DNA from: a virus
Length of the DNA: 56,744 bases
Reading direction: 5' to 3' (one strand)
Virus record (IMG/VR): IMGVR_UViG_3300048016_000009
Span: 1-56,744 of that record
Part shown: in pieces, positions 1 through 56,744 of the stretch
Position numbering within the stretch: the first letter of the stretch is position 1
Layout of the letters: every line of letters starts with the position of its first letter
Program-made: the position numbers and the translations under genes
Notes under the pieces: model-generated
The model's input: the letters and a program-made list of their open reading frames with translations, nothing else
Told to the model about the DNA's origin: nothing
Databases searched by the model: none

Positions 1-127
1 AATTCACCTTCCTTGTACACTGGACCTTCACGCAAACGTGGAACAGCTTCAGGCAAAGATTCTTTAGCAACTGGTAACTTAGACTGCACACGATTGACAG
101 CAGCTTCAATGAAACGATCACCACTGT
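1..127. repeat. Terminal overlap, left copy
   Basis: These 127 bases recur exactly at 56618-56744. The repeat lies inside a coding sequence that continues in frame across the join, so the two ends are the same locus of a circular or circularly permuted molecule. A length of 127 is a common assembler k-mer size, so I read it as an assembly overlap and not as a packaged terminal repeat. Confidence 0.95.
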
Positions 128-2864
128 CTTCAGCCTTGATGACGTTAGGATCACGCTGAATGGAACCACCTTCACGGAACAGATCAAAGAATTCGTAAGC
201 ACTCTTAAACACAAATGGTTGTGAGAAACGAGCAGTGAAGTCACCAACAACTTTACCCAAGGCAATCTCAATCTTGTCAGCTTCTTTCTCAGATGACATA
301 GCTGCAAACACTTGATCAAGGAATTGATTCTGTGTGCCAGCAGGCATCTTCATACCGATGATGGACTCAACCATCTCAGCAGTCTTTGGTTCCAATCCCA
401 TCTTACGTTTAGCCATGAAGTCAGCAACAGCCAGTGTTGGACCCAACGGGAAGATGGCACGTGTGTCAACAGTAGAACCATCATCGTTCTTCATGTTGTA
501 CCACTCAGTGTCTTGGTTGCTCAACCGATAGTCATAGGCCGCTGCCAATGCAGCAGTACCGACAACACCTTTGGCAATGTTCTCTTGACCTTTACGAATG
601 AGAGCTTCACCACCAGAAGAACCAGTAGCTTTCAGCAATGAACCCTGTGCCAAGTCTTCAGCACCTGACATAGCACCAAAGATGCTATAGCGGTATTGGA
701 AAGCAATGGCGTTCGACATGAAGCGAGGGAATGTAGCGATCAAGCTACCACCGGGAAACTCAGCAGCTTTAACAAACAAGTTACCAGCAGCTTCTGCACC
801 AGCCTCAAAGGTTTCAATACCTTTCTTCTGCGCCTTCGGTGTGTAGGAGAATGTAGCCTTCAGTGTTTCGTCAGTGGCTTGTTGTAGGATTGATGCAGGG
901 ATTGTCTTACCTTGACCAATCACCTCATACATGTCCAAACCAGCACGGCGCATATGCTTCTCAACAGAAGCGTTGAAGATGGCTTTACGGAAGAAGGCAT
1001 CCTGTGCAACGTTCAGGGTATTGAAGATCTTTGCAGCACGAGAGATTTCGTTGGTGGAGCTTTCTTGTGTAGCGCTCAAGATGTTGTTACGCAATGCAGG
1101 ATTGTTCTGCAACAAAGTGTCTGTGACCTCAGTGGATAACCCACCCTTTGCCATGTATCCGTACACACCAAACGCATCACTCATGGTGTCACCAAGACTA
1201 CGCATAGCTGTAGTGACTCGTTGACCTTTAGCTGCACCATCCAGTGTACGACCAACGGTGTACAGAGCACCTTCAACAAGTGAAGCAGCAGAGTTGTATG
1301 TCAAACCAACAGTAGTACCCAAGACGTTACGAACTGTGGTGCCAATACCAGACACAACCCAAGCTTTAGATTCACGCTCAAGGGTGTTGACTGCTTGACC
1401 AATATAACCAAGCGCTGACACTTGACTATCTGGTTTAGCAAACAAGTCATCCACTTGCTTCTTGAATACTGGATCAATCTCTGTCAGTCGCTTCAGCACC
1501 TTAGACGCAGCAGAGTATTGCTGCATCACTTGAGCAGCCTCTGTCACCGTCATCTTGTTTGCTTTAGCAAAATCGTCTGGTGTCAAACCTTCTTTGCGAA
1601 TTGCCTGTTCCAGTACAGCATCATTGACATTGTCCAGATTGGAGAACACCTCATTGATGGCAGAGCTAGTTTGTTGGTTAGGTTTAAGACGGAATGTTGG
1701 GTCTTGTTCAATGACGTGCATCGCCACACGAACAGCACGAGCCGACATATCCTTCTGAATCTTTGAATCTGTCAAAGCTGTAGCAGGGTTCACTTCATCC
1801 AAGATGCGACGACCTTCAACCTTGATGAATTCTTCAACAACCTGATCCATGTTCTGAGTGACAGGGTCAGTCAAGATACGCTCAGTTGATGTCACTGGTG
1901 CATTAGGGTTGGTAGGTGATGCTTGTTTCTTCTTCAAGATGTCAGTGAGTTGTTCAGCGCCAGACTTACCAGCAGGAACAGCCAGTGTTCCTTTAGCTTC
2001 AGCGAATCCACCAACAGCACCAAACAAACCAGCCACAGCCATTTGACCAGCATCAAGATTGGCAGGTTGTTCACCAAGCGATTTAGCTACTTCTTGTTTC
2101 TTCTTTTGTTCAATGACGTTCTGTCCAATACCAACAAGAGCTTCAGTGCCTGTAGTGGCAGCAGTGACAGCAGCAGGTGTGGCTTTCAACAACGAAGCTG
2201 TAGCAGCCTTTGTTGCTTCTTTAGCAATCAACTTCTTACCAGCAGTGGCTACACCAAAGCCAATGTAGTTGGTCAAGTCAGTCAGTGCAGACTTTGCAAT
2301 GTCAATGTATGGTGCAGCACCGGGCTGACCGCCTTTTTCTGTAGCATCTTTAACTTGGTCAAACAAACGATTACCCAATGCCAACTTCTCACGGTCAGGC
2401 ATTGGTGAATTCTTCAGCTTGTTAAGGGCAGCAATGTTGGAGAATGTATTCCAGTCATTACCACGCAACTCAGACATGAAACCAGCAACATATTGTTCTT
2501 TGTTGTCGCCTTCTTTGTACTCTTTACCAGTGGCAACTTTGGTGTAGTCTTGAACAATCTTGAACAAGTCAGGATTGGTGTAGAGTTCTTGATAGTCAAA
2601 CTTAGGTTTGTTGCGCTCTTCAATGGCAGCAGCCTGTACCTTCTGCAACTCTGTAGCTCGCTGACGTGGTGCTGCGAATGCAGGCTTAGTCATATCGACT
2701 TCAGGTTTTGCAGACTGTGCAGCAGCCATGCGTTCAATTTGTTGTGGTGTTGGTGCTGTCTTTGTTGGTACAAGATCATCGAAAGAACCAGCAGTAGAAG
2801 GAATCAAGTCAGCAAAGGTGCTACCTCCACCCGTAGATGGAAGCAAGTCATCAAACATTCCCAT
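1..2864 (-). CDS. Giant virion (ejection-type) protein, N-terminal 954 codons
   Basis: This is the 5' part of a 1,742-residue protein that continues on the minus strand from base 56617 down to 54253; the total of 5,229 nt is divisible by three with no stop. The ATG at 2864 follows the upstream stop codon (2867-2865) directly, with CAGGAG as ribosome site. The N-terminus has repeated short FDDL/FADL elements (MGMFDDLLPST..), then long alanine-rich helical stretches and a few hydrophobic patches. It is the last gene of the structural arm, after the lysis genes and other large repetitive proteins. By position and size it resembles the internal or ejected virion proteins of podoviruses, or a phage polyvalent protein. 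I see no lytic transglycosylase motif in this half. The function is inferred. Confidence 0.9.
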   Translation of the reverse strand, partial: MGMFDDLLPSTGGGSTFADLIPSTAGSFDDLVPTKTAPTPQQIERMAAAQSAKPEVDMTKPAFAAPRQRATELQKVQAAAIEERNKPKFDYQELYTNPDLFKIVQDYTKVATGKEYKEGDNKEQYVAGFMSELRGNDWNTFSNIAALNKLKNSPMPDREKLALGNRLFDQVKDATEKGGQPGAAPYIDIAKSALTDLTNYIGFGVATAGKKLIAKEATKAATASLLKATPAAVTAATTGTEALVGIGQNVIEQKKKQEVAKSLGEQPANLDAGQMAVAGLFGAVGGFAEAKGTLAVPAGKSGAEQLTDILKKKQASPTNPNAPVTSTERILTDPVTQNMDQVVEEFIKVEGRRILDEVNPATALTDSKIQKDMSARAVRVAMHVIEQDPTFRLKPNQQTSSAINEVFSNLDNVNDAVLEQAIRKEGLTPDDFAKANKMTVTEAAQVMQQYSAASKVLKRLTEIDPVFKKQVDDLFAKPDSQVSALGYIGQAVNTLERESKAWVVSGIGTTVRNVLGTTVGLTYNSAASLVEGALYTVGRTLDGAAKGQRVTTAMRSLGDTMSDAFGVYGYMAKGGLSTEVTDTLLQNNPALRNNILSATQESSTNEISRAAKIFNTLNVAQDAFFRKAIFNASVEKHMRRAGLDMYEVIGQGKTIPASILQQATDETLKATFSYTPKAQKKGIETFEAGAEAAGNLFVKAAEFPGGSLIATFPRFMSNAIAFQYRYSIFGAMSGAEDLAQGSLLKATGSSGGEALIRKGQENIAKGVVGTAALAAAYDYRLSNQDTEWYNMKNDDGSTVDTRAIFPLGPTLAVADFMAKRKMGLEPKTAEMVESIIGMKMPAGTQNQFLDQVFAAMSSEKEADKIEIALGKVVGDFTARFSQPFVFKSAYEFFDLFREGGSIQRDPNVIKAEDSGDRFIEAAVNRVQSKLPVAKESLPEAVPRLREGPVYKEGE

Positions 2865-4214
2865 TTAAAACTCCTGACCAGTTTGTTCTTTATAACGTTT
2901 AGCAACGGCAGCGCGATCAGCACCTTTAGCAATAGCAGCTTCAGCTTCTTTACGAAGGTTTGTTGTAGGTGTAGGTACTGTAGGTCGTGCAGCAGGTTGT
3001 GGTGTAGCAGCACCGTCTGTCTTAACAACAGAAGGAACAGCAGATGTGAATGAATTTATCACCGATGCGACATCGCGGTTAAGCGGTTGACCCTTATCGT
3101 CTGTGTAGAGCGACAATGCGTTCTTGGCAGCATTGGCTTGTGTCTCCAAGATTTGACGACGAAGAGCTTGATCATCACCAACATAGTCAATACCAACACT
3201 ACCGTCAGGTTTCTCGATGATGGCAAGTTGCTTAGTCTTGATCAAGTCACCATGCTTAGCAGTGACAGCACGTGCAACAGATGCAGAAGCAAAGGTGTTC
3301 AATGTACCCAGTGCAGGAATCTTACCTTCACCAGCACCTTCACCAGTCTTCTTAGCCATTGCTTCAGTACGAATGTCTGCCATCAACTTATCATATTCAG
3401 GCTTAGCAGCCTTGCGTGTTTCGGCATCACCAAACATATAGCGATTCTTAATGTCAGCAATCTTGTTTGCAAACTCAGTCTGCAATGGTGACATTTCAGC
3501 TTTAGCTTTGGTGAAGTATTTCAACTCAGTCTTTGCAGCATCAATCTTAGTCTCATCACCACTTCGCAGAGCATCGACAAGTTGAACTTGAGCTTTCTCT
3601 GTTTGTTGGTTCAAAGTCTTTGGTGGCTCCAATTTAGTCATATCAAAGGTAGCACCTGTGTTGGTACGCTGAGTACGTGATGTAGCCTGCAAGTCTGCCA
3701 TAGACATACCTTGCGACTTAGCCAACCTACCCATTGTAGAGTCGTATGATGTTTCACCGAAGTCACTGATAAGGCCACCAAGAGGACTACGGTTCTTAGG
3801 AGTTTCAACCTTGGACGACATAGACTCTTTAATCTTACCAACCAAAGAAGGCAATGCTTGAATGCGCTCAGCCTGCACAGCAGGAGATTCATTACCTTGT
3901 GCAATCTGAATATAGTTGTTGAGGTCAATCTTATATGGGTCGTCAGTCTTCTTCAAAGCCTCAAGCGCTACAGGGTTGCCTACCAATGCAGCGACCTGTT
4001 CAGGTGTTGCGCTTGCATAGTTTGTCTTGACCCACAACTTGTCTTCGTCCATCTTGCTAGTGAGTTCACGATTGGCTTTAGAGTTTTCTTCATAACGCTT
4101 ATACAAAGCGCTGAAACCAAGCTTAGCATCTTCACGTGCATTTTGCTCAGCTTGTTCAATGTCGGTAGTAAGTTGTTTAGCAGCACCACCAAGAAAGGAA
4201 AGGACCATACCCAT
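2865..4214 (-). CDS. Predicted internal virion protein, 449 aa
   Basis: I do not recognise the family. The protein is soluble, largely helical and rich in A, K, E and T. It begins with a short hydrophobic segment (MVLSFLGGAAKQL) followed by a charged coiled-coil-like region, and its C-terminus (residues ~405-449) is proline- then lysine-rich. The ATG at 4214 overlaps the stop of the upstream gene by one base (TAATG), and its own stop abuts the ATG of the 1,742-residue protein, so the genes are translationally coupled. Its place between lysis genes and the giant protein suggests a virion component ejected with DNA. Confidence 0.85.
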   Translation of the reverse strand: MGMVLSFLGGAAKQLTTDIEQAEQNAREDAKLGFSALYKRYEENSKANRELTSKMDEDKLWVKTNYASATPEQVAALVGNPVALEALKKTDDPYKIDLNNYIQIAQGNESPAVQAERIQALPSLVGKIKESMSSKVETPKNRSPLGGLISDFGETSYDSTMGRLAKSQGMSMADLQATSRTQRTNTGATFDMTKLEPPKTLNQQTEKAQVQLVDALRSGDETKIDAAKTELKYFTKAKAEMSPLQTEFANKIADIKNRYMFGDAETRKAAKPEYDKLMADIRTEAMAKKTGEGAGEGKIPALGTLNTFASASVARAVTAKHGDLIKTKQLAIIEKPDGSVGIDYVGDDQALRRQILETQANAAKNALSLYTDDKGQPLNRDVASVINSFTSAVPSVVKTDGAATPQPAARPTVPTPTTNLRKEAEAAIAKGADRAAVAKRYKEQTGQEF

Positions 4215-4720
4215 TACATCACCTCTTTCTGTTTACGTGCCATCAAACCAGCAGGCTCTTTAGGCATTACTTCTTTTGTTGTTGTATCTTCTTTGACAGG
4301 GGCATTCATCTTATTAACAAACTCACGCATTAGACGAGGTGGAATGGTTGTGCCTGCTTCAAGATCTTTCTGAAACATTACAACTTTAATGTCATTGAAG
4401 TCTGCAATGCTTTTCAACACTTCCATAATGACAGGCATAACCAAGATACCAGCATCAATAGTATGACGACCCTCAGAGACATGAGCAAGCATGAACGATT
4501 CAGCAATGGTCGCAACAGGCACACCAGTCTCTAACGCATCAAGAATATCGTTAGCTACTTCAGCTTGAGCAAGCGCCATTATGTAGCTCTTAGCTACTGT
4601 TGTTACATTAACCTGAGCAGGTGGATTCAACCAAGGACGGCTCTTAGGTGGTGCAGTCCATGAAATACCCGGTGCTGCGGATGTAAACATTTCACCAACT
4701 GTTGATTCACTTTCTAGCAT
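4214..4720 (-). CDS. Conserved virion-module protein, 168 aa
   Basis: A 168-residue protein of unknown function. A proline-rich N-terminus (..SRPWLNPPAQVNVT..) precedes a helical, hydrophobic core with an HVSEGRH motif near residue 81. The C-terminal tail is charged and methionine-rich. It overlaps the preceding short gene by 14 bp and the next gene by one base. The core could be membrane-interacting, but no clear transmembrane span is present. It belongs to the group of presumed internal virion proteins at this end of the arm. Confidence 0.8.
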   Translation of the reverse strand: MLESESTVGEMFTSAAPGISWTAPPKSRPWLNPPAQVNVTTVAKSYIMALAQAEVANDILDALETGVPVATIAESFMLAHVSEGRHTIDAGILVMPVIMEVLKSIADFNDIKVVMFQKDLEAGTTIPPRLMREFVNKMNAPVKEDTTTKEVMPKEPAGLMARKQKEVM

Positions 4721-4922
4721 TTAAGATTTCCTCTTTGGCTTCACGAATGCCTTCAACCATGTCGGCAATTGTTTCAATCTGGTCACGCTCTTTAGCAGCA
4801 GAGGTTGCATCACCACTCGGTGATAACAATCCTTTACGTGGTGTCTTAGGTTTATTTGTTTTGGCACGAGCAGCAATCACTGCTTCAACCTTGTCATAAT
4901 AGGATTTAATATGTTGTTGCAT
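4707..4922 (-). CDS. Small coiled-coil protein, 71 aa
   Basis: A 71-residue, highly charged protein with a basic central stretch (RAKTNKPKTPRKG) and a C-terminal helix rich in E, R and K that could form a coiled coil. Its end overlaps the start of the following gene by 14 bp, a sign of coupling. Function unknown. It lies between two presumed virion proteins and may be a minor virion part or chaperone. Confidence 0.7.
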   Translation of the reverse strand: MQQHIKSYYDKVEAVIAARAKTNKPKTPRKGLLSPSGDATSAAKERDQIETIADMVEGIREAKEEILNARK

Positions 4923-4931
4923 TTATGTCTT

Positions 4932-6980
4932 TCAAGGTGTGGTTAATTTATCCCAAGCATCACTGACAGCAGTCCAGACCTTATCACTTTCCAACACTTT
5001 TACAACAGCACCACCAATGGCAGCAGTAGATGCGGCCTTAGCAGTATTGGATGATGCAGTCACTGTAGCATTAGAAGTGAGAGTGGCTTTAACAATCTCT
5101 GTAGCCCTGTCCTTCACAGCTTCACCAGTCTTCCATGATTGTTCAAGCAAGTCACGATAGGTTTGGCTTTGTTGTGCATATGTAGAAGCAGCTAAGTCTG
5201 TAGCATTCTTTGCATTAACAGCATTGGCTGCATTGGTAGCAGCAGTGTTTGCTACAGAAACTTCAGCTAAGATTTTAGCATTAGCCAAGTTGATCTGTGT
5301 AGTCATGTTGGCGTTAAACTCTTCACGCTGCTGAGCCTGCTGAGCATTGAACTTACCAATCTCGTTAGCTGCCAAAGCGTTAGTCATGTTAACTTTATTC
5401 AACTGATCAGCATTAAACTGCTGAGCAGACTGCATCAACGTAGAAGACACCTTAGCTGCATCCAAAGCATTAGCGGCGTTAGTGATGGCTGTAGCATTAG
5501 CAAAACCTGCATCACTCACCAGAGCATCACTCATCTCTTGTGCTCGGAACAACATAGTTTGTTGCTTATTATCCAAGTTCTTAATGTCCATCATCAAGAA
5601 AGCTTTAGCATTCTCAACAGCCACCTGCTGACGATTGTTCAGGTTGGCTGTCTCAAGCTGAGACATCTGTGCCATCTTACCCAACACAACAGCATTCTTA
5701 GCTGACAAATTGGCGATGTCCATTGATCCAGCAAGCCTGCTATTTTCAATAACAATCTGTGTCTGTGCATCAAAGTTCTTGTTAGCAATGTCAGCAACCT
5801 TTGCAGCGTTCAACACACGAGTTTGAAACGCTTGATCAAAGTCTTGACCCAAGAAAGCAGCACGTTGTTGACCAACAAGAATGGCAGTCTGCTGACGGTT
5901 AGACAGGTTCTGCAAACCCATTGTCTCAAACACCTTAGCATCAGCAGCAGCGATGGGTGTAGCAGCCTCTAGCGTGGCTTGAATGATAGCTTGACCAGCC
6001 ATGCTACTAGCACCAATACCACGTGCTGCCATCTGTGCATTAGCTGCCCTCATTGAAGCTGCCGCCCAAGGTGGTGGAGTGCCAGCATCGAAGTTGGTCA
6101 ACAGCTTATTGAGTTGACCCTGTACAGTCATGTCATCTGTTACAGTGCCTTGTGCTGCCTGTGTCTTAGCAAGAGTATCTTCAACCTTCGCCATATCAAC
6201 AGCACTGCCCGATACCATCTCACCTTCCTGCACAGTACGTGTAGGAGCATTCTGTACAGTACTAGCAACACCTTGTGCGGCCTGTGTATTAGCAACAGCG
6301 GTAGTTGTTGGTTCTTGTGTAGCAGCTACAGCTTTAGCAGCGTCAGATACAACACCTTGTTGCGCGTCTACATTAGTTAGAATGTCAGAAACACCCTTAG
6401 ACGAAGATGCAGCAGTTGCGGTAGGAGCAGTAATAACTGTCGGCATTCCAATACCGACTGGTGTTGCGACATTGGTTACAGTGGCTTTATCCGTTACACC
6501 AGCCTGACCCGCCGTTGCATTCGTTGGTGTTGCTGTCTGTGCAGCAGTATAAGATGAAGCACCGGGAATAGTAGGGGCACCAACGGTTGTATCGGTTGTA
6601 GCAGCTTTGGTAGTAACACCCTTAGCTGCATCATAACGTGCCTGAACTTCATTACCGCTAAGTCCGTAACCTCGTGCAATCTGATCAACACTCAAACCAA
6701 GTTCATCCATCTTTGCAGCAACCTGCTTATCGGACATACCTTGATTGGCTGCAATATAGTTTTTAATTTCTTCATCAGAAATAGCAGCACCGCCTGCTGC
6801 AAACTTCCTAACCATACCGCCCTTAGCCATACGCTCTGCAAACTTAGAAGTAATGGCAGAATACTTCTGTGCATCAGAAGGTGATGCAGACAAGAACTCG
6901 TCAAACATTTGCATAGGACCATCATAGCCCATCTTACGTGCGACGATTTCTTTTTGTTTTGATGTAAAGCTTTCAGCCAT
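4932..6980 (-). CDS. Large repetitive virion protein with KGG motif, 682 aa
   Basis: The N-terminal ~55 residues are charged and end in an AKGGMVRKFAAGG element of the kind repeated in other virion proteins of this genome. A short helical unit follows (..SDKQVAAKMDELGLSVDQIA..) that resembles the DQxIA repeats of phage tail proteins. The remaining ~560 residues are low-complexity, rich in A, T, N and Q, with recurring NLxNRQQ / NLDNKQQ units (about residues 350-490) typical of long helical bundles. No enzymatic motif is visible. Best guess: an internal or tail-associated ejection protein. The name is inference from composition and position. Confidence 0.85.
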   Translation of the reverse strand: MAESFTSKQKEIVARKMGYDGPMQMFDEFLSASPSDAQKYSAITSKFAERMAKGGMVRKFAAGGAAISDEEIKNYIAANQGMSDKQVAAKMDELGLSVDQIARGYGLSGNEVQARYDAAKGVTTKAATTDTTVGAPTIPGASSYTAAQTATPTNATAGQAGVTDKATVTNVATPVGIGMPTVITAPTATAASSSKGVSDILTNVDAQQGVVSDAAKAVAATQEPTTTAVANTQAAQGVASTVQNAPTRTVQEGEMVSGSAVDMAKVEDTLAKTQAAQGTVTDDMTVQGQLNKLLTNFDAGTPPPWAAASMRAANAQMAARGIGASSMAGQAIIQATLEAATPIAAADAKVFETMGLQNLSNRQQTAILVGQQRAAFLGQDFDQAFQTRVLNAAKVADIANKNFDAQTQIVIENSRLAGSMDIANLSAKNAVVLGKMAQMSQLETANLNNRQQVAVENAKAFLMMDIKNLDNKQQTMLFRAQEMSDALVSDAGFANATAITNAANALDAAKVSSTLMQSAQQFNADQLNKVNMTNALAANEIGKFNAQQAQQREEFNANMTTQINLANAKILAEVSVANTAATNAANAVNAKNATDLAASTYAQQSQTYRDLLEQSWKTGEAVKDRATEIVKATLTSNATVTASSNTAKAASTAAIGGAVVKVLESDKVWTAVSDAWDKLTTP

Positions 6981-6991
6981 ATGTTTTCCTA

Positions 6992-7462
6992 TTATGCCAC
7001 GATACCGGGCAGATATACAGTTCTACCATTTTGTTTCACTGCTGTCATCACTTGTTTCTTCAGGTTGTTGACATCATAACTAACGTGTACCCAACCACTA
7101 TCGGGAATACCTTGTGTGTAGAACTCAAGAATGATTTGTGTGTAGTCAAAGTTGTCAGCGATATATTGTGCAAGGTCTGCATTGGCAACACCGGGAATCT
7201 CAATATCAGCAGCTTGACCTTTGCAGTGATCGCTAGTACGACTACCACCAACAGCAGCATTAACGTCAGGGCTACGATAGCCACTGTTGACCTTAATACC
7301 AACACCATATACATCACGCAATGGTTGCAACACTTGCTCACACAGAGTGGTTAAGTTCTGCACAATGTCATCACTCTGTGGTGTGTTATCCATGTCTCGG
7401 CGTGAAGCAGTCTCACTCTTAATCATCTCATGTAACGAGAAGTTGTTAGTCAACATTGTCAT
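6992..7462 (-). CDS. Endolysin, M15-type peptidase
   Basis: A 156-residue murein peptidase that should cleave peptide cross-bridges at lysis. Visible M15 zinc ligands are His79 (SDHCKGQ), Asp86 (AADIE) and His126 (WVHVSYD), spaced as in the VanY/L-Ala-D-Glu peptidase group. The NSGYRSPDVN motif at ~59-68 is typical of the family. No signal peptide or separate wall-binding domain is present, so export must depend on the neighbouring holin candidates. ATG 7462 overlaps the Rz stop (ATGA) and has AAGGAAAAG upstream. It lies directly downstream of the spanins, giving a compact lysis cassette. Confidence 0.92.
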   Translation of the reverse strand: MTMLTNNFSLHEMIKSETASRRDMDNTPQSDDIVQNLTTLCEQVLQPLRDVYGVGIKVNSGYRSPDVNAAVGGSRTSDHCKGQAADIEIPGVANADLAQYIADNFDYTQIILEFYTQGIPDSGWVHVSYDVNNLKKQVMTAVKQNGRTVYLPGIVA

Positions 7463-7911
7463 TTCTTTTCCTTGTTGTCAGGCCAAGCACTCATCAATGC
7501 TTTTGAATCAAGGGCGTGTCCGTCAGCTTTTCTTGCCATGTCTTCAAGAGCAACTGAACACTCTCCGAATACGGACGTTGCGGCTGCTGCATAGTTTCTA
7601 ACGGAGGTGCAGGTAGCTGTGGGGATGGCGGCACTAGCACGGTCGGCTTCGACACGCACCCTGTGAAGCTCAATACGAGCAGCATCGGCAGCAACAGCAT
7701 TCTTACGCATTTGTGCTTGGGCAAATCTAAGAGCATTTTCTTTCTTTCCTTGTAAACGTGTAGCTTCTTCCAAAGACTGTGATGTTGCAATAGTTAATGC
7801 AGCAGCATTTGCTGTCTCAATGTCTGCGATGACAGCATCCATTCTCCATCCTTGAACAGTGAAACCAGTAAAGAATGCGGTGATGGCTATACCAATTGAT
7901 AAGTAGTTCAT
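7459..7911 (-). CDS. Rz: i-spanin (Rz-like)
   Basis: A 150-residue inner-membrane spanin. It has an N-terminal signal anchor (YLSIGIAITAFFTGFTV, residues 3-19) followed by a long periplasmic helix with heptad-like A/E/R/K composition. An alternate-frame lipoprotein gene is nested inside, which is the classical Rz/Rz1 arrangement. Its start overlaps the stop of the EF-hand membrane protein, and its stop overlaps the endolysin start. Together with Rz1 it would disrupt the outer membrane in the last lysis step, which implies a Gram-negative host. Confidence 0.88.
   Translation of the reverse strand: MNYLSIGIAITAFFTGFTVQGWRMDAVIADIETANAAALTIATSQSLEEATRLQGKKENALRFAQAQMRKNAVAADAARIELHRVRVEADRASAAIPTATCTSVRNYAAAATSVFGECSVALEDMARKADGHALDSKALMSAWPDNKEKK
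7494..7736 (-). CDS. Rz1: o-spanin (Rz1-like lipoprotein), nested in Rz
   Basis: This gene lies in another frame wholly within Rz. The reading opens with a basic n-region and a hydrophobic stretch (MLLLPMLLVL), followed by a lipobox ending SFTGC. The mature part is proline-rich (VPPSPQLPAPPL), the hallmark of Rz1. I chose the ATG at 7736 because GGAAAGAAAG lies just upstream; the in-frame ATG at 7700 is possible. The product would be lipidated, sorted to the outer membrane and would bind the Rz periplasmic end. Roughly 80 residues. Confidence 0.82.
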   Translation of the reverse strand: MLLDLPKHKCVRMLLLPMLLVLSFTGCVSKPTVLVPPSPQLPAPPLETMQQPQRPYSESVQLLLKTWQEKLTDTPLIQKH

Positions 7912-8318
7912 AGCATTGGTCCTTGCTGTCTAGGCATCGGAGGTGGCGGTAGTGGTCTGTTTAATGGGGATTGAGAAAAGTTGGTATTTGGAATGTCCGA
8001 CATCTTACCACGAACGTATGCTGTTGCTGCCATGAATGCAACAACAACTGTACCCATAGAAGCACAGAATGTTGTAGCCAATCCAACAATCAAGGGAATT
8101 TTGTTAGCTTCAACAAGACCTGATGCAAGCAATACGATGAGCAGGAACGGCAAGAACAATGCAGCCCATGCCATAATGCGTTGCTGATCTGCCAGCTTAT
8201 CCATGTTCTCAATCTGCAATATCTTGTCACTGCGTTCGATTTCAACGTCAGTAACAATACCATCATGATCTAAATCAAACTGGTTATATGCAGAAGATTC
8301 TTCAAGTCGTTTACTCAT
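7908..8318 (-). CDS. Membrane protein with an EF-hand, holin candidate
   Basis: A 136-residue protein. Near the N-terminus is a canonical EF-hand loop, D15-L-D17-H-D19-G-I-V-T-D-V-E26, with acidic residues at positions 1, 3, 5 and 12. Two or three hydrophobic segments follow (about 49-69 and 74-102), and the tail is proline-rich (RPLPPPPMP). It is encoded between another small membrane protein and Rz, so a role in lysis (holin or holin regulator) is plausible. Calcium binding is predicted from the motif only. Adjacent genes overlap by 1-4 bases on both sides. Confidence 0.82.
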   Translation of the reverse strand: MSKRLEESSAYNQFDLDHDGIVTDVEIERSDKILQIENMDKLADQQRIMAWAALFLPFLLIVLLASGLVEANKIPLIVGLATTFCASMGTVVVAFMAATAYVRGKMSDIPNTNFSQSPLNRPLPPPPMPRQQGPML

Positions 8319-8767
8319 TATCTATTCCTAAACAATTCAAAGACGAGTACACCAAAGTAAATAGAACAAGTAAGTACAACAGCTAAGCATGTATACCAGA
8401 AAGCATTGATCATCTTCTTAGCACGTATTACTTTCGCACGTGCATCTTCACGTTTCTGTTCTTCTCTACGCTTTGCAGCTTTAGCTTGAAACATTCTCCA
8501 GTCATCAAGCAAACCAGCCCTACCGTGATAGTTCATCAACTGCTCAAGCTCAGCCTTCTGATTCTTGATTTGTTCTAGTGCAGCAAACTCTTCCAAGTCT
8601 GTATTGACAGTAGAGCCTGATTTCTTATTCAGTCTTTTCTGCAAAGAGGCTTCATTATCAAAGTAGGAAAACAGTGCTTGCCCTGCTGACATAATGTCAC
8701 CAGAGTTCTGCACTGTTTCTTTAATGACAGCAAAGGCTGCGTTACATGCTGCAAGTTCTAACAACAT
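8318..8767 (-). CDS. Lysis-region protein with C-terminal membrane anchor, 149 aa
   Basis: A helical N-terminal half (MLLELAACNAAFAVIKETVQ..) and a strongly charged coiled coil (~60-120) lead into one C-terminal transmembrane helix (FWYTCLAVVLTCSIYFGVLVF). The topology is that of a tail-anchored cytoplasmic protein. Similar proteins are common next to phage holins, but their function is not established. ATG 8767 shares one base with the preceding stop (TAATG). Confidence 0.78.
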   Translation of the reverse strand: MLLELAACNAAFAVIKETVQNSGDIMSAGQALFSYFDNEASLQKRLNKKSGSTVNTDLEEFAALEQIKNQKAELEQLMNYHGRAGLLDDWRMFQAKAAKRREEQKREDARAKVIRAKKMINAFWYTCLAVVLTCSIYFGVLVFELFRNR

Positions 8768-8973
8768 TACCGCAGCATCCGTTCAGCGATGAATGTAAGC
8801 ACACCACCGAAGATGGATGCTATAGTCATACCCATCCAGAAACCGCCCTTGCTTTGGTTAGCTAGTTGTAACAACTCTTTGATGTCAGCATCCATACTAT
8901 CAACCTTCTTAGTGAGGTTGTCTACGGTGCTGATTAGTTTGCCGTACTCGACTGGATCGATGATGTCCGACAT
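8767..8973 (-). CDS. Small XhlA-like membrane protein, holin candidate
   Basis: A 68-residue protein with an amphipathic coiled-coil N-terminus (VDNLTKKVDSMDADIKELLQ) and one C-terminal transmembrane helix (FWMGMTIASIFGGVLTFIAE). This is the layout of the XhlA/haemolysin family of small phage membrane proteins that work with holins. GGAG lies 7 bases before ATG 8973. It opens the lysis cassette. It could equally be a holin or an anti-holin. Confidence 0.72.
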   Translation of the reverse strand: MSDIIDPVEYGKLISTVDNLTKKVDSMDADIKELLQLANQSKGGFWMGMTIASIFGGVLTFIAERMLR

Positions 8974-8988
8974 TGGTTACTCCAATAA

Positions 8989-9342
8989 TTAGATTACGCA
9001 AACAGGTTGCGCGATTGTGAGAGGATCAACACCTTCAGGAATCATCGTTGGGTCCAAGATATCTCCGCTATCTTTGTCGCGCAAAGCATGAATGCAGTAA
9101 GCAACGGTATTGTCTTCTAAAGCCACAAGTTCGTGGTTGTATTCTGCTTTGATGAAAATCATCTGTGGTGCTTTGAAGTCGTTGGTTTTACCATTGACTG
9201 TGACACGCAGCGATCCAGCCGCCAAGAGTGTGAGATGATCGAACTGATGCACATGGCCTTGTTCAACATCTCCGGCTTTGGCGAAGTGCATCTGCTTTGA
9301 AAACAGATTGGCAACGCAGCCTAATGAATAACTTGGGAACAT
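8989..9342 (-). CDS. Cupin-fold protein
   Basis: A 117-residue single cupin. Motif 1 is visible as GHVHQFDHL with His30, His32 and His36, followed by AAGSLRVTVNG; motif 2 contributes His70 (YNHELVAL). These residues would bind one metal ion. Stand-alone cupins occur in phages, but their substrate is unknown. The gene sits between fibre and lysis genes with its own AAAGG ribosome site. It may be an enzyme acting on host sugars or a structural beta-barrel; I cannot tell which. Confidence 0.8.
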   Translation of the reverse strand: MFPSYSLGCVANLFSKQMHFAKAGDVEQGHVHQFDHLTLLAAGSLRVTVNGKTNDFKAPQMIFIKAEYNHELVALEDNTVAYCIHALRDKDSGDILDPTMIPEGVDPLTIAQPVCVI

Positions 9343-9351
9343 GGTCTACCT

Positions 9352-9558
9352 TTACTCTGGTGTGACTACTGGGATGGATGGAATAACTGGAGCAGTGAAC
9401 GAGCCGTCTGCATGCTTGATCCAGCCTTGCTCGACGTTGTCGGGAGCAGTTTCAAACATAGCTACTACCTCTGGGGTAAAGCAGTCGGCCAACTCAAAGC
9501 CGCCGTGAGGAACGAAGATCTCTTGAACAATATTTTCGACAACACGAATGTTTTTCAT
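9352..9558 (-). CDS. Small fibre-associated protein, 68 aa
   Basis: Start ATG 9558 lies two bases after the stop of the fibre gene and has GGAG upstream. The C-terminal GWIKHADGSFTAP pattern is common in small proteins encoded next to phage tail fibres. It is proposed as a fibre-assembly or minor tail protein on context only. Confidence 0.7.
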   Translation of the reverse strand: MKNIRVVENIVQEIFVPHGGFELADCFTPEVVAMFETAPDNVEQGWIKHADGSFTAPVIPSIPVVTPE

Positions 9559-9559
9559 T

Positions 9560-10417
9560 TTAGTACTCCACAATTACAAAACCGCGACCCATCGTACCAG
9601 CAGCAGTATTTGCACTACCACCACCCGGAAAACCCCCACCACCACAATAGGCGTTGGAATAAGCCCCGCCCCCACCACCGCCGTTAGAGCCATTACCGGC
9701 ACAGCCTACGTTGGGTGTGGACCCACCACCTCCACCAGTTCCAATAAAATCCAAACCAGCAACAGTGCCAATTGCACCATTTAGTTGACTCATAGTCACA
9801 CCCGTTCCGGTTTGTACAACAGGTGCCCCTCCGCTTCCGGTAAAACCGCTGCCACCGCTACCGCCGAAGGGTGTGCCCCCGTTAATTCCGGCTCCACCAC
9901 CAGCGCCACCGGGAGCAGAAAACCCGTTATAAGTTGTGCTTGAGCCACCCCGCCCGCCGTCTCCAAACATTGAAGCTGCACCCCCGCCGCCGCAACCCAT
10001 GTTGGTGTTACCGTACGTGCCGCCGTTGCCGCCGGTCGTGTTGATGTCGCCCCCAGAGCCGGTGCCTCCGTTGCCAGAGTTATAAGCGCCCGCACCTCCG
10101 CCACCAGTTGCAGAACAATAAGCGCCGAAGCTGGAGGTGGCGGAGCCGCTGGTGCCGACTGTCACAGCCACGGTTCCACCGGGTGTTAGGCCAGTAATGG
10201 TTTTCATCGAAAAACCGGCACCACCCCCAGCCAACATGCCGCCATACGCCCCGTTAGCGCCAATACCACCAGAACCCCATACCCGCACACGGACGGCACT
10301 GACCCCCGCTGGCACAGTAAAGGTGCCGCTTGCTGTAAAGAACTGGACCCGACCGGTGCCGAATACACCAGTAAAAGGATTCAGGTTTGTACTCGAATAT
10401 GTTGAAATATTACTCAT
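9560..10417 (-). CDS. Glycine-rich tail fibre or receptor-binding tip
   Basis: A 285-residue protein. Residues ~20-60 have the TFTVPAGVSAVRVRVWGSGG signature of glycine-rich phage tail domains, where a beta strand leads into a loop. The rest is extremely rich in glycine, alanine, serine and threonine with GGGGAG-type runs, compatible with a polyglycine-II-like adhesin tip. ATG 10417 shares one base with the stop of the long fibre gene and has GGAGA upstream. It likely caps the fibre and contacts the host receptor. Local GC is higher than in neighbours, as expected for Gly/Pro codons. Confidence 0.85.
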   Translation of the reverse strand: MSNISTYSSTNLNPFTGVFGTGRVQFFTASGTFTVPAGVSAVRVRVWGSGGIGANGAYGGMLAGGGAGFSMKTITGLTPGGTVAVTVGTSGSATSSFGAYCSATGGGGAGAYNSGNGGTGSGGDINTTGGNGGTYGNTNMGCGGGGAASMFGDGGRGGSSTTYNGFSAPGGAGGGAGINGGTPFGGSGGSGFTGSGGAPVVQTGTGVTMSQLNGAIGTVAGLDFIGTGGGGGSTPNVGCAGNGSNGGGGGGAYSNAYCGGGGFPGGGSANTAAGTMGRGFVIVEY

Positions 10418-12585
10418 TAGATGATTCTCCAAGTTGATCCATTATACACAAGTCCAAATGCCGCGCCATTAGTTGATGCGTACATATCTTCGGCAAGGGA
10501 CATGATAGTATTACCATTTCGCGCAATAGTAAGCGCGTTTATACTGAATGCTCCACCAGCATCCATGATATTAACTAAGTTTCCAACTGCTGGTGAAGCA
10601 GGAAGTGAGATTACAAAACTACCACCAGTTGTATTTGCTAAGATATTATTTCCAGCAATAGCTGTATAGTCTGTTGTTTTGACAATGTAACCTGATCCAC
10701 CAACTGTTAGATCACCGCTACCCAATACAGAACTACCATTGATAGTTTTGATGTTTGTACCACTAACCAGTGTAGATTGTACACCCGTGAGTGTGTTGTT
10801 TGCAATGTTGATAGTTTTGTTAGTAAGTGTCTGAGAATCTGTTGTACCAACAACATCACCTGTTGGTGCTGTCTTCAAAGCAAAGGCAGCAAGATCACTA
10901 TCATAACCCTGCACAGTCACACCAATAGCAGCAGGCTGCAAAGCAGTATCAGCATTAGTACCTTGAGCAGCAGTGGCATAGGCCGTACTAGCTGTAGTGG
11001 CTGCTGTACCTAAACCTAAATTAGTACGAGCTATAGAAACATCAGATACATCAGAGAGATTATTAAGGTTAACTAAGAAGCCACTTGCAGTGAATGCAGC
11101 ACTTGTCCACACAGAACCTGTCCATATAAACAAGTTGTTTGAGGTGGAGTTCCAGTAGATAGCACCAGTCAACAAAGTGTTGCCATCATTGTCTACAGTA
11201 GGTGCTGAAGCTTTAGAACCAAGGTAACGATCATCAAAGCTATCATAGCTGGCAGCAGCACTCGCAGCAGCGCTAGAGGCTGTAGAGGCTGAGTTACCAG
11301 CATTGGTTTCAGATGTTGCTGCATTGGAAGCAGAAGTTGCGGCTGAGGCGGCAGAGGCAGCAGCAGCGGTAGCACTACCCAATATGTTATCAACATACAC
11401 TTTGGTAGTGGCATCACCGTCAGCAGTAGGTGTACCAAGACCAGTAATCTTATTGCTACCCATCGCAATAGCACCAGTCATATTGCCGCCAGCTTTTGGC
11501 AGGTTCAAAGCATCAGCATTGTCTACATAGACCTTTGTTGCTGCATCTTGGTTTGCTGTAGGAGTACCAAGACCAGTGATCTTGTTAGTGCCCATAGTAA
11601 TGGCACCAGTCATAGTGCCACCAGCTAACGGAAGCTTAGTAGCAATAGAGTTGGTGAGTGTTGTGGACAGGTTAGGATCGTTACCTAATGCTGTAGCAAT
11701 CTCGTTGAGTGTATCCAATGTAGCTGGAGCAGAGGCAACCAAGTTACTAATCGATGTATCTACATAACCCTTAGTGGCTGCATCACCAGCATTGGTTGGT
11801 GTAGACAGATTGGTAATGGTGGCAGCAGTGCCAGCATTCATGTTCAAGCCACCGTTGATGACTACATCATTGAAAGTGGAAGAACCGCTAGAGGCTGTGA
11901 CGTTGCCTGTCAAGTTGCCTGTGACGTTGCCAACAACAGGACCAGTATGTGTACCAGCAGTGTTGCCTGTGACGTTGCCTGTCAAGTTACCAGCAAAACC
12001 TACAGTGGCTGTGACGGTAGTACCTGTGATGGCCTGTGCAGCAGCACCACCAATGACAGCACCATCAATTGTACCTGCGTTGATGTCAGCAGAAGCAATT
12101 GTTGCTGCGGTATTGACTGTCAGGTTAGTAACTGTAGCAGCAGCAGGTGTTGTCGCTCCAACAACAGTGTTGTCAATAGTGCCTGCATTGATGTCAGCAG
12201 TATCAGCAATCAAGCTATCAATGTTTGCTGTGCCATCAATGTACAGGTCTTTAAACTGTAATGCATTAGTACCGAGGTCAATGTCATTCCCAGTAACTGG
12301 AACAATAACACCATCTTGGAAACGAACTTGTTCAACGGCAACCCCACCAACTTCAACAAATACACCATGACGGTTATTAGTTGTATCGGTAGCAATCTTA
12401 TTCAGCATATCGCTGTCACCGATCAAGGGAACAGGATGGCCTTCAGCAGCAGTGCCGTCATGCTTATGACCACCAGTGGAGGAGAAAGCATCACGAAGAG
12501 CATTAAGCTCATTGTTGATTGGTGCAGCCCGTACAACAGCCGTTGGTACGATGTCAGCAGCAGATTGTCTTACGTAACCTGTCAT
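10417..12585 (-). CDS. Long tail fibre with DAxTKxYVD repeats
   Basis: A 722-residue fibre. The N-terminus (MTGYVRQSAADIV..) is probably the tail-attachment part. A threonine/asparagine/glycine-rich shaft follows with LTGNVTGN units. At least three copies of the phage fibre repeat are visible (GDAATKGYVD, QDAATKVYVD, GDATTKVYVD), and an alanine/serine coiled stretch is at ~435-475. The C-terminal ~200 residues are beta-rich and end in a hydrophobic domain. It is adjacent to the nozzle-like protein upstream and the glycine-rich tip downstream. AAGGAATA precedes the start. Its role is host adsorption. Confidence 0.9.
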   Translation of the reverse strand: MTGYVRQSAADIVPTAVVRAAPINNELNALRDAFSSTGGHKHDGTAAEGHPVPLIGDSDMLNKIATDTTNNRHGVFVEVGGVAVEQVRFQDGVIVPVTGNDIDLGTNALQFKDLYIDGTANIDSLIADTADINAGTIDNTVVGATTPAAATVTNLTVNTAATIASADINAGTIDGAVIGGAAAQAITGTTVTATVGFAGNLTGNVTGNTAGTHTGPVVGNVTGNLTGNVTASSGSSTFNDVVINGGLNMNAGTAATITNLSTPTNAGDAATKGYVDTSISNLVASAPATLDTLNEIATALGNDPNLSTTLTNSIATKLPLAGGTMTGAITMGTNKITGLGTPTANQDAATKVYVDNADALNLPKAGGNMTGAIAMGSNKITGLGTPTADGDATTKVYVDNILGSATAAAASAASAATSASNAATSETNAGNSASTASSAAASAAASYDSFDDRYLGSKASAPTVDNDGNTLLTGAIYWNSTSNNLFIWTGSVWTSAAFTASGFLVNLNNLSDVSDVSIARTNLGLGTAATTASTAYATAAQGTNADTALQPAAIGVTVQGYDSDLAAFALKTAPTGDVVGTTDSQTLTNKTINIANNTLTGVQSTLVSGTNIKTINGSSVLGSGDLTVGGSGYIVKTTDYTAIAGNNILANTTGGSFVISLPASPAVGNLVNIMDAGGAFSINALTIARNGNTIMSLAEDMYASTNGAAFGLVYNGSTWRII

Positions 12586-12593
12586 GTTATTCC

Positions 12594-14150
12594 TTATCGT
12601 CTATCGTTCATGGAGTAGTTCATCACCAATCCCTGAACAGTGTGACTAGCATTTGTATCGTTTGTCACATATTTGAAAGCTATGGAGAAACCAGAGCCTT
12701 CGATATTTATCTTCTCTACTGGTGAAGGGTTGCCATCAAAAATGGCAGCAGCATCATACACAGCTTCGTTATAGTAAGCAGCAGCACCACTTGTTGTCAT
12801 TGTGTAGTTGGCAGGATTGAAAACGTTTTGACTGTCTTCAAAATCATACGATACACCCAATGAGATTGTTGTAGAACCTTCGCTTCGCAAGAATGTTGTC
12901 AAGTTGTAGAAGTTCTTACGGATGGTAGGATCTTCAAAGTAGTAGTATGGGGTTTGATAAACAGACAATATTGGTTGTCCATCAAAGGACGATCCTGTTT
13001 CTTGCTTATGTACCTTACCATTAGCATCACCATGAATGACAATCTCATCCACACCTACATAACCACTCGACGCACATGTTGCTGGAAAATCAAACAACTG
13101 ACTATACTCAAAACCAAAACCACCATCACGCTGTCTCAGACCACCAAGTAAACCAAATGTACCAGCAGTAGGAATGAACATTCTAAACTGAGATTTCTTC
13201 CTAATAACTATTGAAGTCAATAAGTCAGGGTCAAGGTTATCAGCAACAAGTTCTTTCAAAATAGCAGTAATGGTAAACTGAATCTGCTTAGAGATTGTTT
13301 CGAGTTCAACGTCACCGATATTACCTGTACCTGCCACTGGTCTAAAACCATCCGGTCCTAAGAACAACAGATTACCACCAAGTTCTACCACACTATCTGA
13401 AGCAATACATCCCAAATTGGTAGTGACTTCACTAACTACGAAGTCAGCAATGTTTGTACCGACCAATGCTTTAATAGCATTCTTACCGAAGATGTAAAGA
13501 GTATCGCGGAAAGGCTTAATCTGTACAATTTCAAAGCCTACGTTAATAACACCTGCACCATTGGCTGGACTGAAATCTGTCTCATTAAGTGGTGCAGAGA
13601 AATAGAGATTGAACGGTTCAGATGGGTCACCAGCCAAGAACATGTGATTCTTAAAAGAAGAAGCAAACTTAGGAGAGTTAGGTGCGTTGGCATGTGTGAC
13701 CTGTGTATAGGTTGTACCATCATATGTTGCAGCCGGGTTAATACCATCTGTCAAGAACAACTTACTAGAAATCCAGTTGTAGCGAATCATCCTGACTTTC
13801 TTCACACCAGTCATAGTGACTGTGCCGGGAGTTGTGATAGCCACCCATGCTGAAGTAGCAGTGTTCCACCTATAGAAATAGTTTGTGCCTGTAGAAGGTT
13901 TGCGACACGCAAAGATGGCATCGTTAATGTTTTCAGCAACAGCAACACCCAACACACTACCTGTACCAGCTACAGTGCCGTAGTTGTTAGCATAACCACT
14001 TACACGACGATAGCCACCCGATGTAGATGGTTCGTAGTTGATAAGTTGTGTAGCCGATCCCGGCTCTTGTTCGCCCTGTGACAATACATCACGGTTGGTG
14101 TTCATGCCACCAATCGATGTTACTTTGTAGCCTAAGATTCTATCTGCCAT
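12594..14150 (-). CDS. Tail nozzle / stabilisation-type protein, 518 aa
   Basis: A beta-rich protein made of WxW/YxW-like strand repeats, compatible with a propeller. Examples are VSGYANNYGTVAG, FLTDGINPAATYDG, LYIFGKNAIKALVG and LFLGPDGFRPV. By order (adapter, this gene, fibre) it corresponds to the P22 gp10 or T7 gp12 class of short-tail components that plug and extend the portal channel. It directly overlaps the adapter gene. The exact family match cannot be checked here, but the position makes a tail-hub role likely. Confidence 0.8.
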   Translation of the reverse strand: MADRILGYKVTSIGGMNTNRDVLSQGEQEPGSATQLINYEPSTSGGYRRVSGYANNYGTVAGTGSVLGVAVAENINDAIFACRKPSTGTNYFYRWNTATSAWVAITTPGTVTMTGVKKVRMIRYNWISSKLFLTDGINPAATYDGTTYTQVTHANAPNSPKFASSFKNHMFLAGDPSEPFNLYFSAPLNETDFSPANGAGVINVGFEIVQIKPFRDTLYIFGKNAIKALVGTNIADFVVSEVTTNLGCIASDSVVELGGNLLFLGPDGFRPVAGTGNIGDVELETISKQIQFTITAILKELVADNLDPDLLTSIVIRKKSQFRMFIPTAGTFGLLGGLRQRDGGFGFEYSQLFDFPATCASSGYVGVDEIVIHGDANGKVHKQETGSSFDGQPILSVYQTPYYYFEDPTIRKNFYNLTTFLRSEGSTTISLGVSYDFEDSQNVFNPANYTMTTSGAAAYYNEAVYDAAAIFDGNPSPVEKINIEGSGFSIAFKYVTNDTNASHTVQGLVMNYSMNDRR

Positions 14151-14863
14151 TATGCAACTCGTTGTGATGTACGCGACTGAACAATCATTGTCGAACGCAT
14201 AACCAATGGCTCATCCATCAACAATCGACGCATTGTCTTAATACCTTGCTCAAACCTATCACGATGCAAGTTAGCGCTTTGTTCATTAGAACGATACAAC
14301 ATCATGTATGTCATAGCACCATCAATGACAACGCTGTCAAAGCGGCTAGGAACAATACAGGTATCAGTGGACTCTGCCATATCAACAGGGAATGACCAGT
14401 ATTTGTATTCGATGACGTAGGCTTGATCAGCACGTGGTGTGACACTAAACTTACCTTCTTGTGTTTGAACTACAGCTTCTGTAGGACCGTAACCACCAGC
14501 ACCAGCAGCGTCATCAATAGGACGACGAGTATCCAAGTACTCTGGATAAGACAATACAGGCAAACGCCGTGGTTCGTTATTACCTGCAATTATCTGTTTC
14601 AAATAAAACGATTCCCAATCAACACTGGATGTGTCTGCTGGAAAGTTATAATTAGATGTGCCATCAGTGGCAAGTGTTTGAGAATATGTAACGAGTGCAA
14701 AAGGCCATTCTTGTGCAGAATGCATCAACTCTCTAACAGATGAATTGATGGCCTGTTTAGCCAACGCCTGCACGTTACGCGCACCATCGAATTCAGTGGG
14801 GTCCATAACGACCTCACCCATTCGTCGCAGCAATTCATTTGTTAAGGAGATGTATGTTGACAT
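14150..14863 (-). CDS. Head-tail adapter (P22 gp4 / T7 gp11 type)
   Basis: A 237-residue mostly helical protein. The N-terminal pattern (TNELLRRMGE.. then INSSVRELMHSAQEWPFAL) and the later YRSNEQSANLHRDRFEQGI are typical of the short-tail adapter family that docks on the portal. It overlaps the nozzle gene at 14150. Its place just downstream of the coat and decoration genes fits a head-completion role. No strong ribosome site is visible before ATG 14863. Confidence 0.75.
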   Translation of the reverse strand: MSTYISLTNELLRRMGEVVMDPTEFDGARNVQALAKQAINSSVRELMHSAQEWPFALVTYSQTLATDGTSNYNFPADTSSVDWESFYLKQIIAGNNEPRRLPVLSYPEYLDTRRPIDDAAGAGGYGPTEAVVQTQEGKFSVTPRADQAYVIEYKYWSFPVDMAESTDTCIVPSRFDSVVIDGAMTYMMLYRSNEQSANLHRDRFEQGIKTMRRLLMDEPLVMRSTMIVQSRTSQRVA

Positions 14864-14880
14864 AGTTTATAAGCAAGAAA

Positions 14881-14906
14881 GGGGTGAGCCTTTTACAACC
14901 CACCCC
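14881..14906 (-). terminator. Hairpin after the decoration gene
   Basis: A GGGGTG/CACCCC stem of 6 bp, with a 14-base loop that can extend the pairing, is followed on the minus strand by TTTCTT. It lies between the stop at 14923 and the adapter start at 14863. It probably attenuates read-through from the capsid genes. Confidence 0.6.
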
Positions 14907-14922
14907 ATGAAGATATTAGCGA

Positions 14923-15330
14923 TTAAGCCAGTTGATCGCGGTCAACTTCTTCAGCAGCTTGAGCGCTCTTAGAGCAGTCAACCACCACAGCCCACACACG
15001 ACCAGTGATAGCACCGGGTGTACCAGAGATGGTAGTCACAACGTCGATGGTGTCAGCAGCAGCGATAAAGCCGGGAGTAACGCCACCCTTGTTGGTGTTA
15101 GCAGCAGTGTTGTCAAAGTTCAAGTCGTTAGCAAACACAGTAGTGCCATCAGTGACATCCAATGTATAAGTTGTAACGTCAGGAACAACGGTGAAGTTCT
15201 GAAAACCAGCAGCCAACACAGTAGTGCCAGCAGGAACAGAGATACCAACGGTGGTAGCAGAAGCGCCACCCAAAGTCACGACCTTCTCAACGAGAACAGG
15301 AGCGTAACGAACAGATTGAACGATAGCCAT
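14923..15330 (-). CDS. Probable head decoration protein, 135 aa
   Basis: A small beta-rich protein (VTLGGASATTVGISVPAGTT.. with alternating V/T/G) encoded directly downstream of the major capsid gene, separated from it by a strong hairpin. A strong ribosome site (AAAGGAAAT) suggests high expression. Size, composition and place match capsid decoration or fibre-like head proteins. An acidic C-terminal tail (AAEEVDRDQLA) ends the chain. Family assignment uncertain. Confidence 0.75.
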   Translation of the reverse strand: MAIVQSVRYAPVLVEKVVTLGGASATTVGISVPAGTTVLAAGFQNFTVVPDVTTYTLDVTDGTTVFANDLNFDNTAANTNKGGVTPGFIAAADTIDVVTTISGTPGAITGRVWAVVVDCSKSAQAAEEVDRDQLA

Positions 15331-15364
15331 TTTAGATTTCCTTTAATGAAAGATGATTGATGTA

Positions 15365-15398
15365 GAAACAGGGAAGCGTTTTAAGCTTCCCCTGTTTC
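15365..15398 (-). terminator. Strong terminator after the coat gene
   Basis: A 13-bp stem (GAAACAGGGAAGC with its complement, one bulged base) with a 7-base loop abuts the coat stop codon at 15400. The transcript's 3' arm is CCCTGTTTC. A partial terminator directly behind the major coat gene recalls T7, where it boosts coat over downstream products. Confidence 0.75.
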
Positions 15399-15399
15399 A

Positions 15400-16470
15400 T
15401 TAGGCCACGTTGTACTTCGCAGTCACGATGGCTTCTGGACGCAAGATCTTACGACCGTACAGATGCATACCACGCACGATGTCAGCAAAGCTGTCGGGAT
15501 CGCGGTAAGTCTCAGTCTTGTTGATTTGCTGAGCAGTTGCCACAGCAGCGTCTTGACCAGCAACGATCACACCGAAGTTGGCGTTCTGGTTAGCTGTACC
15601 AGCAGTGCCGGGACCAGTGCCAATCTTAGGCAGGTTGTTCGACACATAGATACGGAAACCGTGCAGGTTGTTGATGACCAAACCGTTTTGCAGACCGGAA
15701 CCACCGAAGTCGGCGTTCAACAGACGGCTGTCTTCGTCCTTCAACATCTCAACGAACACTGGGTCAACGACCAACCAACGACCTTGGGTATCAACGAACT
15801 GCTGATCCAACAGACGACCCATACGTGCGATCACCATCAAAGGTGAGGCAGTAGCGGTAGGCATTGTGGTTGCACCAGACAGGCGTGGAGCCAAAGGAAT
15901 GGAATGATCACCAGCAGAACCTGTAGTGATGTTACCGAAGCTAGACTTGATCAGCTTCATGCTGGTCAACAGCTCGTCAGCGCCAGCAGAGGCAACAGCC
16001 TTGGTGCCGGGAGCAGTGGTACGAGCAGTGTCAGCGTTGGCATGCAAAGCAGACTGGGTGTAACCGGACAAGTAGCCCAACACGTCTTGGTCATACTGGT
16101 CACGCAGGCGATAGCCAGCACGGTCAGTAGCCATTTGCATGAAGTTCACGTGCGAGTGAGCAGCTTCGATGTCATCAGACTTGAATGCGAAATAGTTCGA
16201 CTGGTCAATCACCAAGGTGAAGTCTTCGTCGTCCAAGTCTTGAGCAGTGATTTGTGTACCACGCTTGTAAGGCTGAACCGAAACTTCTGGCTCTTTAATG
16301 ATTTTAACGCTGTCGCCCATTTGAGCGATTTCGCCGAAGTAGTCATTGTTGGTGATGTCTTCAACAACAGACGACTTGCGGAAAGCAAGTTGTACTTTTT
16401 TGGAATAGATTACGGCACTGAAGTTACCATTGGGCAAATTGCCGTAGCCGGGTGCGGAAGGAAAAGCCAT
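15400..16470 (-). CDS. Major capsid protein
   Basis: A 356-residue coat protein. The order scaffold, then coat, then decoration is typical. The sequence has the HK97-fold style: an N-arm, an E-loop-like region with acidic strands (~80-105), a helical spine (~115-145, DRAGYRLRDQYDQDVLGYL), and a P-domain with WLVVDPVFVEML. The AGGAGA ribosome site is strong. Transcription can start from a dedicated sigma70-type promoter about 320 bases upstream, through a long structured leader, and a strong hairpin terminates behind the gene. It is the main shell protein. Confidence 0.92.
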   Translation of the reverse strand: MAFPSAPGYGNLPNGNFSAVIYSKKVQLAFRKSSVVEDITNNDYFGEIAQMGDSVKIIKEPEVSVQPYKRGTQITAQDLDDEDFTLVIDQSNYFAFKSDDIEAAHSHVNFMQMATDRAGYRLRDQYDQDVLGYLSGYTQSALHANADTARTTAPGTKAVASAGADELLTSMKLIKSSFGNITTGSAGDHSIPLAPRLSGATTMPTATASPLMVIARMGRLLDQQFVDTQGRWLVVDPVFVEMLKDEDSRLLNADFGGSGLQNGLVINNLHGFRIYVSNNLPKIGTGPGTAGTANQNANFGVIVAGQDAAVATAQQINKTETYRDPDSFADIVRGMHLYGRKILRPEAIVTAKYNVA

Positions 16471-16785
16471 TTAAAAATCTCCTATAGATATATTGGCATA
16501 CATATAAAACATACGCTAACAAAGTCCACAGGGCTGTATCTTCTAGGTGTATAAGAATACCCACTAGCTATTAAGGTATTCGTATAGGCTAGATCAACTA
16601 GGTTGTCTGCTTACTAACGTTTTGCGCTAACAGCAACAAGAAACTACTGTCTCTGTCGCTTTACCAATGTCGAACCTTAAATGCACTGTTGGTGGACGAA
16701 GCTATCGTCGGCAATAGAGCTATAACAGTTCAACGTTTAACAGAGAAGATAGCTATATAAGTTACAACTATCTTGCTCTGTTGAA
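16471..16785 (-). ncRNA. Structured leader of the coat gene
   Basis: There is no gene in these ~315 bases. On the minus transcript the first bases form a large hairpin: 7 bp (16739-16745 with 16776-16782) plus 6 bp (16747-16752 with 16768-16773). Then follow an ACTGTT/AACAGT stem (16685-16690 with 16724-16729) enclosing GACGA/TCGTC (16695-16699 with 16705-16709), and GAATACC/GGTATTC (16555-16561 with 16575-16581). The last competes with CTAGC/GCTAG (16564-16568 with 16588-16592), so two folds are mutually exclusive. It could serve mRNA stability, antitermination or translational control of the coat gene. It is a folded leader by inspection only. Confidence 0.55.
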
Positions 16786-16786
16786 A

Positions 16787-16816
16787 GTTATACCAGACTT
16801 TTTCAGCCCGTGTCAA
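16787..16816 (-). promoter_or_regulatory. sigma70-type promoter for the coat gene
   Basis: On the minus strand TTGACA (16816-16811), an 18-base spacer and TATAAC (16792-16787) form a near-consensus promoter just after the scaffold stop region. The predicted start falls at about 16780, at the foot of the first leader hairpin. Confidence 0.78.
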
Positions 16817-16819
16817 CTA

Positions 16820-17692
16820 TTATCGTGCGCCGCTACTCAAATCGTAAATAAATTTACCACTCAGCATAGCTGCGTTGATCTTTTCTTCATTCGCTTCGTA
16901 CTGCTTGCTAGTCATCTTCTGTACTTGCGACTCATAAATTACACCTTCGGTATCTTTACCTGTTGGGGCTGATCGCTCACTACGGGTACGTACACCTTCG
17001 GCAGCAGAAGTGTCTTCCTTCTTCGACTTCGCCTTAGTAATATTACGATCAATCTTATACAGATCAATGGCACGAGCAGCAGAACGAGCATCTGTATCGT
17101 TCTCGTATAGAGCCTGTTGCACCCAGTTAGGTTGCTCTTCTGCCCAGTTATGGAAATCATCAGTATCTCGGATGGTGTCAAAGTCTGGATGAATCTTCAT
17201 GAGTTCAAGCTCAGCCTTCTCACGGGCTGTCAATCGCTCACGCTCATCCAAGTTTTTAAAGCGCTCTTCAATTGAAGCGGTTTGTTCTTTGGCTTTCTTG
17301 ATGGCAATTGTTTCTACAATCTTTGCCACGTCAGGATATGTCTCTGCCCACTTAGCCAGTTCGTCTTCACTGGTAGGCATCTTAATTTGTTTCTCGGTAG
17401 ACTGAGTAAGCTGACTACGCAACTCATCAATTTGTTTCTGCAACGTTACTTGTTGTTGTTGAGAATGACGACGAAGATCACCGTAGCGCTTCTTAAAGCT
17501 TTTCTCTTCTGCGGTCAGATTGCTGTCATCATCTGCGGGTTCATCCGCAGGTGGTGTAGGATCAACCTTACCTTCAGTGAGTTGTTTCAGTTCTTCTTCT
17601 TCACGTTCAATTCGCTCACGGTTAGTATTGCGTTTACCAAATGGTGCGACTGCAACGGTTTGTTGCTTTTGTTCCAAGACTACTTCAGTCAT
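16820..17692 (-). CDS. Scaffolding protein
   Basis: A 290-residue, highly charged helical protein directly before the coat gene. Acidic/proline N-terminal linker (..DPTPPADEPADDD..), long coiled coil (~75-170 with KKRYGDLRRHSQQQQ and many E/K/R) and a helical C-terminus. This composition and position are characteristic of capsid-assembly scaffolds, which fill the procapsid and leave on packaging. AAAAGG lies before ATG 17692. The stop lies next to the coat promoter. A 7-bp TGACGGG/CCCGTCA hairpin sits in the 126-base gap upstream. Confidence 0.85.
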   Translation of the reverse strand: MTEVVLEQKQQTVAVAPFGKRNTNRERIEREEEELKQLTEGKVDPTPPADEPADDDSNLTAEEKSFKKRYGDLRRHSQQQQVTLQKQIDELRSQLTQSTEKQIKMPTSEDELAKWAETYPDVAKIVETIAIKKAKEQTASIEERFKNLDERERLTAREKAELELMKIHPDFDTIRDTDDFHNWAEEQPNWVQQALYENDTDARSAARAIDLYKIDRNITKAKSKKEDTSAAEGVRTRSERSAPTGKDTEGVIYESQVQKMTSKQYEANEEKINAAMLSGKFIYDLSSGAR

Positions 17693-17810
17693 AAATACCT
17701 TTTAAGTTGGGGCTGCGCTGTAGGAGACATTATTGTCCCGGAGTCAGGTAGCCAATGATGACGGGTTATTGTTTAGTACCAATCTGCCCGTCACAGATTC
17801 TGGTATTCAT

Positions 17811-17838
17811 AGTATACCTTAGTTTCGCTTACTAACAA
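17811..17838 (-). promoter_or_regulatory. Candidate promoter before the scaffold gene
   Basis: Minus strand TTGTTA (17838-17833), a 16-base spacer and TATACT (17816-17811). The -35 overlaps the end of the upstream gene. The match is fair but not perfect. It would let scaffold and coat be expressed apart from the portal region. Confidence 0.4.
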
Positions 17839-19327
17839 AACCACCTTTAGCTAACAAAGCCCTATCACCAATGTAAGGAATATATCGTCCTTCAGCATTC
17901 TGCTTCATGTGATAACCCTTAATAGGTGCATCCTTGTAAATATCATCTTGATTTAGATTCAGAGTAGATGTATTAGCGGTAGTTGTTCGACTACCTAAAC
18001 CACCACCTACAGTAAGATCATTTGATTTAGTTGTTGTTGTAGCAAGCCCTGTTAGAACACCAGCCTTCACAGCATCAGCACCTGACATACCAGTAAATAC
18101 TTTCGATGCAGCATCACCAACTGTTGAAAGTAAGCTACCATCACTGACAGTCTTAGTGAGTGAGCCTTCATTTGCAGTGGCATCAAATGCATTAGCATTG
18201 TCACTTGCATTTGTAATACTATCTTCGATAGCTGACATAGCATCTGGACCCATTGCTCCTTGCATGAACCCATCATATGCACCATTAGAACCAAAAGCTG
18301 GATCTAAACCAGCAGCAAGATCTTCATCCGAGGCTTTCTTAAGTCCTTTAATATCTTTACTATTACTCAGGTAACCCGTAACAGCACCAGCAACCATTGC
18401 ATCTGTAACGTCTTGACCACGAAGACTAGCAGCGACACCACTGACTACCGATGTACCGATAGTCGATGCCATATCACCTGTAAGCCCCACACTCTCACCA
18501 GCCATCGTACCCACACCACCACTAATGGCAGCAGTTACAGGATCACGACCTGTGACAACAGCGCCAGCAACTTTACCTGCTATGTTTGCACCAGCTTGTC
18601 CAAGCATATCAACGACTGATTCAGTACCAGATACTGCACCAGAAACTTGTCCACCAACATAAGTGAGAGCAGCAGATTTAATAATATCACCAATGTCTTT
18701 ACCCTGAGCAGCCTGCAATGCAGCGGTGCCCAAGGGCCCACCATAAAACGCAGCAGCAACGTTGGCAGCAATAGCAAGTAGCTTATTGTCACCGATCATG
18801 TTTACAAGACTGTTACTACTAGCTGCGGTAGTATAAAAGATTGGTTGTCCTGTTGAGAAATCAACACGGTATCCGGTGTTGCCTTTACCAGCAAATGTAC
18901 CACCCCATGCGTTTTCAGTTTGACGCTCGGCATATGTATTTGGAACAACTTGACCCGTTACTGTATTACCAAAAGCTTTCTGTCCTGTATCAAAAACAGG
19001 TTCACCATTTTTAATAATTACCTTCGACTGATCTGCAATAGGAACAAAGACTTCTACATAGCCACCATCTTCACCACTACCTTGCCACTCAGCCTGCATA
19101 GTTCCATAAACTTGCTTGCCGTCCTCACCAGTTCTGGCTTCTGCTTTTGCGTATTGCGAAACATTACCAAACTGTTTAATGTCAGTGATACCAATACCAT
19201 CAAGAATCTTAGCCATATCATCAGCATTAGCTTTAGCTGAACCATGACCTTGACCCTGCCATTTATCTGAGATCCCTTGACCTAAGATTTGCTGAGACAG
19301 CTTGCTTATATTAGAAGCATCTGCCAT
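17819..19327 (-). CDS. Glycine/alanine-rich virion protein with KGG tail, 502 aa
   Basis: The N-terminal ~160 residues look like a soluble domain. Residues ~185-330 are hydrophobic and rich in Gly/Ala (AIAANVAAAFYGGPLGTAALQAA, AISGGVGTMAGESVGL), resembling glycine-zipper segments that insert in membranes. The C-terminal region is Thr/Ser-rich and the chain ends LLAKGGFVSKRN, the same KGG element seen in other virion proteins here. It lies between portal-side genes and scaffold. A virion or ejection protein is likely; no enzyme motif was found. GGAG precedes ATG 19327. Confidence 0.8.
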   Translation of the reverse strand: MADASNISKLSQQILGQGISDKWQGQGHGSAKANADDMAKILDGIGITDIKQFGNVSQYAKAEARTGEDGKQVYGTMQAEWQGSGEDGGYVEVFVPIADQSKVIIKNGEPVFDTGQKAFGNTVTGQVVPNTYAERQTENAWGGTFAGKGNTGYRVDFSTGQPIFYTTAASSNSLVNMIGDNKLLAIAANVAAAFYGGPLGTAALQAAQGKDIGDIIKSAALTYVGGQVSGAVSGTESVVDMLGQAGANIAGKVAGAVVTGRDPVTAAISGGVGTMAGESVGLTGDMASTIGTSVVSGVAASLRGQDVTDAMVAGAVTGYLSNSKDIKGLKKASDEDLAAGLDPAFGSNGAYDGFMQGAMGPDAMSAIEDSITNASDNANAFDATANEGSLTKTVSDGSLLSTVGDAASKVFTGMSGADAVKAGVLTGLATTTTKSNDLTVGGGLGSRTTTANTSTLNLNQDDIYKDAPIKGYHMKQNAEGRYIPYIGDRALLAKGGFVSKRN

Positions 19328-19330
19328 GTC

Positions 19331-19708
19331 TTACTCCATCTCACCCATAAGAGAATCAATCTCAGAAGAGAACATCTCATCATCCATTTCTTCACCACCG
19401 AACAAAGCTTCACCGTTAGGTACTTCTTCGGCATTACCCATCTGACCAATATCATTCATCTTCTGAAGACCAGTCTTAGCCTTATCACGCAGCTTCATCA
19501 ATGTTTGCAAACCAATGAATCTGACTACATCAGCGGGAAAGACAAACTCGCCCTCACTAAGCTGTGCAGGAATATCATCACGTACTTCTTCTTTCATAGC
19601 ACCAACAGGAACTTCATTGCCGGAAACAGGATCGACTGTTCCACCGTCCTGCATCATGCCACCTTCGGCAAATAGTTTATTCATTTCAGCCTGCATGATT
19701 GATCTCAT
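19331..19708 (-). CDS. Virion protein with LSEGEFVFPADVV motif, 125 aa
   Basis: Near the N-terminus the protein has EGGMMQDGGTVDP and then DIPAQLSEGEFVFPADVVR, a motif that recurs in structural proteins of many podo- and myoviruses. The C-terminal half is very acidic. The start is uncertain: ATG 19708 overlaps the previous gene by 23 bp, whereas ATG 19684 follows its stop by one base. Exact role unknown, probably minor virion or assembly. Confidence 0.8.
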   Translation of the reverse strand: MRSIMQAEMNKLFAEGGMMQDGGTVDPVSGNEVPVGAMKEEVRDDIPAQLSEGEFVFPADVVRFIGLQTLMKLRDKAKTGLQKMNDIGQMGNAEEVPNGEALFGGEEMDDEMFSSEIDSLMGEME

Positions 19709-19898
19709 CTTTCAAATACTTTAGCTGCCGTAATGCAGCAATGGCACCTTGTGCCTTAAACACTTCATTCAAATCTGTAGCCTGTTCCAACTTGCGTTGG
19801 TGTTGCTCAATGTCGTAGTCAAGTTTCTCAACAAAGGCATCCCACATATGAGGACTGTTGAGCATACCCTTGAGTTTTGGCAGAAAAGGTTTGCTCAT
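19686..19898 (-). CDS. Small helical protein, 70 aa
   Basis: Two charged helices (..FVEKLDYDIEQHQRKLEQA.. and ..ALRQLKYLKDEINHAG). It overlaps the end of the HNH gene by 4 bases. Such small helical genes next to a portal are common and may act in portal or head assembly. Function unknown. Confidence 0.72.
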   Translation of the reverse strand: MSKPFLPKLKGMLNSPHMWDAFVEKLDYDIEQHQRKLEQATDLNEVFKAQGAIAALRQLKYLKDEINHAG

Positions 19899-20437
19899 TG
19901 AATCATATCCTCGTAAAATTTGTTGTTCTTAATATTGTTTTCAAAACTTGTCAACACTTGCAGATTCCAAGGAACATGTAATCCACTAACGTTCTTACCC
20001 AATAAAGGCACGATGTGGTCTACTTGGTAACTAATACCAGTAATCGCGCTAAGTTTTTTTGCTTCCTCATAGATGTTTGATATAGACCGCTTGTCTTCTT
20101 CAGTGAGCCATGCAGGAAAACGCTTCAGTCGTTTTGCTCTTTTATTTGCATCCCATACCGAATGCTTGAGTGGTTCAGCTTTTCTGTAGTGTCTTTTGTA
20201 TAGAATTACTTGTTCAGCATTCTCGCCTCTCCACTCTCTACATCTCTCTATTAAGAAGTCTTTGTTTTTCTCTCTATACACTTTGTTGTACTCAGAGATA
20301 CTAGCCTTCTTAGACTGCCTATACAATGTTACACATTCTTTACAAGCAGAATTAAGGCCGTCCTTACTTGCTTTTCTCTGAGCAAAGTGAAACAACTCCT
20401 TTTGAGAGTTGCATCTTGTACATGTCTTAATCATCAT
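19895..20437 (-). CDS. HNH endonuclease next to the portal
   Basis: A 180-residue nuclease. The N-terminus has two CxxC pairs (CTRCNSQ.., CKEC) forming a zinc finger, the middle is basic and helical, and the C-terminus has the HNH core YQVDHIVPLLGKNVSGLHVPWNLQV with the final N-N-K motif. It is visibly more AT-rich than its neighbours and sits between portal and head genes, so it looks like a free-standing homing endonuclease inserted in the morphogenesis operon. ATG 20437 overlaps the portal stop (ATGA). Confidence 0.88.
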   Translation of the reverse strand: MMIKTCTRCNSQKELFHFAQRKASKDGLNSACKECVTLYRQSKKASISEYNKVYREKNKDFLIERCREWRGENAEQVILYKRHYRKAEPLKHSVWDANKRAKRLKRFPAWLTEEDKRSISNIYEEAKKLSAITGISYQVDHIVPLLGKNVSGLHVPWNLQVLTSFENNIKNNKFYEDMIQ

Positions 20438-22494
20438 TGTTGGATGTTACCTGAAAACCCCTGCTCTTGTGGGGCAGGAGCAGCACCAACACCGATATTG
20501 CCAGCACCACCACCAGTCATATCAGCTACGCCAGCACCCGGTACAGGTGGAGTACCAGCAGCAGCGCCAGCAGGCGCAGGAGGTGGCCCCATCAATACAG
20601 CTTGACGTGCAGCCTCATCCATGTTGTTAGTCACCTTGTCTTGATCCAGATCCATCGACTTAGCAATCTCACGAATGATATAAGGCATCTTAGCGAACGG
20701 AGCCAGTGCAGGGTTAGTAACAATCTGCAAGAACTGCATCAGTCGCTGACTACGCACTTCAGTAGCCATCAAACTTTCTGTACCACGTGCATTGACTTCC
20801 AAGTCACCACGGATGGTTGGATCGAAATCAAACTGCATGTTGAAGTTGAAGAAGGCTTTACCGAGTGGAGAAAGCAAGTAGTCATCAACGTTCTTAATCA
20901 CTGTCTTGATAGAGCCGCCAGCAGCGTTCATCAGCATAGAGATGCCTGACGCTGTACGACCAACACCACTCACGCCAGTTTGACCATGTGCGAATGACGG
21001 CATACCTGTCGATTCATCAGCAAGCTGACGAGCCTTGTCAAACAACTGCATATTCTCTTGCGACACGTTAGGAAACTTTGTACCGAACAAGCTTTGACCG
21101 GGAGCACCGCCTTGACGACGAAACACTTTACCGGGATAGACCGACATATCTTGACCGGGGACAAGGTTGGTTTCATCAACTTCAAAGACGAGGTTGCCTG
21201 ACAACACAGCGTTGTCTACAGCCATACGCATGAAACCATTCATCAATGTCTGTGTATCATCCATGTTCTCACCAACACCAACACCAGCCAAGCTGTATGG
21301 ATTGAGTTCATAAGGAACAGCATAGTACGGAATCTTAGAGGGCTTGAATGGGTTCAACACCAAACGAATAATCTTACCGTTGCAGTACCAGATATTGGCT
21401 TGTAATTCATCACCATCTTTAAATGCTTCAGGGATTTGAATGTCATTCTCTTCAAGCAAGTCAATGTCAACGTTACCCCAATACTCCAATACCTCAAAGC
21501 GCTCAACAGCAAAGTTGGGAGCGTAGTCACGCAGGTCATCTTCCCAATACTTCTTGGTATATGTCTCGCCTTGGTCAATGAGTTCATCAATGACGCTCTT
21601 ACGGAAATGAGGGCGGCGCTTCAAAGCACGAAGTTGTGTACGCGACATCTTGTGACGCTCAATAACATACTGGCACTCTTCAGTATTGTTAGCATCAGGG
21701 TCCCAATAGAAGTTCCAGATGGAAACATGCGAAGCTTCTGGTACAGTTTTGATTGTTGGTTTGTATGTACCGTCTTCTGTCCAGTTTGGATATTCTTTGT
21801 TGATGGCAAACGGACCCTTCATCACACCTGTACCGAACAATGCCATCTCAAAAGCTGAAGCACGGAGATGTTTACTCGCACCACTCTCTTCAAGCTGGTC
21901 ATGAATCTTCTTCTCCATCTTCTTAGCAGCCACCATAGCAGGGCTGAAAGTGACAGAAGTAGGTGATGCACCAACACCCTCTTTCAAACCGGGGATGTCT
22001 TTAAGATCATCCTTCAATGCACCAAGCATTTCCTCAAGCTTATCCAAGTCAAAGTCTTGACCAATAGCAGCAGAGCCTTCTTCACCAAATGGAATCTGTG
22101 GTGTTTCTTTAGCTGGCTGCTTAGGATCGAAATGGACATCTTCTGCTACGCCTTCAGGTAAAACAGATGGATCAATACTCAAAGGGAATTTGTTGTTAGA
22201 AAACAACACATCTGTAATCTGACCATATGCTGCAAGCGTCTTAGTCTTTGTCACTTTAACAAATACACGGCTCTTCTCGGTGTCAGTGAACTTAACATCG
22301 GGACCATACAGACCACGATAGTTGCGATAGGCACGGAGCCAACGATCTTCATCAGCACGACGAGACTCTTCAGACTTGGTATATCGCTTTTCAATGAAAG
22401 AGATTAGTCCTGACCCAATAAGCAAGTCGTCAGGTTTATTTGTGTCGTCAAGCGCTAACGTCTTGTCGTTGGATGGTTTATCAATGAGTGCCAT
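20434..22494 (-). CDS. Portal protein
   Basis: A 686-residue portal, the dodecameric ring through which DNA enters and leaves the head. It is directly downstream of terminase. The first part has EDRWLRAYRNYRGLYGPDV; the middle shows GTGVMKGPFAINKEYPNW, WNFYWDPDANNTEECQYV and a long helical stem region. The proline/glycine-rich C-terminus (about 635-686) is probably a disordered tail, its repeats encoded by a GC-richer stretch. The size is close to podoviral portals of the P22 group. Confidence 0.9.
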   Translation of the reverse strand: MALIDKPSNDKTLALDDTNKPDDLLIGSGLISFIEKRYTKSEESRRADEDRWLRAYRNYRGLYGPDVKFTDTEKSRVFVKVTKTKTLAAYGQITDVLFSNNKFPLSIDPSVLPEGVAEDVHFDPKQPAKETPQIPFGEEGSAAIGQDFDLDKLEEMLGALKDDLKDIPGLKEGVGASPTSVTFSPAMVAAKKMEKKIHDQLEESGASKHLRASAFEMALFGTGVMKGPFAINKEYPNWTEDGTYKPTIKTVPEASHVSIWNFYWDPDANNTEECQYVIERHKMSRTQLRALKRRPHFRKSVIDELIDQGETYTKKYWEDDLRDYAPNFAVERFEVLEYWGNVDIDLLEENDIQIPEAFKDGDELQANIWYCNGKIIRLVLNPFKPSKIPYYAVPYELNPYSLAGVGVGENMDDTQTLMNGFMRMAVDNAVLSGNLVFEVDETNLVPGQDMSVYPGKVFRRQGGAPGQSLFGTKFPNVSQENMQLFDKARQLADESTGMPSFAHGQTGVSGVGRTASGISMLMNAAGGSIKTVIKNVDDYLLSPLGKAFFNFNMQFDFDPTIRGDLEVNARGTESLMATEVRSQRLMQFLQIVTNPALAPFAKMPYIIREIAKSMDLDQDKVTNNMDEAARQAVLMGPPPAPAGAAAGTPPVPGAGVADMTGGGAGNIGVGAAPAPQEQGFSGNIQQ

Positions 22495-22535
22495 AAGTGT
22501 TCCAGATTATAAATAAAGGTATAACATGTGCTGAT

Positions 22536-24122
22536 TTAATAACCAAATGTCTGATCGGACACAGGCATACCAGAGTTTTGCGACATAGGATCGAAGTCGA
22601 ACAATCCACTACGTGGACGGCTCATAACCCCATAACGCAATGCATCATAGGTGTGGTCATTACTAACTTTAGTATTGATGTCTTCCAAGTTTGTCTTGTC
22701 GATAGGCAACGTAGGAAGATCAGCAATAATTTGTGTACAGGTATTGAAGAAAACAATACGAGGTTGCTCTGTCATGGGTTCAATTTGTAGCCGACGATGA
22801 ATTTCGTTCTTACCTGCGATGCGACTACCAGCAGAACGGTCAGCAGGTCGCCAGCGACAACCCTTCATGATCATTCGTTCAGCAATAGAGGGTCCAGTGT
22901 CACCACGTTTGTGCCAACATGAGCTATCCAGCACACCATAACGTATCTTTTCACCATCTTCGGCCTGCATTACCATTACAGCAAGGTCTTCTGCCAGCAC
23001 TTTACTGACATAAAGCTCTCTATACACCACCAAACTATCATCGGGCGCTACAGCAAACCACAATACAGCGCTATAGCTACCGTATCCGTAGTCAGCCGAC
23101 CTAAATCTAGGCCAACTACTGGGGATAATGAAGGGATCTACTACGTGAATGGCTCTATTGAACTCAGAAAACGCTGCACCTTCTGCAATATCCCAGTTTC
23201 CTTCAAGCAATTGCTTACGTTGGTGCTCCGGTAGAGACAACAACATGGTTTCGTAGTCACCAGACTCAGCCAAATAGGGGTTATCAGCCAGCTTAGCCGA
23301 GATAAACTTACGCTTGAACAGCGGCAAACCTTCTTTGCTGTGCCCTTTGGGGTAAACCAGTGTCTCTCCTGTCTCAACATCGGTGGCATAGAAGCTCTTA
23401 CCAGATGGTGCAGGCACAATGAACATCTTCCTAACCCATTGATGACCGGGACCACCGGGGTTGGTAGTGGCTCTCATGAATACAGGCAGGTCTGGAGCAG
23501 CAGTACGCAGACGAGAACGCATATAGTTGTAGGCAAACGGAGTAGGCCACTGCGTCAACTCGTCCCAAGCGATGTAGGAGAACGACAAACCCTGATAACG
23601 CATCACGTCTTCGTCACGGTCAAGGTAGGACATCCACAACTTACCCCCACTTGGATGCTGCCATTGCATCTTTCTCTCTGACCACTTGATGCCGGGATAT
23701 ATCTTCGGATACATCTCTTGCGATTTCCAAATGAGTTCTCGCAATTCCTCTGTCGTGTGACGAAGAATGAGTCCAGAGAACTGTGGATGGGCAATGTAGC
23801 GTAGAGGGTCAGCAAGAATGGCGTAGCTCTTACCACCACCAGCAGCACCACCATACAACACTTCACGCTCTGAGGCGGCTAGGAAGTTTGTTTGTGGGCC
23901 GGGATTGGGCTTGAAGATTACATTGTCACGTATAGGCTGAACAACTTCAATCAGCGGAGGCTGTGAAGTATTGTTTAAGTTTGACGTATCGATCACTATC
24001 GAAGAAGCTTCCGTCTTTGGTGCCGAGTCTTTCTTCGTACTCTTCCGCTTTCTTAAGGGCTTTTTCGTACCCGTCGGCAAGCTTTCGATAAGTAGAGGAT
24101 TTGCGTTTGTGGGACTGTTCAT
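22536..24122 (-). CDS. terL: Terminase large subunit
   Basis: A 528-residue packaging motor. The ATPase domain has Walker A GGAAGGGKS at 91-99 and Walker B YIAWDEL with D187-E188. The C-terminal RNase-H-like nuclease shows the first acidic strand ADYGYGSYSAVLW, the VLDSSCW segment and the final DHTYDALRYG. The first ~60 residues are a Lys/Ser/Thr/Pro-rich linker encoded over the end of the upstream gene in a different frame (176-bp overlap). No strong ribosome site precedes ATG 24122, so coupling to the upstream gene is likely. Confidence 0.95.
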   Translation of the reverse strand: MNSPTNANPLLIESLPTGTKKPLRKRKSTKKDSAPKTEASSIVIDTSNLNNTSQPPLIEVVQPIRDNVIFKPNPGPQTNFLAASEREVLYGGAAGGGKSYAILADPLRYIAHPQFSGLILRHTTEELRELIWKSQEMYPKIYPGIKWSERKMQWQHPSGGKLWMSYLDRDEDVMRYQGLSFSYIAWDELTQWPTPFAYNYMRSRLRTAAPDLPVFMRATTNPGGPGHQWVRKMFIVPAPSGKSFYATDVETGETLVYPKGHSKEGLPLFKRKFISAKLADNPYLAESGDYETMLLSLPEHQRKQLLEGNWDIAEGAAFSEFNRAIHVVDPFIIPSSWPRFRSADYGYGSYSAVLWFAVAPDDSLVVYRELYVSKVLAEDLAVMVMQAEDGEKIRYGVLDSSCWHKRGDTGPSIAERMIMKGCRWRPADRSAGSRIAGKNEIHRRLQIEPMTEQPRIVFFNTCTQIIADLPTLPIDKTNLEDINTKVSNDHTYDALRYGVMSRPRSGLFDFDPMSQNSGMPVSDQTFGY

Positions 24123-24420
24123 TCTTTATACGTTTTAAAAGACCAACATGACTTATCTCTCTACCCGTCACAGTGGTCAACCATGCCGCTACCTGTCTTG
24201 AACTGTATTGCTTCAAATACTTCTTAGCTTTTTCAAGCGCTTCAAGCTCAAGCGCTACAGGTTGTAGCCATCCATCATCCTCTTCATCAATCTTGTAACC
24301 AAAAGGAATAGTACGGGCTAGTCTTGGTATCTTAACATACTCAGCAGACTGTGCAGGTTGTGGAAGTATGAAGACACCTAAGCCAAAATCGAACGTGTCC
24401 ACAGTAGCATCAGCCATCAA
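23947..24420 (-). CDS. HTH-type packaging-region protein, 157 aa
   Basis: The segment SSRQVAAWLTTVTGREISHV (~82-101) has helix-turn-helix character, followed by a charged coiled coil (GYEKALKKAEEYEERLG). It lies between the small and large terminase subunits and starts inside the small-subunit stop (ATGA). It may bind DNA at the packaging site or be an extra terminase factor. The last 59 codons overlap terL in another frame. Both frames look protein-like, so I keep both. Confidence 0.78.
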   Translation of the reverse strand: MMADATVDTFDFGLGVFILPQPAQSAEYVKIPRLARTIPFGYKIDEEDDGWLQPVALELEALEKAKKYLKQYSSRQVAAWLTTVTGREISHVGLLKRIKNEQSHKRKSSTYRKLADGYEKALKKAEEYEERLGTKDGSFFDSDRYVKLKQYFTASAD

Positions 24421-24785
24421 TCTTCCTCGCGTTCCTTCGCAGGCAACACCATAATGCCGCCAGTGCTTTCAACTTGCACCTTCTCAGTCTTAACCAAACC
24501 AGCACGGTCAAGCAAGTCTTTAGCAGCAGACATCTTCTCTTTTAAGCCAAGCTCTGTGGGATCGTCAATAGCATTGATCATAGCCACCGCAGCCTTTGGA
24601 GCCGCCATAGCAATGTAAAGCTGTGTAGCTTCAATGATCTCTTCCTTGAGGTAGTTGGTGAGGCTTCGTCGGCTATAGCCTTCAGAGAACCCTGCCATCT
24701 TCATAGCATGATTGATGTTGCCATTTGCATCAGCAAACAACACTTCAAGGAAGCGCTTATGTTGTTCTGTTAGTTCTTTAGCCAT
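24417..24785 (-). CDS. terS: Terminase small subunit
   Basis: A 122-residue protein: an N-terminal HTH-like domain (LTEQHKRFLEVLF...NINHAMKMAGFSEGYS) and a helical oligomerisation region (EKMSAAKDLLDRAGLVKTEK), as in small terminase subunits that recognise the packaging site. Located directly upstream of the 157-residue HTH protein and terL, it completes the packaging cluster. Its start overlaps the stop of the previous gene by one base. Confidence 0.85.
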   Translation of the reverse strand: MAKELTEQHKRFLEVLFADANGNINHAMKMAGFSEGYSRRSLTNYLKEEIIEATQLYIAMAAPKAAVAMINAIDDPTELGLKEKMSAAKDLLDRAGLVKTEKVQVESTGGIMVLPAKEREED

Positions 24786-25132
24786 TAGAAAAGTCCTTGT
24801 TCGTAATATTCTTCAACAGTGACAGTTGTAGACATAGTGCTACCAGCTTCTGGAGTGACTACAAGATGATCACCGGGATTGAGGACAAGGTAGCTACCAT
24901 CAAGTTTTATATAACCATTAGCAGATAAGACATAACCACCTACAATGTAGTATGCTCCACCTGCACTGACATCATGCCATTGAATAGATATATTTTTATT
25001 ATTGCCTCCATGATTGGAAACAAATAACAAATTCATCTTAGCAATGAAGTTGTCAGGACAGGTGTAGATAGTGTTGGCAACCCCTGCTGTCAAGTTCAAA
25101 CCAACACTACGAATCTTTGGTTCTTTGTTCAT
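24785..25132 (-). CDS. Small beta-rich virion protein, 115 aa
   Basis: The sequence RSVGLNLTAGVANTIYTCP followed by alternating strands and NPGDHLVVTPEAGST suggests a jelly-roll or beta-sandwich. Similar short proteins are found near terminases of aquatic phages. Probably a minor capsid, neck or decoration part. ATG overlaps the previous stop (ATGA) and AAGAAG lies upstream. Confidence 0.75.
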   Translation of the reverse strand: MNKEPKIRSVGLNLTAGVANTIYTCPDNFIAKMNLLFVSNHGGNNKNISIQWHDVSAGGAYYIVGGYVLSANGYIKLDGSYLVLNPGDHLVVTPEAGSTMSTTVTVEEYYEQGLF

Positions 25133-25287
25133 TTCTTCTTAGGCTTCACTTTAGCTTCAGACAAACTGATGGCAATGGCTTGCTTAGGGTTTTTAACAAC
25201 AGGGCCACCTTTACCACTATGAAGAGTTCCTTCTTTGAACTCTCCCATCACCTTAGCCACTTTAGCTGTTTGTTTCTTTGTAGCCAT
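25129..25287 (-). CDS. Small basic protein (DUF6496-like), 52 aa
   Basis: MATKKQTAKVAKVMGEFKEG.. then HSGKGGPVVKNPKQAIAIAL-like text matches a frequent small basic phage protein (DUF6496 type). The start at 25287 was chosen because GAGG precedes it and the upstream stop ends two bases earlier. It could be a DNA-binding or virion protein; the cluster of similar lysine-rich proteins here suggests packaging with DNA. Confidence 0.75.
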   Translation of the reverse strand: MATKKQTAKVAKVMGEFKEGTLHSGKGGPVVKNPKQAIAISLSEAKVKPKKK

Positions 25288-25288
25288 A

Positions 25289-25693
25289 TCAGTCCTCTTC
25301 TTTCTCATACTCTTTACATTCCCACGCTGTACAGCTACGTAGGTTGTGACAGATGAATTCAAACTTGTGGCAATATCCACGACCACCAGCACCAGTGTCA
25401 AATGCATTGCGTGGAATGGTATCCATAGCCAACATCATCTCTGGAGTGTTTTCAAAGTATTCACAGTTGGCACAGCGCTGGCGACGAGCTTCCTCTTCGC
25501 TAAGCTTCCATGTCGCTGCCATGTCTTCCCAATAGGGCTTGTTGTTATCAGGCTCGTCAGAAGGGTCTTTCTCAGGACCAAGCTTCCAAAACTTGATAGT
25601 GTGCTCAGTGTTGGTTTTATTCTCTTCAGGGGTAACAATGAGATACTCTTCGTCTTCAATCTCAATTACCGGAGTCATCAATCCCTTAGCCAT
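25289..25693 (-). CDS. Cysteine-rich, possibly metal- or FeS-binding protein, 134 aa
   Basis: The N-terminal half is acidic. The C-terminal half carries a C-x2-C (RCANCEYFE), then GYCHKFEFIC and RSCTAWEC. The C-x2-C ... C-x12-C-x2-W spacing is reminiscent of high-potential iron-sulfur proteins or a zinc ribbon. No known catalytic motif is present. Position among small basic packaging-side proteins. The FeS idea is inference from spacing alone. Confidence 0.75.
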   Translation of the reverse strand: MAKGLMTPVIEIEDEEYLIVTPEENKTNTEHTIKFWKLGPEKDPSDEPDNNKPYWEDMAATWKLSEEEARRQRCANCEYFENTPEMMLAMDTIPRNAFDTGAGGRGYCHKFEFICHNLRSCTAWECKEYEKEED

Positions 25694-25702
25694 TGTATTT
25701 CC

Positions 25703-25936
25703 TTAACGGTGTTTAGCTGTCTTCTTAGCAATGCTCTTTGGTTGAGCAACAAACTGTTTACCCTTAGCCTTACCTTCACGTTTAGCTTTGGTAGTAGCAG
25801 CATACTCAGCAGGAGTCAAAGCTTTTATAGCCTTCTCGGGTAAGTAACGCTCACCTGTATCTGATGAGCGCTTACCTGATTTAGTCGTCCATTTCTGCTC
25901 TGTCCAATCTTTAAGAGATTTCTGTGGAGCTTTCAT
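25703..25936 (-). CDS. DUF5872-like basic protein, 77 aa
   Basis: MKAPQKSLKDWTEQKW.. with RYLPEKAIKALTPAEYAAT is a widespread phage and bacterial small-protein signature (DUF5872 type). Very lysine-rich. ATG 25936 lies two bases after the previous stop, with AAGGA before it. Function unknown. Confidence 0.78.
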   Translation of the reverse strand: MKAPQKSLKDWTEQKWTTKSGKRSSDTGERYLPEKAIKALTPAEYAATTKAKREGKAKGKQFVAQPKSIAKKTAKHR

Positions 25937-25937
25937 G

Positions 25938-26123
25938 TCAATCCTTATACCCACCACCAGCAGCTTTATACTTCTTGGCAACAAGCTGAGCTTTACGAGC
26001 AGACCACTCACCAGCACCTGTGCCTTGTGTCGCAGCAGACTTAACCTGAGACACAATCTTCTTACGAAGTTCTGGCTTGGTGTAATTACCAGCAGCATTC
26101 ACTGTGCTCTTAGCCTTAGCCAT
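25938..26123 (-). CDS. Small basic protein, 61 aa
   Basis: MAKAKSTVNAAGNYTKPELRK.. and WSARKAQLVAKKYKAAGGGY form a short basic protein repeatedly seen in phages next to DUF5872-type genes. Probably nucleic-acid binding or virion associated; function unknown. Confidence 0.78.
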   Translation of the reverse strand: MAKAKSTVNAAGNYTKPELRKKIVSQVKSAATQGTGAGEWSARKAQLVAKKYKAAGGGYKD

Positions 26124-26125
26124 AA

Positions 26126-26389
26126 TTACTTTTTAGCCTTCTTAGCAACAGAACCGCCCTTAGCCATCATTGGCTTCTTCATAGGCATCTTGTCTGCTGT
26201 CTTCATTGGAGCCTTCTTAGCCATACCACCCTTAGCCAGCTTCAGACCTGTTGTCTTCTCAACAGAACGTCCTTCAATTTCATTGGCCTTCTTGTCAGCC
26301 ATATCACGCACCTCTTGAGGCAATGTCTTATCCATTGCTTGCTTACGCAGTTCTGTAACCTTCTGTGCTTCTGTCTTAGTCGTTGCCAT
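26126..26389 (-). CDS. Lysine-rich protein with KGG repeats, 87 aa
   Basis: A helical N-terminus is followed by KLAKGGMAKKAPMKTADKM and MMAKGGSVAKKAKK, two copies of the AKGG element that recurs in several virion proteins of this genome. Start ATG 26389 has AAAGGAAAT upstream and follows a terminator hairpin at 26408-26427. Likely virion or DNA-associated. Confidence 0.78.
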   Translation of the reverse strand: MATTKTEAQKVTELRKQAMDKTLPQEVRDMADKKANEIEGRSVEKTTGLKLAKGGMAKKAPMKTADKMPMKKPMMAKGGSVAKKAKK

Positions 26390-26407
26390 GTTATTTCCTT
26401 TAAATGT

Positions 26408-26427
26408 AAAAAAGAGGCATAGCCTCT
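26408..26427 (-). terminator. Intrinsic terminator in the left-arm operon
   Basis: AGAGGC/GCCTCT stem with a 3-base loop followed on the minus strand by six T residues. It separates the first two left-arm genes from the packaging genes. Without a visible promoter just downstream, polymerase must read through it, a useful site for antitermination control. Confidence 0.75.
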
Positions 26428-26456
26428 GCATTAGTTATATCAGCTTTACAGCTTGT

Positions 26457-26711
26457 TCACCACTTAACTTTATCGGCCCAGTATGCAGCCGACATTTTAC
26501 CCTTTGCAATGTTCTCAGCGTGTCGTGCCTTGAATGCTTCATTTCGTTTGCTACCATCAGGAGAGCCTTTGACACCCTGCTGTCCAAACCTAATAAGCTT
26601 TACAGTGTCACCATCCTTAGCCAACACAGCATGACTCTTTGTCGGATGATCTGGCGTTGCCTTTGGCTTGTTGTAGCCACTGAACTCTTCACTACCTCTT
26701 TTAATTGACAT
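26457..26711 (-). CDS. DUF6321-like small protein, 84 aa
   Basis: The pattern GYNKPKATPDHPTKSHAVLA.. with IRFGQQGVKGSP and KARHAENIAKGKMSAAYWAD is a widespread phage protein signature. GGAG is 8 bases before ATG 26711; the start overlaps the upstream gene by 11 bp. Function unknown, probably virion. Confidence 0.8.
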   Translation of the reverse strand: MSIKRGSEEFSGYNKPKATPDHPTKSHAVLAKDGDTVKLIRFGQQGVKGSPDGSKRNEAFKARHAENIAKGKMSAAYWADKVKW

Positions 26712-27012
26712 TGTTATATCTCCAACTATTGCGCCTATCGCGCCACCCATTAGTCTTCATCGCTTCTTCGACAGCATCTAACGGGAAGTAATACCCTGTG
26801 TGCTTCTCAACAGCAGTTCTTACATAGTAAACATCTGAATGAGGAACATGAACGTTATCGATGTTCCCTTTGAACAGACCTATATAGACCTTTGCTGACA
26901 TCGAATACGGTGGACTGTTAAACAACCCTTTATTCTCTACTTCTTCTTTCGTCAGCAACAAGTGCTTTTGATCTAACAAATAATCAATCACTGTAAGTCT
27001 GTTTTGTTTCAT
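26701..27012 (-). CDS. First left-arm gene, unknown, 103 aa
   Basis: A 103-residue soluble protein with no family I recognise. It has several Tyr/Asp-rich segments and ends in the basic GWRDRRNSWRYNNVN. It is the promoter-proximal gene of the left arm and follows a long structured leader. The ribosome site is weak. A regulatory role is possible given the position but nothing in the sequence shows it. Confidence 0.72.
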   Translation of the reverse strand: MKQNRLTVIDYLLDQKHLLLTKEEVENKGLFNSPPYSMSAKVYIGLFKGNIDNVHVPHSDVYYVRTAVEKHTGYYFPLDAVEEAMKTNGWRDRRNSWRYNNVN

Positions 27013-27295
27013 AGCTCTATATAGTCTTTGTAGACTGCCTACTATAGCGGTGTAGGCTAGTTACAAAGAAGTATATCACTAAGAGGTAACAAATGAAAGA
27101 AAACAAATTGTTTGCCAATATAGACAATACCTTCATAGTTTGTTTTGTATGACGGGCTTTATAGACTACATAGACTGTGTTTAATATTTGATGTTGTCTA
27201 TAATCGTTCTTCAACACAGAGTTATGTACCTTGTATCATCTATGCTCAATGCATCACGATACAGTCTACATAGCCCCAAGCCCCAATAGGTAGTA
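27013..27295 (-). ncRNA. Structured leader of the left arm
   Basis: No gene. On the minus transcript a long-range 13-bp stem pairs 27261-27273 with 27166-27178; its two imperfect pairs are G-U in minus-strand RNA but would be A-C in plus-strand RNA, which supports a minus transcript. Then come ATTGT/ACAAT (27124-27128 with 27108-27112), GTTAC/GTAAC (27086-27090 with 27060-27064), GCCTAC/GTAGGC with a 9-base loop (27052-27057 with 27037-27042) and AGTCT/AGACT with a 4-base loop (27032-27036 with 27023-27027). The train ends 10 bases before the first start codon. Confidence 0.5.
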
Positions 27296-27323
27296 GTTTT
27301 ACACCATCTAAAAATCTTGTCAA
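27296..27323 (-). promoter_or_regulatory. Candidate left-arm promoter
   Basis: Minus strand TTGACA (27323-27318), 16-base spacer, TAAAAC (27301-27296). The -35 is perfect and the -10 is weaker. It is the best candidate for driving the whole packaging/structural arm through the long leader. Confidence 0.42.
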
Positions 27324-27964
27324 GCGATATATTTGCAGAGTGTTGTTAAACAACAACAAAGGTAGTGCTATAGGTTTCATAGACAATGTTTTCATGGTCG
27401 ATTTTCGCAGCGGCATAGGCTGTGTTGTGGGAAAGGCTTTAATGGTCCTGTAGGGGGTAGTGGAGTGGTGGGGCTACCTAGCCCTTGGTTGAGATCGTTA
27501 ACGAGCTGTAGAGGCTGTGTAGGCCATGTGTGGACAGTATTGTGTATAGGGAGTGGTGTAAATTGTGTTGTGGTTAACAGGGTAAAATAGCCCTTCTGTG
27601 GTCTATGCTGTATACAACTAGCGCCCTACCCCCCACTGGCCCACGCACCCCCGCAGCCCTGAGCGCAGCCGCGCATATACATGCATAGGTATACATCGCA
27701 GCGCAGGATATACGGCACAGGCGCATACGTTTTAACCTACATGTGTAGATCTTCAATGAATTCAAAGACTTACATGCATGTAGAAACTGATTCAAAATCG
27801 GAAATCAATTTAATCGGGGACAGATTAGTGCCTGTTTTTTAAGCACATCGGGGGCTATCGAAGGGTCGGTATACAACACCACCCGCACAACCTGACCCGC
27901 CCGCATAATGCGAAGCCATCGACAACAAAGCCCCTTCACCGATTGTGGTTGAATATCCCCACAG
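27324..27964. other. Divergent regulatory region with palindromes
   Basis: About 640 bases with no convincing gene. It holds a perfect 15-base palindrome TGTTGTTAAACAACA (27341-27355) and a pair of 12-base near-palindromes, CTACATGTGTAG (27737-27748) and TACATGCATGTA (27771-27782), 34 bp apart centre to centre. There is a T/A-rich half and a C-rich stretch at 27620-27670. Composition differs from both arms. Candidate operators, and possibly the replication origin or packaging region; the sequence alone does not decide. Confidence 0.5.
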
Positions 27965-27994
27965 TTGACAAGGCCATTTAAAGGTCGGCATAAT
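27965..27994 (+). promoter_or_regulatory. Early promoter P1
   Basis: TTGACA (27965-27970), an 18-base spacer and CATAAT (27989-27994), followed by TGAGGCCA, a string shared with the next three promoters. It drives the first right-arm gene. Confidence 0.78.
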
Positions 27995-28000
27995 TGAGGC

Positions 28001-28037
28001 CATGACAACATCGTCATGCCAAACTTACCGTAGGTAA
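28001..28037 (+). promoter_or_regulatory. P1 leader: 5' hairpin plus SD hairpin
   Basis: A CATGAC/GTCATG stem with a 6-base loop (28001-28018) sits at the predicted 5' end. TTACC-GTA-GGTAA (28025-28037) places the ribosome site GGTAA in a 5-bp, three-base-loop hairpin ending three bases before ATG 28041. Confidence 0.7.
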
Positions 28038-28040
28038 ACA

Positions 28041-28232
28041 ATGCAAAACATCATGCTCAAAAACGTCAAGCCCGGTGACTTCGTCAAACGAAAAGCCGAT
28101 GCCAACACTGTATACATCAAAGGTGCATATGACAGGACGACGAAGTCGTTTGAGTTGATCGACACTGACGACATCAATCGAGTTGTCTACATCAAGGCAA
28201 CCAAGCCTGTGTATATAGGCTTCACGTATTGA
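28041..28232 (+). CDS. Conserved small early protein, 63 aa
   Basis: The MLKNVKPGDFVKRKADANTV pattern and the C-terminal VYIGFTY are typical of a small phage protein with a short beta-barrel look (SH3-like), found in many phages with no known role. First gene of the right arm, transcribed from its own promoter, so probably made immediately after infection. Start 28041 is set by the GGTAA box; a second ATG at 28053 is in frame. Confidence 0.8.
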   Translation: MQNIMLKNVKPGDFVKRKADANTVYIKGAYDRTTKSFELIDTDDINRVVYIKATKPVYIGFTY

Positions 28233-28248
28233 GGCAGAGCCTTGAAAG

Positions 28249-28287
28249 ACCCTTCGCTTGACAGGGTTTTTCGAAGGTCTGTATAAT
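28249..28287 (+). promoter_or_regulatory. Terminator/promoter fusion with P2
   Basis: ACCC (28249-28252) pairs with GGGT (28264-28267) followed by TTTTC, a short intrinsic terminator for the upstream gene. The -35 TTGACA (28258-28263) of the next promoter lies in its loop; an 18-base spacer and TATAAT (28282-28287) complete it. Confidence 0.7.
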
Positions 28288-28296
28288 TGAGGCCAT

Positions 28297-28330
28297 GCAG
28301 CGATTTTGCTGCGTCACTTACCGAAGGTAA
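28297..28330 (+). promoter_or_regulatory. P2 leader: 5' hairpin plus SD hairpin
   Basis: GCAGC/GCTGC stem with a 6-base loop (28297-28312) at the predicted 5' end, then TTACC-GAA-GGTAA (28318-28330) containing the ribosome site, five bases before ATG 28336. Confidence 0.7.
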
Positions 28331-28335
28331 ACAAA

Positions 28336-28560
28336 ATGTATTTGATCATTTCCCTCACATCACTCGCTATTGCTTTGTACATGATGCAAGACGAAATCGC
28401 TTTGTTGCTTAAGCAAGCCTTTGGTTTTTGTGTTAACGGCGATGGCTTTGCCAAAAAGCACTACACCTTCACTCGCAGCGAAGCTTTGACATGGGTAGCA
28501 TGCTATGACAATGCAACCATTACACAACGTGGCAACTTCGTTGCTTCGAAGACAGCTTAA
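28336..28560 (+). CDS. Small early membrane protein, 74 aa
   Basis: The N-terminus MYLIISLTSLAIALYMM is a likely transmembrane helix or uncleaved signal, followed by a short soluble part with two cysteines. Start 28336 is set by the conserved leader; codons upstream in frame lie within the leader hairpins and are rejected. Expressed from its own early promoter. A membrane-acting takeover or exclusion protein is possible. The stop codon overlaps the next terminator. Confidence 0.75.
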   Translation: MYLIISLTSLAIALYMMQDEIALLLKQAFGFCVNGDGFAKKHYTFTRSEALTWVACYDNATITQRGNFVASKTA

Positions 28561-28599
28561 ACCCCTACACTTGACAGGGTTTTTCGAAGTCGATATAAT
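28559..28599 (+). promoter_or_regulatory. Terminator/promoter fusion with consensus P3
   Basis: AAACCC (28559-28564, overlapping the stop codon) pairs with GGGTTT (28577-28582) followed by TT. The loop holds TTGACA (28571-28576). With a 17-base spacer and TATAAT (28594-28599), P3 is a perfect sigma70 consensus. Confidence 0.8.
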
Positions 28600-28607
28600 T
28601 GAGGCCA

Positions 28608-28643
28608 GACAGCGATGATGCTGTCGTCACTTACCAAAGGTAA
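28608..28643 (+). promoter_or_regulatory. P3 leader: 5' hairpin plus SD hairpin
   Basis: GACAGC/GCTGTC, 6 bp with a 6-base loop (28608-28625), then TTACC-AAA-GGTAA (28631-28643), four bases before ATG 28648. Same layout as the P1 and P2 leaders with compensatory sequence changes in the first stem. Confidence 0.72.
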
Positions 28644-28647
28644 ACAA

Positions 28648-29382
28648 ATGAAAAAAGTCACTGGATACGTAGTATACGAAGGCCCATCACTCATCGATGG
28701 TTCACCGATTGTTGCCATCGCATTGACGAAGTCATCAAATGCGAAAACGGCTGACATGATACAGACCTACATCATCCGTGCTGATATGGACCCCCGTGAT
28801 GCATCCAAGACTGGTGCTGACGTTGCAATTTGTGGCACATGTCCTCACCGTGGCACTGCTACCAATGACCCAAAAGCGAAGCTTGCCAAAAACCGTTCAT
28901 GCTATGTTGTCATTGGTCAAGGGCCAGTGATTGTGTACAAAGGTTTTGTCGCTGGAAAATACCCTAAAGCTGAAAACTTAGCCGCTGTAGGTAAGGGCCG
29001 CATGGTTAGAATCGGCACCTACGGTGACGGTGCCGCTGTCCCTTCGTCAGTCTGGAATGAGTTGATCAGCGAGGCTGAGGGCCACACTGGTTACAGTCAC
29101 CAAGTCAACACCGAAGGTGCTTCATTTGATGCATCACTCTACATGGAATCGGTTGAGTCTGTTGCTTCAGCTTCGCTGTCTTGGAGTCTTGGTCGCCGTA
29201 CATTCCGTATCGTTGCCAATGTGAATGATGTTATCCGTGGTAGCGAAATTGTGTGCCCTGCTACAGCCGAAGGTGGTGCGAAGACAACATGTGAGAAGTG
29301 TGGCCTGTGTGCTGGTAGCAGCGTGAAGGCTAAGTCAATCGCTGTTGTGGCACACGGCTCAGGTGCTAAGTATGTGATGTAA
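28648..29382 (+). CDS. Conserved early protein with Cys motifs, 244 aa
   Basis: A widespread phage protein (DUF7227-like). Visible marks are GYVVYEGPSLIDGSPIVAIA, the motif ICGTCPHRG with two cysteines, NRSCYV, and a C-terminal CPATAEGG..TTCEKCGLCAG cluster that could bind zinc. The function is not known. It has the strongest promoter in the genome and a dedicated terminator, so the product is probably abundant early after infection. Start chosen at 28648 from the conserved GGTAA leader. Confidence 0.85.
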   Translation: MKKVTGYVVYEGPSLIDGSPIVAIALTKSSNAKTADMIQTYIIRADMDPRDASKTGADVAICGTCPHRGTATNDPKAKLAKNRSCYVVIGQGPVIVYKGFVAGKYPKAENLAAVGKGRMVRIGTYGDGAAVPSSVWNELISEAEGHTGYSHQVNTEGASFDASLYMESVESVASASLSWSLGRRTFRIVANVNDVIRGSEIVCPATAEGGAKTTCEKCGLCAGSSVKAKSIAVVAHGSGAKYVM

Positions 29383-29388
29383 GACAAG

Positions 29389-29410
29389 CTTCCCCTTCGG
29401 GGGAGGTTTT
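29389..29410 (+). terminator. Intrinsic terminator with TTCG loop
   Basis: CTTCCCC/GGGGAGG stem (one G-U pair) with a TTCG tetraloop, followed by TTTT. It closes the 244-residue gene's transcript 16 bases before P4. Confidence 0.85.
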
Positions 29411-29425
29411 GCAAAGACCCTTCGC

Positions 29426-29455
29426 TTGACAAGGTTTTTGCAAAGCCTTTATAAT
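29426..29455 (+). promoter_or_regulatory. Early promoter P4
   Basis: TTGACA (29426-29431), 18-base spacer, TATAAT (29450-29455), then TGAGGCCAT as at the other early promoters. A direct repeat TTTTGCAAAG lies on both sides of the -35. It drives the long structured leader and the next operon. Confidence 0.85.
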
Positions 29456-29461
29456 TGAGGC

Positions 29462-29772
29462 CATCGGTGCATCGCCACCAACAAATTGTTCTTTAAAAAA
29501 CCAACGTGGTGTCAGTATGGATGTGTCATGTACTACAAAGCATGACATGCCCTGAAATAGGCCAGCGTAATTGTAGATACGTAACGTTCTACACTGCTCA
29601 TAGCACATGAGGATGATAATGTGCATAGGAAACACATCATGGCATCGGGGTCGGTGCAGATAATGATGTGGCTTTCATAAGCTTTGTGACACAGGATATG
29701 ACGTTAGCTGAGTATCGGACAACGACATTGTGTCACAGGGTTTATATCAAGCCTCTCCTGAAAGGAAACAAA
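29462..29772 (+). ncRNA. Hairpin-train leader with boxA-like element
   Basis: There is no gene in ~310 bases. In order: GGTG/CACC (29466-29479); a boxA-like TGTTCTTTAAAAA (29487-29499); TGTCATG/CATGACA, 10-base loop (29524-29547); TGTAGA/TCTACA, 10-base loop (29572-29593); GCACAT/ATGTGC, 10-base loop (29603-29624). Next is a compound hairpin of CACATCAT/ATGATGTG (29633-29670) enclosing GCATCG/CGGTGC with a GGGT loop. Then TGTGACACA/TGTGTCACA (29685-29737), and TCCT-GAA-AGGA over the ribosome site (29756-29766). All outer stems are perfect. Candidate antiterminator or functional RNA. Confidence 0.65.
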
Positions 29773-29988
29773 ATGCTTAATGTGATGGACAATCTATGCT
29801 TTGAACAGTATGCATATGATGTAGCTAAACAGGCTTCACCACTTGCTCAAATTGAATACTTCAACGGTACACTGTACGTCACTGGATGCACTGCCCGTGA
29901 AGCATCGAAGATGCAGACAGCGTTTGAATGTAGCGGTGTTGGTGTTGTCGTGACACCGGGCACTGAGTACAGCTTCGACTTCGTTTAA
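29773..29988 (+). CDS. Small early protein, 71 aa
   Basis: An alpha/beta protein with no family I recognise; TGCTAREASKMQTAF.. and a beta C-terminus suggest a small two-layer fold. The next gene's product has a similar length and pattern (..YDTMAQAVAMRQAF..), so the two may be distant paralogues. Start 29773 is set by AAAGGAAAC in a small hairpin. First gene behind the long leader RNA. Confidence 0.78.
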   Translation: MLNVMDNLCFEQYAYDVAKQASPLAQIEYFNGTLYVTGCTAREASKMQTAFECSGVGVVVTPGTEYSFDFV

Positions 29989-29989
29989 T

Positions 29990-30004
29990 TTTTCCATAGG
30001 AAAA
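29990..30004 (+). promoter_or_regulatory. SD hairpin before the next gene
   Basis: TTTTCC-ATA-GGAAAA, a 6-bp stem with a three-base loop, contains the ribosome site and ends six bases before ATG 30011. It starts two bases after the upstream stop. Same design as the P1-P3 leaders. Confidence 0.6.
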
Positions 30005-30010
30005 CACACA

Positions 30011-30226
30011 ATGTATACAACCCGTAGAGGCGGCTTTGACCGTGAAGATGCACGTTTGCACTATGAGCAATTACAGCGTGACAGATACGTTCTCACCCTT
30101 ACCACCAGCAAAGGCGAGACAGCGATACTCACATACGACACAATGGCACAGGCTGTAGCGATGCGTCAAGCATTCATGAACACTGGCGATTATTGTGATG
30201 CAACTGTGAAGGATAAACTATGCTAA
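30011..30226 (+). CDS. Small early protein, 71 aa
   Basis: Basic N-terminus (MYTTRRGGFDREDARLHYEQ) followed by strands and a helix (DTMAQAVAMRQAFMNTGDY) that aligns by eye with the helix of the preceding protein. Unknown function. Overlaps the next gene by 7 bp. Confidence 0.78.
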   Translation: MYTTRRGGFDREDARLHYEQLQRDRYVLTLTTSKGETAILTYDTMAQAVAMRQAFMNTGDYCDATVKDKLC

Positions 30227-30609
30227 AAGTATATGTATACTTTAATCTGCACCGTAAATGCTTCAGCATCAAAGCGCTTGAGGGTAAAGACAAGGGCCGT
30301 GTCGTGGCACACAGTGACAAGGTGTTGATCTATGATGGCACGTTCAAGGTGTCAGAGGCAGGCCGTCAACGTGTCCTTCGTGAACGTAAAAAGAATGTAC
30401 ATGCTGGTGTTGTCGGTCAATGGGTCGGTAGCCTTGACGATGAGTTGACAATTGAGCGCATCGTTTACAACGGTACACCTGTGACATACAACCCATACAA
30501 GTATGACAGTTTCGTTCACTTGTACGGTATGCATCCAATTGAGACAGGCCGCTTAGTGGCACTGACTGTTAGCGAAAACAAACGTTCTCACATCAACGTC
30601 TGGAATTGA
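30220..30609 (+). CDS. Conserved phage protein, 129 aa
   Basis: MLKVYVYFNLHRKCFSIKAL and the segment AGRQRVLRERKKNVHAGVVG are a pattern found in many phages of Gram-negative hosts. Positively charged centre. Function unknown. Coupled to the previous gene by overlap. Confidence 0.82.
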   Translation: MLKVYVYFNLHRKCFSIKALEGKDKGRVVAHSDKVLIYDGTFKVSEAGRQRVLRERKKNVHAGVVGQWVGSLDDELTIERIVYNGTPVTYNPYKYDSFVHLYGMHPIETGRLVALTVSENKRSHINVWN

Positions 30610-30618
30610 CAGCGCTTT

Positions 30619-30690
30619 GTAACGTTATTGCACCACAGTAGCGTTACTGACTCGCTGTTGAGTCGTCGGACTAGCATCCTCCTAAAAGGA
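30619..30690 (+). promoter_or_regulatory. Hairpins ahead of the WYL_2-like gene
   Basis: Three small inverted repeats lie in the 86-base gap: GTAACG/CGTTAC (30619-30647), GACTC/GAGTC with a 6-base loop (30649-30664), and TCCT-AAA-AGGA over the ribosome site (30680-30690), five bases before ATG 30696. No clear promoter. Possibly a processing or translational control site. Confidence 0.45.
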
Positions 30691-30695
30691 AACAT

Positions 30696-30962
30696 ATGAA
30701 AATCTCAGACTTCATCGCCAAATCAAATGGCAAGTTCATCACCGTGTCCTTCATCAAGAAAGATGGCACAGCCCGTACACTGAACGGTCGTATCGGTGTG
30801 ACAAAACACTTGAAGGGTGGTGTTAGCACAGTCAACACAGACAAATATCTGGTGGTGTATGACACAGTCAACACAGGCTACCGATGTGTCAACAAAGACA
30901 CCATCGTGTCAGTGACATGCGAAGGCTTGACCATCCACAACAATGCAATGGTGACAGCATGA
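30696..30962 (+). CDS. WYL_2 / Sm-like SH3-barrel protein, 88 aa
   Basis: The sequence KFITVSFIKKDGTARTLNGR.., GVTKHLKGGVST and KYLVVYDTVNTGYRCVNKDT matches the small phage family related to the WYL_2 (DUF2693) Sm-like SH3 beta-barrel. Such folds bind nucleic acid, but the phage members are uncharacterised. The stop overlaps the next start (ATGA). Confidence 0.82.
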   Translation: MKISDFIAKSNGKFITVSFIKKDGTARTLNGRIGVTKHLKGGVSTVNTDKYLVVYDTVNTGYRCVNKDTIVSVTCEGLTIHNNAMVTA

Positions 30963-31102
30963 CACTCGACAAATTCAATGAGGCACACGTTGAAGCACTT
31001 GAAGAGTTATGTAACAGGGCGTTGCTTGCTTTAGATGAAGACTACTTCCCACAACTTCGCCAAGACTTGCGTGATATTCTAGGCATCACAGAGGACAATT
31101 AA
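30959..31102 (+). CDS. Short helical protein, 47 aa
   Basis: A short acidic helical protein (MTLDKFNEAHVEALEELCN..). Start 30959 overlaps the previous stop as ATGA. Stop precedes the next start by one base. Function unknown. Confidence 0.65.
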   Translation: MTLDKFNEAHVEALEELCNRALLALDEDYFPQLRQDLRDILGITEDN

Positions 31103-31103
31103 C

Positions 31104-31382
31104 ATGAGCAAAACATTCACCATCACCGTTTACTCAGATGTCGGTCACGCTTGGGGAAAAGTCAGGAAAGATGTGCTAGTCAACCTTGGCATTGCCGACA
31201 AGATTACCCGCTACAGCTATGCCCGTGGCGAGTATGCCTACCTCGAAGAAGACTGTGACCTGACCACCCTATGCATGGCACTGAACGAACGAGATACCCG
31301 TGTCAAGTTTGTTGAGAAACGTAGCAACAAAGACAGCCGTATCCGTAGCTATGAAAGGTATGAACATGGACAATTTCAGTAA
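31104..31382 (+). CDS. Conserved phage protein, 92 aa
   Basis: TVYSDVGHAWGKVRKDVLVN.. with YARGEYAYLEEDCDL is a recurring phage protein of unknown function, often in early regions. Basic C-terminal tail. Confidence 0.82.
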   Translation: MSKTFTITVYSDVGHAWGKVRKDVLVNLGIADKITRYSYARGEYAYLEEDCDLTTLCMALNERDTRVKFVEKRSNKDSRIRSYERYEHGQFQ

Positions 31383-31560
31383 GCAGATGGAAGCGTACAG
31401 CATCGCTCTGTACTTGAAAGGCTTTGGATACAAGGCAAAGGTTGATACCAATACTCTTGTGTGTTACGTTCAAGACCCTGTACTTGACACATTCGTTGTG
31501 TTGGCTGTGCCAACGATGGAACGTGCTCGTGACTTCATTGATGTGAGGACACGACAATGA
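31366..31560 (+). CDS. Small protein, 64 aa
   Basis: Start 31366 was chosen for GAAAGG seven bases upstream; overlaps the previous gene by 17 bp. An N-terminal helix is followed by a hydrophobic strand pattern (VCYVQDPVLDTFVVLAVP). Unknown. Confidence 0.68.
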   Translation: MDNFSKQMEAYSIALYLKGFGYKAKVDTNTLVCYVQDPVLDTFVVLAVPTMERARDFIDVRTRQ

Positions 31561-31652
31561 CATGGCCCTTCCCTACCTTCCCTAACCCACTCGACAGCGG
31601 ACATAAGCGTCCGCCGTTCAACCCCAATAACCATGAGGATGCACCGTTATGA
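31557..31652 (+). CDS. Proline-rich microprotein, 31 aa
   Basis: MTWPFPTFPNPLDSGHKRPP.. is encoded by a 32-codon frame with ATGA overlaps at both ends and GAGGA seven bases before its start. The overlap pattern continues that of its neighbours, so I judge it real. Proline and aromatic rich; function unknown. Confidence 0.55.
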   Translation: MTWPFPTFPNPLDSGHKRPPFNPNNHEDAPL

Positions 31653-32002
31653 AAAAGAAACAACCCACCGTTGCAGATGTGTTGCACTACGCCGCTGACA
31701 AATGCCTGCTTTCCCATTCACGATATGGTGAGGGATATGGCAAGGAAAAGTTCTCATGCTGTGCTGTTGACGAGGCCATCTACAAGATGACAGGTAGTCA
31801 ATACACTGGTGAATCAGCATTGCTTCGCCGCCGTGTCATATCCGGTTTGCAAGCTATGGGCTGTAGCACAGGTAGCTCAACCCTGTTCAGGAAGCATGGT
31901 GATATTCCCGACAACTACCAAGCCATCAACCACACTATCCAAGGTATGCGTTACATGTGGCTCAAGTGGGCAGCATTGATGGCAGAGGAACAAGGCGTAT
32001 GA
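31649..32002 (+). CDS. Hypothetical protein, 117 aa
   Basis: A soluble mixed protein with two adjacent cysteines (KFSCCAVDEAIY) and a tryptophan-containing helical C-terminus. It has TVADVLHYAADKCLL at the start. No family recognised. Linked by ATGA overlaps to microgenes on both sides. Confidence 0.75.
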   Translation: MKKKQPTVADVLHYAADKCLLSHSRYGEGYGKEKFSCCAVDEAIYKMTGSQYTGESALLRRRVISGLQAMGCSTGSSTLFRKHGDIPDNYQAINHTIQGMRYMWLKWAALMAEEQGV

Positions 32003-32109
32003 CAATGCTCAAACACATCCCCGTTGCTGTGTTTTGCCTCGCTTTGTTGTTCTCTACAGCATCATGCGAAGACAACACTACCCCATCACCAACAAAGGTA
32101 CAGACATGA
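31999..32109 (+). CDS. Lipoprotein microgene, 36 aa
   Basis: The frame encodes MTMLKHIPVAVFCLALLFST followed by ASC and a 13-residue polar tail. This is a short basic n-region, an 11-14 residue hydrophobic core and a lipobox with cysteine 23. The mature peptide would be only 14 residues. It overlaps the upstream stop (ATGA) and the next start (ATGA). Tiny phage lipoproteins such as T5 Llp block receptors, so superinfection exclusion is a reasonable idea, not shown. Confidence 0.62.
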   Translation: MTMLKHIPVAVFCLALLFSTASCEDNTTPSPTKVQT

Positions 32110-32195
32110 CCAATCGTGAACGGCTTAGCCGCATCATCTTTCTTCTGGCACTCATTACAGTGCTATTGCTTGACATGTTTTACTGGAGGCCGTAA
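32106..32195 (+). CDS. Single-span membrane microprotein, 29 aa
   Basis: A 30-codon frame with a basic start (MTNRERLSR) and one hydrophobic helix (IIFLLALITVLLLDMFYW). It overlaps the lipoprotein microgene and the next gene. Follows directly behind the lipoprotein, so the two may act together in the envelope. Confidence 0.58.
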   Translation: MTNRERLSRIIFLLALITVLLLDMFYWRP

Positions 32196-32398
32196 TGACT
32201 GACGAAACAATCAAAGAAACCCGTAGCCGTGGTCGCCCTGCTTATGCTGAGAAAGCACCACGTGAACTGCGTGATGACTTCGCCCTTGAGATAATGAAGG
32301 GTGTGCTTGCAAGCGGTGTGACAGTTGAAGACCCTGCCGCCCTGTCCCGCCATTGCTACAAGATTGCTGATGCACTATGTAAGGTGCGTGGTGAGTGA
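32195..32398 (+). CDS. Hypothetical protein, 67 aa
   Basis: Charged helical protein with a basic N-terminal segment (KETRSRGRPAYAEKAPRELR). ATG shares one base with the previous stop (TAATG). The RGRPAY string recalls an AT-hook, but a single copy is weak evidence. Unknown. Confidence 0.7.
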   Translation: MTDETIKETRSRGRPAYAEKAPRELRDDFALEIMKGVLASGVTVEDPAALSRHCYKIADALCKVRGE

Positions 32399-32576
32399 GT
32401 TGCAGGACAACGCCTACATGCTTGGTAAGGCACACGGTATGAGAGGACAAAGCAACCATGCTGACATCTTCTCACCCATTGGTTGTCATGAGTACAACCG
32501 ATACAACAAAGGCTATGCTGACGGCGTAGCTTCAACACAGAAAGACATTGAATATGATCAGCGAAATAGACATTGA
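32391..32576 (+). CDS. Ribosome-modulation-factor-like protein, 61 aa
   Basis: With a GTG start at 32391 the protein reads VSELQDNAYMLGKAHGMRGQ and later YNRYNKGYADGVAST. The G-x-x-x-G..P..W/Y-x-x-G-Y layout resembles small RMF-type phage proteins. RMF inactivates ribosomes in bacteria; a ribosome-binding role is only suggested. ATG 32418 is an alternative. Confidence 0.6.
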   Translation: MSELQDNAYMLGKAHGMRGQSNHADIFSPIGCHEYNRYNKGYADGVASTQKDIEYDQRNRH

Positions 32577-32793
32577 AGACTACGAACAGTTGCCAGTGCG
32601 TGAGCTTTACAAAGTGAAGCCACGTAGCTACATCAAGCTGCCTTGGCTTACCGATGATGACACACACAAGATCATCTTCTTTGATCACGTTGACGGTATG
32701 TATAGCTACTGCCTCACATTGACGAACGAAGTAGTACATCTTAGTGCATCAACACAGGTAACACCACTCGTGAAGAAAGCAAAGCCCGACTAA
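32554..32793 (+). CDS. Hypothetical protein, 79 aa
   Basis: MISEIDIEDYEQLPVRELYK.. continues with strands and ends KKAKPD. Start at ATG 32554 inside the end of the previous gene. Unknown. Its stop lies within the terminator at 32782-32807. Confidence 0.72.
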   Translation: MISEIDIEDYEQLPVRELYKVKPRSYIKLPWLTDDDTHKIIFFDHVDGMYSYCLTLTNEVVHLSASTQVTPLVKKAKPD

Positions 32794-32807
32794 ATCGTAG
32801 GGTTTTT
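32782..32807 (+). terminator. Terminator ahead of P5
   Basis: AAGCCC (32782-32787) pairs with GGGTTT (32800-32805, one G-U) followed by TTC. It encloses the upstream stop codon, the same CCC..GGGTTTTTC design as at P2 and P3. Confidence 0.6.
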
Positions 32808-32819
32808 CACCTACATTAT

Positions 32820-32849
32820 TTGACAAGAACTTTCAAAAGCCTTTACACT
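32820..32849 (+). promoter_or_regulatory. Promoter P5
   Basis: TTGACA (32820-32825), 18-base spacer, TACACT (32844-32849), then a GGCG/CGCC hairpin (32864-32875) near the predicted 5' end and a ribosome site AAGGAAAC before ATG 32897. Confidence 0.72.
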
Positions 32850-32896
32850 GAAGGCCCAACAACGGCGACATCGCCACAATCCACAAGGAAACAATC

Positions 32897-33733
32897 ATGG
32901 CCCACGTAATCTTCTCCCGTAATGCAGACAACTCCATCCTGACACCAGCACAGATTCAACATCGTGCTCCTGCTGCATTCAGCACCACCAAGTCAGACCG
33001 TTTGACTGATCGTTACGTATCCCTCAACACCAGCGATGTGCTGCCCATCATGGCAGACTATGGCTACCAACCAACACAGGCTGCACAAAAGCGTAGCCGC
33101 ACTGCCAACTCACAACATTCTGCTCACATGATTGCCTTCAGTCGTACCGATGACATCATCGAAGCTGGTGACATTCGCCCTGAAATCATCTTGTACAACT
33201 CTCACGATGGTAGTGGTTCTGTGAAGCTGTATGCTGGTGCATTCCGTTTCATCTGCTCCAATGGCATCGTTGCAGGTGATGGTTTTCAGTCTCGCATCTA
33301 CCACAGCAAAGCGTTGACAGGCTTTGAAGAGATGTTGCGTAACACAGTGGCTACATTGCCTGAGTTGATGGGACGCATTGACAAGATGCGTAGCCTGACA
33401 CTGACTACTGGCGATGCATATGATATGGCTATTGCTGGTGTTGCTACCCGTTGGGCTGACTACACAGGTCAACCGAAGGGTGCTTATGCTGTGGCACAGA
33501 CAGTGAAGGATGTGATGAATGTTCGCCGCATTGGTGACGAAGGCTACGATGCATGGACTGTGTTCAACCGCATTCAGGAAGGTGTAGTTCGTGGTAATGC
33601 AATGATTCGTTCGATCACTGACAAGCACCCTGAAGGTGTGATGCGTAAGGCTCGACCAGTCAACTCCATCAAGGAAGCTGTGCGTATCAACACAGAGTTG
33701 TGGAATATTGCTGACGAGTTTGCTACTGCGTAA
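32897..33733 (+). CDS. DUF932-type protein, 278 aa
   Basis: A 278-residue member of the DUF932 family found on phages and plasmids. Marks include AHMIAFSRTDDI, EIILYNSHDGSGSVKLYAGAFRFICSNG (split here as IILYNSHDGSGSV and YAGAFRFICSNG) and a helical C-terminal half. The family's biochemical role is unknown; some relatives sit near conjugation or anti-defence genes. It has its own promoter and is followed by a weak terminator and a tRNA. Confidence 0.88.
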   Translation: MAHVIFSRNADNSILTPAQIQHRAPAAFSTTKSDRLTDRYVSLNTSDVLPIMADYGYQPTQAAQKRSRTANSQHSAHMIAFSRTDDIIEAGDIRPEIILYNSHDGSGSVKLYAGAFRFICSNGIVAGDGFQSRIYHSKALTGFEEMLRNTVATLPELMGRIDKMRSLTLTTGDAYDMAIAGVATRWADYTGQPKGAYAVAQTVKDVMNVRRIGDEGYDAWTVFNRIQEGVVRGNAMIRSITDKHPEGVMRKARPVNSIKEAVRINTELWNIADEFATA

Positions 33734-33747
33734 TTGTTGATGGCCTT

Positions 33748-33765
33748 AACCGCTATGGGGTTTTT
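33748..33765 (+). terminator. Weak terminator after the DUF932 gene
   Basis: AACC (33748-33751) and GGTT (33759-33762) with a 7-base loop, followed by TTTC. Short stem, low confidence; it resembles the GGGTTTTTC ends of the early terminators. Confidence 0.4.
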
Positions 33766-33807
33766 CTTGTTAGACAATCGGTGACAGCATGGAGAGACAT
33801 GCAATCT

Positions 33808-33882
33808 GTTACGTTAGCTCAGCGGTAGAGCAGGCAGCTCATAATTGCTCGGTCATCGGTTCGATCCCGGTACGTAACACCA
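33808..33882 (+). tRNA. tRNA, anticodon CAT (Ile2 or elongator Met)
   Basis: A full cloverleaf: 7-bp perfect acceptor (GTTACGT/ACGTAAC), D-stem GCTC/GAGC, anticodon stem GGCAG/TTGCT with loop CTCATAA, T-stem ATCGG/CCGGT with loop TTCGATC, discriminator A and encoded CCA. The G1-C72 pair excludes initiator tRNA. The anticodon stem (GGC..) and variable loop look more like bacterial tRNA-Ile2, which reads AUA after lysidine modification, than elongator Met. A GCATG/CATGC hairpin lies just upstream. Confidence 0.93.
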
Positions 33883-33929
33883 TCTTCAACATCTAACATG
33901 GATCATGTTAGACAGCACAGGAAATGTTA

Positions 33930-34754
33930 ATGAATCAAAACAACGCTATCGGTATGTTCATGGGTCTATTCATTGGTGATGCACTCGGTGCGCCATTGGA
34001 ATTTACTGAGCCTAACACTGGCAACCCACTCAAGGACATGGTTGGTGGCGGTGTTCATGAGACAAGCCCCGGTGAATGGACAGACGATGGTGCTATGTCA
34101 ATGGCTATCGCTGATGCCTACCTCACATACAAACGCTTTGCCCCCGGCATCATTGCACAGAACCTCAAGCAGTGGCGTAACCGTGGTACGTTTGGTACTC
34201 GTGACTATTGCTTTGACATCGGCACTACCACAGCCGAGGCGCTGTCTGCATCATCTAACAAGCGTCCTTATGGTGGCTCTTGTGCATTGATGACAGACGG
34301 TAATGGTGGCATCATGCGAATGGCTCCACACATCCTGTTCAACCACAACAACAAGACGATGGCAATTGCTGAGTCTGTTGCTGGTGGACTCATCACTCAC
34401 GGTACTGGTAAGTGTGTTGCCTACAGTGCTGCACTGGCTGAAGAGTTGTTCGATGGTGCTCGACATGGCAACCAAACCCTATTCGACAAAGGCATCAAGG
34501 AAGAGAGTGGCACTGTGATGGGGTGCTATGCATCGGCATGGCAGTCTGTATGTGCAACAGAGTCCTTCGAAGACGCTGTTGTCCATGCCATCAACAAAGG
34601 TGGTGACGCTGATACAGTTGGTGCTGTGACAGGTATGATTGCTGGTCGTTTGTATGGCTACGACAGCATTCCTCAGCGCTGGATTGATGCACTGGTTGAC
34701 CACGACAAGTTGTTGGCGACAGCAACTATGCTTTACAACATGGGGAACACATGA
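33930..34754 (+). CDS. ADP-ribosylglycohydrolase
   Basis: A 274-residue DraG-type hydrolase. Visible motifs: GDALGAPLEF, EWTDDGAMSM with the two acidic metal ligands, DGNGGIMRM, and the C-terminal GGDADTVGAVTG with the second Asp pair. The family binds two divalent metal ions and removes ADP-ribose from proteins or related ligands. It could undo host ADP-ribosylation used in defence, or process NAD-derived compounds. Start at 33930 chosen over 33924 because AGGAAA is correctly spaced. A phage copy is unusual but not unique. Confidence 0.92.
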   Translation: MNQNNAIGMFMGLFIGDALGAPLEFTEPNTGNPLKDMVGGGVHETSPGEWTDDGAMSMAIADAYLTYKRFAPGIIAQNLKQWRNRGTFGTRDYCFDIGTTTAEALSASSNKRPYGGSCALMTDGNGGIMRMAPHILFNHNNKTMAIAESVAGGLITHGTGKCVAYSAALAEELFDGARHGNQTLFDKGIKEESGTVMGCYASAWQSVCATESFEDAVVHAINKGGDADTVGAVTGMIAGRLYGYDSIPQRWIDALVDHDKLLATATMLYNMGNT

Positions 34755-34767
34755 CAGGAGTCACATC

Positions 34768-34971
34768 GTGACAATTAGACTAACAACAGACGGCACAGCC
34801 GTTGTCGATACCGAATACTACTGGCAACCCATTGCAACATGTCCAAGGTCTGCGAAGGTGCAGCTACTGAGTGTGCATGGTGTTGCTGTGTACGGTGAAT
34901 GGCATGGTAAAGATAAACAATGGACACATTGGGCACCGTTGCCTAAGAAACCTAAGGAGGAAACTAAATGA
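34768..34971 (+). CDS. DUF551-like protein, 67 aa
   Basis: A GTG start with AGGAG seven bases upstream. YYWQPIATCPRSAKVQLL and the C-terminal WTHWAPLPKKP match the DUF551 phage pattern (WxPI..P..L..THWxPLP). Function unknown. Overlaps the next gene by 4 bases. Confidence 0.75.
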   Translation: MTIRLTTDGTAVVDTEYYWQPIATCPRSAKVQLLSVHGVAVYGEWHGKDKQWTHWAPLPKKPKEETK

Positions 34972-35201
34972 GAGACACGATAGACATGGCCCGTGAGGCT
35001 GGCTACGGCGAACACTTGTCGATGCTTCATGCGGTTGCGCTAAACCGCTTTGCTGAACTTGTTCGTGCTGATGAACGTGAGGCGTGTGCAAAGGTGTGTG
35101 AAGAAGTGCTAGAGCAATACAGAGGAACCAATATGGGGAAACACGCAGAACTTGTCGGTGACGCCTGCGCCAACGCCATCCGAGCAAGGGGGAACACATG
35201 A
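34968..35201 (+). CDS. Conserved phage protein, 77 aa
   Basis: MRDTIDMAREAGYGEHLS.. with LVRADEREACAKVCEE and AIRARGN is a recurrent small accessory protein in phages of beta- and gammaproteobacteria. Helical; function unknown. GC-richer than the early genes. Confidence 0.8.
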   Translation: MRDTIDMAREAGYGEHLSMLHAVALNRFAELVRADEREACAKVCEEVLEQYRGTNMGKHAELVGDACANAIRARGNT

Positions 35202-35905
35202 AAGACGAAGCATTGAAGCTGGCGCTGAAGGCGTTGGAGCTGTCCTCAGTTACCGTGGACAGCTTTGGCGTTCAAAGAAAAACTCAAGAAGCCATTACCG
35301 CCATCAAGCAAGCCCTTGCAGCACCTGTGCAGGAGCCTGTGGCGTGGCGATACGACCTTGCAAAGTACCGTGAAAACGACCTGCGTGGACGTCAGTGGGC
35401 GCACAGCGTTTTTTCACCAACAAAACCGTACATAGACGAGATGGTACGAAACGTGACGCCCCTTTACACCACCCCACCCGCACAGCCAGCACCTGTGCAG
35501 TCTTGTTTTTGCCCAAACTGCGAGGCGATGGGCAAAGAACTGGCGGCACTCAAAGCACAGCCACATGCGACCGACTTAACCCACGATCGGTGGGACGAAT
35601 GGCAGGACAAGTACGGGCTGATTCTTGAGCGCGATGCGCTAGACGACCTTTGCACCATGCTCGCAGCACAGCCAGCACCTGTGCAGGAGCCTGTGGCAAT
35701 TGCCTTAAACACCGGAACAAAGCAAGGTGTTAAGTGGCTCAAAAATGTTGAACACGGTGAGAGCCTTTACACCACCCCACCCGCAGCACAGCAGCAATGG
35801 ACGGGGCTGACGGAGGACGAAATAGAAGAATGCGCCAGCTATGGTTATAGGTATGACGTCGTTGCGGTCACTGAAGACAAACTCAAGGAGAAGAACACAC
35901 CATGA
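35198..35905 (+). CDS. Modular repeat protein with QEPVA units, 235 aa
   Basis: This accessory protein is built from repeated pieces: APVQEPVAW and APVQEPVAI, two LYTTPPA segments, CFCPNCEAMGKELAAL and a C-terminal WTGLTEDEIEECA unit. Such mosaic proteins are frequent in Burkholderiales phages and have no known function. DNA repeats of 23 bases underlie the protein repeats. Codon use is GC-rich compared with the early genes, consistent with recent exchange. Confidence 0.8.
   Translation: MKDEALKLALKALELSSVTVDSFGVQRKTQEAITAIKQALAAPVQEPVAWRYDLAKYRENDLRGRQWAHSVFSPTKPYIDEMVRNVTPLYTTPPAQPAPVQSCFCPNCEAMGKELAALKAQPHATDLTHDRWDEWQDKYGLILERDALDDLCTMLAAQPAPVQEPVAIALNTGTKQGVKWLKNVEHGESLYTTPPAAQQQWTGLTEDEIEECASYGYRYDVVAVTEDKLKEKNTP
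35321..35343 (+). repeat. Internal direct repeat, copy 1
   Basis: A 23-base sequence beginning GCACCTGTGCAGG is repeated exactly at 35675-35697; its first 12 bases also occur near 35489. It encodes the APVQEPVA unit and gives homology for module exchange. Confidence 0.85.
35675..35697 (+). repeat. Internal direct repeat, copy 2
   Basis: Exact second copy of the 23-base repeat at 35321-35343. A second repeated string (CTTTACACCACCCCACCCGC) occurs at about 35462 and 35764. Confidence 0.85.
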
Positions 35906-36135
35906 ATATTGTCATTTATTCCAAAAGCGGCTGCCCAAATTGTTTGACAGCCAAGCGGCTGCTGAACAGCAAGGGGATTGGGTACACCGAGGCTGATGTC
36001 GTCTTGTCGGAAAATGCAGTATCGCTTTTCACCAAGTACCCTGAAGCCCGTCAGCTTCCCCAAATCTTCATCAACGGTCAGCGTGTCGGTGGCTTGGCTG
36101 GACTGCAAGCAGCATTGAAGGAGTTGGGACTATGA
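35902..36135 (+). CDS. grx: Glutaredoxin
   Basis: A 77-residue glutaredoxin with the active site C11-P-N-C14 and the cis-proline/glutathione-binding stretch LPQIFINGQRVGG. It probably supplies electrons to the phage ribonucleotide reductase, whose large subunit keeps a C-terminal CxxC shuttle. It overlaps both the repeat protein and the integrase by 4 bases. Confidence 0.93.
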   Translation: MNIVIYSKSGCPNCLTAKRLLNSKGIGYTEADVVLSENAVSLFTKYPEARQLPQIFINGQRVGGLAGLQAALKELGL

Positions 36136-37220
36136 ACCTAGCCCGTTATATGCAGACAGTTGACCGTCACGGTGTTGTCAACTACAAGTATGCACCACCA
36201 CCCGATGCAGTTGAAGCAGGTGTTGTCAAGCGTAAGGCACTTGGCACTAGCCTTGTCGATGCCATCAACTATTGCAACGAACAGAACGATGTGCTTGATG
36301 AGTGGCGCAGGGAACATCGCTACCTCAAACATCTCACCACCAAGAGTACAGTATTGGACTTAGTCAAGAGCTATCGCAACTCAATCGACTACAACAAGTT
36401 GTCAGATAAGAGTAAGTATGACTACCTCTACTACCTCGATTGCTGGAAGGACGACAAAGCTTCACACACTACGTTGTTCAACACACGGTTGCAGGACATC
36501 ACAGCCCCTACAGCACAGCGTATCTACGAAGCCAATGCCGCACACAGTGTTAGCCTATCCAATCATGTGTTGGCTGTGTATCGATTGGTGTTCAGCTATG
36601 CCATACGCAATGGGTTCTGTACATTCAATCCGTTCAAGGCGGTGAAGCGACAGGCTGACAAGCCTCGCCGTGTGGTGTGGGAACGTGAACACATCAAAGC
36701 TTTCATGACTGTGGCGTTTAGCAACTACGAGACACGCAGCTTAGGACTCATTGTGTACACAGCCTATGTTGCGGCGCAGCGCTTAGGTGATATGCGTATG
36801 CTGACATGGGACAACTACAACCTTGAGACAGGGGTGTTGTCGTTAGAGCAGAGCAAGCGTAGGGCGAGGGTGTCTATACCGTTGTCGCAAGACTTGCAAG
36901 ACATGCTCAGGCAGCAGCACGATGGTGTTGGTTGGCAGAAGTGGATGATGCCGAAGTCAGACATGAAGCCGTACACCTTGCAGGGACTAGCGAAGGCTGG
37001 TAAACTTGTAATGGATGAGGCAGGCTTACCTGCTGAATTGCAATTGATGGACCTACGTAGGACAGCAGTGACAGAGATGGTTGGTGCAGGCGTAGCACTC
37101 ACTAACATCATGTCGTTGACAGGGCATGCAACACCGGGTTCATTGACACCGTATGTTCGCCACACACTGAAGAGTGCAACGGTGGCACAGGACATGCGTA
37201 ATTTATCACCAATGTTTTAA
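36132..37220 (+). CDS. int: Tyrosine recombinase / integrase
   Basis: A 362-residue integrase. An N-terminal arm and SAM-like core-binding domain (~55-170) precede the catalytic domain with Arg in AAQRLGDMRML, LMDLRRTAVTEM (box II Arg; the usual His two before it is Asp/Leu here), LTGHATPGS and the nucleophile Tyr in LTPYVRH. It should cut and join att sites. No repressor or excisionase is recognisable nearby, so lysogeny is uncertain; dimer resolution or pseudolysogeny are alternatives. It is embedded in the nucleotide-metabolism operon, between glutaredoxin and ThyX. Confidence 0.9.
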   Translation: MNLARYMQTVDRHGVVNYKYAPPPDAVEAGVVKRKALGTSLVDAINYCNEQNDVLDEWRREHRYLKHLTTKSTVLDLVKSYRNSIDYNKLSDKSKYDYLYYLDCWKDDKASHTTLFNTRLQDITAPTAQRIYEANAAHSVSLSNHVLAVYRLVFSYAIRNGFCTFNPFKAVKRQADKPRRVVWEREHIKAFMTVAFSNYETRSLGLIVYTAYVAAQRLGDMRMLTWDNYNLETGVLSLEQSKRRARVSIPLSQDLQDMLRQQHDGVGWQKWMMPKSDMKPYTLQGLAKAGKLVMDEAGLPAELQLMDLRRTAVTEMVGAGVALTNIMSLTGHATPGSLTPYVRHTLKSATVAQDMRNLSPMF

Positions 37221-37229
37221 GGAACTACA

Positions 37230-37868
37230 ATGACAGCAAGACTTATCTGGGCAACAGACGCTGACAAAATCATCGGCTATTGCGCTCGTGTTAGCAACCC
37301 CGACAACCAAGACAACCCCAACGTAGCAGGACTGCTTAATTATTGTGCAAAGAATCATCACTGGTCTGTGTTTGAAATGGCTAGTGCATGCATCGAAGTG
37401 TCCACCACCCGCGACATTGCACGACAGATCTTGCGACACAGAAGCTTCAGCTTCCAAGAATTTAGTCAACGCTATGCTGACGTTGCCAGCCTTGGTGATT
37501 GGGCAACTCGTGAGTGCCGATTGCAAGATACAAAGAATCGTCAGAACTCTTTAGAGACTGAGGACGAAACACTTAACCAGTGGTGGCAAGATGCACAACG
37601 AAAGGTTAAAGAAGAGGTTGAGGTGTTGTACTCCTTAGCCCTGCACAAAGGCATTGCCAAAGAACAAGCACGTGCTTTGTTGCCCGAAGGTCTGACACCG
37701 TCTAAGCTGTACGTCAACGGAACTATGCGTAGCTGGATTACATTCTTGCAAGCACGACTCGACCCGTCCACACAGAAGGAACATCGATTGGTGGCACAGG
37801 ATGTGTTGGCTGTGTTGCGTGGTGTTGCACCGATCACTGTTGGTGCTTTCTTTCCTGAACAGTCATGA
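37230..37868 (+). CDS. thyX: Flavin-dependent thymidylate synthase
   Basis: A 212-residue ThyX. The signature R69-H-R71-x7-S79 (RHRSFSFQEFS) is present, followed by RY. The enzyme makes dTMP from dUMP with FAD and methylene-tetrahydrofolate, feeding phage DNA synthesis. AAGGA precedes the start and the gene overlaps the next by 4 bases. Confidence 0.95.
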   Translation: MTARLIWATDADKIIGYCARVSNPDNQDNPNVAGLLNYCAKNHHWSVFEMASACIEVSTTRDIARQILRHRSFSFQEFSQRYADVASLGDWATRECRLQDTKNRQNSLETEDETLNQWWQDAQRKVKEEVEVLYSLALHKGIAKEQARALLPEGLTPSKLYVNGTMRSWITFLQARLDPSTQKEHRLVAQDVLAVLRGVAPITVGAFFPEQS

Positions 37869-38197
37869 TGTATGGGGGTAAGACAGGCTATCCCGCTGGC
37901 CTGTTGCAAGATGACCACACTAAGCTGAGTAAATGGTTTGCTTCCAAGCCAGATGCTCGTATGATTGTTAGACAAGTTTGTAAAGAAATACTGGAGAAAC
38001 AAATGACCACACTGCGATGCCCTGAATGCATGAGCGAACAAGTGACGCTTCAGCATTGGCAAACCTTTATGGCAAACACAATGGAGCACTACTGTCACAG
38101 TATGAAAACGCAAGATGATGACTCCCCATCACGCTGCCTTGATTGTGGATGGACAGGTTTGCACCGCGACTTAAACGGATATGGAGAACAACAATGA
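37865..38197 (+). CDS. Zinc-ribbon protein, 110 aa
   Basis: The first ~45 residues are soluble and include YPAGLLQDDHTKLSKWF. The rest has CPECMSEQ and CLDCGWTG, a four-cysteine zinc ribbon. An internal ATG at 38004 has GGAG at good spacing and would give a 64-residue stand-alone ribbon protein, so two products may be made. Possibly nucleic-acid binding. Confidence 0.75.
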   Translation: MMYGGKTGYPAGLLQDDHTKLSKWFASKPDARMIVRQVCKEILEKQMTTLRCPECMSEQVTLQHWQTFMANTMEHYCHSMKTQDDDSPSRCLDCGWTGLHRDLNGYGEQQ

Positions 38198-38448
38198 CCT
38201 GCACATGCCGTCCACTCAGCCCATTCCATTGGCAACAAAACCCACGACCATCCATCTTCCTTGATGACCCGTTCTTCAGAGCTAAGCAGTCTGCTAAGAC
38301 AGGCTCTCAACTGGCAAGCGAGGTGGTAGCACGTAAGCGTTCAGAGAACATTCATTACGGCACAATCTATGGCAGCGCACGTGAACGTGAAGACGCTGTC
38401 ATTCGTAGCAAACTCATGCATATTTACAGCAAGGTAGGTGTGAAATGA
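38194..38448 (+). CDS. Hypothetical basic protein, 84 aa
   Basis: MTCTCRPLSPFHWQQNPRP.. is proline-rich at the start; the remainder is helical and basic with REREDAVIRSK. Start 38194 has GGAG and overlaps the previous stop. Unknown function. Confidence 0.7.
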   Translation: MTCTCRPLSPFHWQQNPRPSIFLDDPFFRAKQSAKTGSQLASEVVARKRSENIHYGTIYGSAREREDAVIRSKLMHIYSKVGVK

Positions 38449-38915
38449 TAGTGTTCATTGGTAACTATCAAGACGACAACAGCCCTCGACAAGAGGATGT
38501 ATTCATTGACGAGTGGGATAGCTGGAATGCTGATCACACCATCGCCCTCATTGCTGCACCACTGCTTCAGCAACTGAAGCTGAACAAGCATGGCTCAGGT
38601 ATGGTGGATGATGAGGATGTACCTGAAGAGTTGCGTAGTACGTCAGCACCACCTGTTGAGGAATGGGACACTGATGCCAACCTTCACCTGCGTTGGGAGT
38701 GGGTGCTTGATGAAATGATTTGGGCTTTGACAGAGCATGCTCGTGGTGATGGTGACAGCAAGTTCTATGACCACAGTGAGGTTGATGAAACAGGCGACAT
38801 CATGGAGCAGGTTGCACAGATTAAGTGTGACTACGAAGGACTTGATGCCTACAACAAACGTAAGCAACGTGGTTTTGTGTTGTTCGGTAAATACTTTCAG
38901 AACTTGTGGGACTAA
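38445..38915 (+). CDS. Conserved acidic phage protein, 156 aa
   Basis: Contains DSWNADHTIALIAAPLLQQL, DDEDVPEELRST and RWEWVLDEMIWAL, a pattern shared by many T4- and T7-like aquatic phages. Very acidic. The function is unknown. Confidence 0.85.
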   Translation: MIVFIGNYQDDNSPRQEDVFIDEWDSWNADHTIALIAAPLLQQLKLNKHGSGMVDDEDVPEELRSTSAPPVEEWDTDANLHLRWEWVLDEMIWALTEHARGDGDSKFYDHSEVDETGDIMEQVAQIKCDYEGLDAYNKRKQRGFVLFGKYFQNLWD

Positions 38916-38916
38916 C

Positions 38917-39114
38917 ATGACTGAGCGAATAATTACAGACAGCAATGGGCGCAAGCATATTACAAATGAGCCTTTGCTTCACCAACCTTTAGCACAGCGC
39001 ACATGGATTGGACTGACTGATGATGAAAAGTTGCACATTGAAATCATGGGTGGTAAGTCAGATGTAATGTTGGCTGAAATGGTCGAAGCCAAATTACGGA
39101 GTAAAAACACATGA
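38917..39114 (+). CDS. Hypothetical protein, 65 aa
   Basis: MTERIITDSNGRKHITNEPL.. and a C-terminal TWIGLTDDEKLHIEIMGGKS, related to the WxGLTxxE unit at the end of the repeat protein at 35198-35905. It may be another exchangeable module. Function unknown. Confidence 0.72.
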   Translation: MTERIITDSNGRKHITNEPLLHQPLAQRTWIGLTDDEKLHIEIMGGKSDVMLAEMVEAKLRSKNT

Positions 39115-39260
39115 ACATTGAACAAGTCATCGTTGCCGCAACAGGCATCGGCTACCTCATCGTTGGTGTGCTGCAATGGACCAAGGGTGAGATGAGTAAT
39201 GGAATGATCTGGACAGGCTATGCGTTTGCTCAGATTGGTTTATGGCTCAACATCAAATAA
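39111..39260 (+). CDS. Two-span membrane microprotein, 49 aa
   Basis: A 50-codon frame with two hydrophobic helices (IVAATGIGYLIVGVLQW and MIWTGYAFAQIGLWL) separated by KGEMSNG. ATGA overlap with the previous stop; it runs into the start region of the primase-helicase gene. Small membrane proteins of this layout occur beside phage replication genes and could anchor the replisome. Confidence 0.65.
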   Translation: MNIEQVIVAATGIGYLIVGVLQWTKGEMSNGMIWTGYAFAQIGLWLNIK

Positions 39261-40888
39261 CTATGGCATTCATCCGCACACACATAAGCTGTGAACATTG
39301 CGGTAGTAGTGATGGTGCATCGCTTAACGACGACCACTCTACCTACTGCTTCGTGTGTAGCACACATACCCCCTCAACTGACAACATCACCATAGAAAGA
39401 CAACACATGACTGAAGTAGTCAAACCAAAAGACATGAGCTTCATTAAACGATACAACAACGGGGTAGCCGTTAGTATCAGTGAGCGTAGGCTTACTAAAA
39501 CTACCGTCGAAAAGTACGGTGTCGTTCGTGATGGTGACAGCTATCTGTTCCCTTACTTCGATGACACTGGATCGTTGGTGGCTGCTAAGATTCGCAACGT
39601 CAAGGACAAAATCTTCAGCACTGAGGGTGACTGGAAAGCTGGCACCTTGTTTGGTCAACACCTGTTCTCTAAAGGTGGTAAGACGATTACTATCGTTGAA
39701 GGTGAGGCTGATGCCCTTGCTGCGTTCCAGATGATTGGTGCTGGTAAGTATCCAGTTGTTTCGATTCGTAATGGCGCAGGCTCTGCTGTCAAGGATGTCA
39801 AGGCGCAGTATGAATACCTCGACAGTTTTGAAACCATCGTCATCTGTTTTGACAACGATGAGCCGGGACGTAAAGCTTCTAAGGAAGTTGCTGGTATCTT
39901 CGGAAGCAAAGCAAAGATTGTCAAACACGATCCAGCTTTTAAAGACGCATGCGACTACCTTGCTGATAGCAAAGAGCAGTTATTTATTAGTCGTTGGTGG
40001 TCCAGTGAACAACATACTCCCGATGGTTTGATCAACGGTGACAGCCTGTGGGATGAACTTAAAAAACCACGTCAAAAGCCTGATGCACACTGGCCCTACA
40101 CCACCCTTGACGGTATGCTTTGTGGCCTGCGTAAGCGTGAGCTTGTCACTGTTGCGGCAGGTACTGGTCAAGGTAAGAGCACGTTCTTGCGGCAGATCAT
40201 TCACCACTTGTTGATGACGACAGACGACAAGATTGGCTGCGCCTTCCTTGAAGAATCACCTTCACGTACAGCACAAGGCATCATGTCCATTGAAGCAATG
40301 AAGGCTTTGCATCTACCAACAACAGATTACACAGAGCAAGAGTTGCGTGATGCTTTTGAAAAGACAATGGGTACTGGTCGCGTGACAATGTTCTCTCACT
40401 TTGGTAGCCTTGACATTGACAACGTCATTGCTCGGTTGCGTTGGATGGCAAAGGGTATGGGGTGTAGCTGGATTATTCTTGATCACTACCAGATGATCTT
40501 GTCTGGTATGGATACTGATGAACGCAAGGGTTTGGATATGCTGCTGACAAAGCTTCGCACATTTGTCGAAGAGACTGGTGTTGGTTTGTTCGGTGTGTCG
40601 CATACTCGGCGTGAGTCTGGAAGCAAGGGTGCTGAGAACGGTGCAGAGATGACGCTGTCTTCGCTGCGTGGTACAGCAGGTATTGCTCAGTTGTCTGACG
40701 CTGTGATCGGATTGCAACGTGACCAACAACACGATGATGAGCGAGTACGTAACACCACCTGTGTCAGATTGTTGAAGTCAAGATTCACAGGCGAGACAGG
40801 TCCGGCAGGTTTCTTGTTATTCAACAAAGACATGCAGCGACTCATTGAGATTGATGATCCAACACCAGACGATCAAGATGTGTTGTGA
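39242..40888 (+). CDS. T7-type primase-helicase
   Basis: A 548-residue bifunctional protein. Cys17, Cys20, Cys36 and Cys39 form the zinc-binding domain. The Toprim primase has VEGEADALAAF and ICFDNDEPGRKA (~150-210), and the DnaB-like helicase has Walker A GTGQGKST (~307-314) and WIILDHYQMI. The C-terminus is acidic and ends DDQDVL, like the SSB of this phage, so both may dock on the same polymerase site. Start 39242 or 39263; neither has a strong ribosome site. Confidence 0.94.
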   Translation: MAQHQITMAFIRTHISCEHCGSSDGASLNDDHSTYCFVCSTHTPSTDNITIERQHMTEVVKPKDMSFIKRYNNGVAVSISERRLTKTTVEKYGVVRDGDSYLFPYFDDTGSLVAAKIRNVKDKIFSTEGDWKAGTLFGQHLFSKGGKTITIVEGEADALAAFQMIGAGKYPVVSIRNGAGSAVKDVKAQYEYLDSFETIVICFDNDEPGRKASKEVAGIFGSKAKIVKHDPAFKDACDYLADSKEQLFISRWWSSEQHTPDGLINGDSLWDELKKPRQKPDAHWPYTTLDGMLCGLRKRELVTVAAGTGQGKSTFLRQIIHHLLMTTDDKIGCAFLEESPSRTAQGIMSIEAMKALHLPTTDYTEQELRDAFEKTMGTGRVTMFSHFGSLDIDNVIARLRWMAKGMGCSWIILDHYQMILSGMDTDERKGLDMLLTKLRTFVEETGVGLFGVSHTRRESGSKGAENGAEMTLSSLRGTAGIAQLSDAVIGLQRDQQHDDERVRNTTCVRLLKSRFTGETGPAGFLLFNKDMQRLIEIDDPTPDDQDVL

Positions 40889-40939
40889 TATTTAGATCAT
40901 ATGTTATACCTACTATGTTCAAATACTAGGAGGTATAAT

Positions 40940-41437
40940 ATGAGAACACATAAAGTTTGTAATGAGTGCGGTGAGAACAAGGTTGTTGAGGACTACTACG
41001 CGAGACAATGTAAGCACACCAAGAAAGATGGAACTATTTCGTACTACACCTATCTTAAACCAATCTGTAAAAGTTGTTGGGATAAGGAATCTAGGCAGTG
41101 GTTTAGAAAAAACTGGCTTCAACACTTAGTTCAACAAGCAAAGAATCGTGCGAAACAAAAAGGACTTCCCTTTGACATTACCGCTGATGACATAGAAGTT
41201 GTGAAGTTCTGTCCGTATCTGGGTATTGAAATCAAACAAAACCTAGATGCAAAAGGCCCATCTCATAACTCACCAACAATTGATAGGATCGTTCCTGAAA
41301 AGGGATATGTTAAAGGAAATGTACAACTTATGTCTCATAAGGCAAATGCAATGAAGTACAACGCAAGCATTGATGAACTTCTATATTTTGCTAATAAGAT
41401 AATTGAGTTGCACTCCACAGATGAAAAGGTAAAATAA
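40940..41437 (+). CDS. HNH-type homing endonuclease candidate
   Basis: A 165-residue nuclease. Two N-terminal Cys pairs (CNECGENK, CKSC) form a zinc finger, and the C-terminal part has TIDRIVPEKGYVKGNVQLMS then AMKYNAS, an HNH-like (His-Me) pattern with Asp replacing the first His. AT-rich relative to neighbours and inserted between helicase and polymerase genes, as homing endonucleases often are. Start 40940 chosen for GGAGG. Confidence 0.82.
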   Translation: MRTHKVCNECGENKVVEDYYARQCKHTKKDGTISYYTYLKPICKSCWDKESRQWFRKNWLQHLVQQAKNRAKQKGLPFDITADDIEVVKFCPYLGIEIKQNLDAKGPSHNSPTIDRIVPEKGYVKGNVQLMSHKANAMKYNASIDELLYFANKIIELHSTDEKVK

Positions 41438-41439
41438 AC

Positions 41440-41589
41440 ATGAGCGAAGTAGAACAATATTGGGAAGCCATTAGAAAGAAGTGGTCACATCCTCTACCAC
41501 AATATCACCAGCTTGACCCAATGGAGCAGGCGATGCTTGTTCAATCGATCAACATCTTATTGCAGATAATTAACAACCGGAGAACATGA
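41440..41589 (+). CDS. Small protein, 49 aa
   Basis: MSEVEQYWEAIRKKWSHPLP.. ending NILLQIINNRRT. A helical, tryptophan-containing protein. The stop overlaps the next start (ATGATG). Unknown. Confidence 0.62.
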   Translation: MSEVEQYWEAIRKKWSHPLPQYHQLDPMEQAMLVQSINILLQIINNRRT

Positions 41590-41717
41590 TGAAAAAGACC
41601 TATGCAGAACTTGAGCGTGAAGCTTATATGGCAGGCAACACCATACTTGCAAAGCTTTATGCTGAGCTTGATGATGCTGAGCAGGAGTTGCTTAGCCGTG
41701 AATATGGAGGTACATAA
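41586..41717 (+). CDS. Small helical protein, 43 aa
   Basis: MMKKTYAELEREAYMAGNTI.. and an acidic second helix. Two adjacent ATGs (41586, 41589) are possible starts. Coupled by overlaps to both neighbours (TAATG at 41715). Unknown. Confidence 0.62.
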   Translation: MMKKTYAELEREAYMAGNTILAKLYAELDDAEQELLSREYGGT

Positions 41718-41875
41718 TGAGTGATGGTGGTAAAGGCAGCGCACAACGACCACGTTCTGTAGCTGATGAAGAATGGGCCAACCGATGGGATGCCATCTTT
41801 GGTAGAGACAAACCTAAGCAACCTAAGAAGGACAACGATGACGACATGGACAAGCCGTTGCCTGATCGAAGGTGA
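41717..41875 (+). CDS. Conserved small protein, 52 aa
   Basis: MSDGGKGSAQRPRSVADEEW.. with NRWDAIFGRDK is a short protein found in many phages. Probably disordered C-terminus (DNDDDMDKPLP). Function unknown; overlaps the next gene by 38 bp. Confidence 0.78.
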   Translation: MSDGGKGSAQRPRSVADEEWANRWDAIFGRDKPKQPKKDNDDDMDKPLPDRR

Positions 41876-42305
41876 TCACTTGTGTGTCTGCACAACTGAG
41901 GCAGACTATCACACCACCCTCAAGTATTTGAAGGTGCCGATAGCTGAGTGGGACAGATGGCTGATTCATGAATCGTTAGCAACCACTCACTACTTCAACA
42001 CACCAAAGGGTAACAGAGTCACCATTGTGTGCATACCTGTTACGCCTGAGACAGACGGTATTGATGTTGCAACATTGTTAGTACACGAAGCTGTGCATGT
42101 TGTGCAGGAATACTTCAGGTTCATTGGTGAAGACAATCCCGGCAACGAGATAGAAGCATACGCTATTCAGAATGTGAGCGCATCACTGATGAGGGCGTAC
42201 CGTGATAAACTATTTCCGAAACCAAAGAAGGAAAAGAAAGATGGATTACATATGGGACATAGAGACATACAAGACAGCGTTCACGTTCTCAGCGATCAGT
42301 GCTGA
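41838..42305 (+). CDS. HExxH metallopeptidase-like protein, 155 aa
   Basis: The central LLVHEAVHVVQEYF carries H83-E84-x-x-H87, with E104/E106 (GNEIEAYAIQ) as a plausible third ligand, the zincin layout. AAGGA lies before ATG 41838. The target is unknown; it might process phage or host proteins. It overlaps the polymerase gene by 65 bp. Confidence 0.78.
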   Translation: MTTWTSRCLIEGDHLCVCTTEADYHTTLKYLKVPIAEWDRWLIHESLATTHYFNTPKGNRVTIVCIPVTPETDGIDVATLLVHEAVHVVQEYFRFIGEDNPGNEIEAYAIQNVSASLMRAYRDKLFPKPKKEKKDGLHMGHRDIQDSVHVLSDQC

Positions 42306-44310
42306 CGAGTCGCATGCTGTAGCGTTTGAATGTTCACAACGAAAGAACGAAGCTGACAAGTTGTTCAGCTTCCTTGCAGAACTGAAGAAGAAGAAGCATA
42401 GGATGGTGGGATACAACAACATAGGCTTCGACTACCCTGTGTTGCATGACCTGCTGTCTGTTGCTGACAAGGCACTCACTGTGTCAGGCAAGGCTGTAGC
42501 TACACGTGTTTACAAGAAGGCACAATCTATTATCGGTAGCGATGACAGGTTTGGTCATCTTGTCCGTGACAACCAGCAGTATGTGCAGCAGATCGACCTG
42601 TACAAGATCATGCACTTCGATAATCCTGCACGGGCTACATCGCTGAAGGCACTTGAGTTCAACATGAAAGCTGACAGTATCGTTGACCTGCCATACGATC
42701 CGCACAGTGACTTGACAGATGACCAGATAGATGTGTTGCTTGCATACAACATGCACGATGTGAAGATGACGTTGTTGTTCTACAAAGAATGCTTGTCACA
42801 AATCACATTCCGTGAAGAGTTGTCTACCAAGTACAACCGCAACTTTCTCAACCACAACGATACAAAGATCGGCAAAGACTACTTCATCATGAAGCTTGAA
42901 GAGAACATGCCTGAGAGTTGCTATCGTATTGGTAAGAAGGGTGAGCGTCACATCAATCAGACTAAGCGACCAGTCATTCACATCAAAGATTGTTTGTTCA
43001 ACTACTACGACTTCAAGCGTCCTGAGTTTCAGCTTGTGTTGGAATGGTTTGCTGCACAGTCTTTGACAGAAACAAAGGGTGCTTTATCTGACATTGAAGA
43101 GAGCGACCTTGGTGACTTAGCTGCCTATGCTGAGATGATTACTAAGCGTCAGAAGTGGTTCAACAAACCAAGCGATGATGTTGTTGCTGCCTTCAAAGAA
43201 CTGCACCCATTGGGTTGGGTATCTGAAGAAGAGTTGAAGGCTAAGAAGAAGGGTGAGAAGCAGTACAGCTACTGGAAGAACTGGAGAGTTGCTACCAACT
43301 TGAACGTGACAATCGGTGGCTTTCGTTTCGACTTTGGTACTGGTGGTATTCACGGTTCTATTGAGAGCACCATCGTCAAAGAAGATGAAGAGTACATGAT
43401 TGTTGATGCTGACGTTGCGTCTATGTATCCCAACATTGCCATTGCCAATCGTGTATTCCCTGAGCATTTGTCTGAGAAGTTCTGTGACATCTACCAAGAT
43501 GTGTACGAGCAGCGTAAGAGCTACCCCAAGGGCAGCGCTGAGAACGCCATGCTGAAGCTTGCGTTGAACGGTGTGTACGGTGACAGCAATAACAAGTACA
43601 GCCCCTTCTACGACCCTCAGTACACGATGACGATCACCATCAATGGTCAGCTTAGCCTGTGCCTGTTGGCTGAGAAGCTGATGGATATTGAAGGCTTATC
43701 CATTGTGCAGGTTAATACTGACGGTATCACTGTGAAGATGCCACGTAACAAGCATGATGAATACATCAACATCTGTGATGCATGGCAGAGACAGGTTGGT
43801 CTACAACTTGAGTATGCTCATTATTCAAAGATGATTATTCGTGACGTGAACAACTACATCGCTGTATATACAGACGGTAAGGTGAAGCGCAAGGGTGCGT
43901 ATCAACACGAAGGTTTGGGATGGCATCAAGATCAAGGTGGTCTTATCATTCCGAAGGCTGCTGAAGCTGCAATGCTTCAGGGTATTCCTCTTGATGTATA
44001 TATCAAGGGTCACAAGAACAAGTATGACTTCATGCTGAGGGTGAAAGTGCCACGCAGTAGTAGGCTTGTGATGGTGATGGGTGACAACACTGAGGTGCAT
44101 CAACAGAACATGTGCAGGTTCTATGCTTGCAATGCTGGTGGTGCTCTCATCAAGGTGATGCCACCACTCAAGGAAGAGGCTGAGCCTAGACGCATATCGA
44201 TTGGTGAAGGCTACGGTATGTGGACATGCAACGACATCAACGACTTCACTTGGAAAGACGTTGACTACCAATACTACATTGACGCTGCTGCAAAGCTGGT
44301 GATACAATGA
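42241..44310 (+). CDS. DNA polymerase, family-B-like
   Basis: A 689-residue polymerase. The 3'-5' exonuclease has WDIETY (D6, E8), GYNNIGFDYPVLHDLL and YNMHDVKM. The polymerase part has motif A VDADVASMYPN (~388), motif B KLALNGVYGD (~438) and motif C VNTDGITV (~491). These are family-B (DxxSxYP, KxxxNxxYG, xTDx) motifs and not the family-A motifs of T7 polymerase. No terminal-protein region is apparent, and the chain is compact. Start 42241 is set by AAGGAAAAG. It replicates the genome with the neighbouring primase-helicase and SSB. Confidence 0.92.
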   Translation: MDYIWDIETYKTAFTFSAISADESHAVAFECSQRKNEADKLFSFLAELKKKKHRMVGYNNIGFDYPVLHDLLSVADKALTVSGKAVATRVYKKAQSIIGSDDRFGHLVRDNQQYVQQIDLYKIMHFDNPARATSLKALEFNMKADSIVDLPYDPHSDLTDDQIDVLLAYNMHDVKMTLLFYKECLSQITFREELSTKYNRNFLNHNDTKIGKDYFIMKLEENMPESCYRIGKKGERHINQTKRPVIHIKDCLFNYYDFKRPEFQLVLEWFAAQSLTETKGALSDIEESDLGDLAAYAEMITKRQKWFNKPSDDVVAAFKELHPLGWVSEEELKAKKKGEKQYSYWKNWRVATNLNVTIGGFRFDFGTGGIHGSIESTIVKEDEEYMIVDADVASMYPNIAIANRVFPEHLSEKFCDIYQDVYEQRKSYPKGSAENAMLKLALNGVYGDSNNKYSPFYDPQYTMTITINGQLSLCLLAEKLMDIEGLSIVQVNTDGITVKMPRNKHDEYINICDAWQRQVGLQLEYAHYSKMIIRDVNNYIAVYTDGKVKRKGAYQHEGLGWHQDQGGLIIPKAAEAAMLQGIPLDVYIKGHKNKYDFMLRVKVPRSSRLVMVMGDNTEVHQQNMCRFYACNAGGALIKVMPPLKEEAEPRRISIGEGYGMWTCNDINDFTWKDVDYQYYIDAAAKLVIQ

Positions 44311-44369
44311 AGCATGTAGGAAGCTGACCCCTACTGAATTGGTCAGCATTAAACTCAAAGGAAACTCAA

Positions 44370-44780
44370 ATGAGTGATAAGTTGAAAATCAAAGCCGATG
44401 TATATTGGGCCTCTCTGAATCGTAAGAATGAAATGGCTGATGCTTACACGGTTGATCTGTGTAACCTGTCTGACAAAGCAGTTGCTGCACTGGAAGACAT
44501 GGGTATCTCGGTGCAAGAGAATACAGAGAAGAAGCCTGAGCAGGGTAAGTACATCACTTGCAAGAGCCAGCGTCCCATCAAAGCCTACGACACCGATGGT
44601 GATGAAATCATTGAAGACATTGGCAATAGCAGCAAAGCAATTTGTATGATTGGTAGCTATGCTTGGACATACAAGAACAAGAAAGGCGTTAGCCCTTCAT
44701 TGGCTAAGCTGGTTGTTACAGACTTGGTTGCCTATGCTGGTGGTGCTGACCTCTCCGCTGACGACGAAGACGTTCTGTAA
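44370..44780 (+). CDS. ssb: Single-stranded DNA-binding protein, gp2.5-like
   Basis: A 136-residue protein with an OB-like strand order and an acidic C-terminal tail (LSADDEDVL), as expected for T7 gp2.5-type SSBs whose tail binds polymerase and helicase. It lies between polymerase and exonuclease genes. AAAGGAAAC precedes the start. The identity rests on position and tail, since family motifs are weak. Confidence 0.72.
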   Translation: MSDKLKIKADVYWASLNRKNEMADAYTVDLCNLSDKAVAALEDMGISVQENTEKKPEQGKYITCKSQRPIKAYDTDGDEIIEDIGNSSKAICMIGSYAWTYKNKKGVSPSLAKLVVTDLVAYAGGADLSADDEDVL

Positions 44781-45482
44781 ATGATCTGTTGCATCGACGC
44801 CGATATATATGCATATAGGGCGGCGGCAGCATGTGAGAATGAAGAAGAGTCACAGGCTATCCGGTCTGTTGACTCTCTTATCATTAACACTCTCATGTGT
44901 GGCGTAGATAAGTGTGGATATGTCGATCAATGGAAGCTCTTTCTCACAGGTAAGGGCAACTTCAGAAACGACATAGCCATCACAGCCCCCTACAAAGGCA
45001 ACAGAGCAGACAAAACAAAGCCTAAACATTTGGCTGCGGTGCGTAAGCATCTGATGCAAGAGTGGAAGGCTGACATGTCTGAAGGTCAAGAAGCCGATGA
45101 CTCCATTGCCATTGAAGCTACAACGCTTGGTGATAATGGGGTCATTGTTTCGTTGGACAAAGACTTAGATCAGGTGGCTGGTTGGCATTACAACTTCATT
45201 AAGAAGGAAGCCTACTATGTCACTGAAGCTGAAGGTTTGCTCAGGCTGTACATGCAAATCTTGACAGGCGATACTGCCGACAACATCATAGGTCTTCGTG
45301 GCATTGGTAATGTCAAGGCTAAGAAGATGTTAGAAGATGCAGCAGATGAGACAGAAATGTTTCAGCGCTGTGTTGAAGCTTATGATGGTAATGAGGATAG
45401 GGTTGTTGAAAACGCCCATCTACTTTTCTTACGTAGACATGAAGGACAAACATGGACAAGCCCTTTAAACCGAATGACGTAG
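44781..45482 (+). CDS. 5'-3' exonuclease (FEN/T7 gp6-like)
   Basis: A 233-residue nuclease with metal-binding motifs CIDADIYAYR, PYKGNR, GQEADDSIAIEA and SLDKDLDQV. The helix-three-turn segment TGDTADNIIGLRGIGNVKAK contacts DNA. It would remove RNA primers, degrade host DNA and act in recombination. It begins at the base after the SSB stop. Confidence 0.93.
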   Translation: MICCIDADIYAYRAAAACENEEESQAIRSVDSLIINTLMCGVDKCGYVDQWKLFLTGKGNFRNDIAITAPYKGNRADKTKPKHLAAVRKHLMQEWKADMSEGQEADDSIAIEATTLGDNGVIVSLDKDLDQVAGWHYNFIKKEAYYVTEAEGLLRLYMQILTGDTADNIIGLRGIGNVKAKKMLEDAADETEMFQRCVEAYDGNEDRVVENAHLLFLRRHEGQTWTSPLNRMT

Positions 45483-45784
45483 CTGTAATCTTGCGACCAG
45501 TTATCAACGCAGACGAGAAGTGGGACGGTGACTTTGAACTGATGGTGTGTGCTGTTGGTCCAGTTACATTGAATGAAGAAGACATGCAAGACATGCTTGC
45601 TGTCGCAACATTGATGGCAACAACTGTTCCGTTGATGGAAGAAGACAAAGCCTTTGCAAAGAAGATCATGGATAAGTGTGATGAGATTTATGCAGACGGT
45701 GGTATTGATCTTGGTGATGCAACCGTTGTTGATGACACACATGTGCTGACTCAGTACAGTAAAACCGTTGGAGGTATGCAATGA
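45452..45784 (+). CDS. Hypothetical acidic protein, 110 aa
   Basis: MDKPFKPNDVAVILRPVINA.. is an acidic, beta then helical protein with no recognised family. It overlaps the exonuclease gene by 31 bp and the next by 4. Replication-operon context. Confidence 0.75.
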   Translation: MDKPFKPNDVAVILRPVINADEKWDGDFELMVCAVGPVTLNEEDMQDMLAVATLMATTVPLMEEDKAFAKKIMDKCDEIYADGGIDLGDATVVDDTHVLTQYSKTVGGMQ

Positions 45785-46224
45785 AGAAATGTAGCGAATG
45801 CCTTTACGCCAGTGTGGATGGTGACAATGAACCTTGTGTTAGTTGTGAAGACCCCGGTACTAACTGGGTTGCTTCACCTCAGTATCACCCAAAAGATGTA
45901 GCGTTTACTGGCACTACAACTGGTGTCAAGTACGACAACGGTAAACCTCAATGGTCTTTGCTGCCCTTCAAAGCTTTGGGTCAGGTCGTTGAAGTGTTGA
46001 CCTATGGTGCAAAGAAGTATGCTCCAGACAATTGGAAGAAAGTACCTGACGCTCGTCGTCGTTATATCGATGCAGGCTTTCGTCACCTCACTGCTTATGC
46101 TAGTGGTGAAACAAACGATCCAGAGACTGGTAAGCATCACCTTGCTCACGCTATTTGTTGTATGCTCTACCTTGTAGCATTTGATTTAGGAGAACACAAT
46201 GACAAAAGTAACAGTGACATTTGA
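45781..46224 (+). CDS. dATP/dGTP diphosphohydrolase-like (DUF5664)
   Basis: An N-terminal zinc-finger-like part (CSECLY.., CVSCEDPG) precedes the DUF5664 core: GVKYDNGKPQWSLLPFKAL, EVLTYGAKKYAPDNWKK, DAGFRHLTAY and HHLAHAICCMLYL. The family is annotated as a dATP/dGTP pyrophosphohydrolase-related domain and is common in phages with their own nucleotide pathways. Probably adjusts dNTP pools. Confidence 0.85.
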   Translation: MKKCSECLYASVDGDNEPCVSCEDPGTNWVASPQYHPKDVAFTGTTTGVKYDNGKPQWSLLPFKALGQVVEVLTYGAKKYAPDNWKKVPDARRRYIDAGFRHLTAYASGETNDPETGKHHLAHAICCMLYLVAFDLGEHNDKSNSDI

Positions 46225-46372
46225 AGCTGAGATTGATGTTGAAGACTTGGGTGCTGAGTATTCCAACGAAGACTACCTTGTTTACACTGTCAAAGGCACG
46301 GTCATCTATGCCATGAGTAGGCTTGATGCAGACATTACATTCAACAGGGTTGATGTGGAAGGACTAGAATGA
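46199..46372 (+). CDS. Small acidic protein, 57 aa
   Basis: MTKVTVTFEAEIDVEDLGAE.. forms a short beta-rich protein. GGAG precedes ATG 46199 and it overlaps both neighbours. Unknown. Confidence 0.65.
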   Translation: MTKVTVTFEAEIDVEDLGAEYSNEDYLVYTVKGTVIYAMSRLDADITFNRVDVEGLE

Positions 46373-46560
46373 AGATAACAATCACTGATGCTGAGAACGG
46401 TTTTGTTGTAGCGGTAGAGGAAAGTGAAGACAGTTTCTTCTATTTCGTAGCACTTGACATTGAAGATGTTTGTTCTATTGTGCAGAACATCTTGGTTGAA
46501 CCAGCCGATGTGTTGGACATGACCAACATAGCCTTTGAAGCGGTGCGTAGTGACCGTTAA
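46369..46560 (+). CDS. Small acidic protein, 63 aa
   Basis: MKITITDAENGFVVAVEESE.. with a two-strand, helix pattern. Starts in the stop of the previous gene (ATGA). Unknown function. Confidence 0.68.
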   Translation: MKITITDAENGFVVAVEESEDSFFYFVALDIEDVCSIVQNILVEPADVLDMTNIAFEAVRSDR

Positions 46561-46933
46561 AGAACGCAATGGTGGTGAGTGGACAGAGGCACGATTCAGA
46601 AGTTTCGTGACCTCTGCCTTACGTGCTGCGTCAAGGCGTTGGCCTCCGAAGTACAAGGCTTTGAAGGAAGCCTTTGCTGGTAGGAAGGTGAATGCTAAGA
46701 CGGGTAAGCAGGCTATGCATTACAACTGTGCTGAATGCAAACAACTCTTTGTTGCTGCTGATGTACAGGTAGATCACATCAACCCTGTGGTGGACCCTAA
46801 GACGGGCTTCACTACATGGGATAACTTCATTGAACGTATGTTCTGTGAGATGAAGAATCTACAGGTGATGTGTAAGCCTTGTCATAAAATCAAAACTGAT
46901 CAAGAGAAACTTGAAAGGAAAAAGAAAGTATGA
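46550..46933 (+). CDS. HNH endonuclease, 127 aa
   Basis: With a GTG start at 46550 the protein has NCAECKQLF and CKPCHKIKT cysteine pairs around the HNH core VDHINPVVDPKTGF..WDNF. This is a widespread phage HNH family, here next to RNA ligase. Could be a recombination or packaging nuclease or a homing enzyme; unlike the two other HNH genes, its base composition does not stand out. Confidence 0.88.
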   Translation: MTVKERNGGEWTEARFRSFVTSALRAASRRWPPKYKALKEAFAGRKVNAKTGKQAMHYNCAECKQLFVAADVQVDHINPVVDPKTGFTTWDNFIERMFCEMKNLQVMCKPCHKIKTDQEKLERKKKV

Positions 46934-47835
46934 GCTTCCTAAAATATCAACACCTTGAACGCTACGGTAACACCGAAGTGGAAGGCATTGAAGTGGGTAC
47001 ATGCTACGTATTCCCTAAGCTGGACGGTACTAACGGTAGTGTTTGGTGGGCTGATGCCCCTGATCGATGGTCGAGCGTGAGATGCGGTAGTCGTAACCGT
47101 GAGCTTACTCTGGACAATGACAACGCTGGTTTCATGAATGCTATGGTGGTTGATAAAGCCATCACCAGCTTTTTGTATAACGAAAAAGACCTTGTCCTCT
47201 ACGGTGAATGGCTTGTACCGCACACACTGAAGACCTACAACGATGATGCATGGCGCAAGTTCTATGTGTTCGATGTGTTTGATCGTAAGAAAGAACGGCT
47301 ACTTAGCTATGACGAATACTCTGAAGAACTCATCGCTGCTGGTATCAATGTCATTGCGCCCATTGCCATCATCAAGAATGGCAGCATCGACCACTTCACT
47401 GAGTGTCTGAGTAAGGCACACTATCTGGTGAAGGATGGTGAAGGTGCTGGTGAAGGTGTTGTCATCAAGAACTATGACTACCAGAACAAGTATGGTCGTC
47501 AGACATGGGCCAAGATTGTCGGCAACGAATTCAAAGCTAAGCATCACCTTGCAATGGGTGCGCCTGTCATTGGTGGTGAAATCGTTGAAGAGAAGATTGT
47601 TCTGAAGTATGTGACGCAGGCTTTGGTAGACAAAGTTGTTGCAAAAATCACTAACGAAATGGGAGGGTGGTCCAGTAAATACATTCCTCGTTTGATTCAC
47701 ACTGTATACTACGATCTAGTCACTGAGGAAACATGGAACTTCGTGAAGGAGTTTAAGAATCCTAAGATTGACTTCAAAGTGTTGTCGCACTACACGACAG
47801 CGAAGATTAAAGAACTGAAAAAGGAATTGTTCTAA
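46930..47835 (+). CDS. RNA ligase (Rnl2-like nucleotidyltransferase)
   Basis: A 301-residue adenylyltransferase with motif I K30-L-D-G (KLDGTNGSVW), motif III-like LVLYGEWL, motif IV GEGVVIKNY and motif V TWAKIV. The helical C-terminal ~90 residues match RNA ligases and not NAD- or ATP-type DNA ligases. It could repair tRNAs cut by host anticodon nucleases or seal other RNA; the phage also carries tRNA genes. Overlaps both neighbours by 1-4 bases. Confidence 0.88.
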   Translation: MSFLKYQHLERYGNTEVEGIEVGTCYVFPKLDGTNGSVWWADAPDRWSSVRCGSRNRELTLDNDNAGFMNAMVVDKAITSFLYNEKDLVLYGEWLVPHTLKTYNDDAWRKFYVFDVFDRKKERLLSYDEYSEELIAAGINVIAPIAIIKNGSIDHFTECLSKAHYLVKDGEGAGEGVVIKNYDYQNKYGRQTWAKIVGNEFKAKHHLAMGAPVIGGEIVEEKIVLKYVTQALVDKVVAKITNEMGGWSSKYIPRLIHTVYYDLVTEETWNFVKEFKNPKIDFKVLSHYTTAKIKELKKELF

Positions 47836-47996
47836 TGAACTTTTTAAGTGTACTAACCCTCGTCTTCATTGTGTTGAAGTTGACAGACTTCATTGATTGG
47901 TCTTGGTGGTTTGTGCTGGCACCAACATTGATTCAAGCTGGTGCAATGCTGACTACCATCATTGGCTTAATTGTTTTTGCAGTGAGGAAGAAATGA
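47835..47996 (+). CDS. Two-span membrane microprotein, 53 aa
   Basis: MNFLSVLTLVFIVLKLTDFI.. WSWWFVLAPTLI and a second helix (MLTTIIGLIVFAV). The LK-T-..-I-WSWW pattern resembles the transmembrane Fragile-X-F type small phage proteins. ATG shares a base with the RNA ligase stop. Function unknown. Confidence 0.72.
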   Translation: MNFLSVLTLVFIVLKLTDFIDWSWWFVLAPTLIQAGAMLTTIIGLIVFAVRKK

Positions 47997-48163
47997 AAAT
48001 TGAACTTGATATGTACAAAGAAAACGAAGATGGATCAGCAGACTTCAGCGTCAACCTTGACCAAGAAGCCATTGTGTTTCTTATCCGCAAAGCCCTGCTT
48101 GATTGCATCAAAGAAGGTATTGAGATGGGTAAGACAGCAACACCAATAGAGGAAACAGAATGA
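47993..48163 (+). CDS. Small acidic protein, 56 aa
   Basis: MKIELDMYKENEDGSADFSV.. a strand pair followed by a helix. Overlaps MazG by 4 bases. Unknown. Confidence 0.7.
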   Translation: MKIELDMYKENEDGSADFSVNLDQEAIVFLIRKALLDCIKEGIEMGKTATPIEETE

Positions 48164-48474
48164 ACTTAGATGAATACCAACGGTCAGCAATGACCTTTCG
48201 TTTACCTACAGCAGATCGCGAGTATGCGCTATTGAATTTACTAGCTGAGGCTGGTGAAGTGGCAGGCAAGGCAGCAAAGCACCGCCGAGATGGGGGCGAT
48301 GTTAGCGAATACAATATGCACATCAAGAAAGAACTTGGTGATGTGTTGTGGCAGGTTGCTGCGGTTGCTAAAGACCACGGATGGATGTTGTCTCAGGTGG
48401 CTGAACACAACCTAGAGAAGCTGTCATCTAGACAACAACGCGATGTCATTCAAGGCAGCGGCGATCTACGCTAA
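48160..48474 (+). CDS. MazG-like nucleotide pyrophosphohydrolase
   Basis: A 104-residue all-alpha enzyme with the metal-binding set E30-x2-E33 (AEAGEVAGK) and E58-x2-D61 (KKELGDVLW). It would hydrolyse NTP/dNTP or alarmones such as (p)ppGpp. It lies directly upstream of the reductase genes, separated by a terminator. Confidence 0.9.
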   Translation: MNLDEYQRSAMTFRLPTADREYALLNLLAEAGEVAGKAAKHRRDGGDVSEYNMHIKKELGDVLWQVAAVAKDHGWMLSQVAEHNLEKLSSRQQRDVIQGSGDLR

Positions 48475-48499
48475 GTGGTATAACTCCTACCCCATCCCT

Positions 48500-48522
48500 A
48501 AGCAGCTTCGGCTGCTTTCTTT
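48500..48522 (+). terminator. Terminator before nrdA
   Basis: AAGCAGC/GCTGCTT stem with a TTCG loop, followed by TCTTTTCCT. Perfect 7-bp stem. It probably reduces read-through into the reductase genes. Confidence 0.78.
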
Positions 48523-48547
48523 TCCTCTAAAACTAAGGTACTACTAA

Positions 48548-50326
48548 ATGACATTCAAGGTTAACATTGACCTATCTCGTGACGCATTGTTTGATGAACT
48601 CGGACTACAGCGTCTTAAAGAAAGCTACATGAAAGATGATGAACAATCTCCACAAGAACGTTTTGCATTTGTATCAGCAGCATTTGCCAGCAATCAAGAA
48701 CATGCTCAGCGACTGTATGACTACTCTAGTAAACATTGGCTCAGCTATTCTACTCCTATCCTATCTTTTGGTCGCTCTAAGCGCGGGCTGCCTATTAGCT
48801 GTTTTCTTAACTATATGGATGATAGTGCAGAAGGTTTGGTCGATAATCTTTCAGAGACTAACTGGCTCTCGATGATGGGTGGTGGTGTCGGTGTTCACGT
48901 TGGCATCCGTAACAGTGACGACAAGTCCACTGGTGTTATGCCTCACTTGAAAATCTATGATGCTAGTTCATTGGCCTACCGTCAAGGACGTACACGCCGT
49001 GGTAGCTATGCTGCCTACCTCAACATCAATCACCCCGACATCATCCAGTTCTTGGAGATGCGTAAGCCTACTGGTGATCAGAACGTTCGTACCCTGAACA
49101 TGCACCACGGTATCAACATGTCTGACGAGTTCATGAACATCATTGAACGATGCATGAAAGATGACAACACAGACGACAGCTTCAATCTGGTCAACCCCGC
49201 CAATGGTGAAGTGGTTGAGACAGTGTCAGCTAAGTATCTGTGGCAGAAGATCTTGGACCTGCGTATGCAGACAGGTGAACCCTATCTCATCTTCATCGAC
49301 ACAGCCAACAAAGCTTTGCCATCTTGGTTGAAAGACAAAGGCTTCACCATCAACGGTAGTAACCTTTGTACTGAAATCTTCTTGCCGACAAACGAGAAGC
49401 GTACAGCCGTATGCTGCCTGTCTTCATTGAATCTGGAATACTATGACGAATGGAAAAAAGATAAGCAGTTCATCCTTGACGTTATGGAGATGTTGGACAA
49501 CGTGTTGCAATACTTTATTGACAATGCACCAGACACTATTGCTCGTGCTCGTGCCAGCGCTATCATGGAACGTAGCATCGGTATTGGCACACTAGGCTTC
49601 CATGCTTTCTTGCAGAAGAAGGGTGTTGCCATTGATGGTGTCATGGCTAAGAGTTACAACAATGAAATCTTCAAACACATCCACGCACAGTGTACGATTG
49701 GTGATGCTATTTTGGTTACGTCACGTGGTGAATGCCCTGACGCACATCTCAGTGGCATTCGTCGTCGCTTCAGCCATTGGACTGCTATTGCTCCCAATGC
49801 CAGCAGCAGCTTGATCATGGGTAATACATCCCCGTCAATCGAGCCTTATCGCGCTAACGTATTCCGTCAAGATACATTATCTGGTGCATTCGTGTACAAG
49901 AATCGTTTCCTCAAGGCTGAGCTTGCACAGATCGGTAAAGATGATGACGACACGTGGGCTTCCATTATCAGCAACGATGGTTCTATCCAGCATCTGGATG
50001 TGCCTGACCAGTTGAAAGAAGTGTATAAGACAGCAATGGAGATTGATCAGCGTTGGTTGATTGAACTTGCAGCAGATCGTCAGAAGTACATCGATCAGGG
50101 ACAGTCGGTTAATCTGTTCTTCCCTGCTAACGTGTCTGTGAAGTATCTGCACAGCGTTCACTTTTTGGCTTGGCGCAGTGGTCTAAAGTCTCTTTACTAT
50201 TTACGATCTGAAAAAGTAAAGAAGGCAGATAAGGTTGGTGCTCAGATTAAACGTCAGCGCATCGAAGATGAAATTGATTTGAAGACCATTGCAGACGGTG
50301 ATAGCTGCTTGGCATGTGAAGGATGA
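48548..50326 (+). CDS. nrdA: Ribonucleotide reductase, class I large subunit
   Basis: A 592-residue alpha subunit. Cys85 (PISCF) and Cys289/290 are the redox pair candidates, N272-L-C274-T-E276 is the catalytic NLCxE motif, LKSLYYLRS gives the paired tyrosines of the radical path, and the C-terminus ends CLACEG (C587-x2-C590) for reduction by glutaredoxin. It is shorter than bacterial NrdA and lacks the N-terminal ATP cone, so dATP feedback is probably lost. It makes dNTPs for phage replication. Confidence 0.95.
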   Translation: MTFKVNIDLSRDALFDELGLQRLKESYMKDDEQSPQERFAFVSAAFASNQEHAQRLYDYSSKHWLSYSTPILSFGRSKRGLPISCFLNYMDDSAEGLVDNLSETNWLSMMGGGVGVHVGIRNSDDKSTGVMPHLKIYDASSLAYRQGRTRRGSYAAYLNINHPDIIQFLEMRKPTGDQNVRTLNMHHGINMSDEFMNIIERCMKDDNTDDSFNLVNPANGEVVETVSAKYLWQKILDLRMQTGEPYLIFIDTANKALPSWLKDKGFTINGSNLCTEIFLPTNEKRTAVCCLSSLNLEYYDEWKKDKQFILDVMEMLDNVLQYFIDNAPDTIARARASAIMERSIGIGTLGFHAFLQKKGVAIDGVMAKSYNNEIFKHIHAQCTIGDAILVTSRGECPDAHLSGIRRRFSHWTAIAPNASSSLIMGNTSPSIEPYRANVFRQDTLSGAFVYKNRFLKAELAQIGKDDDDTWASIISNDGSIQHLDVPDQLKEVYKTAMEIDQRWLIELAADRQKYIDQGQSVNLFFPANVSVKYLHSVHFLAWRSGLKSLYYLRSEKVKKADKVGAQIKRQRIEDEIDLKTIADGDSCLACEG

Positions 50327-50328
50327 AT

Positions 50329-51288
50329 ATGACAAAGACTAAAGCCGACATTACACAAGAACGTACTACATTCAAACCTATGCTCTACCAGTGGGCATAT
50401 GACGCATGGTTGCAACACGAGCAGTCGCATTGGCTGCACACTGAAGTGCCTATGTCAGAGGACGTAAAGGACTACAAGAAACTAGGTAAAGATGAGCAAG
50501 AGTTTCTGACTAAGATTCTTCGCTTCTTTGTACAGGGTGACTTGGACATTGGCAGTGGTTACCACGACCATTACATTCCTCTGTTCCGTCAACCGGAAGT
50601 GCGAATGATGATGAGTGGGTTTGCTGCCCGTGAAGCTTTGCATGTTGCAGCCTATGCACACTTGATCGAAACATTGGGTTTGCCTGAATCAACCTATAAC
50701 GAGTTCTTGCAGTATGCTGAGATGGTTGAGAAGCATGACTATCTGCAACGCTTGAACACTGCACCAGTGGCTGAGAAGATTGCTGTCATCTCTGCATTCG
50801 GTGAAGGTATGCAGTTGTTCTCCAGCTTTGTTATGTTGCTCAACTTTGCACGTAACGGTAAGCTGAAAGGGCTTGGTCAAATTATTAGCTGGTCCATCCT
50901 TGACGAGACTATGCATGCAGAAGGAATGATTAAGGTATATCGTGAATATGTTAAACACCACCAAGATGAGACAACACCTGAACAGATTAAAGAGATTGCT
51001 AAACAGATGGTTGCTCTTGAAGACCAGTTCATTGATCTTGCTTTTGGTATGGTGGAAGTTGAGAAGCTTACCAAAGAAGAAGTGAAAGACTATATCCGCT
51101 ACATTGCAGATCGTCGATTGATTGCTATGGGTATGAAGGGTATCTACAAGATTAAGAAGAACCCTTTACCTTGGGTTGATGGTATGCTTGGTACATCACA
51201 TACAAACTTCTTTGAGCAGAAGGTTACAGACTACAGCAAGGGTGCTCAGACTGGTACATGGGATGATGTGTGGGGCAGGGCAGCATGA
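50329..51288 (+). CDS. nrdB: Ribonucleotide reductase, class I small subunit
   Basis: A 319-residue beta subunit. Metal ligands are seen in GDLDIGS (D71), E102-A-L-H105 and DETMHAEG. Tyr109, four after His105, is the radical site (ExxHxxxY), so this is a tyrosyl-radical class Ia-type enzyme. ATG 50323 is also possible but AAGGA spacing favours 50329. Overlaps nrdA's end and the following small gene. Confidence 0.95.
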   Translation: MTKTKADITQERTTFKPMLYQWAYDAWLQHEQSHWLHTEVPMSEDVKDYKKLGKDEQEFLTKILRFFVQGDLDIGSGYHDHYIPLFRQPEVRMMMSGFAAREALHVAAYAHLIETLGLPESTYNEFLQYAEMVEKHDYLQRLNTAPVAEKIAVISAFGEGMQLFSSFVMLLNFARNGKLKGLGQIISWSILDETMHAEGMIKVYREYVKHHQDETTPEQIKEIAKQMVALEDQFIDLAFGMVEVEKLTKEEVKDYIRYIADRRLIAMGMKGIYKIKKNPLPWVDGMLGTSHTNFFEQKVTDYSKGAQTGTWDDVWGRAA

Positions 51289-51467
51289 GAAACTTCACTG
51301 TTAGCTATAACAGTCAGAACAACATCTTCAAGGGTGTTTTGCATGTCAAAGCAAACACTATCTCTGAAGCACAAGACAAGTTCTTTGAATGGCTTCGTGA
51401 GCAACCTAACTATACACATCTCTGGCAACTCAGTTTTGAGTTTGTAGAGATTGGAACTAGCCTATAA
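51285..51467 (+). CDS. Small protein after nrdB, 60 aa
   Basis: MRNFTVSYNSQNNIFKGVLH.. a beta-helix-beta pattern. ATGA overlap with the nrdB stop. Unknown, possibly nucleic-acid binding. A terminator follows. Confidence 0.72.
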   Translation: MRNFTVSYNSQNNIFKGVLHVKANTISEAQDKFFEWLREQPNYTHLWQLSFEFVEIGTSL

Positions 51468-51475
51468 TGTCCCCT

Positions 51476-51500
51476 AAGAAGCCCCATGTCGGGGCTTCTT
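51476..51500 (+). terminator. Strong terminator before phoH
   Basis: A perfect 10-bp stem AAGAAGCCCC/GGGGCTTCTT with a 5-base loop, closing the reductase transcript. Confidence 0.82.
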
Positions 51501-51520
51501 AACAACCAAAGGAAGTATCG

Positions 51521-52270
51521 ATGGTAACGAAGAAACGAGTAGCGCCTCACGTCATCCCTGACGCACCAGCACCAGCTACAAAGAACAATAGTTTGCGTGT
51601 ACGTCTTGACGACATGGCTACTATTCAACCTAAGACAGCAAAGCAGAAGGAATTCTTTGATGCTTATAACGCTGGTGATTACTTCATGTGTCTACATGGT
51701 GTAGCTGGTACAGGCAAGACATACATTGCCCTGTATAAAGCGCTTGAAGAAGTGATGGACAAGACCAGTCCTTATAAGAAGGTTGTCATTGTTCGTAGCT
51801 CTGTACAAAGCCGTGACATGGGTTTCTTGCCCGGCGATGCTAACGAGAAGATGGAGACATTCATCCAGCCCTATCGTCAAATCTGTGCAGACCTATTCAA
51901 CCGCAAGGATGCATGGGATCGTTTGGCTGAGCAAGGCTATATTGAGTTCATCTCTACCAGCTTTATTCGCGGCACAACCTTTACCAACTCAATCTTGTTG
52001 TCTGACGAGATTCAGAACATGACGTTTGAAGAACTTGACACCATCGTTACTCGTGTCGGTCATACATCGAAGATTATCTACTGTGGTGACATTCGACAGA
52101 CTGACTTGAAGAAGAAGGATGACAAGACAGGCTTACCAAAGTTCTTGGACATTGTTCAACATATGAAAGAGTTCAGTCGCTTTGAGTTTGGTATGGATGA
52201 CATTGTGCGTAGCAGCTTGGTGAAGAACTACATCATTGCTAAAACACTTTATGAGGATCGTCAACCATGA
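51521..52270 (+). CDS. phoH: PhoH-like ATPase
   Basis: A 249-residue P-loop protein with Walker A G60-VAGTGKT-67, VRSSVQSRDMGFLPGD and a Walker B-like ILLSDEIQNM, plus the sensor-like IIYCGDIRQTD. The family is frequent in aquatic phages and in bacteria is linked to phosphate starvation and RNA metabolism; its phage role is not settled. Confidence 0.93.
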   Translation: MVTKKRVAPHVIPDAPAPATKNNSLRVRLDDMATIQPKTAKQKEFFDAYNAGDYFMCLHGVAGTGKTYIALYKALEEVMDKTSPYKKVVIVRSSVQSRDMGFLPGDANEKMETFIQPYRQICADLFNRKDAWDRLAEQGYIEFISTSFIRGTTFTNSILLSDEIQNMTFEELDTIVTRVGHTSKIIYCGDIRQTDLKKKDDKTGLPKFLDIVQHMKEFSRFEFGMDDIVRSSLVKNYIIAKTLYEDRQP

Positions 52271-52449
52271 TGCTTGTAGAAATGCGACAAGGCTTCGGCC
52301 TAGACATTGAGTTCAACGATTCAATCTGCTACGTTGCAGACACTGATGAAGTTGAAGATGGTTTGTTTGCTTTTGTTGGCATCATCATCATGTTACCTTT
52401 CGTCAAGATTCACATTGGTGAAATGAACCATATAGGTGGTAAGAAGTGA
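52267..52449 (+). CDS. Small conserved protein, 60 aa
   Basis: MMLVEMRQGFGLDIEFNDSI.. with a hydrophobic FAFVGIIIMLPFVKIHIGE stretch. Short beta protein, possibly membrane-near. Overlaps phoH and the next gene by 4 bases. Confidence 0.7.
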   Translation: MMLVEMRQGFGLDIEFNDSICYVADTDEVEDGLFAFVGIIIMLPFVKIHIGEMNHIGGKK

Positions 52450-52934
52450 TTGAAGTAATTGTTACAGGTGACATGCTCGTTGAAGCGCGAGACAAAGCAG
52501 CAGAGATGGGCAGACTTCGTAACTCCATCATCAATGGGGCTGGCAACATTGCTGGCTTCATTGGTGAGGCCGTTGCACAGAAGGTGATGGGTGGTGTTCT
52601 TGCTAACACCTATGACTATGACCTTATACTGTGCAACGGTAAAACAGTGGATGTGAAAACAAAGCAGACATCTGTTAAGCCTTTAGATACCTACGAGTGT
52701 TCTATCGCTAAGCTAAACACAACCCAAGAGTGTGACTTCTACGCATTCGTTCGCGTTAAGAATGACTTCTCTGTAGGATGGCTACTGGGTGTGTACGAAA
52801 AACAACAGTACATGCTTGACAGTGTGTTTATGAAAAAGGGTACAATCGATTCCAGCAATGGATACACTGTGAAATCTGATTGCTACAACCTCAAAATCAA
52901 CCAACTGAAAGGACATGAATATGTCAATCAATAA
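52446..52934 (+). CDS. PD-(D/E)xK nuclease-like protein
   Basis: A 162-residue protein with a GTG start. GFIGEAVAQKVMGG gives E41, and DYDLILCNGKTVDVKTK gives D59 and D69-x-K71, the restriction-endonuclease-like active site. A hydrophobic strand follows (CDFYAFVRV). Small nucleases of this type in phages may act in DNA degradation or homing. Confidence 0.78.
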   Translation: MIEVIVTGDMLVEARDKAAEMGRLRNSIINGAGNIAGFIGEAVAQKVMGGVLANTYDYDLILCNGKTVDVKTKQTSVKPLDTYECSIAKLNTTQECDFYAFVRVKNDFSVGWLLGVYEKQQYMLDSVFMKKGTIDSSNGYTVKSDCYNLKINQLKGHEYVNQ

Positions 52935-53103
52935 AGCAACGCTAGTGTTCACCGATGATAATGATGGTGGTCTTAGCATTCAAATCTCATTTGAACCTGA
53001 GAAGCCTAGCAGGGAAATCAACTCACACGTTGCAGCCATCCTAGCGCATCAATACATCACACAGAAAGTTGACGAGGCATACAAAGATGAATCACCCGAA
53101 TGA
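52921..53103 (+). CDS. Conserved small protein, 60 aa
   Basis: MSINKATLVFTDDNDGGLSI.. and HVAAILAHQYITQKV. Appears in other phages near Gp49-type genes. Start 52921 chosen by AAGGA spacing; ATG 52915 is possible. Unknown function. Confidence 0.75.
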   Translation: MSINKATLVFTDDNDGGLSIQISFEPEKPSREINSHVAAILAHQYITQKVDEAYKDESPE

Positions 53104-53383
53104 ACCTGTGAAGCGCATGTCTGTTACAACAACAGACATGCAATCAAAGACTAAGAAGGTGGAATACTTTGTTGTTCCAGACACAACCACAACGCTATGC
53201 TTCATGCATCTGCACTGTGGCTTCCTGATCACGGGTAAGAGTGCCTGTGTAGACCCTGCTAAGTTCAACAAAGCTCTTGGTGAAAAGTATGCCTATGAGG
53301 ATGCTATCAATAAGATGTGGGAACTTGAAGGGTATTTGTTAGCCAATGAAATCTATGGAGACAGTTATGCAACAGCGTCCTGA
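53087..53383 (+). CDS. N4 Gp49 / Sf6 gene 66-like protein
   Basis: A 98-residue protein with CFMHLHCGFLITGKSACVDP, FNKALGEKYAYEDA and KMWELEGYLLA, the pattern of the N4 gp49/Sf6 gene 66 family. The family is widespread in podoviruses and is of unknown function. Confidence 0.87.
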   Translation: MNHPNEPVKRMSVTTTDMQSKTKKVEYFVVPDTTTTLCFMHLHCGFLITGKSACVDPAKFNKALGEKYAYEDAINKMWELEGYLLANEIYGDSYATAS

Positions 53384-53543
53384 ACGACCAGCACCGTTGA
53401 AGATTCAGTTTGGTCAAGGCCACTACGCCTTCACCCGTGGCTGGATGAACAACCAGTATGACCCTGAGTCAGTAGCTGGTAAAGAATGGCAACGTGGCTT
53501 TGATGCTGCGTACTTCGACAACCTTGCAAGGATAAGCAAATGA
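53367..53543 (+). CDS. RMF-like small protein, 58 aa
   Basis: HYAFTRGWMNNQYDPESVAG and WQRGFDAAYFDN follow the G-W..P..W-x-x-G-F layout of ribosome-modulation-factor-like phage proteins. GGAG precedes ATG 53367. Ribosome binding is only suggested. A second RMF-like gene occurs at 32391-32576. Confidence 0.65.
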   Translation: MQQRPERPAPLKIQFGQGHYAFTRGWMNNQYDPESVAGKEWQRGFDAAYFDNLARISK

Positions 53544-53923
53544 CATCGTTCAATCGACTTCATAATATGAAGAACCCGCATCAGGGCAAGAACAAGAAAG
53601 TGCTGTGTGTCTGTTCAGCAGGTTTGCTGCGTAGTCCTACACTGGCTTGGATCTTGTCTAACGAACCATTCAACTTCAATACCAGAGCAGTTGGTACATC
53701 CAGCGAGTATGCTTTGATTCCACTCGATGAGGTTCAGCTTCAATGGGCTGATGCTGTAGTGTTTGTTGATGAGGAAAACTTTGAGGTTGCTAAATGGACG
53801 TATAGGGAACTGATCGTAAACATGGAACATCATGTGTTGAAGATTCCTGATGTCTATGAATTCCGTCACCCTAAGCTTGTAGAGGCTGCGACAGAGCAGT
53901 TGAAAGAAGCGTTCAAGCTGTGA
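53540..53923 (+). CDS. Protein tyrosine phosphatase-like protein
   Basis: A 127-residue protein with the C25-x5-R31-S loop (CVCSAGLLRSPTLAWIL), the P-loop of Cys-based phosphatases, near the N-terminus as in low-molecular-weight PTPs. Aspartates in PDVYEFRHP could be the acid. The target is unknown; it may act on host signalling phosphotyrosine or on a nucleotide. Last protein gene before the tRNA pair. Confidence 0.8.
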   Translation: MTSFNRLHNMKNPHQGKNKKVLCVCSAGLLRSPTLAWILSNEPFNFNTRAVGTSSEYALIPLDEVQLQWADAVVFVDEENFEVAKWTYRELIVNMEHHVLKIPDVYEFRHPKLVEAATEQLKEAFKL

Positions 53924-53937
53924 TATAACATACCCTT

Positions 53938-54012
53938 TCCAAAGTAGCACAGCGGTAGTGCAGCAGACTGTTAATCTGTTGGTCGTAGGTTCGATCCCTA
54001 CCTTTGGAGCCA
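53938..54012 (+). tRNA. tRNA-Asn (GTT)
   Basis: Perfect acceptor TCCAAAG/CTTTGGA, D-stem GCAC/GTGC, anticodon stem GCAGA/TCTGT with loop CTGTTAA, T-stem GTAGG/CCTAC, discriminator G and encoded CCA. Confidence 0.96.
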
Positions 54013-54017
54013 TATGT

Positions 54018-54093
54018 GTGCTGGTAGCTCAATTGGCAGAGCAACGGATTCCAAATCCGTAGGTTGTACGTTCGAGTCGTACCCGGTATGCCA
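54018..54093 (+). tRNA. tRNA-Trp (CCA)
   Basis: Acceptor GTGCTGG/CCGGTAT (three G-U pairs), anticodon stem ACGGA/TCCGT with loop TTCCAAA, T-stem GTACG/CGTAC, discriminator G and encoded CCA. Five bases separate it from tRNA-Asn. Confidence 0.93.
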
Positions 54094-54126
54094 AACAAGG
54101 GCTTCTCTGAAGAGCCTCCTGCTCAT

Positions 54127-54197
54127 GGACAAATCATGTTGTTGCTTGAACTTAACCTTAGCAGGGGTTATTGGTTTGATTCCAATACTGTCCACCA
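54127..54197 (+). other. tRNA-like remnant
   Basis: The 3' half is convincing: T-stem ATTGG/CCAAT with loop TTTGATT, then ACTGTCC, discriminator A and CCA. A 5-bp acceptor start (GGACA) lies 71 bases upstream, but no normal D-arm or anticodon arm can be drawn. Probably a decayed tRNA or a tRNA-mimic end; also a conceivable att site. Confidence 0.4.
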
Positions 54198-54201
54198 AAC
54201 A

Positions 54202-54230
54202 AAAGGGGTAGCCGTTATAGCTACCCCTTT
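54202..54230. terminator. Bidirectional terminator between the two arms
   Basis: A perfect 11-bp stem AAAGGGGTAGC/GCTACCCCTTT with a 7-base loop. T-runs lie on either side of the stem, so it works for the tRNA transcript (plus) and the giant virion gene (minus, stop at 54253). Confidence 0.9.
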
Positions 54231-54252
54231 ACAATTTGTCGGCACTTATCAA

Positions 54253-56744
54253 CTATTGCCGACGACTTGCAAGACCACCCTTCGCCAGCTTTGGCACAAA
54301 CTTCCTCACCTCATCCAATGGTTTGACTCGTTTGCTTTCGTCAACCGCTGTAGAGATTGCAGGTTCCGACTGTTGAAACTTCTTCAACTTGTCGCTGAGT
54401 TCATACAGATTCTGTGCTTTCTGTTTTGCTCCACCATCCCACAAAATATCACCGACCTCCCGCATCTGACGTTGAATACCTGAGTAGTCTGCAAAGAAGT
54501 TGATAGCAGCTTGATACTGCTGACCAAGACCAGACTTCGTAGATGTTGCCGATGCCATGTCCAGATAACTATTCATCAAGTCTTTGATGCCAGTGTAGGA
54601 CATGTATGCCAGCTTCATCTTCTCTTTAGGGTTTGGATTGGTACGAGCAAGCTTCATGTACTCCGATATAACTTCCTCTTCACCCTTCATTGTTGCTCGA
54701 CTCAGCCCTTTGCCACCAGTCTCCAGCACTTGAGCAACATCCTTTTCACCACTACGCAACTTAGCGTTAGCACCCTTGACGCGAAGCTTCTCAGCCTCCA
54801 ACATCATGTCTTCAGTTTCTAAGAAGCCAGCGCGAGGCAGACCAATAGGACGAACAACACCGGGTGCGCCAGTGACAGCGCGAAGGATTGTGTTCAAGTC
54901 TTTGTTGTCATACTTCTCAGGGGCCATGTTGATTTTGTTGAACACATAATCAGCATAAGGAATCTCTGTAACAACATAGTTCTCTGGTCTTGTTCCACCA
55001 AACGGTGTGCCTCGGAAGCCAAGGTTCAGGTCTTTAGTGAACGATGGAGCACCCACCATCATTTCAGAATGGAAGAATTCGTCACGCTTGGATGGGTCTG
55101 TGAAGCCTGACTTCTTCAGTGTATCCACATCTTCAGTAACACCTTGACCGTGGAATAGCTTCACAGGTGGTACATCCTTGTACTTCTCACGCAAAACATC
55201 AAGACGTTTCTGATACTGAGTAGCCAGCTTCATAGCGTCAGCAAGCATCTCAGGGTCTTTAGGGTTGAGTTCAACACCACGTGAGTAGCGATAGTCACCC
55301 AACACCACACCCAAGACATCATCATCTACTGAAGCAAACTTGTCGTTGTTACGCATCTTAAAGAAGCTGTCTTCGCGTGTCTCTTTAATGGCAGCAACTG
55401 CGGCATTACGTTGAGAAACACTGGTCTTCTTAGCGATAGAGTTGGCATCACCAGACAAATACTTAGGGTCTACACCGTACTCGTCAGCAACTGGTTCAGC
55501 TTTCTTGACAACAGCTTTGCCACCAACACTGACAGGATTACCGTCAATGTCATATTCAACTTCATCCACCAAAGACTCAGCAGCTTCGTCAGTCTTCTTG
55601 GCAAAAGGCTGTGGTGGCATCTCAGAAAACTTCAGCCCTTTAGCTTGACCAGTGAAGCTGTGCAGGGTATTCTCATAGTCTTCAGGGTTGGCAACCTTCC
55701 AACTCTTCAACTGTGCAGGCGTATACATCTCCAGCATAGCCTCTTCACCCATGATGTAGTCTTCATCAGCAAAGGCTTTAGAGGGCGTAGGAGCCTCTAT
55801 TGTCTTTGCCGCAGGGGTAGGTAGGGCTTCATCCATTTGATTCAACACAGGCGCTTCTGGTGGCTTTGCTGCCATTTCAGGAAGCATAGGCGTTGGCTTT
55901 GCTGTAGCTTTAGGAAGCATAGGCTTCTTCATCAACATGTTTGCAGTCTGATCCATCGCTGGAGATGTTGTTGTCTCAGACAATCGCTTGTTGATGATGT
56001 CGTCAATGGCGACAGTCTCAACTGGCGCAGCACTCTTCAATCGTTTAGCTGTGTCCAATACAGACTCAGCAGCACCACCAACAATCTTCTTACCAACAAC
56101 TTTAGCTGCTGCCAATCCACCAAGGGCGTATGTAGAAACAAGACCACCTTTAGCGAATGCCAAGTTACCCAACATGGCGTTGTACTTGTCAACAGCTTTG
56201 TAGTCTTTGGCCTCTTCCAAAGTTACACCATTGTTGTCTTTGGCATAACGTTCGTTGATGACCTTACGCTGATCCTGTGACAGCTTATCAAACTGCATCT
56301 TCTTAACACGAAGAATGTCTTCAGACATGAATTTACCATCTGTCTTGTCACGAGCAATACCTGTAACGTCACGCACAACGTTTGTCAATGCAAGCTTCTG
56401 TTCTGTTGGAGACAATGCTTGATAGCGTTTGTTAGCGGTGGTGCGCTCAATAGCGTTAATAACCATTGGATTAGCAGCTTCAACAAAGGCACGATCATAC
56501 AAACGATCACCCGATGATGGGCCATACAGTTTGAATGGATCAATGCCGAGTCGAACAATCTCTTTCTCAGCAGGAGTCTTTGCTGGTGTCTCACGCACAC
56601 CGACCAAGCTGTAAAAGAATTCACCTTCCTTGTACACTGGACCTTCACGCAAACGTGGAACAGCTTCAGGCAAAGATTCTTTAGCAACTGGTAACTTAGA
56701 CTGCACACGATTGACAGCAGCTTCAATGAAACGATCACCACTGT
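54253..56744 (-). CDS. Giant virion (ejection-type) protein, C-terminal part
   Basis: This is the remainder of the 1,742-residue protein that begins at 2864; bases 56618-56744 duplicate 1-127. It carries AFAKGGLVSTYALGGLAAAK, long Pro/Ala/Glu-rich linkers with repeated MKKPMLPKA.. / PMLPEMAAKPP elements, and near residue 1440 a domain starting VKLFHGQGV. That domain continues with APSFTKDLNLGFRG and NYVVTEIPYADYVF, spaced like an ADP-ribosyltransferase H-Y/S-E fold. The end is helical and finishes LAKGGLASRRQ. The ART-like reading is inference; packaging in the virion is inferred from position. Confidence 0.88.
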   Translation of the reverse strand, partial: SGDRFIEAAVNRVQSKLPVAKESLPEAVPRLREGPVYKEGEFFYSLVGVRETPAKTPAEKEIVRLGIDPFKLYGPSSGDRLYDRAFVEAANPMVINAIERTTANKRYQALSPTEQKLALTNVVRDVTGIARDKTDGKFMSEDILRVKKMQFDKLSQDQRKVINERYAKDNNGVTLEEAKDYKAVDKYNAMLGNLAFAKGGLVSTYALGGLAAAKVVGKKIVGGAAESVLDTAKRLKSAAPVETVAIDDIINKRLSETTTSPAMDQTANMLMKKPMLPKATAKPTPMLPEMAAKPPEAPVLNQMDEALPTPAAKTIEAPTPSKAFADEDYIMGEEAMLEMYTPAQLKSWKVANPEDYENTLHSFTGQAKGLKFSEMPPQPFAKKTDEAAESLVDEVEYDIDGNPVSVGGKAVVKKAEPVADEYGVDPKYLSGDANSIAKKTSVSQRNAAVAAIKETREDSFFKMRNNDKFASVDDDVLGVVLGDYRYSRGVELNPKDPEMLADAMKLATQYQKRLDVLREKYKDVPPVKLFHGQGVTEDVDTLKKSGFTDPSKRDEFFHSEMMVGAPSFTKDLNLGFRGTPFGGTRPENYVVTEIPYADYVFNKINMAPEKYDNKDLNTILRAVTGAPGVVRPIGLPRAGFLETEDMMLEAEKLRVKGANAKLRSGEKDVAQVLETGGKGLSRATMKGEEEVISEYMKLARTNPNPKEKMKLAYMSYTGIKDLMNSYLDMASATSTKSGLGQQYQAAINFFADYSGIQRQMREVGDILWDGGAKQKAQNLYELSDKLKKFQQSEPAISTAVDESKRVKPLDEVRKFVPKLAKGGLASRRQ
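56618..56744. repeat. Terminal overlap, right copy
   Basis: Exact copy of bases 1-127. Trim one copy to obtain the circular 56,617-bp unit. Confidence 0.95.

Follow-up and report, generated by a model that had tools for sequence, protein, structure and literature searches.

The window considered here, that is the whole stretch of DNA analysed, is a single virus record of 56,744 bases in which the structural genes run leftward and the early and replication genes rightward. The terminase, portal and primase-helicase/DNA polymerase place it with the HMO-2011-type podoviruses, which have the same genome layout; its portal is 80% identical to that of MW202701 (Manatee Spring phage) and 72% identical to that of HMO-2011. 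Unlike the window, neither of these relatives has the leader RNA described below. An ADP-ribosylglycohydrolase gene (33924-34754, plus strand; Pfam PF03747, E 1e-48), for a possible counter-defence enzyme, is present in most RNA-bearing relatives compared and absent from both HMO-2011 and MW202701.

An untranslated leader of ~310 nt (29462-29772), with a conserved core of 187 nt in the window, lies between a strong promoter and the first gene of a long rightward block (Table 1). The RNA start is predicted near 29462 from the position of the promoter, which the first-pass annotation had called near-consensus and which is in fact a perfect sigma-70 promoter directly upstream. The same annotation held that no protein is encoded here, and indeed no plausible open reading frame spans the leader; the frame that a program lists at 29668-29988 is that of the ATG gene starting at 29773, lengthened upstream to a GTG. 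Strong sigma-70 promoters occur in the window at 27965, 28258, 28571 and 29426, and only the last is followed by the leader. These four plus-strand promoters are near-identical, with TTGAGGCCA common to all behind the -10, and they constitute repeated cassettes, each with its own small gene, or the leader, behind it. The leftward structural genes were checked for a boxA-like leader of their own, and none was found.

Table 1. Features of the leader and its surroundings in the window
Feature	Position	Strand	Remarks
Sigma-70 promoter TTGACA-18-TATAAT	29426..29455	+	12/12 consensus match
Small hairpin GGTG/CACC directly 5' of boxA	29466..29479	+	Position of boxB in rrn leaders; judged by eye
boxA TGTTCTTTAAAAA	29487..29499	+	Core kept in 58/59 homologues; 13-mer is that of Burkholderiales rrn boxA
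P2 stem	29507..29564 (29507-29510 with 29561-29564)	+	98.7% of cells paired; 4/4 pairs changed on both sides
PK1 pseudoknot	29565..29593 (S1 29565-29568 with 29579-29582; S2 29572-29577 with 29588-29593)	+	
PK2 pseudoknot	29595..29624 (S1 29595-29599 with 29609-29613; S2 29603-29608 with 29619-29624)	+	Loop UGAUA 29614-29618
P5 compound hairpin	29634..29669	+	Loop (C/U)GGGGUCG at 29646-29653
Variable 3' hairpin	29677..29745	+	17-nt imperfect repeat, 82% complementary
First gene	29773..29988	+	71 aa, no family; Shine-Dalgarno AAAGGA 29761-29766
Codirectional early/replication block	29773..54211	+	From ORF layout and families

Nearly all genes from the leader to 54211, ~24 kb in the window, point rightward, and the families recognized among them include an integrase, Thy1, primase-helicase, DNA polymerase, exonuclease, RNA ligase (46930-47835, plus strand, Pfam PF09414) and ribonucleotide reductase; from this layout we infer that the block is probably co-transcribed. 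The leader heads at least 18 kb of codirectional genes in the window and in six relatives from four clades, and few recognizable sigma-70 promoters are found inside those blocks. Exactly one copy was found in 23 of 24 records searched, the covariance model finding none in the 24th. The distance from P5 to the following ATG is 56-101 nt in nearly all loci, and the gene that opens the block comes from many families, also where the leaders are identical; L004, for example, has the same leader as the window and a different first gene. The DNA polymerase also varies between clades while the leader is constant. The single copy, the swapping of the first gene, the position at the head of the block and the varying polymerase together argue that the leader serves the whole transcript and not one gene. 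The slot immediately behind it (29773-30220 and related loci) holds small interchangeable genes that are often gained or lost between near-identical phages, as between the window and L004. A recurrent ribosome-binding motif, TCCTGAAAGGAAACA, is seen at 29750-29772, at 30680-30695 and at many other gene starts; being itself a short inverted repeat (UUCC/GGAA), it could in part mask the Shine-Dalgarno sequence.

A search with the upstream protein gave 22 related loci, the nine closest of which have the same leader, and a wider set was gathered by means of a downstream L5-gp82-like protein together with the P5 hairpin motif. The resulting 59 distinct core homologues, whose selection made no use of boxA, all come from uncultured phage contigs; the searches gave ~60 distinct leaders in several clades, with L128 the most distant and with carriers that are mostly freshwater-type phages. 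Two further scans and a covariance model added nine distinct members, of which six, at 56-102 bits, are divergent. Since one of the two scans demanded boxA, the boxA in its matches is no independent evidence; members from the other scan have boxA without having been selected for it.

Outside these contigs the family was not encountered. The Rfam search that the first-pass annotation had recommended was run on Rfam 15, and the window leader matches no described family at the gathering threshold or at E values up to 10, while L138 and L128 give only chance matches far below threshold. Distant blastn with three representatives found nothing in 50,697 phage records. When 84,980 genomes of bacteria and archaea were scanned for the pattern, 28 matches came up, of which none fits the family HMM, and a covariance model found nothing in 399 Burkholderiales and 398 same-phylum genomes; no prophage or named host emerged from these genome searches, which had no positive control. 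With no match in phage isolates, bacterial genomes or Rfam, contigs of uncultured phages are thus the only place where the family is known, and a survey of open-access literature found no description of it.

Calculated folding energy gives an uneven picture: relative to shuffled sequences the z score is -3.2 for the whole leader, -5.7 for 29600-29775, and only -1.75 for the first 139 nt. Folding energy alone is insufficient to settle the structure, and the covariation among homologues is decisive. Thirty-seven pairs in 8 helices were named on a MAFFT alignment of the 59 core sequences made with no structure input. Standard pairs occupy 97.0% of the 2183 cells as against 77.5% in shuffled alignments, 27 of the 37 pairs have changes on both sides, and the covariation score of 0.645 compares with 0.257 on shuffling (equalled in 0 of 500 shuffles) and with 0.05-0.13 for slid structures (maximum 0.129). 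The nine pseudoknot pairs taken alone are 96.0% paired with a covariation of 0.743 vs 0.253. Over the 13,249 column pairs of 25 sequences nonredundant at 90%, an APC-corrected G-test places four PK2 S1 pairs out of five at ranks 1, 11, 12 and 28, whereas PK1 S1 is weaker, with pairs at rank 27 and 124 and two others that vary mainly on one side. On a tree from which the pseudoknot S1 columns were left out, the successive PK2 S1 positions show at least 12, 5, 7, 6 and 5 changes of pair state, the independent changes numbering 12 at columns 132-150, 7 at 134-148 and 6 at 135-147.

The divergent later members extend this pattern, as judged by eye. PK1 forms in all six, as GCCC/GGGU or GCGU/ACGU, and PK2 in five of six, as UCGCC/GGCGG, UCGCU/GGCGG, AUGCC/GGCAU or CAUU/GAUG, L314 being uncertain; the AUGCC/GGCAU version of L312, which lies outside the set from which the structure was derived, fits PK2. 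In L305 and L289 the GGGGUC loop is carried on an entirely different stem, GUAAGAC/GUCUUAC. A candidate base triple in PK2, in which loop base 154 tracks pair 135-147 in 58/59 sequences, was dropped when the homologues L283 and L311 were found to break it. The first-pass annotation had itself named absence of covariation in homologous leaders as the observation that would count against it; the comparison was run and covariation was found. On this comparative evidence the leader is a conserved, structured non-coding RNA, and the sequences gathered here indicate that it represents a family of structured RNAs that is new and strongly conserved among uncultured phages. That the boxA-like sequence and the fold arose by coincidence in ordinary AT-rich intergenic DNA might be argued from the shortness of boxA and from a first leader half that folds barely better than shuffles; covariation and boxA conservation over 59 sequences refute this for the structure and leave the idea practically negligible.

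The inverted repeats listed in the first-pass annotation are all present, including a compound hairpin at 29633-29670, as are the three consecutive stems with 10-base loops (TGTCATG/CATGACA, 29524-29547; TGTAGA/TCTACA, 29572-29593; GCACAT/ATGTGC, 29603-29624). However, two of these three are H-type pseudoknots in which the loops pair with upstream bases, the 10-base "loops" being largely pseudoknot pairing strands, so that the description of the locus as a train of hairpins misses its main feature, two tandem H-type pseudoknots. The P2 stem ahead of them encloses a conserved UCRG..(C/A)UAU/AAAU module and an apical hairpin (29524-29547 in the window) that has a GUGACAG loop in many relatives. 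PK1 S1 is 95.8% paired with two pairs changed on both sides, and PK1 S2 95.2% with 6/6 such pairs. PK2 S1 is 96.3% paired with both-sided changes in 5/5 pairs; the window, like its closest relatives, keeps 4/5 of these pairs and has one G-G mismatch. The outer stem of P5 is 96% paired with 5/6 pairs changed on both sides, and its loop is invariant in 59/59. The repeat that follows P5 is the least conserved part of the leader, and its loop in the window carries ~40 extra bases.

What had been described as a boxA-like element behind the promoter is a genuine boxA with a core conserved among homologues. The core TCTTTAANA, TCTTTAA[AC]A, is found in 58/59 core sequences, the exception being L128 with TGATCATTAACA at this place, and its mean column entropy is 0.09 bits vs 0.80 bits for other unpaired columns. 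The positions that vary in the leader boxA (the third base, and A/C ahead of the final A) are the degenerate positions of the published consensus GYTCTTTAANA (PMC5725501), the third base being additionally A, beyond that consensus. In the window the 14-mer consisting of boxA and its preceding T occurs as a single exact copy. The identical 13-mer precedes the rRNA in two 16S leaders of Burkholderiales, L256 and L259, each lying at the end of a contig, and it also occurs in Burkholderiales 16S-23S spacers, that is 23S leaders, behind tRNA-Ile and tRNA-Ala; a further Burkholderiales sequence, L258, has GTTCTTTAAAAA, with the 16S start AGAGTTTGAT ~150 nt further on. The consensus boxA of 58/59 leaders has, at the sequence level, what a putative NusB-S10 site of the nut type calls for. 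The small hairpin just 5' of boxA reads, by eye, GGTG/CACC, GATG/CATC or GACG/CGTC in close relatives, and small hairpins of unrelated sequence stand at the same spot in other clades. RNAalifold paired the boxA core (UCUU) with an RRGA purine stretch behind PK2 (A2 columns 4-7 with 164-167; in the window, boxA with ~29627-29630), a pairing that was not accepted because nearly all its changes are A/G on one side only and because, by eye, it breaks down in L054, L050, L305 and L314; a mask on boxA is nevertheless conceivable.

Comparison with known systems upholds one part of the earlier suggestion that the leader resembles nut or put, namely the boxA sequence and the cis leader position, and does not bear out the other: the leader is not put in form and appears to be no complete nut site, no boxB/N pair being recognized. 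Like the phage leader, lambda nut (boxA and boxB, with N and the Nus factors) is an early leader at a strong promoter in which boxA is followed ~8 nt on by a hairpin, and it heads a long early block read by the host RNA polymerase. Unlike nut, the present leader has a hairpin that is not recognized as boxB, followed by two pseudoknots and the invariant GGGGUC hairpin, and is accompanied by no recognized N-like protein: the hairpin 3' of boxA is there, and no N family match was found among the ORFs searched, N proteins being short and quick to diverge. With the rrn leader (boxB-boxA-boxC) it shares the small hairpin just 5' of boxA and the Burkholderiales 13-mer, but it has by eye no boxC-like motif, no rRNA behind it, and a pseudoknot domain instead; it is not an rrn antitermination leader as defined. 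To our knowledge, put is the only class of phage RNA antiterminator studied in structural detail. HK022 put and the leader have in common that they are RNA-coded, stand at the start of early phage transcripts and involve no recognized phage protein. The put RNA is ~70 nt with two stem-loops and no boxA, and it binds RNA polymerase directly (PMC9378689). Its contact is with the beta' zinc-binding domain, and its antitermination is factor-independent. The leader, with its ~187-nt core, boxA and two pseudoknots, matches put in neither sequence nor shape and falls outside that definition. The bacterial EAR, or eps-associated RNA, is a processive antitermination RNA; like the leader it is large and structured and lies in cis close to where a long operon begins, but the Rfam search with the leader gave no match. 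Taken together, the sequence relationships are best explained if the leader is a new form of early transcription control of the nut/rrn/put type.

Regarding what such control might consist of, boxA binds NusB-S10, and a polymerase carrying such a complex withstands Rho and, when N is present as well, intrinsic terminators too (PMC4807359, PMC5725501). Antitermination does not follow automatically, since the Nus complex on E. coli rRNA reportedly contributes to RNA maturation more than to antitermination (PMC4807359), and the boxA of the suhB leader mediates repression (PMC5725501). The biology of boxA, the position of the leader, its cis arrangement, the lack of a phage RNA polymerase among the window ORFs tested, and the lack of any N or Q family match in the early ORFs searched, the latter agreeing with the first-pass annotation, make a Nus-recruiting antiterminator the likeliest function, one whose pseudoknot domain would replace or supplement N. 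We give an about even chance to the proposal that the leader is a cis-acting, Nus-recruiting RNA that modifies the host RNA polymerase for antitermination, with RNA structure in the place of N. NusB-S10 would bind boxA as the leader emerges from the polymerase and, with NusA and NusG, stay tethered to the elongating enzyme; the P2 module, the two pseudoknots and the invariant GGGGUC loop would complete the complex, on RNA polymerase directly or via Nus factors, so that this domain would do the job of N and boxB in lambda. The modified polymerase would then resist termination, mainly by Rho, across the untranslated leader and the early/replication block. Against the proposal, HMO-2011 and MW202701 live without the leader RNA. 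A more specific version, which we advance only tentatively, makes the leader a self-sufficient antiterminator and nut-put hybrid, in which boxA might recruit the Nus complex and the double pseudoknot and GGGGUC hairpin might contact RNA polymerase, replacing N altogether.

The nut-like spacing of boxA and hairpin would also suit a site that needs an unrecognized phage protein, a diverged N analogue that is encoded among the small early genes and binds P2 or the pseudoknots. Several small early ORFs without annotated function do lie upstream, one of which (28336-28560) is absent from both RNA-less relatives and, among the RNA-bearing genomes compared, is missing only from clade 2. However, its product has a hydrophobic N-terminal stretch and is not arginine-rich, no tested early ORF matches an N or Q family, and no tested gene is in every RNA-bearing clade and missing from both RNA-less relatives; such a protein-dependent site seems fairly unlikely.

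Two other functions are made less likely by the conservation of boxA and the cis pattern. The RNA itself might be the product: non-coding and made in abundance early on, it would bind NusB-S10, the ribosome, RNA polymerase or some other host factor in trans, with boxA shielding it from Rho and aiding its folding; its complex fold with the invariant unpaired motifs GGGGUCG and UGAWA, its strong promoter, and the promotion of rRNA maturation by boxA-Nus complexes (PMC4807359) would fit. But the leader is always in cis, directly before a Shine-Dalgarno sequence and gene and never elsewhere, no conserved terminator stands behind it, and it is present in single copy only, so that a trans-acting RNA seems rather improbable. 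A structured 5' end that terminates at the Shine-Dalgarno sequence could alternatively guard the long mRNA from 5'-end-dependent decay or control its translation, with boxA secondary or serving repressive feedback as in suhB, for which boxA-mediated repression is the precedent (PMC5725501). However, the first gene differs among close relatives, which argues against gene-specific control, and a stabilizer has no need of invariant loops or a near-invariant boxA; we regard a stabilizing or translational leader as quite improbable.

The family bears on how phages outside the lambdoid group keep the host polymerase on long early operons, and it offers a well-defined object, a boxA and a pseudoknot domain with specific base pairs. 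If the Nus-recruiting proposal is true, a folded RNA is able to take the place of N within a Nus complex, and if the hybrid version holds, the host rRNA antitermination machinery has been turned into a phage early switch. Should the antitermination reading be false, uncultured phages would still possess a new structured RNA, strongly conserved, that calls for a functional explanation.

Inside the window block one canonical intrinsic terminator was found, AGCAGCTTCGGCTGCT-TTCTTTTC at 48501-48516. In several clades such a terminator stands ~30 nt upstream of the reductase gene, its sequence being GGGAGCTTCGGCTCCC-TTTTTT in others. It would need read-through, but RNA-less MW202701 has a counterpart at the same place; it is thus not specific evidence and was dropped as a special target of antitermination. 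The module before the reductase gene (48440-48548, plus strand, in the window; homologous sites in L262, L264-L267 and L268 at 6710-6770) consists of a GGTATAAC motif, a possible -10 that is present at most of the sites, and then a textbook intrinsic terminator, in the RNA-less relative as well; a promoter running straight into a terminator would itself require read-through. In part of one clade (L132, L134, L135, L140, L141 and L142) a terminator-like hairpin, GAAGC..GCTTC followed by TCTTTTCC, lies between P5 and the first gene, a natural candidate for a read-through target.
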